This document shows positions 1 through 35,883 of a DNA stretch of 35,883 bases, one piece after another. The translations under genes and the position numbers were made by a program. Below the pieces are notes generated by a model. That model saw only the letters and a program-made list of their open reading frames with translations, ran no database searches and was not told where the DNA came from. Positions within the stretch are counted from its first letter, which is position 1. The number at the start of each line of letters is the position of its first letter. Source of the stretch: Bacteroidota bacterium (GTDB taxonomy: Bacteria > Bacteroidota > Bacteroidia > JAFLBG01); the NCBI GenBank assembly GCA_017303975.1, contig JAFLBG010000039.1, positions 1 to 35,883 of the forward strand, given 5' to 3'.

Positions 1-464
1 ACTCCTCCAATTCCAACTCCACCGCTTAAATGAACGTCTTTGCCAATTTGAGCGCAAGAGCCAACAGTTGCCCAAGTATCTACCATGGTGCCGCTATCCA
101 CATAAGCGCCAATGTTTACGTAGCTTGGCATCAGTATTACTCCTTTTGCTAAATAGCTACCGTAGCGCGCTACAGCATGCGGAACAACACGAACCCCCAA
201 AGAAGCGTAATTTCTTTTCAATTTCATTTTATCATGAAACTCTAATGGCCCCACCTCCATAGTTTCCATTTGTTGTATTGGAAAATATAGAATTACAGCT
301 TTCTTTATCCATTCGTTTACTTTCCAACCAGTATTAGTAGGTTCCGCTACACGCAATGAGCCTTTGTCTAATTGCTCAATTACTTCTCTTATGGTAGTTT
401 GTACTGCTTCATCTTTTAGCAGTTCTCGATTATTCCAGGCTTGTTCTATTGTTTTTTGATGCAT
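1..464 (-). CDS. dapD: 2,3,4,5-tetrahydropyridine-2,6-dicarboxylate N-succinyltransferase, N-terminal part (cut by window edge)
   Basis: About 154 codons are visible on the minus strand from the ATG at 464; the rest lies beyond base 1. The protein opens [16 protein letters not shown] and passes through [13 protein letters not shown] and a GPLEFHDK stretch. It then enters a hexapeptide-type left-handed beta helix ([20 protein letters not shown], then [20 protein letters not shown]). This order is diagnostic of DapD, a cytoplasmic trimer of about 270 residues that succinylates tetrahydrodipicolinate in the lysine/meso-diaminopimelate pathway. It starts 12 bases after the stop of the UDP-glucose dehydrogenase gene on the same strand, so it is probably cotranscribed with it. 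The truncation is an artefact of the window, not a broken gene. Confidence 0.9.
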
Positions 465-476
465 GTGATGAATTGT

Positions 477-1787
477 TTAACTAACTACATTCCTTCCAAT
501 ACTGCAGTAATAATACCCTTGCTCGCGCATTTGATCTATGCCGTATAAATTACGGCCATCGAAAATAGTTTTTGTTTTCAATAGCGAAGTTACTTTTTCA
601 AAGTCTGGTGTGCGGAATAGGCCCCATTCAGTAGCAATAATAAGTGCATCTGCATTTTTAAGAGCATCGTATTGGTCGGTTGCGTAATTAATTTTAGACC
701 CAATTAAATTTTGTACATTTTTCATTGCTTCCGGGTCGTACGCAGAAATAGTAGCTCCTGCGTGTAATAATGCTTCAATTATGTATAATGCCGGTGCTTC
801 GCGAATATCGTCTGTATCAGGCTTAAATGCTAAACCCCACAGTGCAAAATGTTTTCCTTTTAAGTTGTTGTTGAAATAGGCTTTTATTTTTTCGACTAAA
901 ACGGTTTTTTGTTTTTCGTTTACGTCCATCACAGCATCCAAAATTTTAAAATCATAACTCACATCTTCTGCCGATTTAGCAAGTGCTTGCACATCTTTTG
1001 GAAAGCAGCTTCCTCCATAACCAATACCCGGAAATAAAAACCGTTTTCCAATTCTATCATCAGATCCAATTCCTATACGCACCATATCTACATCTGCACC
1101 AACTTTCTCGCATAAATTTGCAATCTCGTTCATGAATGTAATTTTAGTAGCTAAGAACGCATTGGCAGCATATTTGGTAAGTTCTGCTGACTTCTCATCC
1201 ATAATTATTATTGGATTTCCTTGTCGCACAAAAGGTTTATATAATTCTTCTAGTATTTTTTTTGCTTTGCTGGAGCTAGTGCCAACCACAACTCTGTCGG
1301 GCTTCATGAAATCATCCACAGCAAACCCTTCGCGCAAAAATTCGGGATTTGAAACAACATCAAACTCTTGCTTGGTATGTTTAGCAATAGCTTCACGTAC
1401 TTTGTCTGCGGTACCAACAGGTACTGTGCTTTTATCAATAACAACTTTGTAGTCTGTAATTATTTTACCTAAATCATTTGCTACACCAAGTATATAGCTT
1501 AAGTCCGCAGATCCATCTTCGCCTGGAGGAGTAGGTAGAGCTAGAAAAATAATTTTAGAGTTATCAATAGCCTCTTTTAAGTTGGTAGTAAATGTTAATC
1601 TTCCGGCTTTTATATTTCTATGGAAAAGTACATCTAAATGCGGTTCGTAAATAGGTACAACACCCTCCTGCATTTTTTTTACTTTCTCAGCATTAATATC
1701 AACGCATATTACATTGTTTCCTGTTTCAGCTAAACAGGTTCCTGTAACCAATCCTACATATCCTGTTCCTACAACTGCTATGTTCAT
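477..1787 (-). CDS. ugd: UDP-glucose 6-dehydrogenase
   Basis: This 436-residue, full-length cytoplasmic enzyme oxidises UDP-glucose to UDP-glucuronate in two NAD-dependent steps and so supplies acidic sugar precursors for surface polysaccharide. The Rossmann motif GTGYVGLVTG is at residues 7-16. The middle domain shows NPEFLREGFAVDDFMKPDR. The catalytic cysteine motif GGSCFPKD is intact, with Cys261, and the C-terminal UDP-binding domain contains the usual WGLAFKPDTDDIREAPA. The substrate could in principle be another UDP-hexose such as UDP-GlcNAc or UDP-ManNAc, but the length and motifs fit the UDP-glucose type best. It lies downstream of an aminotransferase and the small S23-like gene and upstream of dapD, all on the minus strand. 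Confidence 0.94.
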   Translation of the reverse strand: MNIAVVGTGYVGLVTGTCLAETGNNVICVDINAEKVKKMQEGVVPIYEPHLDVLFHRNIKAGRLTFTTNLKEAIDNSKIIFLALPTPPGEDGSADLSYILGVANDLGKIITDYKVVIDKSTVPVGTADKVREAIAKHTKQEFDVVSNPEFLREGFAVDDFMKPDRVVVGTSSSKAKKILEELYKPFVRQGNPIIIMDEKSAELTKYAANAFLATKITFMNEIANLCEKVGADVDMVRIGIGSDDRIGKRFLFPGIGYGGSCFPKDVQALAKSAEDVSYDFKILDAVMDVNEKQKTVLVEKIKAYFNNNLKGKHFALWGLAFKPDTDDIREAPALYIIEALLHAGATISAYDPEAMKNVQNLIGSKINYATDQYDALKNADALIIATEWGLFRTPDFEKVTSLLKTKTIFDGRNLYGIDQMREQGYYYCSIGRNVVS

Positions 1788-1800
1788 ACTATTCGATTAA

Positions 1801-1830
1801 TCAATTAGACAATTAGTTAATTAGACAATG
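1801..1830. repeat. Left terminal inverted repeat of a four-helix-bundle (IVS-like) element
   Basis: This 30-base tract has a loose period of about 8 bases (caattaga/caattagt/taattaga). Compared with the reverse complement of 2186-2215 it agrees at 24 of 30 positions by direct counting, with unbroken runs TCAATTAG, AATTAG and CAATG. It covers the last codons and the stop of the four-helix-bundle gene and ends 13 bases from the ugd start codon. The match does not extend further in or out. See the partner repeat and the finding on this element. Confidence 0.75.
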
Positions 1831-2188
1831 ATTCTTTTTGCTTGTTTTTAATTGTGCTCACAATTTTACTCAAAACTTTGTCGATTATTTTCAAATCCTC
1901 AATTAGTTTAGTGGAGTCAATATTCTTATACGCAGCATTTACTAATTCTAGCCAATACAATGTTTCATCTGTCTCTTTTAGAGCAATTTTTAGTTTATGG
2001 ATAAAATCAGATTTGCTTTCTGCATTTTGCGATTCTCTTACATTTGCGCCAATAGAGGTTCCGGATTTTAGCAATTGGTTGGCAATAACATATTTTCTAT
2101 TACTCTCTAATTTTTCAACAATTTGAATAATATCCAACGAAAATTGGAATGTTAATTCAATAATTTTATTGCTTCGTCTATTATCCAT
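1817..2188 (-). CDS. Four helix bundle protein (S23 / 23S-rRNA intervening-sequence family)
   Basis: A 123-residue, almost entirely helical protein. It shows the family signature GTSIGANVRESQNAESKSDF at about residues 43-62, followed by IALKETDETLYWLEL. Members of this family (TIGR02436-type, S23) were first seen as ORFs in intervening sequences of 23S rRNA genes and are also common near polysaccharide loci of Bacteroidota. They form small helical oligomers with no settled biochemical role. There is no 23S rRNA here. The gene sits 19 bases after the aminotransferase stop and 29 bases before ugd. Start and stop codons both fall inside 30-base inverted repeats, which suggests it arrived as a small element. 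Function unknown; family assignment is secure. Confidence 0.88.
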   Translation of the reverse strand: MDNRRSNKIIELTFQFSLDIIQIVEKLESNRKYVIANQLLKSGTSIGANVRESQNAESKSDFIHKLKIALKETDETLYWLELVNAAYKNIDSTKLIEDLKIIDKVLSKIVSTIKNKQKESLSN

Positions 2189-2215
2189 TGACTAATTTTC
2201 CAATAGACTAATTGA
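2186..2215. repeat. Right terminal inverted repeat of the four-helix-bundle (IVS-like) element
   Basis: Partner of 1801-1830 in inverted orientation. Read on the minus strand it begins TCAATTAGTCTATTGG and ends AATTAGTCAATG, and agrees with the left copy at 24 of 30 bases. It contains the ATG of the four-helix-bundle gene and the TAG stop plus the last codons of the upstream aminotransferase. An RNA carrying both copies could fold so that the small gene sits in the loop of an imperfect 30-bp stem. Confidence 0.75.
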
Positions 2216-3347
2216 CAAATTGCAACACCGTTTCAGTAATATACTTCAACGTTTCTTCGTCCAATTCTGTGTGCATTGGCAACGAAAGTACTGATGCGCA
2301 AAGTTTTTCTGTAACAGGAAAATCGCCTTGTTTGTATCGTTCATTTTTATACGCTTTTTGCATGTGCAATGGAATAGGGTAGTAAATCATTGCAGGTATA
2401 TCTTTTGATGCTAAAAAGTCTTTTAGTTTTGTTCTGTCAACACCGTTTAAAACTAATGTGTATTGGTGAAATACGTGATTAGAGTTTTTTGCCCGTGCCG
2501 GAGTGGTTAGTTTTGGATTATTTGCAAATGCTTTATCGTAGTAGTTTGCAGCCTTGTTTCTGGCGGCAGCATAATTATTTAAGTCGCGCAGTTTAATTCT
2601 CAATATGGCAGCTTGAATACTGTCTAATCTAGAATTTACACCTATACTATCGTGAACATATTGTACCGATTGTCCGTGATTTGCAATCATTCTTATTTTT
2701 TGTGCCAATGCTTCATCATTGGTGTACATAGCTCCACCATCACCGTAACAACCCAAATTTTTTGAAGGGAAGAATGAGGTGCATCCAACAGTTCCAATTG
2801 TTCCTGCCTTTTGTTTAGTACCATTTTTAAAACTGTAATCAGCACCAATTGCTTGTGCTACATCTTCAATTACATATAGGTTGTGCTTTTTAGCCAATTC
2901 CATCAATGGTTCCATATCGGCACATTGTCCGAATAGATGAACCGGCACAATAGCTTTCGTTTTAGGGGTAATTGCCTTTTCAACAGCTTTTACGTCAATC
3001 GTAAATGTGTCTGGATATACATCTACTAATACAGGTGTTAAGCCTAAAAGGGCTATTACTTCGGCAGTTGCAACATAGGTAAAACTAGCAGTGATGACTT
3101 CATCTCCCGGTTTTAAATCAAGCGCCATCATGGCTATTTGTAATGCATCTGTTCCATTTGCACATGGAATTACATGTTTGGCATTCAAGAATGCACCCAA
3201 TTCATCTGCAAATGCTTTTACTTCAGGGCCATTAATAAATGCAGTATTTGTTATTACGTTTTGAATGGCTGAATCCACCTCAGTTTTTATTTTTTCGTAC
3301 TGAGTTTTCAAGTCTACCATTTGAATTTTCTTTGCAACTTTTTCCAT
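2208..3347 (-). CDS. DegT/DnrJ/EryC1/StrS-family PLP-dependent sugar aminotransferase
   Basis: This 379-residue fold-type I aminotransferase transfers an amino group, usually from glutamate, to a keto group on a nucleotide sugar. The internal-aldimine lysine is in SKNLGCYGDGGAM (Lys196). Family motifs CANGTDALQIAM, GDEVITASFTYVATAEV, PVHLFGQCADM and VIEDVAQAIGA are all present. The sequence resembles the WbpE/WlbC branch, which makes 3-amino uronic acid sugars. That would pair sensibly with the UDP-glucose dehydrogenase two genes downstream, but the exact substrate cannot be read from sequence. It starts at ATG 3347 and its TAG stop lies within the inverted repeat bounding the next gene. It is probably the first gene of the minus-strand operon leading to ugd and dapD. 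Confidence 0.92.
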   Translation of the reverse strand: MEKVAKKIQMVDLKTQYEKIKTEVDSAIQNVITNTAFINGPEVKAFADELGAFLNAKHVIPCANGTDALQIAMMALDLKPGDEVITASFTYVATAEVIALLGLTPVLVDVYPDTFTIDVKAVEKAITPKTKAIVPVHLFGQCADMEPLMELAKKHNLYVIEDVAQAIGADYSFKNGTKQKAGTIGTVGCTSFFPSKNLGCYGDGGAMYTNDEALAQKIRMIANHGQSVQYVHDSIGVNSRLDSIQAAILRIKLRDLNNYAAARNKAANYYDKAFANNPKLTTPARAKNSNHVFHQYTLVLNGVDRTKLKDFLASKDIPAMIYYPIPLHMQKAYKNERYKQGDFPVTEKLCASVLSLPMHTELDEETLKYITETVLQFVN

Positions 3348-3402
3348 TGTTTAAATTTTGAGTTGCTAAGATAATAAAACTGGTTGAGGAATGAAGAATG
3401 TT

Positions 3403-3425
3403 CTAATTATTATGCTAATAATTAG
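3403..3425. repeat. Short perfect inverted repeat between the adhesin and aminotransferase genes
   Basis: CTAATTATTA and its exact complement TAATAATTAG are separated by TGC, giving a 10-bp all-A/T-rich stem. It lies 39 bases past the adhesin stop codon and 56 bases before the aminotransferase start, both on the minus strand. No T-run follows on the minus strand, so it is a poor terminator. It may be a 3' end structure or a chance palindrome in AT-rich DNA. Confidence 0.35.
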
Positions 3426-3463
3426 ACTGTTAGTGTAATTGGATGTTTTTGGGTACCCTCTTT

Positions 3464-6400
3464 TTATCTACGTATTTCCAAATAGCCTTTGTGAATTTCA
3501 TTGTTGTCTTTTAATGTTAATACGTAATAATAGGTTCCGGAAACAACTTTACCATCACCTAATACAACTGCACTACTATTATTAGTAGTGCCATCCCATT
3601 CGTTTTTATAAGAAGATGCTTCAAAAATTAATACCCCCCATCTGTTGTAAATTTCTAATTTGTTGTCTCCAAAGCGGTCGATATTTTTTATAACAAATTT
3701 GTCGTTTATACCATCACCATCAGGGCTAAATCCATTTGGAATAGAGAAAATTAATTCAGGTAGGACATTTAAATACACTTTTGCTGTATCACATGCAAGT
3801 GTGCAAAATTGGTCGCAAACTACATACGTTAATGAATCATTTCCCGAAAATCCTTCGTTTGGTTTGTAATTAACAACCCCATTTGAAATACTTATAATGC
3901 TTCCATTTATAGGGTTTTGCACAATTGTAATGGTTGCATTGGATGTTGTGTCGTTTGCCGAAATATCAATTGATGCAGAGGTGTTAAATTCAACACTAGT
4001 TTCATCGTTTTCCGCAATTACCTTTCCTTCGGATTGGTTTGTTATTGCAAATGCTTGGGATACTGCAGTACAACTTGTTGCGTCTGTAACTACTATGGTA
4101 TAAGAACCTGCTGATAAATTCGAAAATGTTCCATTGTTATTGGTTGCTCCTGCAGGTAGCAGAGAGTAAGAGAATCCGCCTGCACCGCCAGATGCAACAG
4201 TATTTATAGATCCATCAAATGTTTGAGGACACGATTCGTTTGTAACAGTTGTATTTGCTGCAAAAGTAATTGCTGTTGGCTGAGTTATTGTAACTACTGC
4301 ATTGTTGGTAGATGTACAGTTTGCATTATCAGTTACAATTACTGTATAGGTACCGGCTACTATGTTTGTGAAAATACCTGTAGTTGAAGTTTGCCCGGAT
4401 GGTGCAAGTGAATATAGATAGTTTGGAACACCTCCATTTGCTGATGCATTTATAATACCTGTTGCAGTTCCGAAACAACTAGCATTAGCAGAAATATTGG
4501 CTGATACATTTATTGGGTTGGGCTGTGGAATAATAATAGAGCCGAATGCAGTTGCTGAGGATGTACATCCATTTGCATCAGTAACTAAAATAGTGTATGC
4601 CCCAGCCGCTACTCCATTAAAAATGCCATTAAAGCTAATGGTGTTTCCGGGAGATAGCGTGTAAATATATCCGGAGGTTCCTCCTGCGGTAGCTACAGTA
4701 ATTATTCCATTAGCTGCTCCGTTACAAGTTACAGAGGATGTAATGGAAGCTGTTGCAGATAGCGGTGCATTAGGTTGACTTATAATAGCTGTATCCAGCG
4801 AGGTACATCCATTTGCATCCGTAGTTAATACTATGTAGCTTCCCGGAGCTAAATTATTTATTTGACTAGAGGTGCTGTTGGTACTCCAGTTGTATGTAAA
4901 CGGAGCTAGACCACCAATTACGCTTGCAGTAGCGCTTCCATTGGTGCCTCCAAAACAACTTACATTGCTTTGAGCAGAAATAGAAGCAGTTCCTCCGCCC
5001 GAAGCACCTAGTAATGTTGATAATTGTAAAGAACATCCATTGTTGTCCGAGAGCGTTAACGTATAAACGCCAGTTGTAAGATTATTTAATGATGAAGTTG
5101 TAGCGCTTGTATTCCATAAGTAATTATATGGCATACTTCCACCAGAAAAGTTTGATGTTATTATTCCATTTGTATTTCCGACACAAGAAGAAATGGATGT
5201 TTGCAACGTTCCTGTTATTGCGCTGCCGGGCTGTGTAATTGTGATAGTTGATTGGGTAGAGCATCCGCCTGCATCCGTAACAAATACTGTGTATGTATTT
5301 GCTGTTAAACCCGTTGCTATTGATGTGTTATTGCCATTGCTCCAAGAATAGGTGTAAGGGTTACTTCCGCCACTAACACTAATGGAGGCCGACCCATTTG
5401 TAGATCCAAAGCAGTTTACATTGTTTTGCGAAAGAATCGAAATGCTAGGTGCTCCTGAATTGGAAAGTGTCTGAGTAAATGATGTACTACAATTATTGGC
5501 ATCTGTAATTTGTAAGCTATACACACTGGATGTTAAGTTACTTATGCTGGATGTTGTAGCGTTATTGCTCCACGAATATGTATATGGAGAAATACCTCCG
5601 CTAACAACGCTTGAGATAGAGCCATTGTTATTTAAGCAAGAAGACGAAGTGGTATTTAAGGTAGCAGATAATGCAGCCGGTTGAGTAATGTTTACGGAGA
5701 AGCTTTTAGAGCAGCCGTTGTTATCTAGAACAATAACAGAATACAAATTAGCTGATAGATTATTTGTGTTTTGCGTAAGATTATTGTTGCTCCAGGAATA
5801 ATTGTACGGGCTTGTTCCTCCGGAGGCAGATGCAATAGAGGCTCCGTTATTTCCTCCAAAGCATGACACGTTAGTAGATGTAATTGTTGCCGATATATCA
5901 GAAGGTTGGAGTATTGTAACATTTTTTGTTGTGGTACAGTTATTATTGTCTGTAATCAATACGCTGTAGAAGCCTGCCGATACTCCACTTATTGTTTGTT
6001 GTGTTGAACTGTTGCTCCACGAATATGTGTATGGATTTGTACCTCCGGAACCCAGCGCAGTTGCTGTTCCGTTTATATCTCCAAAGCAATTTAAAGTGTT
6101 AGAGGTGATAGATCCTGATAGTTGGCTCGGTTGAGTTATAGTAACAGATGTTTGAGAAGAACATCCGTTTGCATCTCCAATAGTTAAGGTATATACTCCG
6201 GCAGTTAAGTTATTAATAGTGTTTGAAGTAGAGGAGTTGCTCCAATTGTAATTGTAGGGGCTGGTGCCGCCTGTAATAGTTGCAGTTGCTATTCCATTGT
6301 TTCCTCCAAAACATAATATGTTTGATTGACTTACAATACTAGCTGTTCCTGCACCAGTATTATTTACTGTTGCAGAGAAGTTTTTTGTACAGTTATTTGC

Positions 6401-8977
6401 ATCTCTTACTGTAACCGTGTACGTGCCTGAAGCCAATGAATTAATGTTTTGGTTAGTTGATGAGTTGTTCCATAAAAAGCTGTATGATGGCACACCTCCT
6501 GAAACAGCAGTAGTTATAGATCCATTTGCTGCTGTACAGATTGACGAAACTGCACTCAGTGTGGCGCTAATTGCAGAAGGTTGAGTTATTGTAACACTGG
6601 TTTGGGAAGAACATCCGTTTGCATCTCTAATCGTTACGGTATATGTTCCGGCAGTTAGATTGTTATTTGCTTGTGTGAAAACATTATTGCTCCATGTGTA
6701 ACTAAATGGAAATGTTCCGCCTGTAATACTTGCAACTGCAGAGCCATTGCTGCCCCCGTTGCACGAAACATTCGATGAGCTGCTAATGTTTGCTGTGCCT
6801 CCTGTAGAGTTGGTTACTGTTGCGGAAGCTTGTTTGGTACAACCGCCTGCATCTGTAACTACTAATGTATAAGCTCCTCCCGATACATTATTAATATTTT
6901 GAGTGTTCGCACTATTGCTCCACGCGAAGGTGTATGGGCTGTTTCCTCCTGTTACTGATGAATTAATACTTCCATTGGATTGCCCACAATACGCTTGCTG
7001 TGTGGTTAAGCTAATAGTAATGGCACTAGGTTGTGTTATTGTTATAGATTTGCTGCTAGTACAACCTTTGCTATCTCTGATAGTAACACTGTAAGTATTT
7101 GCCGATAAATTATTTACACTACTCCCCACTGTGCTGTTACTCCAGGTATAGGTGAATCCGCCATTACTTCCGCTTGCGGAGATTGTCGCACTTCCATTGG
7201 TTTGTCCGTTGCAAATAATATTATTTCCTGTTATTGTTGAACTAATGGCAGTAGGTTCGGTAATAGTATAGTTTTTTGTAATAGTGCAATTATTGGCATC
7301 TTTAATAATAACATTATAGTTTCCTGCTGTGACGCCTAATTGATTTGCAGAAGTTGTATATCCAGCACCCCAATTATATTGATAAGTTGGCACACCTCCA
7401 CTAGTTGAAGCGGAAACTGAACCCGTAGCAGTAGCGTTGCAAGTTGCCCCGGTTGTGCTTAGTGTACTTGTAATTGCAGTTGGCTGTGTAATAGTGTAGG
7501 TTCTGTTTGTAGTACAATTGTTAGCATCTCTTATTGTTACTGTATATGTTCCAGGATTTAAATTTGGATTGGAGTTGTTGGTAGTGTACCCTGAACCCCA
7601 ATTAAAATTATAGTTTGGTGTGCCGCCTGTTCCATTTGCTATTGCACCACCATTGCCTGAACCATTGCATGTAACATTACTCACAGTTATACTTCCTCCT
7701 AAAACAGCAGGTTGCGTTACGGTAATTGTATTCGTAACAGTACATCCTCTATTATCTGTTATACTTACAGAATAAACACCACTACACAAAGATGTTCTGG
7801 CGCTTGTGGTTGCATTATTATTCCATCTATAGGTGTATGGACTCGTCCCTCCCGAAGGGGTTAATTGTATTGAGCCATTGCACTGTGCGTTACATAAAGG
7901 ATTTTGTGTGCTTGCATTCGTGTTAAATGCTGCTTGCGGGCATGTTGCACATACTGTATTTGTATAGTAATAACCGGCCATGTGAACCGAATAACAATCA
8001 CCATTATTGTTAGGGTTTCCTCCAGTATTTAAGCTATATGTTATTGCTGTTTGTCCGGAACTTGCCGTTGTTGAGTTTAAAAAATTATTCCAAAATTCTT
8101 TAGGATAAGATTGGTTGGTAGATCCGTACCTGAATGTTACATTGTTGGTTGGTGCATTATTTTGCAAGTCGGAAACAGTCATAAAAGCGGCTGCATTGCT
8201 GGTTGCACAAACTGAAAAATTAGATATCGTATGTGAGAATGAGTTTCCTGTTTGTCTTGTAACTAATCCATCATCAATTACTAATGTTCCATTTTGATTG
8301 GAGTTTAAATCTCTAAATATAATTATCATAGTAAAGCCATCTAGTCCTTGAAGTTGTGCAGTAGAAGGGTATCCGGTAACATTTAATGTGTAATTACCAT
8401 TGCTGTTTGAAGAACTTATGGCAGAAGTAACGTCTGCTCTATATGTACAAGTGCCAGTTTCACCAAGATTTTGCCAACATTTTCCGGATGCTAACGAGCC
8501 AACTAATGAAGCAGAAAAATTGGTAGATTGACTTTGAGGATTTACCAAGTTTAATGTTAGGTTAGATGGTGGGGCAGAGCTATAAGAGCCACCAAACCAG
8601 ATATATGCTTTTTCAATAGAATAGCATTTGGTTGGTAGTAAAGAAAATGTTAGTACTGCCGGCAGTCCTGAGCCGTTATGACCTAATGATAATGCTCTGT
8701 CGGTTACTAGTTTGTGACGTATTTCAAATCCTAATCCACAGGCCGAGTAGTTATAGGTATTTCCAAGTGTTCCGTTCCCATTTAGTAGTTCAGGAATATT
8801 GGTATTTCCCGAAATTCCGTTAACTAAGTCGGGAGAATATTTTTGAGAGAAATAATAATTCGTATGTAGGAAAAATATAAAGAACAAAAACAGTAAATTC
8901 TGTTTAGTAGCAGTGTGGTTCATACGCATAAATAGAAATAGGTACATAAAATACCCTTTTTTAGTTAAAAAGTCCAT
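3464..8977 (-). CDS. Giant SprB-repeat surface protein with gliding-motility-type C-terminal (T9SS type B sorting) domain
   Basis: This 1837-residue protein is predicted to be secreted. A hydrophobic signal peptide (QNLLFLFFIFFL, followed by YYFSQ) suggests the real start is ATG 8929 or 8923 rather than 8977. Residues ~45-350 form a beta-rich region with YIWFGGSYS and DGFTMIIIFRD that I cannot name firmly; it is loosely like DUF3344. Residues ~351-1651 hold 17 SprB-type repeats of about 75-80 residues, each with C-x-G near the start, YxWSN in the middle, GxYxVxxxDxxGC near the end and usually an ITQP linker. The two cysteines per repeat suggest disulfides. A tandem-type Ig-like domain follows (~1652-1740). 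The C-terminal ~90 residues (IPNGFSPDGDGINDKFVI, IYNRWG, SGTYYYVLTL) are the gliding-motility/CHU_C domain used for type IX secretion. Likely an adhesin, or a mobile SprB-like surface filament protein. Confidence 0.92.
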   Translation of the reverse strand: MDFLTKKGYFMYLFLFMRMNHTATKQNLLFLFFIFFLHTNYYFSQKYSPDLVNGISGNTNIPELLNGNGTLGNTYNYSACGLGFEIRHKLVTDRALSLGHNGSGLPAVLTFSLLPTKCYSIEKAYIWFGGSYSSAPPSNLTLNLVNPQSQSTNFSASLVGSLASGKCWQNLGETGTCTYRADVTSAISSSNSNGNYTLNVTGYPSTAQLQGLDGFTMIIIFRDLNSNQNGTLVIDDGLVTRQTGNSFSHTISNFSVCATSNAAAFMTVSDLQNNAPTNNVTFRYGSTNQSYPKEFWNNFLNSTTASSGQTAITYSLNTGGNPNNNGDCYSVHMAGYYYTNTVCATCPQAAFNTNASTQNPLCNAQCNGSIQLTPSGGTSPYTYRWNNNATTSARTSLCSGVYSVSITDNRGCTVTNTITVTQPAVLGGSITVSNVTCNGSGNGGAIANGTGGTPNYNFNWGSGYTTNNSNPNLNPGTYTVTIRDANNCTTNRTYTITQPTAITSTLSTTGATCNATATGSVSASTSGGVPTYQYNWGAGYTTSANQLGVTAGNYNVIIKDANNCTITKNYTITEPTAISSTITGNNIICNGQTNGSATISASGSNGGFTYTWSNSTVGSSVNNLSANTYSVTIRDSKGCTSSKSITITQPSAITISLTTQQAYCGQSNGSINSSVTGGNSPYTFAWSNSANTQNINNVSGGAYTLVVTDAGGCTKQASATVTNSTGGTANISSSSNVSCNGGSNGSAVASITGGTFPFSYTWSNNVFTQANNNLTAGTYTVTIRDANGCSSQTSVTITQPSAISATLSAVSSICTAANGSITTAVSGGVPSYSFLWNNSSTNQNINSLASGTYTVTVRDANNCTKNFSATVNNTGAGTASIVSQSNILCFGGNNGIATATITGGTSPYNYNWSNSSTSNTINNLTAGVYTLTIGDANGCSSQTSVTITQPSQLSGSITSNTLNCFGDINGTATALGSGGTNPYTYSWSNSSTQQTISGVSAGFYSVLITDNNNCTTTKNVTILQPSDISATITSTNVSCFGGNNGASIASASGGTSPYNYSWSNNNLTQNTNNLSANLYSVIVLDNNGCSKSFSVNITQPAALSATLNTTSSSCLNNNGSISSVVSGGISPYTYSWSNNATTSSISNLTSSVYSLQITDANNCSTSFTQTLSNSGAPSISILSQNNVNCFGSTNGSASISVSGGSNPYTYSWSNGNNTSIATGLTANTYTVFVTDAGGCSTQSTITITQPGSAITGTLQTSISSCVGNTNGIITSNFSGGSMPYNYLWNTSATTSSLNNLTTGVYTLTLSDNNGCSLQLSTLLGASGGGTASISAQSNVSCFGGTNGSATASVIGGLAPFTYNWSTNSTSSQINNLAPGSYIVLTTDANGCTSLDTAIISQPNAPLSATASITSSVTCNGAANGIITVATAGGTSGYIYTLSPGNTISFNGIFNGVAAGAYTILVTDANGCTSSATAFGSIIIPQPNPINVSANISANASCFGTATGIINASANGGVPNYLYSLAPSGQTSTTGIFTNIVAGTYTVIVTDNANCTSTNNAVVTITQPTAITFAANTTVTNESCPQTFDGSINTVASGGAGGFSYSLLPAGATNNNGTFSNLSAGSYTIVVTDATSCTAVSQAFAITNQSEGKVIAENDETSVEFNTSASIDISANDTTSNATITIVQNPINGSIISISNGVVNYKPNEGFSGNDSLTYVVCDQFCTLACDTAKVYLNVLPELIFSIPNGFSPDGDGINDKFVIKNIDRFGDNKLEIYNRWGVLIFEASSYKNEWDGTTNNSSAVVLGDGKVVSGTYYYVLTLKDNNEIHKGYLEIRR
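4024..7925 (-). repeat. Array of 17 SprB-type protein repeats
   Basis: Within the adhesin gene about 3.9 kb encodes 17 successive units of roughly 225-240 bases. Fourteen units carry the YxWxN core. The three nearest the C-terminus are a longer subtype with YxLxPxG and an inserted NGIF/TGIF/NGTF segment. Units 5, 7, 11 and 13 lack the ITQP linker and end in a glycine/serine-rich tail instead, giving an alternating pattern. The copies have diverged at DNA level, with only short stretches in common, so recent duplication is not obvious. Confidence 0.85.
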
Positions 8978-9067
8978 AGTATAAGCTCGAATAATGAATA
9001 TGCTTGTTGGAAAGCTTAATATCAGTCTTATTGCTGTGTTTCTCGATTTAAAAGTTGTTTAACCTTT

Positions 9068-9766
9068 TCAGGGAATTATGTTTTCTTTTTCAGGAAAACT
9101 TATGCTTTTATTATTGATAAGCCAAAATGTAGTACAGTGCTTTTGTAAAAGCTCTAAATCATGTGATGAAAAAACGATTATTTTTTTTAATTCAACAGCA
9201 ATTTTCTTTAATAAACGTATGGTTTCTATTTTACTTGTATAATCTAAAAAAGAGGTGGGTTCATCTAGTAGAATAATGGATGTATTTTGTGCCAATGTCA
9301 TTGCCAATTGAGCTTTTTGATATTCTCCATCACTTAATTCGTTGATTGGCTTTTTTACTAAGTGGCCAATTCCAATGGTTTGTATTGCATTGTCAATAAT
9401 TTCTTGGTCTTTGTCAGAAAGTTGGTGAAGTAAATTACTATGGGGGTATCTTCCAAACTCAATAAAGGATTGCACTGTTAAATAGCTATTTTCAATACGT
9501 TGTGTGTTTACGTAGGATATTATTTTGGCTTTATCGGAAATAGAAAGGATGCTGATTTTTTTTTCTCCAATTAGTACGGAGCCTTTAATTGAAGGTGTTA
9601 TTCCTGCAATAGTTTTTAAAAGCGTAGTTTTTCCAGTTCCGTTGTTGCCAATGAGTGCTATAAAATCTCCTCCGGAAAGTTGTGTCGAAAAATTTGAGAC
9701 AACCTCGTTTTTAAATCCTATGGTAAGGTTTTTAATAGTAATTTGTATTGGAGTAGTATCGTTCAC
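9068..9766 (-). CDS. Iron-chelate/haem/B12-type ABC transporter ATP-binding protein
   Basis: A 232-residue FecE/BtuD/HmuV-type ATPase that would power import through the adjacent FecCD permease at the inner face of the cytoplasmic membrane. Walker A GNNGTGKTT is at residues 40-48, the Q-loop Gln at about 89, signature LSDGE at 144-148, Walker B/DEP SIILLDEP at 163-170, and H-loop His at 202. I place the start at GTG 9766, which overlaps the permease stop in TAGTG. The open frame continues upstream, but only into the permease gene and without family similarity. The overlap indicates translational coupling. The signature is LSDGE rather than the commoner LSGGQ, a variant of the same motif. Confidence 0.9.
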   Translation of the reverse strand: MNDTTPIQITIKNLTIGFKNEVVSNFSTQLSGGDFIALIGNNGTGKTTLLKTIAGITPSIKGSVLIGEKKISILSISDKAKIISYVNTQRIENSYLTVQSFIEFGRYPHSNLLHQLSDKDQEIIDNAIQTIGIGHLVKKPINELSDGEYQKAQLAMTLAQNTSIILLDEPTSFLDYTSKIETIRLLKKIAVELKKIIVFSSHDLELLQKHCTTFWLINNKSISFPEKENIIP

Positions 9767-10779
9767 TATATTGAAATTCGTTTTACAATAATCCAAATGA
9801 TGATTGGTGCACCAATGATGGATGCAATAATGTTTACCGGAATTAATAAACTCGAAAATAAATTTTGAGATATAATGTCGCAAAATAAGGCTAGTACACA
9901 ACCAATGAAAAAGCTAGCGTGCAAAAGAGTCTTGTGATTATATGTTTTAAAAAGCCATCGTGCAATATGCGGAGCAATAAACCCAATAAAGGCAATTGGT
10001 CCACAGAGTGCAGTTATAAGTGTAGCTATTATTCCCGCAATGGCAATAATTAAATTTTGTACTTTTTTCGTGTTAGTTCCAATCAGTAAAGCTTTTTCAT
10101 GTCCTAATAATAAACTGTTAAGGGGTTTTGAAAAAAATAAGGAAGAAAAAAATAGAATTATTATAATTAGTAACATCCATATACTTTGTGAAAGAGAAGT
10201 TTGACTAAAGCTCCCCATTCCCCAAATAGCAAAAGATTGAAGTTGTTCCGGTCTGGAGAAAAATTGTAGTAGACTTTCTAAAGCACCTAGCAAGTGCCCT
10301 AGTAGCAGTCCAACAATTAGAATGATTACAATGTTTTTTATACGAGAAGAAATAAATGCAATAAGCAGCAGCACCCCAAACGAACCAATTCCGGATAATG
10401 CAAAAACGCTTATAGTTTGTAAATATGTATTGGAAAAATAAAACCCCGACATAAATGCAATTGCTGCACCAAGGCTCGCTCCTGAGGTTACGCCAAGTGT
10501 ATATGGCCCAGCCAGCGGGTTTTTAAATAATGTTTGTAATAATAATCCACTTATTGATAGGCCGGCTCCCGCTGCGATTGCGGTAATTGCTTTTGTTAAT
10601 CTAAGTTCAAATAAAATAGAGGATATGGTGTTTGATGGAGAAGTAGTATTGAAAAAATCAGCAATTGAAATTTTTACAGGACCTAAAAGTATGTCCGTTA
10701 TAAACAATAGAATAGTAAGTAAAATAAGAACAAGAAAAAATAAGTTGCTTCGTTTGTCTTGCATTCTTTTGCTATTCAA
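9766..10779 (-). CDS. FecCD-family iron-chelate/haem/B12 ABC transporter permease
   Basis: A 337-residue polytopic membrane protein with the FecCD/BtuC pattern. It opens with a hydrophobic segment (LVLILLTILLFITDILLG) and then has ELRLTKAITAIAAGAGLSIS, the TLFKNPLAGPYTLGVTSGAS motif, WGMGSF, and GPIAFIGFIAPHIARWLF, which contacts the ATPase. It would form the transmembrane channel of the importer. The start is either TTG 10779, overlapping the last 8 bases of the binding-protein gene, or ATG 10764, just after that stop. I keep the TTG because the same TTGAATAGCAA junction recurs at 31075, where no nearby ATG exists; confidence in the start is modest. Its stop overlaps the ATPase start. Confidence 0.9.
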   Translation of the reverse strand: MNSKRMQDKRSNLFFLVLILLTILLFITDILLGPVKISIADFFNTTSPSNTISSILFELRLTKAITAIAAGAGLSISGLLLQTLFKNPLAGPYTLGVTSGASLGAAIAFMSGFYFSNTYLQTISVFALSGIGSFGVLLLIAFISSRIKNIVIILIVGLLLGHLLGALESLLQFFSRPEQLQSFAIWGMGSFSQTSLSQSIWMLLIIIILFFSSLFFSKPLNSLLLGHEKALLIGTNTKKVQNLIIAIAGIIATLITALCGPIAFIGFIAPHIARWLFKTYNHKTLLHASFFIGCVLALFCDIISQNLFSSLLIPVNIIASIIGAPIIIWIIVKRISI

Positions 10780-11908
10780 GCTTTTTGTAATATACTAAAT
10801 TATGTTGAGGTAGTAATTCAGGATGAAAAATTTTAACAGCGTCTGTAAGCAGCGAGTCTGCATGAATTAGCCCATTTTCCCAAAATGCATTTCCGCCTTT
10901 TACATTTACCTTTAAAATATTATTGTATACATTTTTATTTTTAAACGATTCAAAAATGTTGTACTTCTTGTTTAGTTGTAGTAAGTCGTTTAATGATTTT
11001 GAATAATGTTGGTTTAGCCAATAATCTGCTTTGTGAGCCTTTTGCATAACCTCTTCTATAGATAGTTTCAGGCTTCCGGTTTCTGCATCATCTTTCCAAA
11101 TGTAATTGGCTCCTGCATCGTTGGCCAAGTTACTTAAATAACTTTTCCCTCCAGGCATATACCAAACATCGCTTAAGGCAATTTCAAAGAATACGGTTGG
11201 TTTTTTTGTTGCTTTTTCTGCAATTGTTTTTACATTCAAGTACCTGTTTTTTATTTGATTAAACTTGTTTTCTGCAGAATCGTATTTATTAGTAAGCAAC
11301 CCAAATACTTTTAACCACTCAGCTCTACCCAGTGGATGGTTTTCGAGATAATCATATACATATAAAATTGGAATATTGTTTTCCGTTAATTTTTGATAAG
11401 GGTTTGCGTTCGATTCATTTCCGTATGTAATTATTAAATCGGGTTTCAGACTTATTATTTTTTCTAGATTCAAATTTCCTGTTTCTCCTACCTCACTTAC
11501 ATCACCCTGTTCTATTTTATTTAAAAGAGATTGATTAAATACATAATTTGAATTGTCAATACCTACAACCGTTTCTAGTGATTGAAGATTATCTAAATAC
11601 GAAGCGTATAGAGTAGATAAACAGATTATTTTTTTTATTTGTTTCGGAATATAAAAAGTGTCGTTTGACAAATACGATTTTTTAAAATTTCCAATGTGAT
11701 AGGTAGTTTGCTTATTTAATGTAGATTTTGTCTTAAAAACTATTGTATTTGAGTCGTTTTGTATAATTTGAAAGTAGTTTGCATATTCATTTGAAATGTC
11801 TTTTTCTGCTGTTGTTTCAGTGGGTTTGGAGTTTTTAGTAAAGCATGCTGTTGCAAGAAATGAAACAAGTACAAGGATGTTGATATAGTTGTTTTTTGAT
11901 ATATACAT
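10772..11908 (-). CDS. Periplasmic/lipoprotein substrate-binding protein of an iron-chelate/haem/B12 ABC importer
   Basis: About 378 residues from ATG 11908; a TTG 12 bases upstream is the only longer option. The N-terminus is a lipoprotein signal, with LVLVSFLATAC as the lipobox and a Cys that would be acylated. The body is the class III (FecB/BtuF) fold: KKIICLSTLYASYLDNLQSLETVVGID, then LNLEKIISLKPDLIITYGNE, then HPLGRAEWLKVFG containing the conserved acidic contact to the permease, and PGGKSYLSNLANDAGANYIW. It should deliver ligand to the permease and is the first gene of the three-gene importer operon. The ligand is not determined by sequence. Confidence 0.88.
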   Translation of the reverse strand: MYISKNNYINILVLVSFLATACFTKNSKPTETTAEKDISNEYANYFQIIQNDSNTIVFKTKSTLNKQTTYHIGNFKKSYLSNDTFYIPKQIKKIICLSTLYASYLDNLQSLETVVGIDNSNYVFNQSLLNKIEQGDVSEVGETGNLNLEKIISLKPDLIITYGNESNANPYQKLTENNIPILYVYDYLENHPLGRAEWLKVFGLLTNKYDSAENKFNQIKNRYLNVKTIAEKATKKPTVFFEIALSDVWYMPGGKSYLSNLANDAGANYIWKDDAETGSLKLSIEEVMQKAHKADYWLNQHYSKSLNDLLQLNKKYNIFESFKNKNVYNNILKVNVKGGNAFWENGLIHADSLLTDAVKIFHPELLPQHNLVYYKKLE

Positions 11909-11942
11909 GGTTATTAACAATTTATTAAATTATCAACAATTA

Positions 11943-11972
11943 TTTGCAGGTGCGTGTAATTTGATAATTTTG
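11943..11972 (+). promoter_or_regulatory. Bacteroidota-type promoter upstream of the PUR-family gene
   Basis: TTTG at 11943-11946 is followed after 18 bases by TAATTTTG at 11965-11972. This matches the Bacteroidota -33/-7 consensus (TTTG, about 17-23 bases, TAnnTTTG). Transcription would begin roughly at 11979 and give a leader of about 45 bases before ATG 12023. The call is by consensus and spacing only. Confidence 0.6.
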
Positions 11973-12022
11973 ATTTTATACGCTAATATTGCTAATATAA
12001 GTATTAACTAAAAATTAAAAGT

Positions 12023-12388
12023 ATGCAAGAAGGATTTGACAACCATGAATCTAATGGGAGAGAAAAAAGGGATGAGATATTCTCAAAGGCTGTTAGAGCA
12101 GGGAAAAGAACTTACTTTTTTGATGTAAAGTCAACAAAAAGTAATGATTATTATTTAACCATTACTGAGAGTAAAAAACGTTTTGGCGAAGACGGAAAGT
12201 TTTTTTACGAAAAACACAAGGTGTTTTTGTATAAAGAAGATTTTGAAAAATTTACAGATGGCTTAACAGAAGCAATTGACGAGATAAAAAAATTATCTCC
12301 TGGTGTAGCTACTAGATCTGAGTCTAATTCAGGCGATACGAAAGTAGAATCATATACCAATGTAGATTTTGATGATTTAGATAAATAG
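12023..12388 (+). CDS. PUR-family (DUF3276) DNA/RNA-binding protein
   Basis: A 121-residue cytoplasmic protein. Residues ~13-92 form a single PUR domain (REKRDEIFSKAVRAGKRTYFFDVKSTKS, YYLTITESKKRF, HKVFLYKEDFEKFTDGL) of the kind found almost universally in Bacteroidota and related to eukaryotic Pur-alpha, which binds single-stranded purine-rich nucleic acid. The C-terminal ~28 residues are acidic and apparently disordered. The cellular role in Bacteroidota is not established. It stands alone on the plus strand between the receptor and ABC importer genes, has its own consensus promoter, and ends in a strong hairpin shared with the convergent receptor gene. Confidence 0.88.
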   Translation: MQEGFDNHESNGREKRDEIFSKAVRAGKRTYFFDVKSTKSNDYYLTITESKKRFGEDGKFFYEKHKVFLYKEDFEKFTDGLTEAIDEIKKLSPGVATRSESNSGDTKVESYTNVDFDDLDK

Positions 12389-12399
12389 TATTTTGTTAT

Positions 12400-12446
12400 A
12401 AAAGAGAGCGGGGCTAGGTTTTTAAAACCTAGCCCCGCTCTCTTTT
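12400..12446. terminator. Bidirectional intrinsic terminator between PUR gene and TonB receptor
   Basis: A perfect 23-base inverted repeat (12400-12422 against 12424-12446) has the G/C-rich core GAGAGCGGGGCTAGG flanked by A-runs and T-runs on each side. It gives a T-tract in both directions. It lies 12 bases past the PUR-family stop and 15 bases past the receptor stop, so it can end both convergent transcripts. Confidence 0.9.
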
Positions 12447-12460
12447 CGTAGTGTTTAGTA

Positions 12461-14686
12461 TTAAAAGTTTCCTCGTATAGCAAAAAATACATTTCTACCC
12501 GCTCCATTAATACCACTTGCAAAGTGGCGGTATTGCGTGTCAAAAATATTGTCGACACCCAATTGAAGGGTGATATATTTATGAGCTTTGTAAGAGGCCC
12601 TAATATTTGCAGTAAACCATGCCGGCATTCCGTCTTTTGTTGCGTATTGCGGATTATCTTCACCACCACCATAATCTTTCATTCGTTTCCAACCGTTGTA
12701 ATTCACAAAAAAATCGGAGCTAAATTTTTTATGAGTATATGTGAGTGATGCGCGCGCCATAAAAGGAGGAATGTGGTCAAGAGGAGAATCCATGCTGTCG
12801 GTTTTCACTCGTCCGTATGTATAATTTATCACTATCGAAGCAAAAAGATTATCACTTAATTTAGAGCGCATGTTAGATGAAAAACCATAGATGTATGCAG
12901 ATCCTTTATTGACAGAAGAGTAAACCTTGCTCTTATTACCATCGTATATAATTGAATCTTGTCCGTTAAATTTTGCTGCATCAACTTTTATTAAATTAGT
13001 AAAATGAGTATAGTACACAAAGTTTTCCCACTGTGCTTTTTCGTTGAATATTTTTGTAATGCCTAATTCGTAGTTATAAGTAAGCTCCGGTTTTAATTTA
13101 ACATTCGGAACAATTACCATTCCAGGTGTCGAGCCAAAAATTTTTGTTCCGTCATCTACATTAGGCACACGAAAGCCTGTCGAAAATGTTAATGAAAGTT
13201 TCAAGTCATCAGACGGAACGTGAATGAGCCCAATACTTCCTGAATATGTTGGTGTTTTTTGCTCGATATTCGTATAAGGAAGATGAAACAACAGTGCTGT
13301 ATCAATTAGCGTAGAGTGTAGCATTGAATATCCTACACGAATCCCATCATTTAAAGTAAGTTGCTCATTGATTTGCCATGTGTGGGATAGATAGACTCCA
13401 AAATTATTCATTGTATTCTCTCCATCGGGGTAGCGAGTGTCTAGTTTGCCAATTGTATCAGCTACAATGTCCTTTTTGCTAGCGGTTGATGTAAGGCTAT
13501 TTAGTTGCATATCCACCCCTAATCGGAAGTTATGAGTGTTAACAATTTTTTGAAAGTCAAGATTAGCTCCAATTACATGTACATTTTCAATTCGGCTATT
13601 TCTGAAGTTTTTGCTGCCTCCTGAAAAATTTCTGTTGTGCCGACTTTCCTCAATAGCTTGATAGTTTAAGCCAAAATGTATCGTGTTAAATGAGCCCTCA
13701 GGTTTTTTTAGATTCATATCATAGGCAGCCATTAAACGCTTTTGTGGACCATAATACCATTCCGCAGAATTTAATCCAGCACCTTTGGGATCTGTCAAGC
13801 GGTCATAACGGGGAACATCTGTTGAATTAGAGTATTGGATATTTAAGCCGTGTGATAGTTTTTCGGTTTGTTGGAATGAAAATTTTTGAACAAAATCATA
13901 TTGCGAAAAAGCACTTCCTACTTGTAAATAACGATTGCTGTTTTTTACTAAAGAATCTTTACTATTTATTCTTTGTACGTAAAAGGGACGTTCTCCGTAG
14001 CTTGTTGTATAAAATGGATTTTGATTTCGTCCCCCCATTAAATCGCCAAACTTAGAGTAGGTAAAGGATGTTAGCGAGCCAAATTTTTTTGTTCCAAAAT
14101 TAAAATCAATATGATTGGCAATTTCCTTATTAACGCTTCCATAGCGCGACAATAGATTTACTTTTATATTTGTTGTTTTATCATCAGATGCAAGCATAGG
14201 CTTTTTGGTGAACATATGTATGACTCCTCCCAAAGCATCGCTTCCATAAATAGTAGAAGAGGGACCATAAAGCACCTCAATCTTATCTAACGAATTATTA
14301 TCAAGCGTAACAATGTTTTGTAAATGTCCTGCACGATATATTAAGTTATTCATTCTTACTCCATCAACTACAAGCACTACACGACTTGCCTCGAAACCCC
14401 TAAGGACAGGGCTTCCTCCGCCTTGTTGACTTTTTTGCAAGAACACATTTCCTGTATTTACCATCAAATCTGCGGTAGATTGTGCTTGTAAATTTGCAAT
14501 GTCTTTTGAGGTGAGTATTTGCACTTGCTGTGATACCGTTTTTGGGGTTTCCTCTGTTTTGTTTGCGGAAATAATAATCTCATTTAACCCAACTGTTTTG
14601 GGTAAAGATGTTGTATCTGCATTGTTTTGTGCTTTTGTAGTGATGTATATAGCAATGAACAAGCAAAAAAATATATAATTTTTCAT
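12461..14686 (-). CDS. TonB-dependent outer membrane receptor (haem/siderophore/corrinoid type)
   Basis: A 741-residue outer membrane beta-barrel with an N-terminal plug, which takes up large ligands using TonB energy. The signal peptide is residues 1-19, cleaved near TKA/QNN. The plug runs ~35-165 with LRGFEASRVVLVVDGVRMNN and the KIEVLYGPSSTIYGSDALGGVI motif. The barrel ends in the typical C-terminal strand ending in Phe (NVFFAIRGNF). The plug resembles the haemoglobin/transferrin receptor group. The FRAP-like FRVPN and NPNL-like VPNVKLKPE boxes are present, but no histidine lies between them, where haem receptors usually have one. No carboxypeptidase-D-like extension is present. With the nearby importer it probably forms one uptake pathway. 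Confidence 0.9.
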   Translation of the reverse strand: MKNYIFFCLFIAIYITTKAQNNADTTSLPKTVGLNEIIISANKTEETPKTVSQQVQILTSKDIANLQAQSTADLMVNTGNVFLQKSQQGGGSPVLRGFEASRVVLVVDGVRMNNLIYRAGHLQNIVTLDNNSLDKIEVLYGPSSTIYGSDALGGVIHMFTKKPMLASDDKTTNIKVNLLSRYGSVNKEIANHIDFNFGTKKFGSLTSFTYSKFGDLMGGRNQNPFYTTSYGERPFYVQRINSKDSLVKNSNRYLQVGSAFSQYDFVQKFSFQQTEKLSHGLNIQYSNSTDVPRYDRLTDPKGAGLNSAEWYYGPQKRLMAAYDMNLKKPEGSFNTIHFGLNYQAIEESRHNRNFSGGSKNFRNSRIENVHVIGANLDFQKIVNTHNFRLGVDMQLNSLTSTASKKDIVADTIGKLDTRYPDGENTMNNFGVYLSHTWQINEQLTLNDGIRVGYSMLHSTLIDTALLFHLPYTNIEQKTPTYSGSIGLIHVPSDDLKLSLTFSTGFRVPNVDDGTKIFGSTPGMVIVPNVKLKPELTYNYELGITKIFNEKAQWENFVYYTHFTNLIKVDAAKFNGQDSIIYDGNKSKVYSSVNKGSAYIYGFSSNMRSKLSDNLFASIVINYTYGRVKTDSMDSPLDHIPPFMARASLTYTHKKFSSDFFVNYNGWKRMKDYGGGEDNPQYATKDGMPAWFTANIRASYKAHKYITLQLGVDNIFDTQYRHFASGINGAGRNVFFAIRGNF

Positions 14687-14884
14687 TTGTATAGATTTTA
14701 ATTAATTAAAGAACCTTGGTTAAGGCAGCATATAAGCTTCCTTATCAGTATTAGGGTGTTTGTATACCGAGGTGCGAACTATTTAAACACTGTCAGTAAC
14801 TAATAATATGCAATGAAAGTGAAAATAATTCAACACAAGTGTAATTACTGCCGAAGGTTTGTAAAACGAGAATAAAATAATGTT

Positions 14885-15409
14885 TTAAGCTCGCTTTGGC
14901 GGAGGGGAGGGGACTTCTCTACTAAAAGAGAGAAGACAGGCCTGATAGCGTTCTGATAATAAAATTGAGTTATCCCTGACTAGAATAGCTAGCTCACTAA
15001 TCGGAGCATCTATACAAGAAAAAAGTTTAAATAATTTCTGTAGGTTTTTTCCGGCAGCAGAATTTTTGTCGTTTTGTTGTATTTGTTTTTCGAGATTAAC
15101 AAAAAGCTCTTTCTCTTTTTTATCGTTAATCACGTGTAGAATGATAGTTCCGTTTATATGTATCGTTTTCTTGACAACATCATACATGTTACCATTTAAG
15201 CGAAATTCTTTTTTTTCAATCCATTCAAGGTTTTCGTATTCCACTTTTGAAAGTGTGAAAGTGGTTAACTCATCATCCGGAATAGATTTTTTTATTTTTT
15301 GTTTTATCTCGTGCTTTATTTGGTTGCGCATGTAAAAGAAAATGGGAAAGTATCCGATCGTATTATATCCAAATACAAAAAGAAATAGGTATCCAATTAT
15401 TCGTTTCAC
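14885..15409 (-). CDS. Hypothetical membrane-anchored protein next to TonB receptor
   Basis: A 174-residue protein I cannot assign to a family. Residues ~1-27 are a hydrophobic segment (GYLFLFVFGYNTIGYFPIFFYM) likely to anchor it in the inner membrane or act as an uncleaved signal. A basic amphipathic stretch follows (KHEIKQKIKKSIPDDEL), then a predicted beta-rich region with YENLEWIEKKEFRLNGNMYDVV. It ends in a short proline tail, SPPPKRA. It precedes the receptor gene on the same strand by about 200 bases. That position suggests a linked role, possibly accessory to the uptake system. Function is unknown. Confidence 0.6.
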   Translation of the reverse strand: MKRIIGYLFLFVFGYNTIGYFPIFFYMRNQIKHEIKQKIKKSIPDDELTTFTLSKVEYENLEWIEKKEFRLNGNMYDVVKKTIHINGTIILHVINDKKEKELFVNLEKQIQQNDKNSAAGKNLQKLFKLFSCIDAPISELAILVRDNSILLSERYQACLLSFSREVPSPPPKRA

Positions 15410-15447
15410 AATACAAATGTATTGATTTTATAATGGTATGTGTAATA

Positions 15448-15489
15448 AAACAAAAGCCCGTAGTTGCATGCAACTACGGGCTTTTGTTT
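15448..15489 (-). terminator. Intrinsic terminator of the HU gene
   Basis: A perfect 42-base palindrome centred on CATG, with arms CAAAAGCCCGTAGTTG and its complement, lies 15 bases after the HU stop codon. On the minus strand the stem is followed by a T-rich run (CTTTTGTTTTATT). It separates HU from the hypothetical gene downstream. It could also act from the other strand, but no plus-strand gene enters it. Confidence 0.88.
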
Positions 15490-15504
15490 ATAGTTTAAGT
15501 AAGA

Positions 15505-15780
15505 TTACTTGTTAACTACTTTAGCTAATTCAGCACCAGCTTTAAATTTAGCAACTTTTTTAGCTGCAATTTTGATAGTTTTTCCAGTTTGAGGATTTCT
15601 ACCTTCTCTTGCTGCTCTTTTAGCAACTGAAAAAGATCCGAAACCAACTAGAGCTACTCTGTCTCCTTTTTTAAGAGCTTTTGTAGTTGCGTTGATAAAA
15701 CCATCTAATGCTCTTTGAGCATCAGCTTTTGTCAATTTCGCTTCAGAAGCGATTGAATCGATTAATTCTGCTTTGTTCAT
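15505..15780 (-). CDS. HU-family nucleoid DNA-binding protein
   Basis: A 91-residue, full-length basic protein. The N-terminal helices ([20 protein letters not shown]) are followed by the saddle ([20 protein letters not shown]). The DNA-binding arm [18 protein letters not shown] carries the intercalating proline. HU dimers bend and wrap DNA in the nucleoid and act in replication, repair and recombination. The gene is monocistronic: it has a good consensus promoter about 45 bases upstream and a strong terminator just after its stop. This suits high, independent expression. Confidence 0.96.
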
Positions 15781-15825
15781 TTTGTTTTTAGTTTTTAGTT
15801 AAACATTAATAATTACTGAACGGGA

Positions 15826-15857
15826 CAAATATATAGACTTAACAGCCACTTTAGCAA
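15826..15857 (-). promoter_or_regulatory. Bacteroidota-type promoter of the HU gene
   Basis: On the minus strand TTG (complement of 15855-15857) is followed after 21 bases by TATATTTG (complement of 15826-15833), matching the -33/-7 consensus. The expected transcript start is near 15820, leaving a leader of about 40 bases before ATG 15780. Confidence 0.6.
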
Positions 15858-15953
15858 GAAAAAATCAAAAACTGTTGATAAATTGGGTCTTTTGTTAATA
15901 ACGTGCCTTGGGAGTGCCAATTATAGGGGTGTGTGTGAAATGATATTTATCAG

Positions 15954-16904
15954 TTATGAAATAAAGTAAGAATTTGGCGAAAGCTGAAATCCCCTTAGAA
16001 ACTCATGTGTAGCCATTCTTTTCTTTCCAGCCATCTGTAATTCGGTAATTTGAATGATGCCGTCTGAAGTACCTATGTTTATAAAGGTTTTACCATCAGT
16101 AGCAATTTGTCCTGGTTTTAGGGTGTTTGGAGAGGAGTTTTTCTCTGTTTTAAAAATTTTAATAGAAGTAATTTTATCATTTATAGAAAGCTCAGTATAG
16201 GCTGCAGGATAAGGGCTTAAACCTCTAACTAAATTATGTATTTTTTCTGCAGATAAATTCCAGTTTATTTTACACGTGTCTTTAAATATTTTTGGTGCAT
16301 GTTTTATATTTGCATCTGTATTTTGTTTGATGCTTTTTACTTCCTTATTTTCTATTGCAGTAACTGTATTTAAAACTAAGATAGCTCCGCTATTCATGAG
16401 CTTGTCGTGTAATTCACCTGCTGTTTCGTTTTCACCAATTGTTGTTTTTTCTTGTTGTATTATATCTCCGGTATCAATTTCGTGTTTTAAAAAGAACGTA
16501 GTTACTCCACTTTCTTTTTCGCCATTTATGATCGCCCAATTAATTGGAGCGGCACCTCTGTATTGTGGCAATAAAGATGCGTGTAGATTAAATGTGCCTA
16601 ATGGCGGCATGTTCCAGACTATTTCCGGTAACATTCTAAAAGCAACAACAATTTGCAAATCGGCTCTTAGCGCTTTTAGTTCTTCAATGAAATCTTCATT
16701 TTTTAGATTGGTTGGTTGAAGAATTTTTAGGTTGTTCGCTAGAGCATATTTTTTTACTTCAGATTCTTGTAGCTGTAGCCCTCTGCCGGCAGGTCTGTCG
16801 GGAGCGGTGATTACAGCAACAATATTTTTTTTCGCTTCAACAAGTTTTTTTAATGGAGCAACTGCAAATTCCGGAGTGCCCATATATATAATACGTAATG
16901 ACAT
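15954..16904 (-). CDS. fmt: Methionyl-tRNA formyltransferase
   Basis: This 316-residue, full-length cytoplasmic enzyme transfers a formyl group from 10-formyl-tetrahydrofolate to initiator Met-tRNA. It starts MSLRIIYMGTPEFA. The catalytic trio occupies the classic numbering: Asn106 and His108 in FNLHASLLPQYRGAAP, and Asp144 in HEIDTGDI. The SLLP folate-loop motif is at 110-113. The C-terminal OB-like domain follows from about residue 210. It is divergent from the anion transporter gene and upstream of HU, from which it is separated by 173 bases that hold the HU promoter. Confidence 0.96.
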   Translation of the reverse strand: MSLRIIYMGTPEFAVAPLKKLVEAKKNIVAVITAPDRPAGRGLQLQESEVKKYALANNLKILQPTNLKNEDFIEELKALRADLQIVVAFRMLPEIVWNMPPLGTFNLHASLLPQYRGAAPINWAIINGEKESGVTTFFLKHEIDTGDIIQQEKTTIGENETAGELHDKLMNSGAILVLNTVTAIENKEVKSIKQNTDANIKHAPKIFKDTCKINWNLSAEKIHNLVRGLSPYPAAYTELSINDKITSIKIFKTEKNSSPNTLKPGQIATDGKTFINIGTSDGIIQITELQMAGKKRMATHEFLRGFQLSPNSYFIS

Positions 16905-16972
16905 GTTTGTGTTTTAGGATATTGTAAAATAAGTATTATTTAGATTCTATATTATTGTTATTTATAAAATTG

Positions 16973-16980
16973 TAAGTTTG
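16973..16980 (+). promoter_or_regulatory. Possible -7 element for the anion transporter gene
   Basis: TAAGTTTG matches the Bacteroidota -7 consensus TAnnTTTG and sits 22 bases before the ATG at 17003. The nearest TTG upstream (16955-16957) gives a spacer of only 15 bases, shorter than usual, so only the -7 box is convincing. Confidence 0.4.
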
Positions 16981-17002
16981 GGTTTACTACAATTGCTTTG
17001 TC

Positions 17003-18448
17003 ATGCACAAAAATAAGTCCCTCAAAATAATATCAGGTCCATTAGCAGCAATTATCGTATGGTTGTTTTTCGATTTAGATGCTACTAATGTAAATGTAAC
17101 ACTAATGGCTGGCATTGCTTTGTGGATTAGTATTTGGTGGCTTACAGAAGCAATTCATTTGTCCGTTACTGCACTAATTCCATTATTGTTGATTCCTATG
17201 TTGGGATTAGCCGATGTGCGTATAATAGCTTCTCAGTATATGGATTCTATTATCTTTCTTTTTATAGGTGGATTTATTCTTGCTATTGCAATTGAAAAGT
17301 GGGGATTGCATAATTATTTTGCACGGTTTGTGCTTTCTAAAACTGGTACAACTCCTTCGAAAATTTTGTTAGGAGTAATGATTGCATCTTTTGTGATTTC
17401 CATGTGGGTTTCGAATACGGCTACTGTTTTGATGCTCTTAGCTACCGTTATAGCAATTGTAGGAAAGTTAAAAGTTGAGGATGAAACGAATACAGATGCA
17501 ATAAAAAAAATCACTACTGCACTTTTAATAGGATTGGCTTATTCTGCTAGTATTGGTGGAATGTGCACACTAGTTGGAACACCTACCAACATGATATTTT
17601 ATAAAGAATTTACTAAACTGTATACTACTCAATACGAGATGAATTTTTTCGTTTGGTTTAAATATGCTTTTCCAATTGCTTTAATCCTTTTGTTAGCAGC
17701 ATTTTCCGTACTATATATTTTATTTATAAGAAAGGTAAGGCATGTGAAAATTACTTTTCATGATTTTAGATTGGAAAAAAGAATGTCCAAGAATCAGAAA
17801 GTAGTATCAATTATTTTTATTTGTACGGTTTTACTTTGGTTTACCCGATCAACAATTGATTTTGGATTTGTGAAATTTTATGGGTGGAGTAATTGGTTTA
17901 AAATGCCTAATTATATTGATGATAGTGTAGTAGCGATTTTAATGGCAGTTTTGCTTTTTTTAATTCCTGCTTCTTCTAAATTAGAAGCTTTAATGACTTG
18001 GGACGATGCTCAGAAAATTCCGTTTGATATTGTTTTATTGTTTGGAGGAGGGTTTGCTCTTGCAAAAGGGTTTGAGGTTTCCGGATTAAGTAATTGGATT
18101 GCATCTCACTTACATGTATATAGCCAGTCATCTTTGTTTTTATTTGTATTTATTGTAGTTGTATTAACTTGTGTAATTAGTGAGTTTGCATCAAATGTTG
18201 CCTGTATTCAGCTTATGTTGCCTATTTTAAATGCAGTAATTATAAATACTACTATTAGTCCAATGGTAATTTTAGTGCCAGCTACATTAGCTGCTTCATT
18301 AGGCTTTGTAATGCCTGTAGCTACAGCTCCTAATACGATAGTTTATGGCACAAAGTTGGTTAGGACAATTGACATGGCCCATGCCGGTTTCTGGGTGGAT
18401 GTTATAGGAATTATATTGATAAGTTGTTCTGCGTTTTTTATGCTATAA
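17003..18448 (+). CDS. DASS/SLC13-family sodium:anion (dicarboxylate/sulfate) symporter
   Basis: A 481-residue inner membrane transporter with about 11-13 hydrophobic segments. The two pseudo-symmetric halves each carry the Na+/substrate-binding hairpin. In the first, SMWVSNTATVLMLL contains the SNT motif and is followed by GGMCTLVGTPTNMIFY. In the second, SEFASNVACIQLMLPIL and PVATAPNTIVYG. These are hallmarks of SLC13 carriers for succinate, citrate, malate or sulfate. The exact anion cannot be read from sequence. It is transcribed divergently from fmt, and its last 6 bases overlap the 3' end of the convergent marC-like gene. Confidence 0.92.
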   Translation: MHKNKSLKIISGPLAAIIVWLFFDLDATNVNVTLMAGIALWISIWWLTEAIHLSVTALIPLLLIPMLGLADVRIIASQYMDSIIFLFIGGFILAIAIEKWGLHNYFARFVLSKTGTTPSKILLGVMIASFVISMWVSNTATVLMLLATVIAIVGKLKVEDETNTDAIKKITTALLIGLAYSASIGGMCTLVGTPTNMIFYKEFTKLYTTQYEMNFFVWFKYAFPIALILLLAAFSVLYILFIRKVRHVKITFHDFRLEKRMSKNQKVVSIIFICTVLLWFTRSTIDFGFVKFYGWSNWFKMPNYIDDSVVAILMAVLLFLIPASSKLEALMTWDDAQKIPFDIVLLFGGGFALAKGFEVSGLSNWIASHLHVYSQSSLFLFVFIVVVLTCVISEFASNVACIQLMLPILNAVIINTTISPMVILVPATLAASLGFVMPVATAPNTIVYGTKLVRTIDMAHAGFWVDVIGIILISCSAFFML

Positions 18449-19078
18449 CAGTACAATAGATTTTAATAAGCTTTGCAAACCGGTAAATATAGATTGTATC
18501 CCAAGTGCTAATACAAAAAATCCCATAACATTTGCCATTGCACTAATTCCGGAGTGCCCTATATATTTTAATATTTTAGGAGATAGCTTGAGAATAAGAT
18601 AAGATAGAATTGATATGGAAAGTATACACGAAAATATTGTTATATATTGTACAATGTGCATTTCTTGTAAACTGGTTGCTATTAGGTAAGAGATAGTGCC
18701 AGGCCCTGCAAGCAATGGCATAGCTAACGGAGTAAAGGAAATGTCGTTTTTTTGCAATGCTTCCAGTTTAATAGTTTGTGTCAAATTTTTCTCCTTCTTG
18801 TTTTTTGATTTTAACAATCCTAATCCTGATTTGCAAATAATTATTCCACCCGCAATACGAAGACTATCAATGGTTATACCGTAAAAATTTAGAATTAATT
18901 GTCCGCAAATAAAAAAGAATAGCATTATGAAGAAAATATAAATAGATGTTTTTTTTGCAAGTGTTATTTTTAAATCGTCCGAATAATTGGCAGTAAGAGA
19001 AAGGAATGCAGGCACAGCACCTATTGGATTGAGTAAAGAAAAAAGTGCAGAGAATGTTAGAATAAAGAAGCTTATCAT
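18443..19078 (-). CDS. MarC-family integral membrane protein
   Basis: A 211-residue protein with six hydrophobic segments. The family hallmark SLLNPIGAVPAFLSLT is at residues 15-30, followed by RIAGGIIICKSGLGLL and the second-half PLAMPLLAGPGTISYLI. MarC/UPF0056 proteins are inner membrane proteins of unsettled function. The early link to multiple antibiotic resistance was later questioned, so no transport substrate is given. The gene is convergent with the anion transporter, with a 6-base overlap of the two ends (minus-strand TAG at 18443-18445, plus-strand TAA at 18446-18448). It lies 49 bases downstream of the DUF3817 gene. Confidence 0.9.
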   Translation of the reverse strand: MISFFILTFSALFSLLNPIGAVPAFLSLTANYSDDLKITLAKKTSIYIFFIMLFFFICGQLILNFYGITIDSLRIAGGIIICKSGLGLLKSKNKKEKNLTQTIKLEALQKNDISFTPLAMPLLAGPGTISYLIATSLQEMHIVQYITIFSCILSISILSYLILKLSPKILKYIGHSGISAMANVMGFFVLALGIQSIFTGLQSLLKSIVLL

Positions 19079-19127
19079 AATTGCCCCAAAGTAATAAAAC
19101 AGCTGTTAATTGAATTAGAGCAAAAAG

Positions 19128-19433
19128 TTAATTTATTGCTTCTTCTTTTAATTTTTTATCTAAATAGAATGTTCCGAAGGGAATTAGAGAAAGTATAAAT
19201 GCAAAAATAGCTTTATTCGCTTTCCATTTGTTTTGCATGGTTACGTCTATCAACGTAACAACAAAAGCAACAAAAAGAATACCATGAATCATTCCAACAA
19301 TTTTTACCAACCCCGGCATCGCAAATATATATTTTAGTGGCATTGCAATAAATAACAAAATTAAGTAGGAGATACCTTCTGTAAATGCTGTTATTCTAAA
19401 TCGGTACAGTGCAGATTTTATATTGGTATTCAT
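19128..19433 (-). CDS. DUF3817-family small membrane protein
   Basis: A 101-residue protein with three hydrophobic segments. The order of motifs, YRFRITAFTEGISYLILLFIAMPLKY, GMIHGILFVAFVVTLI and IFAFILSLIPFGTFYLDK, is that of the DUF3817 family, which also occurs fused to or beside transporters. The role is unknown. A lysine-rich C-terminus (DKKLKEEAIN) probably faces the cytoplasm. It lies upstream of marC on the same strand and could be cotranscribed with it. Confidence 0.82.
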   Translation of the reverse strand: MNTNIKSALYRFRITAFTEGISYLILLFIAMPLKYIFAMPGLVKIVGMIHGILFVAFVVTLIDVTMQNKWKANKAIFAFILSLIPFGTFYLDKKLKEEAIN

Positions 19434-19491
19434 CTGTATAATTTTTAAGTTTATGATTGTCAGATGGAATGCGCAAGCTTTTTTAATTTAG

Positions 19492-19534
19492 TAGCAAAGG
19501 AGTGTTGTATAGATTTGGCAACACTCCTTTGCTA
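19492..19534 (-). terminator. Hairpin just after the M13 peptidase stop
   Basis: A perfect 15-bp stem, AGCAAAGGAGTGTTG with its complement, has an 11-base loop and one further A-T pair outside. It begins 4 bases after the peptidase stop on the minus strand. No T-run follows (the next bases read ACTAAATTAAAAAAG), so it may stabilise the 3' end or terminate in a non-canonical way. Confidence 0.55.
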
Positions 19535-19537
19535 TGT

Positions 19538-21616
19538 TTACCAAATAATAGCTCTAGCGGTTTCAGGTTTGAATAATTTATCGCCCTCTTTTACTCCAAA
19601 TGCGTCATAGAATTCTTTCATATTTGCCAACGGGCCATTTACCCTGTATTGAGCAGGTGAATGTGGGTTTGTTACTATCATGTTGCGCAATGCTTCGTCT
19701 CTCATAGAATTTCTCCACGCTTGTGCCCAAGACAAGAAAAAACGTTGTTCTGCAGTAAAGCCATCAATTCTTTCTGGAGCAGGTTTCCCTTCAAATGATT
19801 TTTTTAGTGCATAGTAAGATAGTGTAAGTCCTCCCAAATCAGCAATGTTTTCTCCAAGTGTAAGCATTCCGTTTACGTGCATAGTATCAATTGGGCTATA
19901 GCCGTTAAATTGCTCAACTAAAATATTTGTTCTCTCCGAGAATTTTTTTCTGTCATCTGCAGTCCACCATTCTTTCAAGTTGCCATACGCATCATAGTGG
20001 CTTCCTTCGTCATCAAATCCGTGGGTAAGCTCATGGCCAATTACAGCTCCCATAGAACCGTAGTTTACTGCATCATCTGCATCCGGATTAAAAAACGGAG
20101 GTTGCATGATTCCTGCAGGGAATACAATTTCGTTTATTGTTGGGTCGTAATAGGCGTTTACGGTAGAAGGTGTCATTTGCCATTCTGTTTTATCTACGGG
20201 TTGGTTAATGCGTGCTATTTGATATTTCGCATCGAATACATTGGCAGCATATACATTTTTAATGTATGCGTCTCTTGTAATTTCTAGAGTAGAATAGTCC
20301 ATCCACTTATCTGGATAGCCAATTTTGCGAATAATGGTTGATAGTTTAACCAATGCTTGTTTCTTTGTAGAATCACTCATCCAAGTGAGATTTCCAATAC
20401 GTTCTTTATATACAGCCGTTAGGTTGTCAATCATTTCATTTACTTTTCTTTTCGATTCAGCAGTAAAATATTTTTCAACATACAATTGCCCTAATGCTTC
20501 ACCTAGTCCGTTGTCAACAGCTTCTACTGCTGTTTTCCAGCGTGGACGTTGATTTTTTATTCCATTTAGTTTTGTTCCATAGAATGCGAATGTGGCATCT
20601 ACAAAAGGTTTGCTTAGTTTGCTGGAAGCATTGCGTATCAAATTATATTTTAAGTAAATCGCTAAGTCTTTTATAGGAGTAGTTTTTACTAAGTTGTTTA
20701 GGTTTTGAAAAAATTCTGGTTGGCCTACTGAAATATCTTTAATATCATTTAGAGTTAATGCTGATAGAAAATTATTCCAGTTAATAGAAGGGTAAAGTGT
20801 TTTAATATCTTGAACCTTTTTTAAATTGTAGTTTGCTTCTGCATCTCTCAGTTGCACTCTGCTTCTTGATTTGGACGCAAGGGCAGTCTCAAAATCGAAA
20901 ATTTTTTCTGCAATTATCTTTGCTTCTTCCGTTGGTGTATTTACTAGCTCGAAAAGTGTTTGAATGTATTTTTTGTATTCTACACGTATCGATTCGTTTT
21001 TTTCATCTTTGTTGGTGTAGTAGTCCTTGTCAGGTAATCCGATTCCACCTTGGTACAAACCGGAAATATATCTAGAGCTGTTTTTTTGATCTACCGTAAT
21101 TCCAAAATTGAAAAAAGGATTCATTCCTTTCATATTTAGTTCTCCTGTAATGGAAGATAGGTCATCAAGATTTTGTATCGATTCGATTTTTTTTAACTCA
21201 TCCAAAATGGGAGAAAATCCTTGTTTGTCAAGTGTTGCAGTGTCTATTGCAGTATAATAGTAATCGGCAAGTTTTTGTTTTATGCTTCCCTTCTCATTGT
21301 TTTCTGTGGTAAGATTGTCTAGTATCTCACGTAAGTTTTTTTGATTTCTTTCATTTATTTCATTGAAATTTCCCCAAGCCGATTCAGACGAAGGAATGGG
21401 ATTGTTTTTAATCCAGTTGCCATTTACATATTGAAAAAAATCTTCCGTAGGGTTTATTGTTTTGTCAATATTCGCAGTGTCAATGGCAGGAAATGTCGAC
21501 TTGTGAGTAGTCGATAATGCATTGTGATCATTGGCTTTCTGGTTAATGCAAGATTGCAAAAATAGTACAGATGCTATTGTGATATAGCTAATTTGTTTTA
21601 AAGAAAATATGTGCAT
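19538..21616 (-). CDS. pepO: M13-family (neprilysin/PepO-like) zinc endopeptidase, lipoprotein
   Basis: About 692 residues from ATG 21616. I prefer this start to the in-frame ATG 21676 because it gives a compact lipoprotein signal (KQISYITIASVLFLQSC), with an acylated Cys about 23 residues in. The catalytic domain is complete: HELTH in VIGHELTHGFDDEGSHYDA (about residue 528), the third zinc ligand and activating Asp in ENIADLGGLTLSYYA (about residue 589), and substrate-binding NAYYDPTINEIVFPAGIMQPPFF. The protein ends in IIW, as the family usually ends in Trp. It is probably anchored in the periplasm or outer membrane and cleaves oligopeptides. A strong hairpin follows its stop codon. Confidence 0.93.
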   Translation of the reverse strand: MHIFSLKQISYITIASVLFLQSCINQKANDHNALSTTHKSTFPAIDTANIDKTINPTEDFFQYVNGNWIKNNPIPSSESAWGNFNEINERNQKNLREILDNLTTENNEKGSIKQKLADYYYTAIDTATLDKQGFSPILDELKKIESIQNLDDLSSITGELNMKGMNPFFNFGITVDQKNSSRYISGLYQGGIGLPDKDYYTNKDEKNESIRVEYKKYIQTLFELVNTPTEEAKIIAEKIFDFETALASKSRSRVQLRDAEANYNLKKVQDIKTLYPSINWNNFLSALTLNDIKDISVGQPEFFQNLNNLVKTTPIKDLAIYLKYNLIRNASSKLSKPFVDATFAFYGTKLNGIKNQRPRWKTAVEAVDNGLGEALGQLYVEKYFTAESKRKVNEMIDNLTAVYKERIGNLTWMSDSTKKQALVKLSTIIRKIGYPDKWMDYSTLEITRDAYIKNVYAANVFDAKYQIARINQPVDKTEWQMTPSTVNAYYDPTINEIVFPAGIMQPPFFNPDADDAVNYGSMGAVIGHELTHGFDDEGSHYDAYGNLKEWWTADDRKKFSERTNILVEQFNGYSPIDTMHVNGMLTLGENIADLGGLTLSYYALKKSFEGKPAPERIDGFTAEQRFFLSWAQAWRNSMRDEALRNMIVTNPHSPAQYRVNGPLANMKEFYDAFGVKEGDKLFKPETARAIIW

Positions 21617-21763
21617 AAGTAAATTGTATTTAGTGTGTTTTTGTAGTATAGTAGTAGTTGCGTTTACCTGTTTCATTTAGACTGGATTTAATATTTATGT
21701 TGTTCAGTTCTGTATTACTATTCAATCAAATTAGTAGCAAATTAGGTTGCCGAATTCAGGTGC

Positions 21764-21771
21764 CAAATATA
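21764..21771 (-). promoter_or_regulatory. Possible -7 element for the M13 peptidase gene
   Basis: TATATTTG on the minus strand matches TAnnTTTG and lies in the gap after the helicase-nuclease stop, about 150 bases before the preferred peptidase start. I see no convincing TTG at the right distance upstream, so support is weak. Confidence 0.3.
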
Positions 21772-21782
21772 AGATTTTTTGC

Positions 21783-24700
21783 CTAATCTATTGAAATAAG
21801 TTCAGGTTTGTCGGTGTAAAGAAGATATTTTTTTATTTCAGTATACCCCATTTTTTTTAGAATTGTTTCGTAGTTCTTTACTTGTAATTCATGTGTTTTT
21901 TGTACACTACCTGTTTTGTAATCAACTATTGAAACAATGTTTTTATCTATGATTACCCTGTCAGGCCTATATATAGCATCTTTAGGCACTAGCAAGTCTT
22001 TTTCCGAAACAATTAATTGGTTTGTTGGACTGAAAAGCTTTTTTATTTCTGTGTTACTTAAAAGTAAGTTTATATTGGCTAATAACGTTTCTTTTTCCGA
22101 GTTGTTTAGTATGTGCTGCTGCTCTAATTTGTCTATGGCTTGTGCAATGTCATTTTCATTGGTAAGATAGGAGAGGAGTTGATGCAAAAGTATTCCTTTT
22201 CGTATCGATGAATCTGTTTCGGATAATAGTTTTTCGGGGTTTAGTTTGGGTTGATTTATGTCGTAATACTCTTTTTTTATTGGTGTTAATTGGTAAATGG
22301 CAGATTGGGCTTTTTTATTATGTTTTTGAATATGGTTTTTTTGACCCCAACAATACTCAGTTTGTTCCGGACTATATAGCCCTGATTTTTTGAGAAAAAT
22401 GATAAAATAGTCGCTTGCGTGTGTACGTTCCTCTTTAGTTTGTGTTGTTGCCGAGCTCAAAATATATAATCGCTGCTCGGGTCTAGTTAGTGCTACATAG
22501 AGCAAATTGATTGTATCCAGTTGTAATTTATCCTCTTCATCTTTGTACGTTGATTCGTATTCTGTTTTTAAAAGTTGTTTGTTTAATGATAATACCGAAG
22601 CCGACAATTTTGGAATTTCGGGTTTGTTAATAAATACCCACTTGTTGTTAGTTTTGGACTTTATTTCCCATTGGGCAAAAGGAAAAATAACAACGGGGAA
22701 TTCTAGCCCCTTTGATTTGTGTATGGTTAGCAGCTGAATTGCATTTTCGTTTTCATCAATGGTAACAGATGGTTTGTACGATTCTAGTTCCCAGTAAGCT
22801 ATAAATTCGGCAAGATTGTTTTTGTTTTTCTTTGAGAAATTATACACTTCGTCTATAAATGCAAAGTGGAATCTGTTGTTGGGAGTATCTTTTAAAAAGA
22901 TAGACCTTAGTATATATATGATTTTTAATAAGGAAAGATCTTTTAGTTCTGCACTATTTATGGAATAGGTATGTAAGAGGTATTTGAAAAAGTTATCCTT
23001 TGCTCTTTCCTTAGCCGAAAAAAAGTCTATCAACTTTATTGTATGGTCTTTAGTCGATAAATATTGGATTACATAGGCTAATGATGTTTGGCAATTATCA
23101 AATGTGATAATTTTTAAAAACTCAATAATGAAATTAATGTCGTTGTGTTTTTTTAAAAAAAGCGCTTCGTTAGAAATTACAGGAATGTTTTTTTCTAAAA
23201 GATAAACGGCAATTAGTTGAGCGTGCGTGTTTTTTCTGCTTATGATAGCAATGTCTTTGTAGTTAAAGCCTGCTGCAATGCATTCATCAATATGTTCTTT
23301 TGTTTTTTCGAGTATCAGTTGTTCGTTTTCCTTTTTAGTATTTATTTCGTCAAACAGAAAATTTAATTGTACATATCCGCCCTCTTTTTCTGTATTATAA
23401 TTCTGTTCGTGTGCTATATATATTTTTTTCTGAAAATTGGAGAACGATTCATTTAAATTTGAAAAGAAAGAGTTGTTAAATTTTACAATTTCCGGTAAGC
23501 TTCTAAAGTTGCTGTTTAGTTGATTTTCTTTATAGTGATTATAAATACTGCTGTTTTGCGCAAAGTCTTTTATATCTACAAATTGTTCTACATTCCCACT
23601 TCTCCACCTGTAAATGGATTGTTTGGCATCTCCTACAATTAAGCTACTGTGGCCATTAGATAACGAATTTTCTACAAGAGGAAATAGGTTGCTCCATTGA
23701 AGTTCAGAGGTGTCTTGAAATTCATCAATAAGCAGGTAATTGTATTTTTCGCCAACACGTTCGTATATAAAAGGAATGGGTTCTGTTTTAATAATATTTC
23801 CAATAATTCTGTTAAACTCTGATATGTGTATTGTTTGATTTTGCTCTTTTATTTGTGTAATTAATTTTTCAATTTCATTTAAAACAGCTACTACATGTAT
23901 GTTTTTAAGCAAGTTGTTGTATAAAATATAGTTGCTTTCGTTTGCGGAAAATAAGTTTTCTATTTCCGAATAATATTTTGCCAGTTGCTCTTTTATCTCA
24001 TTAATGCAATCTGTTTTTTCTGCACTTGCTTTGGCAGAAGCCCATTTGTTTGAGGTTATTGTTTTTGACGCATTACCATTCCCTTTTATTTCGTCAAAGC
24101 CCTGCTGAGTATATTTTTTGAAGAAGCTGTAAATGCCGGCATTGCCATACGCTAAGTCAGAAGGCGAAATGTTTTTTGAATGAATAAGTGTTAACGCTTT
24201 TTTACAAATTTCAATTACAGAACTCTCTAAGATTCCTATTTCTTTATCAATAGTGTCTTTTATTTCTTTAAAGTCGGCTAATGTTAGGTTTTTAATTTTT
24301 TCAAGATATACAGCGGTATCGTCTTTTAAAATATCTTCAGAAAGTAGCAATAAATCTTTTTTTATGTTCCAAGATTTGCTTTGGTCAATTTTGCTGAACG
24401 AATAATTTATAAGAGCATTGGTTAAATCCTTGTCATGACCTATTTTCGATACTAATAAATCAATCGTCTGGTTGAGTAATTTTTTTGTGTCTGTTTCAAT
24501 TTCGAAAGCTGCAGGAATGTTTAGGTCGTGCGCAAAAGTTCTAATAATTTTATTTACAAAACTATCAATAGTACTTACCGAAAAATCAGAATAATTATGA
24601 AGTATAGAGCTGAGGACAATTCCGGCACGTTCTTTTATTTCAATTGCGTTAAGTTTGGGGCTGAGTTCTTTTTCTAGTATTTCTAGTAAGGCTTTGTTGT

Positions 24701-24914
24701 TTTGTGTAGTAGATAAATCTTTCAATGAGGATATTATTCTATCCTTCATTTCATTCGCAGCTTTATTGGTAAAAGTGATTGCTAAAATATGTCTGAACCC
24801 ACTTGGGTTTTCGCTAGCCTTAGCTATACAAATTGCCAAATAGTTTTTTACTAAAGTAAAAGTTTTGCCCGATCCGGCAGATGATTTATATACATTAAAA
24901 CTCACTGGCAGCAA
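21783..24914 (-). CDS. UvrD/RecB (AddA)-like helicase-nuclease
   Basis: This 1043-residue SF1A helicase carries a C-terminal RecB-type nuclease, as in AddA/RecB enzymes that process DNA double-strand ends. The Walker A SSAGSGKTF is at about residues 10-18, motif Ia TFTNKAANEMKDRI at ~49, motif II LLIDEFQDTSELQW at ~393, motif III VGDAKQSIYRWR at ~425, motif V LLTIHKSKGLEFPVVIF at ~724, and motif VI LLYVALTRPEQRLYIL at ~804. Near residues 983-999, YRPDRVIIDKNIVSIVDYKTG supplies the Asp and DYK of the PD-(D/E)XK site. No ATG lies near the start. TTG 24914 or GTG 24905 must serve; GTG directly before SFNVYKSSAG fits the family N-terminus. No AddB-like partner gene is seen in the window. Confidence 0.88.
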   Translation of the reverse strand: MLPVSFNVYKSSAGSGKTFTLVKNYLAICIAKASENPSGFRHILAITFTNKAANEMKDRIISSLKDLSTTQNNKALLEILEKELSPKLNAIEIKERAGIVLSSILHNYSDFSVSTIDSFVNKIIRTFAHDLNIPAAFEIETDTKKLLNQTIDLLVSKIGHDKDLTNALINYSFSKIDQSKSWNIKKDLLLLSEDILKDDTAVYLEKIKNLTLADFKEIKDTIDKEIGILESSVIEICKKALTLIHSKNISPSDLAYGNAGIYSFFKKYTQQGFDEIKGNGNASKTITSNKWASAKASAEKTDCINEIKEQLAKYYSEIENLFSANESNYILYNNLLKNIHVVAVLNEIEKLITQIKEQNQTIHISEFNRIIGNIIKTEPIPFIYERVGEKYNYLLIDEFQDTSELQWSNLFPLVENSLSNGHSSLIVGDAKQSIYRWRSGNVEQFVDIKDFAQNSSIYNHYKENQLNSNFRSLPEIVKFNNSFFSNLNESFSNFQKKIYIAHEQNYNTEKEGGYVQLNFLFDEINTKKENEQLILEKTKEHIDECIAAGFNYKDIAIISRKNTHAQLIAVYLLEKNIPVISNEALFLKKHNDINFIIEFLKIITFDNCQTSLAYVIQYLSTKDHTIKLIDFFSAKERAKDNFFKYLLHTYSINSAELKDLSLLKIIYILRSIFLKDTPNNRFHFAFIDEVYNFSKKNKNNLAEFIAYWELESYKPSVTIDENENAIQLLTIHKSKGLEFPVVIFPFAQWEIKSKTNNKWVFINKPEIPKLSASVLSLNKQLLKTEYESTYKDEEDKLQLDTINLLYVALTRPEQRLYILSSATTQTKEERTHASDYFIIFLKKSGLYSPEQTEYCWGQKNHIQKHNKKAQSAIYQLTPIKKEYYDINQPKLNPEKLLSETDSSIRKGILLHQLLSYLTNENDIAQAIDKLEQQHILNNSEKETLLANINLLLSNTEIKKLFSPTNQLIVSEKDLLVPKDAIYRPDRVIIDKNIVSIVDYKTGSVQKTHELQVKNYETILKKMGYTEIKKYLLYTDKPELISID

Positions 24915-24993
24915 GTTAAATTAAACTTGGCAAATTATATTATTATAGTTAATTTAAATTTTTATTAAATACTAGGCAAATTCTACTATTCAG

Positions 24994-26880
24994 GTGGCTA
25001 AAAAGAGTAATAATTCAATAAAAAAATCAAGTGCAACTATTCCTTCATTGGGTTTGATTTTTATTATAGTCGCCACTATAGTTTCTTATTTTCCAACATT
25101 TACTAACGAACTGATTATTAATTGGGATGACCATTTATACATTACAGATTACGATGGTATAAAGAAACTCGATTTTAAATCTGTTTATAAGTTATTTACT
25201 AGCTTTCATTACGAAAACTACCATCCCCTTACTAATCTTACGAATGCTATTGAGTATAGTATTTGGGAGTTGAATCCGCTTCCATATCATGCAATTAATT
25301 TGTTGCTTCACTTATTTAATGTGTATTTGGTTTATTTGCTTATAAAACAACTGTTAAACCATGAAACAATAGCCCTTGTAAGCGCTGCTGTTATGGGTAT
25401 ACATCCTATGCATGTTGAATCGGTAGCATGGGCCTCCGAACGAAAGGATGTATTGTATGCATTCTTTTTTCTGCTGTCTGCTATTATGTACATAAAATTT
25501 GATAGAACAAATGAACGTAAGTTTTATCTGTGGTCAGTGGTTTTATTTTTATGCTCCTGTTTGTCCAAGTCGGCCGCTGTGGTGCTTCCTCTTTTTTTGT
25601 TTGCAATAAATTATTTTAATGAAAAGCGTAGTATTAGAAAGAATGCAGCATTAATTCCCTTTTTTGCACTGTCTGTTCTCTTTGGCTATATTGCAATTCT
25701 TTCGCAGGGCTCAACTGGTGCGACTTCTATGGTGCCTGATTATCCTTGGTACGACAAATTGTTTTTGTCTAGTTATGCAATTGTGTACTATGTCATCATG
25801 TTTGTAATGCCTGTGAATTTGAATGTTTTACACATGTACCCTGAAAAAGTGAATGGCTTTTTTCCTATAGAGTATTACATTGCTCCTGTTATTTTACTCC
25901 TACTTTTTATTTTCTTTTTTAAATTGTTTAAACAAGAGAGAAAGAGACTATTGCTAGGATTCTTGTTTTTTATTGCCGGATTAGTTTTAATTATCCAATT
26001 TGTTCCCGTAGGAAGAGCAATAGTTGCAGAACGATACACCTACATTCCATATATTGGTTTGTCAATTGTTGTGGCGGTTGTGCTCGCGCAAATAAAAGCA
26101 GGGTGGACTTCTTATGTTTATTATTCTTTTTTTGTGCTCTTTTGCATTATCACTTTTCAGCGGGTAAAAGTATGGAACAACGGGAACATTTTATTTTCTG
26201 ATGCAATAGATAAAACACCTAATGTGCCTCTTTTATGGTATAACAGAGGGTACTATAAACAATACAAAAATCAAGACCATGCAGATGCTTTGAATGATTT
26301 TAATGCTGCGTTAAAATTAGATTCGAATTACGCATTGGCTTATAATAATAGAGGGGGGGCAAAGTTTTTTCTAAAGGACTATTCCGGGGCTATAGCAGAT
26401 TATGATAAAGCCGTTGCATTAGATTCGGTAAGGACAGATGGCTATTATAATAGAGGATATGTAAAGCAAACAATTGGAGATTTACAAGGAGCTTTAAAAG
26501 ATTACACCAGTTCTGTAAGAGTAAAAAAGGAGAATGCTCATGTTGCTTTGTCGAGTAGGGCAGTAGTAAAAGAAAAGCTCAATGATTATGATGGAGCTAT
26601 TGCTGATTATACAGATGCAATAAGAATTTTGCCGGAATATTCACAAGCTTATTTCAATAGAGGTAATTTAAAGTATAGTATTAAGAAAGATTTACAAGGT
26701 GCAGCAAGCGACTATAAATCGGCTATTGCAATTGATAAGAAATATGCCGATGCCTACTTTAACTTAGGAATTGTTTCTCTTGATTTGGGTAATAAAACAG
26801 AGGCTTGTAATTCTTTAACAAATGCATTTAACTTAGGGCAAACAAGAGCGGGAGATTTATTAAAACAAAATTGCAGATAA
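24994..26880 (+). CDS. TMTC-like GT-C glycosyltransferase with C-terminal TPR repeats
   Basis: A 628-residue protein. Residues ~15-395 hold some ten or more hydrophobic segments. The acidic motif INWDDHLY in the first external loop (Asp45-Asp46) is typical of lipid-phosphate-sugar-using GT-C enzymes. The box HPMHVESVAWASERKDVLYA (about 138-157) is characteristic of the TMTC/O-mannosyltransferase-like family. Residues ~400-628 form about six tetratricopeptide repeats (for example LWYNRGYYKQYKNQDHADAL and AYNNRGGAKFFLKDYSGAIA). It may glycosylate a protein or glycan on the periplasmic side, but the acceptor is unknown. The start is GTG 24994, divergent from the helicase gene by 79 bases. It is the first gene of the glycan operon. 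Confidence 0.88.
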   Translation: MAKKSNNSIKKSSATIPSLGLIFIIVATIVSYFPTFTNELIINWDDHLYITDYDGIKKLDFKSVYKLFTSFHYENYHPLTNLTNAIEYSIWELNPLPYHAINLLLHLFNVYLVYLLIKQLLNHETIALVSAAVMGIHPMHVESVAWASERKDVLYAFFFLLSAIMYIKFDRTNERKFYLWSVVLFLCSCLSKSAAVVLPLFLFAINYFNEKRSIRKNAALIPFFALSVLFGYIAILSQGSTGATSMVPDYPWYDKLFLSSYAIVYYVIMFVMPVNLNVLHMYPEKVNGFFPIEYYIAPVILLLLFIFFFKLFKQERKRLLLGFLFFIAGLVLIIQFVPVGRAIVAERYTYIPYIGLSIVVAVVLAQIKAGWTSYVYYSFFVLFCIITFQRVKVWNNGNILFSDAIDKTPNVPLLWYNRGYYKQYKNQDHADALNDFNAALKLDSNYALAYNNRGGAKFFLKDYSGAIADYDKAVALDSVRTDGYYNRGYVKQTIGDLQGALKDYTSSVRVKKENAHVALSSRAVVKEKLNDYDGAIADYTDAIRILPEYSQAYFNRGNLKYSIKKDLQGAASDYKSAIAIDKKYADAYFNLGIVSLDLGNKTEACNSLTNAFNLGQTRAGDLLKQNCR

Positions 26881-26882
26881 AG

Positions 26883-28175
26883 GTGATAGAATACTATAAA
26901 AATAATTACAGTTTTTTAATTTTTATTTTGTTATGGTGGGTCTCTGCTACGATAAATTCTACTGTAGGGTTAGTAGTGCCAATACTAACGTTATTTTTAT
27001 TACAGCGCAAGCAAATGTATTCCGAAATATTTATTGGTTTTTTTTTCTTACTTGTATTGTCAGATTCCAACGAGGCTACTAAGCTTACTAAGCAAACATA
27101 TCTTGCGGTAATGTTTCTATTTCTTTTTATCGATAAAAATTATTTTCGTTTGTCGAACAATATTATAGGAGTGTTTTTGCCATTTGTTTACATTTCCATA
27201 TTGTGCGTATTTTTTTCTACAGAGTTTCAGTCGTCTTTGGAAAAAACTATTTCCTACACACTTATTTTATATGTAATTCCAACATATGCCATTAATATTT
27301 ATGAAGAGCAAAAAGAGCTATTCTTGTATAACATTATAGCATTTGTTTCTACATTGTTGGTATTAGGAATAATTATGTATTATGTTAATCCGGCTTTTGT
27401 AACTTCTGTAGGAAGATATAAAGGGCTTTTATTTAGAAATCCTAACGGAATGGGGGTTTTTACCGTTATTTTTTTCTTTTTTGTTTTATTTGCAAATGAT
27501 ATACATCCCACACTTTTTTCTTCCAAGCAACGGTATTATTTATATGCGGTTGGTTTTTTTACATTAATATTAGCATCTTCTAGAAACTCGTTAACAGCTG
27601 TTGCTATCCTATTCTTGTTTAAGGGGCTTTATCGTATTTCTTATTTTGTAGGTTTTTTGATGCTTGTTTTTATTGCAGTAATATTTCCATACTTCCTCGA
27701 TTTGCTCCAAGATTTAGCTTTTTCATTTAATCTTCAAGAATACTTTCGGTTAGAAACACTTGAAACAGCCTCCGGTAGGTATTTTGCTTGGCAGTTTGCC
27801 TGGGAAAATATTAAACTAAGTCCTTGGCTAGGAAATGGATTTGGTTATGTAGATGTTTTGTTCAACAATAATTTCAACTATTTGAATAAATCGGGCCACT
27901 TTGGTAATGTGCATAATTCATACCTTACCTTTTGGCTAGAGGTAGGTTTGTTAGGGTTATTAGCATTCATAATCCCATTATTGCTTTTATTTTTAAGAGG
28001 GTCAAAAAAATATGGTGTATCAATGCCAATGTTTTATGCGCTTTTATTCTCTATTAATTTCGAGTCTTGGCTTACGGGGTCATTAAATCCATACACTACT
28101 CCGCTGCTTGCTATAATTGCAATTTTAAATTACTCCTTAATTGAAAAAGAAGAAGATACTGTTCTTGTACACTGA
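26883..28175 (+). CDS. O-antigen ligase/polymerase-like (WaaL/Wzy) membrane protein
   Basis: About 430 residues with some ten or more hydrophobic segments. The WaaL/Wzy_C-type region has ASSRNSLTAVAILFLF near residue 230. It is followed by a large external loop with SGRYFAWQFAWENIKLSPWLGNGFG and HNSYLTFWLEVGLLGLLAF, where the His and the RxxxW stretch are the family's conserved features. Such proteins polymerise or ligate undecaprenyl-linked glycans in the periplasm. I place the start at GTG 26883, two bases after the preceding stop and behind an AAAGG; TTG 26871 is possible. Its last 35 bases overlap the next gene. Confidence 0.86.
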   Translation: MIEYYKNNYSFLIFILLWWVSATINSTVGLVVPILTLFLLQRKQMYSEIFIGFFFLLVLSDSNEATKLTKQTYLAVMFLFLFIDKNYFRLSNNIIGVFLPFVYISILCVFFSTEFQSSLEKTISYTLILYVIPTYAINIYEEQKELFLYNIIAFVSTLLVLGIIMYYVNPAFVTSVGRYKGLLFRNPNGMGVFTVIFFFFVLFANDIHPTLFSSKQRYYLYAVGFFTLILASSRNSLTAVAILFLFKGLYRISYFVGFLMLVFIAVIFPYFLDLLQDLAFSFNLQEYFRLETLETASGRYFAWQFAWENIKLSPWLGNGFGYVDVLFNNNFNYLNKSGHFGNVHNSYLTFWLEVGLLGLLAFIIPLLLLFLRGSKKYGVSMPMFYALLFSINFESWLTGSLNPYTTPLLAIIAILNYSLIEKEEDTVLVH

Positions 28176-29193
28176 GTTAGCTGATTATTTTTTATCATGC
28201 ATTAACTACCTCTCTGAAAACTATTCAGTAGATATTTTAATTGTTCGTTGGCCTGTAAATAAAGAAGCTCCTTTCAAATTTAATTTTACGGAAGGAGTTA
28301 AGGTAATTAGTAAACAAGATTATTCGTATTCAGAATTGGAAAAAATTGTTTCGAACTTTACTCCTGATTTTATTTACTGCAGCGGATGGATGGATAAAGA
28401 TTATTTGAAATTATGTAATACTAATAATTCGGCCAGAACAAAGGTATTAGGCTTGGATAATCATTGGGTAGGAAGTATTAGGCAAATGCTAGGTGTTATA
28501 TATGCCAGATTTTCGTTTGCTAATTATTTTACTCATTGTTGGGTTCCGGGGAGTAAGCAATACATCTACGCAAGAAAAATTGGTTTTTCTCCCAATCAAA
28601 TTAGAAAAGGGTTTTATTCTGCAGATGTTGCTTTATTTGATAAACACTATCATAGTTATGCACCATCAAAGAATGTAGATTATCCACATCGCTTTATATA
28701 TGTTGGCAGATACGCACCAGCTAAAGGTATCCAGGATTTGTGGAAAGCATTTGATGAGTTGCATTTAACTCAACCAAATGATTGGGAATTGTGGTGCTTG
28801 GGTACAGGTTCATTAGAGCCTTATGCTCATCCCAAGATCAAGCATTTTGGATTTGTACAGCCAACTCAATTGGTCGATTATATTCAGAAAACCGGAGTGT
28901 TTATTTTGCCGAGCACTTTTGAACCTTGGGGTGTTGTTGTACATGAATTTGCTGCTGCAGGTTTCCCATTGTTGTGCAGCAATAAAGTTGGGGCAAAAGA
29001 AATTTTTTTAGAAGAGAATAAAAACGGATTTGTTTTTGAATCCAACAATGTTGACTCTATTCTTCAAGCATTGAAAAAAGTAATAAATTTGAGTAATGCA
29101 GATTTGAATAAAATGGCACTTGAAAGCAATCGTATTTCAAAAAGGATTACTCCGGCACTTTGGTCTGAAACATTAATAGCAATGATAGAATAA
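28141..29193 (+). CDS. GT4-family (GT-B fold) glycosyltransferase
   Basis: A 350-residue cytoplasmic or membrane-associated glycosyltransferase. It opens KKKKILFLYTELADYFLSCI. The N-terminal domain has SGWMDKDYL and LGLDNHWVGSIRQMLG. The C-terminal GT4 domain begins at RFIYVGRYAPAKGIQDLW. It carries the nucleotide-sugar-binding E-x7-E motif in STFEPWGVVVHEFAAAGFPL (Glu about 261 and 269). The start is TTG 28141, 35 bases inside the preceding gene; no nearby alternative ATG exists, so TTG appears to be used. The transferred sugar is unknown. It is two bases from the following asparagine-synthase-like gene and clearly in the same operon. Confidence 0.9.
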   Translation: MKKKKILFLYTELADYFLSCINYLSENYSVDILIVRWPVNKEAPFKFNFTEGVKVISKQDYSYSELEKIVSNFTPDFIYCSGWMDKDYLKLCNTNNSARTKVLGLDNHWVGSIRQMLGVIYARFSFANYFTHCWVPGSKQYIYARKIGFSPNQIRKGFYSADVALFDKHYHSYAPSKNVDYPHRFIYVGRYAPAKGIQDLWKAFDELHLTQPNDWELWCLGTGSLEPYAHPKIKHFGFVQPTQLVDYIQKTGVFILPSTFEPWGVVVHEFAAAGFPLLCSNKVGAKEIFLEENKNGFVFESNNVDSILQALKKVINLSNADLNKMALESNRISKRITPALWSETLIAMIE

Positions 29194-29195
29194 GT

Positions 29196-31082
29196 ATGTG
29201 TGGAATTAATGGCATAGTGGGTTTAGATAATACAAGTTTGTTAACTCAAACTATTACTGCAATGAATTTCGCTATTAAACACCGAGGTCCCGATGATAAT
29301 GGTGTGTGGACGGAAGGTGCAATTGGTTTTGGTCATACTAGATTATCAATAATTGATTTATCTAGCTTAGGGCATCAACCAATGTTTTCTAATGATAGAA
29401 AACTTGTGCTTGTTTACAATGGCGAACTATACAATTTTAAGGAATTGAAATCTGAATTGCAGAGTAGTTACGCATTTAAAACAAACTCTGATACCGAAGT
29501 TATTCTTGCGGCTTATCAAAAATGGGGAGTAGATTGTTTGAAAAGGTTTGACGGCATGTTTGCATTTGCTCTTTATGATTATAACGATAATCAAGTAATT
29601 GTTGCTAGAGATAGACTCGGTGTAAAGCCTTTGTATTACAACTATTCCAATTCTACTCTTCTTTTTTCCTCTGAAATGAGGGCAATTTTAAAGAGTAATT
29701 TAGTAAAACGTAAAATCTACAAACCTGCGCTTGCAACTTATTTGCGATACCAAACGGTCTATTCGCCCGATACAATAATTGAAGGTGTAAAGATTCTTCC
29801 CGCAGGACATTTTATGGTGTTTAAAAATGCAACTTTACAAGTAACTAAATATTGGGATGTAACAACTATAGATACCAGTAGCTGTAAAGGGAAATCGTAT
29901 GATGACATAACAACTGATATACGCAAACTGTTATTCGATTCTGTTGAGAAGAGATTGGTTGCGGATGTTCCTTTTGGGGCTTTTTTGTCCGGAGGTATTG
30001 ATTCATCTGCGATTGTGGCTATAATGTCGAAACTGAATAAAGGAAAAGTAAAAACATTTTCTGTAGTTTTTGATGAGGCAAAATTTTCTGAGGCCAAGTA
30101 TTCTCAGATTGTTGCAAATAAATATAAAACAGAACACCACGAAATTAATTTAACCGTTTCTGATTTTAAGAAAGAACTTCCTAATGCATTGGCTGCAATG
30201 GATTACCCAACCGGAGATGGCGTAAACTCATACGTAATTGCAAAAGCTACAAAAAATGCAGGAGTCTCAATGGCGCTATCCGGGATAGGAAGCGATGAAT
30301 TATTTGCAGGATACGATGTATTCAGAAGAACAAAAAAAATTAATACTTATAATTGGGTTTCGACATTCCCCAATTTTTTAAAGAAGATAGCAGCTGCTTC
30401 TATTGCAAATTTAAAACCTTCTGTAGCCTCCGATAAATTTTCGGAACTTTTAATGGAGCCTAATTGGGATATTGATTCTATTTATAAATATTCTAGAAAA
30501 GTGCTTTCCGAAAAACAATTACAGGAAATGTCGTCTAATTTGTGGCAGGAGAAAAATTTGTTTGACGATAAAATGGATGCCATTTTGAGCGAGGAGTCAT
30601 TGTCGCTGTTGAATGGAGAATACAATCTATCTAGAATTTCTTTATTGGAAATTGGTACATATTTGGAGAATGTGTTGCTTCGAGACACCGATCAAATGAG
30701 CATGGCACATGCTTTAGAAGTTCGAGAGCCATTTCTTGATTATAAATTGATGCAATATGTATTGGCTGTTCCCGATAATTATAAATATCCCGTTACTCCG
30801 AAGAAGTTATTAGTCGATTCGTTGTCTGATTTAATTCCTCTTGAAATAATTAATCGACCTAAAATGGGTTTTACTTTTCCTTGGAAAGAATGGATGAAAG
30901 GCGATTTGAGATTGTTTTGCGAACAGAGCTTGATTAGCTTAGGAGAAAGAGAATATTTTAATAAGAACTATTTAATGAATAGATGGAAACTTTTCTTAAA
31001 CAATCATCCATCCGTTACTTGGTCAAGAATATGGTATTTGGTTGTGTTGGAAAATTGGATGAAACAAAATAATATTGAATAG
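29196..31082 (+). CDS. asnB: Asparagine synthase (glutamine-hydrolysing)-like amidotransferase
   Basis: This 628-residue protein starts MCGINGIVG, so Cys2 becomes the N-terminal nucleophile of the glutaminase domain. Glutamine-binding motifs RLSIIDLSSLGHQPM, YNGELYNF and SDTEVILAAY are intact. The synthetase domain has the PP-loop SGGIDSSA at residues 265-272 and SGIGSDELFAGYD. Both halves look functional, with ammonia passed between them. It could make asparagine. Its place among glycosyltransferases suggests amidation of a uronic acid or other acidic sugar instead, as proposed for WbpS-type proteins; that is inference. The start is an ATG, and its stop lies 8 bases inside the next gene. Confidence 0.9.
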   Translation: MCGINGIVGLDNTSLLTQTITAMNFAIKHRGPDDNGVWTEGAIGFGHTRLSIIDLSSLGHQPMFSNDRKLVLVYNGELYNFKELKSELQSSYAFKTNSDTEVILAAYQKWGVDCLKRFDGMFAFALYDYNDNQVIVARDRLGVKPLYYNYSNSTLLFSSEMRAILKSNLVKRKIYKPALATYLRYQTVYSPDTIIEGVKILPAGHFMVFKNATLQVTKYWDVTTIDTSSCKGKSYDDITTDIRKLLFDSVEKRLVADVPFGAFLSGGIDSSAIVAIMSKLNKGKVKTFSVVFDEAKFSEAKYSQIVANKYKTEHHEINLTVSDFKKELPNALAAMDYPTGDGVNSYVIAKATKNAGVSMALSGIGSDELFAGYDVFRRTKKINTYNWVSTFPNFLKKIAAASIANLKPSVASDKFSELLMEPNWDIDSIYKYSRKVLSEKQLQEMSSNLWQEKNLFDDKMDAILSEESLSLLNGEYNLSRISLLEIGTYLENVLLRDTDQMSMAHALEVREPFLDYKLMQYVLAVPDNYKYPVTPKKLLVDSLSDLIPLEIINRPKMGFTFPWKEWMKGDLRLFCEQSLISLGEREYFNKNYLMNRWKLFLNNHPSVTWSRIWYLVVLENWMKQNNIE

Positions 31083-32208
31083 CAAGAAGAACATATTGGT
31101 ATGCATTGATTGGTATTTACCAGGTTACAAAGCCGGTGGTCCAATTCGATCTTGTGCAAATTTGGTTGGCTTTTTGTGTAAGGATTATAATTTTAAAATA
31201 GTTACTACTAATGTAGATTATAACGATACAGAGCCATATAAAACCGTAAAAGCGAATGAGTGGTTGCTACTAGAGCCCAATGTGCAAGCTTATTATTTTT
31301 CAAAAGATAAACTAACAACTACAAATGTTAGGGCACTGCTTAAAAAAACAGATTATGATATTTTGTACGTAAACGGAATATTTTCATTTTACTTTACAAT
31401 TCTTCCATTGTTTTTTTCTAATAAAGTAAAGATTGTAGCTGTTAGAGGTATGCTGGCTCAAAGTGCATTGAAGATTAAGAAAGTAAAGAAAATAGGCTTT
31501 ATTTATTTGGCAAAACTGTTGGGTGTTTTTAAGGATGTTGTTTTTCATGCAACTAGTAAAGAGGAGGTTGTGGATACTCGAAATTTTTTTTCGAATCCAA
31601 TTAAATACGCGCCCAATTTACCTCGTTTTAATACTGATTCGAGTACTATACCCAATACCATTAAAGAACAGGGTAAGCTAAGAATTATTAACGTGGCTAG
31701 AGTTTCTCCCGAAAAAAATTTATTGTTTGCACTTTCAATACTTAGAGAGATTAAAGGGGAGGTGGTTTTTCATATCTATGGTCCAATTAATGATAATGCT
31801 TACTGGCAAAGATGCCAGTCAGAAATTGATAGGATGCCCGCCAATGTGAAGGTGGAGAAGTTTGATGCGGTAGAGAGCTCTCAAATACATTCATTGGTGG
31901 CTAAGTACGATTTGTTCTTCATGCCCACCTTGGGTGAAAATTTTGGTCATGTTATATTGGAATCACTAACAGCAGGAGTTCCGGTATTAGTAAGCGATAA
32001 AACGCCATGGAACAATTTATCAGACTATAACTGCGGATGGCATTATTCGCTAAATTCTCCCAACGATTTTATTTCTAAAATAGAAAGTCTTGTAAGCTTA
32101 AACAGTACTGAATATAACATGTTTCGTGAAAATGCCACTAAATTCATTTCGCTTAACTCAAATACCGAACAGTCTGTTTTGCTTTATAGGCAAATGTTTG
32201 ATTGTTAG
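31075..32208 (+). CDS. GT4-family glycosyltransferase
   Basis: A 377-residue GT-B enzyme. The N-terminal domain opens ILVCIDWYLPGYKAGGPIRS, a donor/acceptor-domain entry common in O-antigen and capsule GT4 enzymes. The C-terminal domain has RIINVARVSPEKNLLFALSIL and the E-x7-E motif within PTLGENFGHVILESLTAGVP. The start must be TTG 31075, which overlaps the asnB stop in TTGAATAG, because the next ATG lies far into the conserved domain. It adds a sugar of unknown identity to the repeat unit. It is the second GT4 of the operon and is separated by 64 bases from the epimerase gene. Confidence 0.9.
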   Translation: MNSKKNILVCIDWYLPGYKAGGPIRSCANLVGFLCKDYNFKIVTTNVDYNDTEPYKTVKANEWLLLEPNVQAYYFSKDKLTTTNVRALLKKTDYDILYVNGIFSFYFTILPLFFSNKVKIVAVRGMLAQSALKIKKVKKIGFIYLAKLLGVFKDVVFHATSKEEVVDTRNFFSNPIKYAPNLPRFNTDSSTIPNTIKEQGKLRIINVARVSPEKNLLFALSILREIKGEVVFHIYGPINDNAYWQRCQSEIDRMPANVKVEKFDAVESSQIHSLVAKYDLFFMPTLGENFGHVILESLTAGVPVLVSDKTPWNNLSDYNCGWHYSLNSPNDFISKIESLVSLNSTEYNMFRENATKFISLNSNTEQSVLLYRQMFDC

Positions 32209-32272
32209 AGGTTTAAAATTTATCAATTCTTATTGCTTTTATTATCTTTATTGTTATTCTAATTACTAAAAT

Positions 32273-33247
32273 ATGATTGTTTTAATTACCGGGGTAGCAG
32301 GATTTGTTGGATCTAATCTTGCAAAAAAACTTTTAGAAGAAAACTGTACTGTTATAGGAATAGATAACTTGAGTTATGGCTATTTAAGTAATCTTAAAGC
32401 AATAGAGAAGAATCCTAAATTTACCTTTATACTTGGAGATATTGCAAATCCTCTTATCTTAAAAGATCATAAGGCAGATGTTATTGTTCATTTGGCATCT
32501 CAAAAAATTCCTAGATATACCAACGCTTTGCGAACATTGGACGAAAATTATTTAATGTTGCGTAATGTGGTTCATAAGTGCATACTAGATAAATCTAAAA
32601 TTGTTTTTGCATCCACTTCTGATGTGTATGGAAAAAATCCTAATGTTCCATTCTCCGAAGAGTCTGATTTGGTATTAGGGCCAACTACTGTTAAACGATG
32701 GGCGTATGCATCGTCTAAACTTTACGGAGAACAGTATATTATTGCCAATAACGATGAGTATGGTTTAGACTACACAATTATGCGCTTTTTTGGTTCATAC
32801 GGACCAAACCAGAATACAACTTGGTGGGGTGGGCCTCAGGCAGTTTTTATACAAAATTTTTTAGAGAAAAAGCCAATTGAAATTCATGGAGATGGAACTC
32901 AAACAAGAACATTTACGTATATCGAGGATACTATACAAGGCATAGTAAAGTGTGTATTAGACAAAAGATCCAATAATTCTATCTATAATATTGCAACTAA
33001 TCCAACAGAAGAAATTACAATTGTAGAATTGGCTAAATTGATATGGAAACTAATGGGGAATGAGGAATCTAGCGTTCCACTAAGTTTTATACCGTATTCT
33101 ACCTTTGGAAAATATGAAGATGTGTTGCGAAGAGTTCCGGATATTACTAAAATAAAAACCGAATTGGATTTTAATCCAAAGTATTCTTTAGCAGAAGGTT
33201 TAGCAAAAACAATTAAGTGGCAACAGGAGTTGTTTAACCAAAAATAG
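32273..33247 (+). CDS. NAD-dependent nucleotide-sugar epimerase/dehydratase (extended SDR)
   Basis: A 324-residue cytoplasmic enzyme. The Rossmann motif GVAGFVGSNLA is at residues 7-17. The catalytic YASSK supplies Tyr145 and Lys149, with Ser in ASTSDVYG upstream. RFFGSYGPNQ and the substrate-loop GDGTQTRTFTYIEDT are typical of UDP-glucose 4-epimerase and the UDP-glucuronate epimerase/decarboxylase branch. It would provide an epimerised or modified nucleotide sugar to the glycosyltransferases around it. UDP-glucuronate made by the ugd product is a possible substrate, but the sequence does not decide it. The start is an ATG. Confidence 0.9.
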   Translation: MIVLITGVAGFVGSNLAKKLLEENCTVIGIDNLSYGYLSNLKAIEKNPKFTFILGDIANPLILKDHKADVIVHLASQKIPRYTNALRTLDENYLMLRNVVHKCILDKSKIVFASTSDVYGKNPNVPFSEESDLVLGPTTVKRWAYASSKLYGEQYIIANNDEYGLDYTIMRFFGSYGPNQNTTWWGGPQAVFIQNFLEKKPIEIHGDGTQTRTFTYIEDTIQGIVKCVLDKRSNNSIYNIATNPTEEITIVELAKLIWKLMGNEESSVPLSFIPYSTFGKYEDVLRRVPDITKIKTELDFNPKYSLAEGLAKTIKWQQELFNQK

Positions 33248-33300
33248 CATTAGTACCAGCTAGTTTAAGAAGATAAGTAAAAATTAAAAAAATTATTCGG

Positions 33301-34029
33301 GTGAAAATATATTTTTTAGTTCCAGTTTATAATGAAGCTGATAATATTCCTGAACTAGCAAATTCTTTGCATAGTAAGCTAACAGAGTACACTAAATTTT
33401 TTGTATTTGTTGATGATAAATCAACCGACACTACAGTTGATGTAATAAAACAGAATTTCCCGGAATCCAATTTGCATATAATTACAAAAGAGCAAAACGC
33501 AGGTCCCGGAGATTCTTTTAATGTTGGTTTTGAGTGGATTTTATCCAACTCCAAAGATGCTACCGATGTTGTTGTTACGCTTGAAGGCGATAATACATCT
33601 GATAAAAATTTATTGCCAACTTTGGTGTCCATATCTCAGCTAGGGTTTGATATGGTGCTTGCGTCTCCTTATGCGCAAGGTGGAGGTTTTTCTAAAACTT
33701 CGTTCTTTAGGAAGGCAATTTCTTTTATTGCCAATATGTTTTTTAGAACATTTTTTAATGTTAAAATATTAACGTTAAGTTCATTCTATAGGCTTTATAC
33801 AGTTGAATTAATAAGACAAATAAAAAACAGCAATCCTAAAATAATTGCCGAGAAAGGTTTTATTTGTATGCTTGAAATTTTGCTAAAGGCAATAGCCTTA
33901 AAAGCAAGAATAATTGAAGTGCCAATGGTGTTACACTCTGATGTAAGAAAAGGTAAATCAAAAATGAAAATTGTAAAGACTAGCCTCGAATACTTTAAAT
34001 TTTTTATAAGGTATCGAGCTAGCAAATAA
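33301..34029 (+). CDS. GT2-family, dolichol/polyprenyl-phosphate-sugar synthase-like glycosyltransferase
   Basis: A 242-residue GT-A enzyme beginning KIYFLVPVYNEADNIPEL from GTG 33301. It has FVDDKSTDTT, an AGPGDSFNVGFEW stretch, and the metal/nucleotide-binding VVTLEGDNTSDKNLLPTLV around residue 100. The length, the lack of extra membrane domains and the C-terminal EVPMVLHSDVRKGKSKM resemble DPM1-type synthases, which load a sugar from a nucleotide onto polyprenyl phosphate. That product would be the donor of GT-C enzymes such as the two encoded here. Its stop codon is 9 bases before the ATG of the following GT-C gene. Confidence 0.87.
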   Translation: MKIYFLVPVYNEADNIPELANSLHSKLTEYTKFFVFVDDKSTDTTVDVIKQNFPESNLHIITKEQNAGPGDSFNVGFEWILSNSKDATDVVVTLEGDNTSDKNLLPTLVSISQLGFDMVLASPYAQGGGFSKTSFFRKAISFIANMFFRTFFNVKILTLSSFYRLYTVELIRQIKNSNPKIIAEKGFICMLEILLKAIALKARIIEVPMVLHSDVRKGKSKMKIVKTSLEYFKFFIRYRASK

Positions 34030-34038
34030 ATACTGTTG

Positions 34039-35514
34039 ATGAATTTCACTTCTGCTAAAATTAATTCCTGGTATTGGTTCTTAGTTTGCTTCATCATTTT
34101 TTTGGGAGTAATTATTCGTATTGCATTTATTGATACAAATCACGTAGTAGGAGACGAATTATATACGTTTATAGAATCGCAAGGTTTTGATGAAAATGAA
34201 ATTCCTGACTCGCTAAATCTCCGGTATTTTTCTCAGCATAAAACAACAGTAACTAACGTAGTAAAATCAACCTTTTATTACGATAATAGTAATGGAATAG
34301 TTTATTCAACATTGTTACACTACTGGTGTAGAATGTTTCCGAATGATATATTTTATGTGCGACTGCTATCTGTGTTGTTTGGTTTTTTATCAATGATTTT
34401 TTTAGTTAAAACACTAGATACTTTTTTTTCTCACAAGCCAATTGTGTTATTCGGCTTGCTTTTGCTGTGTTTTAATCCGCTGGTAATTTCCTTCGATACA
34501 TCTATCCGTATGTATTCGTTGTTATTATTATTGTCTATTTGTACTAACTATCTGTTTGCTCAAATTTGTATTTACAATCGCTCTAAGTATTGGGTATTGT
34601 ATGTACTTACTATGTTTTTAATGATTTATACACATTATTTAAGTGTGTTTTTAATTGGGTTTCATTTTTTAATTCTGTTTTATATCCATTTTAAAATGGA
34701 GAAAAGTAGAGCATTCAACCCAATTTTTGTTTCGTTTGTACTTATAGGAATGTTTTTTGCTTACTGGTATCTTTTTGTTGCGAATAAAGCATTCCAGAAT
34801 ATGCAACTTACCAATGATTTCATTGTGAATGCACTTAATAAAGGTGTATATCCTGCCGATAAAACTAGTATTAGTGTAATACTACAAGGTGTGGTAAAAA
34901 TAATTGTTCGCTTTACTGGTTTGGGTATAAAGAGTACTTTTTTTGTTATAGTAACTGCTACCGTTAATTTATTTTTGGTGCTCACTTTTTTTATGTATGC
35001 CGAAACAAAATGGAGATTATATTTAGTTTTGGTGCTTGCGTTGCATTTTTTTGTTTTATCGGCTCAGGCATTTTCGGTAGGACATAATTTATCTTTTTTA
35101 TCTAGGTATTCGTTGCTTGTATATCCTGTATATATTCTTTTAATCTTATTTGCCATGAACGAATGGTGGGTAAAAGGCAAAAAAATAGTAGTGTCAATTA
35201 TTGCCGGATATTTTATTTTCATTTCTCTTTTCTCGGTTAAGAATGACTACCAACAAGCACAGAGTAAAGATGAGTATTTAAATTATACTCAATTAGCAAA
35301 TTGGGTAGGGAAGACGTATGAAAAGGATGATTTGTTGCTTGTGCCGCAAAAAACAGAAATGTATATGATTTATTATTTTGTGCCTAGAATGCAACAAGAT
35401 ATATTCTGTAAAATTGATGCCAGTAAAACTACATATTCAATAAGAAAGAAAGATGGTATATCTGTTTCTTTTTCTGCTTTTGACAATTCTATAAATGCAG
35501 ATGACAAGCAGTAA
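34039..35514 (+). CDS. GT39/PMT-like GT-C glycosyltransferase (membrane)
   Basis: A 491-residue polytopic membrane protein with roughly 10-12 hydrophobic segments. Following the first segment, the external loop has NHVVGDELYTFIESQ, where the Asp-Glu pair is the catalytic-type motif of ArnT/PMT/GT39-like enzymes that use polyprenyl-phosphate sugars. A glycine- and leucine-rich core (LLSVLFGFLSMIFLV) and FLMIYTHYLSVFLIGFHF are typical of the family. I prefer ATG 34039 to the adjacent TTG 34036. It is the last gene of the operon and directly follows the GT2 gene that could make its donor. Substrate and acceptor unknown. Confidence 0.85.
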   Translation: MNFTSAKINSWYWFLVCFIIFLGVIIRIAFIDTNHVVGDELYTFIESQGFDENEIPDSLNLRYFSQHKTTVTNVVKSTFYYDNSNGIVYSTLLHYWCRMFPNDIFYVRLLSVLFGFLSMIFLVKTLDTFFSHKPIVLFGLLLLCFNPLVISFDTSIRMYSLLLLLSICTNYLFAQICIYNRSKYWVLYVLTMFLMIYTHYLSVFLIGFHFLILFYIHFKMEKSRAFNPIFVSFVLIGMFFAYWYLFVANKAFQNMQLTNDFIVNALNKGVYPADKTSISVILQGVVKIIVRFTGLGIKSTFFVIVTATVNLFLVLTFFMYAETKWRLYLVLVLALHFFVLSAQAFSVGHNLSFLSRYSLLVYPVYILLILFAMNEWWVKGKKIVVSIIAGYFIFISLFSVKNDYQQAQSKDEYLNYTQLANWVGKTYEKDDLLLVPQKTEMYMIYYFVPRMQQDIFCKIDASKTTYSIRKKDGISVSFSAFDNSINADDKQ

Positions 35515-35752
35515 GAGCGTGAACTGTATTGCGCTGCTCAACTACAGTAAGCTATTCTAGTTTTTTTTGTTTTAAAGAAGGAAGTGATGAAAAATTACTC
35601 ACTCCGTATCTTTTTGTTTTCAATACCTAAAAACTTCTCAAGTTTATTTTCAATAAAATGAGCTTGCGAAGCTTGGGCAAATTAATATGTTCAATTACAT
35701 TGTTGTTATTTGTTACTATTTAAACAGAATGACTAATAGTAACTCTGTTAAG
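35515..35752. other. Gene-free stretch between the glycan operon and the putative insertion sequence
   Basis: I see no protein gene of convincing length or family in these 238 bases. The region is AT-rich. An ACTGTA...TACAGT pair (35523-35528 and 35543-35548) precedes a run of eight T, and a second weak hairpin with a T-rich tail lies at 35580-35620. Either could end the operon transcript. Confidence 0.5.
35580..35620 (+). terminator. Weak candidate terminator after the glycan operon
   Basis: The AGTGA/TCACT stem, extended past a bulged A by two G-C pairs, is followed by GTATCTTTTTGTTTT. The stem is short and the loop is 11 bases, so support is limited. Confidence 0.33.
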
Positions 35753-35782
35753 TGTAGCTGTAAGCTTCCCCAAAGTTGAGCC
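35753..35782. repeat. Putative left terminal inverted repeat of an IS3-family element
   Basis: TGTAGCTGTAAGCTTCCCC, followed by AAAGTTGAGCC, has the TG tip and the CCCC-AAA-GTTG block typical of IS3-family ends. It lies 107 bases before an ATG that opens a transposase-like sequence. The right end lies outside the window, so the repeat and target duplication cannot be confirmed here. Confidence 0.5.
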
Positions 35783-35859
35783 AATTAAAAATAGAAAATC
35801 GACAAGCAGCTACAGCTGCGCGTTCAGTTTTTTAAATTTAACTTTAAATGGTAACAACA

Positions 35860-35883
35860 ATGAAAAAAACACAATTCTCCGAA
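35860..35883 (+). CDS. Putative IS3-family transposase OrfA, first 8 codons (cut by window edge)
   Basis: Eight codons, MKKTQFSE, run to the window end in frame. This is how IS3-family OrfA helix-turn-helix proteins commonly begin (MKKxxFxE, then QIV). The IS3-like terminal repeat just upstream agrees with it. Only 24 bases are visible, so the call rests on that short match and its context. Confidence 0.5.

Follow-up and report, generated by a model that had tools for sequence, protein, structure and literature searches.

A recurrent SDR-GT2-GT-C gene unit, probably a periplasmic glycosylation cassette, beside a polysaccharide block in a Bacteroidota genome

Described systems for the transfer of lipid-linked sugars

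The Arn pathway, which comprises ArnA, ArnC and ArnT, offers one comparison for the gene cluster described here, which lies at one end of a 35,883-nucleotide stretch (the window) that is the whole of contig C39 in a 3.43-Mb Bacteroidota genome of 70 contigs. Among the eight genes of this cluster, numbered g1 to g8 in the order of transcription, the last three recall that pathway in joining an SDR related to ArnA and UXS (g6), a GT2 related to ArnC (g7) and a terminal GT-C (g8). Unlike ArnA, g6 has no formyltransferase domain; g7, with 242 aa, is shorter than ArnC (327 aa), and g8 matches PMT_2 and not Arnt_C. A complete Arn pathway was considered and rejected, as DegT and Ugd are encoded far from the cassette, at the opposite window end and on the opposite strand. 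The aminotransferase encoded there is not a clear ArnB either, being nearest to PseC (239.6 of 423.5 bits).

A second group comprises the GtrA/GtrB/Gtr systems that form O-antigen side branches, in which a GtrB/DPM-type GT2 that makes a polyprenyl-phosphate sugar is joined by a GT-C that varies in type between copies (PMC11127046); a change of GT-C partner is also described there for three-component seroconversion systems. The cassette differs from these systems in carrying a dedicated SDR and in the lack of GtrA, for which (PF04138) no match was obtained across the genome. Similarly, the pentofuranose three-component system of Citrobacter youngae combines a lipid-linked donor, a GT-C and an accessory sugar-converting enzyme (PMC11127046). 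Its donor is made from PRPP by a PPPRS-type enzyme and a MATE flippase is present, whereas the cassette encodes an NDP-sugar SDR together with a GT2 of the GtrB type.

The first gene of the cluster, g1, points to a third group. For human TMTCs, a role in O-mannosyl transfer and TPRs that face the lumen have been described (PMC7801869). As outlined in two sources (PMC6801728; PMC7801869), TMTC1-4 (CAZy GT105) share with g1 a GT-C architecture with DD, K and R motifs and C-terminal TPRs; unlike them, g1 yields no DUF1736 match and the DW motif was not seen. In the literature searched, nothing was found on the function of bacterial TMTCs or on an SDR-GT2-GT-C cassette.

A polysaccharide block between two kinds of GT-C gene

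An earlier note on this DNA had described a glycan operon at 24994-35514, and eight reading frames on the + strand were confirmed there, the pair of GT4 genes and the Wzy_C protein included (Pfam). The genes are closely packed, mostly overlapping or separated by a few bases, and a promoter/terminator scan of the operon found promoter-like sites to be rarer than in shuffled sequences and terminator-like sites to be about as frequent as expected. The first and last genes encode GT-C proteins, as that note had also proposed: g1 (24994..26880) combines a TMTC-like GT-C membrane domain (approximately residues 15-410) with a C-terminal TPR superhelix, and g8 (34036..35514) is PMT-like.

Between them, g2 to g5 form a block with the character of a polysaccharide locus. 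g2 (26871..28175) encodes a Wzy_C-type O-antigen polymerase or ligase (PF04932, E 2.7e-16), g3 (28141..29193) and g5 (31075..32208) encode GT4 glycosyltransferases (PF00534, E 4.8e-22 and 1.5e-18, respectively), and g4 (29196..31082) encodes an asparagine synthase-like amidotransferase (AsnB; TIGR01536, 474.8 bits against a cut-off of 267.1). When 198 genomes of the class were searched at E<=1e-40, 76 proved to contain a homologue of g5. Sixteen g5 loci, hand-picked mostly from the best of these 76 matching genomes, were read: homologues of g4 (50-55%) occur in ten, homologues of g3 also in ten, homologues of g2 (34-40%) in three and a weaker SDR (35-37%) in two, and none of the 16 contains a homologue of g1, g7 or g8. 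Since g2 to g5 recur without these genes, the operon is to be read as a common polysaccharide block with an attached cassette, i.e., as a mosaic of three parts: g1, the block g2-g5 and the cassette g6-g8. An exosortase-associated locus of the XrtA/XrtY kind was rejected for the block, given that g4 and g5 score far under the curated cut-offs (454 of 816.9 and 92.8 of 400).

The SDR-GT2 pair and its GT-C partners

The second gene of the cassette, g7 (33301..34029), encodes a GT2 (Glycos_transf_2) of the DPM/GtrB/ArnC type, predicted to be a polyprenyl-phosphate sugar synthase. Its best match among solved sequences is the dolichyl-phosphate mannose synthase 5mlz (DPMS; E 6.3e-14), followed by ArnC. 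An AlphaFold model built from 19 family members (pLDDT 90.7) again has 5mlz as its top Foldseek match (E 2.5e-15, TMq 0.82), and each of its first 22 PDB matches is a DPMS, ArnC or GtrB. By sequence and by predicted fold, therefore, g7 falls within the DPM group and not outside it, in agreement with the DPM1-type assignment of the earlier note; family and fold being clear, the enzyme probably acts as a GtrB/DPM-type polyprenyl-phosphate sugar synthase. An ordinary capsule GT2 was ruled out by the fold search together with the conserved pairing with an SDR (see below), and a phage-borne cassette by the lack of a g7 match among 50,697 phage records. Among the 198 class genomes, 28 gave a match to g7 at E<=1e-25, and 23 of these, the window's own among them, have one of at least 45% identity.

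The gene upstream, g6 (32273..33247), opens the cassette. Its role was missed in the earlier reading, and it belongs together with g7 and g8. It encodes an NDP-sugar SDR of the NAD epimerase/dehydratase family (PF01370) whose nearest solved relatives are UDP-glucuronate decarboxylases: in a profile search UXS1 was the best of the solved SDRs (211.5 bits, against 191.7 for the next group), while single-sequence searches returned UXS, ArnA and 4-epimerases with similar scores. The motifs TSDVYG and KRWAYAxSK are retained across loci. When aligned with UXS, however, g6 lacks the catalytic T-S-E motif and has T-S-D instead, as do 63 of 69 cassette SDRs, and because Asp replaces the UXS Glu at this position, decarboxylation by g6 is not assured. 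UDP-glucuronate may be available, as a gene resembling UDP-glucose dehydrogenase is located at 477-1787 of the window (TuaD model, 557.8 bits, under the cut-off of 700). Judging from these relationships, the sugar could be a UDP-pentose or another product of UDP-glucuronate or C5 chemistry, which is a guess.

The association of the two genes extends well beyond this genome. A scan of GTDB genomes with a GT2 alignment returned 103 relatives, of which 80 loci were kept, nearly all from MAGs, with Bacteroidota, Delongbacteria, Planctomycetota, Omnitrophota and Chloroflexi among them. Three loci without a called GT2 ORF (L162, L208 and L211) were excluded, leaving 77. An SDR gene is located at most three genes from the GT2 gene in 69 of these 77 loci and on the same strand in 67, and in 59 it lies upstream with a gap of less than 300 bp, counts that are not independent, since nearly all the loci come from MAGs, GT2 motifs were used to find them and some had already appeared in an earlier class-level survey. 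The remaining eight have no SDR within three genes, and three of them (L133, L179 and L197) have no upstream gene at all. The conservation of the motif E[AG]D.T[SA]D is partly a product of selection, because it was one of the scan patterns.

Multi-pass proteins accompany the pair. g8 itself has approximately ten hydrophobic segments and is a PMT_2-type GT-C transferase (PF13231, E 3.6e-6, over the cut-off), and its homologues adjoin the GT2 in several loci. Within L132-L187, a mainly Bacteroidota set that also includes Delongbacteria, one Ignavibacteria and one MAG labelled Saccharospirillaceae, the flanks of 55 loci were compared with a background of 315 gene pairs taken from these same loci; transmembrane segments were counted by a simple hydropathy script and GT-C-like loops recognized by a short pattern. 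In 37 of the 55 loci the pair is flanked by a multi-pass protein of at least 380 aa, compared with 32 of the background pairs; when a GT-C-like first loop is also required, the numbers are 32 of the 55 and 12 of the background pairs. By this crude test the flanking multi-pass protein is missing in 18 loci. Among 67 multi-pass neighbours lying within three genes (g8 and the GT-C of the second copy described below included, four TMTC-like proteins omitted), Pfam detected PMT_2 in 22, PMT in 6 and GT87 in 3, tallies that may overlap; MBOAT, MFS, Wzx-type and other families unrelated to these were also hit. A protein with a GtrA_DPMS_TM domain follows the GT2 in three Delongbacteria loci out of the 80. 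The SDR and GT2 are retained from locus to locus, the GT-C partner is not, and this conserved pair with its flanking GT-C strengthens the proposal, already made in the earlier note, that the cluster has its own supply of polyprenyl-phosphate sugar.

The same genome contains a second copy of the pair on contig C20 (SDR 65%, GT2 60%), followed by a different GT-C-like multi-pass protein of 577 aa with no Pfam match. This contig also carries the pseudaminic-acid genes PseB and PseI, wzx at 30298 and wza at 40268, a context that favours a polysaccharide acceptor for the C20 copy at least.

Taken as a whole, the SDR-GT2-GT-C unit is real and recurrent, and it resembles the known O-antigen side-branch systems. 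Its mode of action is probably that of a three-component periplasmic glycosylation system, and there is good reason to regard g6-g8 as such a GtrB/GT-C cassette, equipped with its own sugar-nucleotide enzyme. In this reading, g6 would produce one specific NDP-sugar (to judge from its nearest relatives, probably a UDP-pentose or something else derived from UDP-glucuronate); g7 would load this sugar from its nucleotide carrier onto polyprenyl phosphate on the inner side of the cytoplasmic membrane; a flippase, for which a search for GtrA found no gene in this genome and to which none of the Wzx-type genes elsewhere in it is linked through the cassette, would turn the lipid-linked sugar over; and g8 would move the sugar in the periplasm onto an acceptor, most likely the glycan of g2-g5 or another surface glycan. 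The block g2-g5 would represent one portion of a polysaccharide assembly system whose other parts are located elsewhere, and g1 is a second GT-C that may draw on this lipid-linked sugar or on another.

The TMTC-like gene and competing readings

The TMTC-like character of g1 rests on its predicted fold and on conserved motifs. Pfam detects TPR repeats at its C-terminus and, for residues 1-410, no family at E<=10, DUF1736 (EL4) included. Its AlphaFold model (pLDDT 91.2) aligns over residues 10-398 with yeast STT3, a GT-C protein (Z 20.1, 315 residues aligned, 4.7 A); this GT-C match comes from the VIA list, the first 50 Foldseek matches in the PDB being TPR proteins only, and the TPR region also matches OGT. 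In an alignment of 30 members, D45 and D46 (the DD of the first external loop) are invariant in all 30, the motifs H-P-M-H-V-E, S-K and A-[DE]-R-Y are conserved and no DW motif is seen. Motifs described for TMTCs thus present in g1 are DD, S-K and A-[DE]-R. Such genes are common: the g1 query has 12 matches in this genome, corresponding to approximately 11 genes, including four distant ones (E 1e-13 to 1e-18) and one, on contig C17, that is split by a frame change. It also finds matches in 32 of 60 relatives at E<=1e-10, and TMTC-like genes occur in 23 of the 48 Bacteroidota-like genomes that stand behind 48 of the 80 scanned loci (89 rows).

Whether g1 is served by g7 is a separate matter. 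That it acts independently, fed with a housekeeping polyprenyl-phosphate sugar by another GT2 of the genome, is a serious possibility, with somewhat less than an even chance of being correct. The approximately 11 TMTC-like genes are scattered through the genome, mostly without a cassette-type GT2 nearby, and other DPM-like GT2s are encoded, among them L064, which matches the g7 profile at E 3.8e-27, and L004. On the other hand, g1 shares its direction with the rest of the operon and overlaps g2, and TMTC-like genes are associated with the cassette at two loci elsewhere: three copies flank the SDR-GT2 pair in L132, and one follows the GT2 in L142. With genomes treated as independent, these two loci compare with 0.139 expected within 2 kb of the GT2 (P(>=2)=0.0084) and with 0.278 expected in a 5 kb window (P 0.031). 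The occurrence of TMTC-like genes next to the cassette GT2 at these two loci hints that g1 may use the product of g7. An independent g1 is compatible with the explanation preferred above for g6-g8.

Another reading, rather unlikely in our judgement, is that g6-g8 belong to an ordinary Wzx/Wzy locus for O-antigen or EPS that was broken by the assembly, with wzx and the export genes lying a short way beyond the sequence. The contig extends 369 bp past g8, and its last bases (35758..35883) are a dispersed repeat common to the starts of three other contigs (94-100% matches at C11:2-127, C54:2-129 and C64:21-147), with an internal copy at C23:44214-44326. A reading frame in this end region may encode a transposase; the repeat is real, but its reading as a proven insertion sequence was set aside, as the C23 copy precedes an unrelated TPR gene. 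The broken-locus reading is consistent with wzx and wza sharing contig C20 with the second copy, and with the continuation of g2-g5, often in relatives and downstream of g5 in several, into a WcaF-like acetyltransferase and a GT2, a pair whose counterpart in this genome closes contig C34. Neither the operon nor the other window genes scanned contained a wzx, wza or initiating transferase, and the earlier note had likewise seen none. Its suggestion that the cluster is something other than a complete capsule locus is not supported, being based on absence in a contig that ends so soon after g8: outside the window the genome has five Wzx-type matches (one under the cut-off), three PGT and one Wza, and g2-g5 are a recurring polysaccharide block. 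Against a broken Wzx/Wzy locus, cassettes adjoin housekeeping genes in many of the loci whose contexts were read (part of L112-L120 left out), and therefore a polysaccharide locus is not needed.

The idea that g1 and/or g8 place a lipid-carried sugar on secreted proteins, such as the type IX-secreted SprB-repeat adhesin of the window, is not favoured by the evidence and seems unlikely: the TMTC-type motifs and TPR superhelix of g1, which recall the human TMTCs (as described in PMC7801869), and the proximity of TMTC-like genes to the pair in L132 and L142 within 2 kb speak for it, but two loci are few, their genomes were counted as independent and the 5 kb value is weaker, the other TMTC-like genes read in this genome lie away from cassette genes, and the Asp of the E-R-K-D motif is missing from all three copies in L132.

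The reading of g6-g8 as a lipid-sugar cassette for periplasmic glycosylation leaves a testable unit, i.e., a two-gene sugar supply (SDR and GT2) with interchangeable GT-C partners, distributed over several phyla and almost only in uncultured genomes. As a speculation that we hold to be a long shot, the pair could be a portable source of one unusual lipid-linked sugar for varied GT-Cs of uncultured Bacteroidota, TMTC-like ones included, with some of the latter acting as bacterial protein glycosyltransferases whose TPRs would choose the target, in a manner comparable to cadherin O-mannosylation in animals. If the SDR-GT2 supply is real in the sense proposed, it predicts an uncharacterised polyprenyl-phosphate sugar and would provide a handle for assigning many orphan GT-C genes that adjoin the pair. 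Additionally, TMTC-like proteins, of which a genome may encode several, are candidates for an unexplored bacterial modification of proteins or glycans.

Contig ends and flanking genes

The left end of the contig carries a UDP-glucose dehydrogenase-like gene, a four-helix-bundle ORF and a DegT aminotransferase gene (477-3347). SprB repeats occur 15 times in the 1837-aa protein encoded at 3464-8977, which also carries a type IX secretion signal of the CHU_C family. The other end (35758-35883) is a repeat that is also present at the starts of three contigs of the source genome (C11, C54 and C64) and internally on three more (C23, C47 and C48). In several relatives, g5, the GT4 gene that closes the polysaccharide block, is followed by a WcaF-family acetyltransferase gene and a GT2 gene, a pair located in the source genome at the end of contig C34 (locus L052, 14512-15815).

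Related loci in the source genome

A second SDR-GT2-GT-C cassette lies at 9625-13107 of locus L059 and is followed by PseB and PseI genes. At locus L057 (10703-14072), another GT2 gene precedes that of an 870-aa multi-pass protein, whose tail weakly matches Laminin_G_3. Additionally, a TMTC-like gene on contig C17 (locus L053, 9225-11227) is divided over two overlapping frames.
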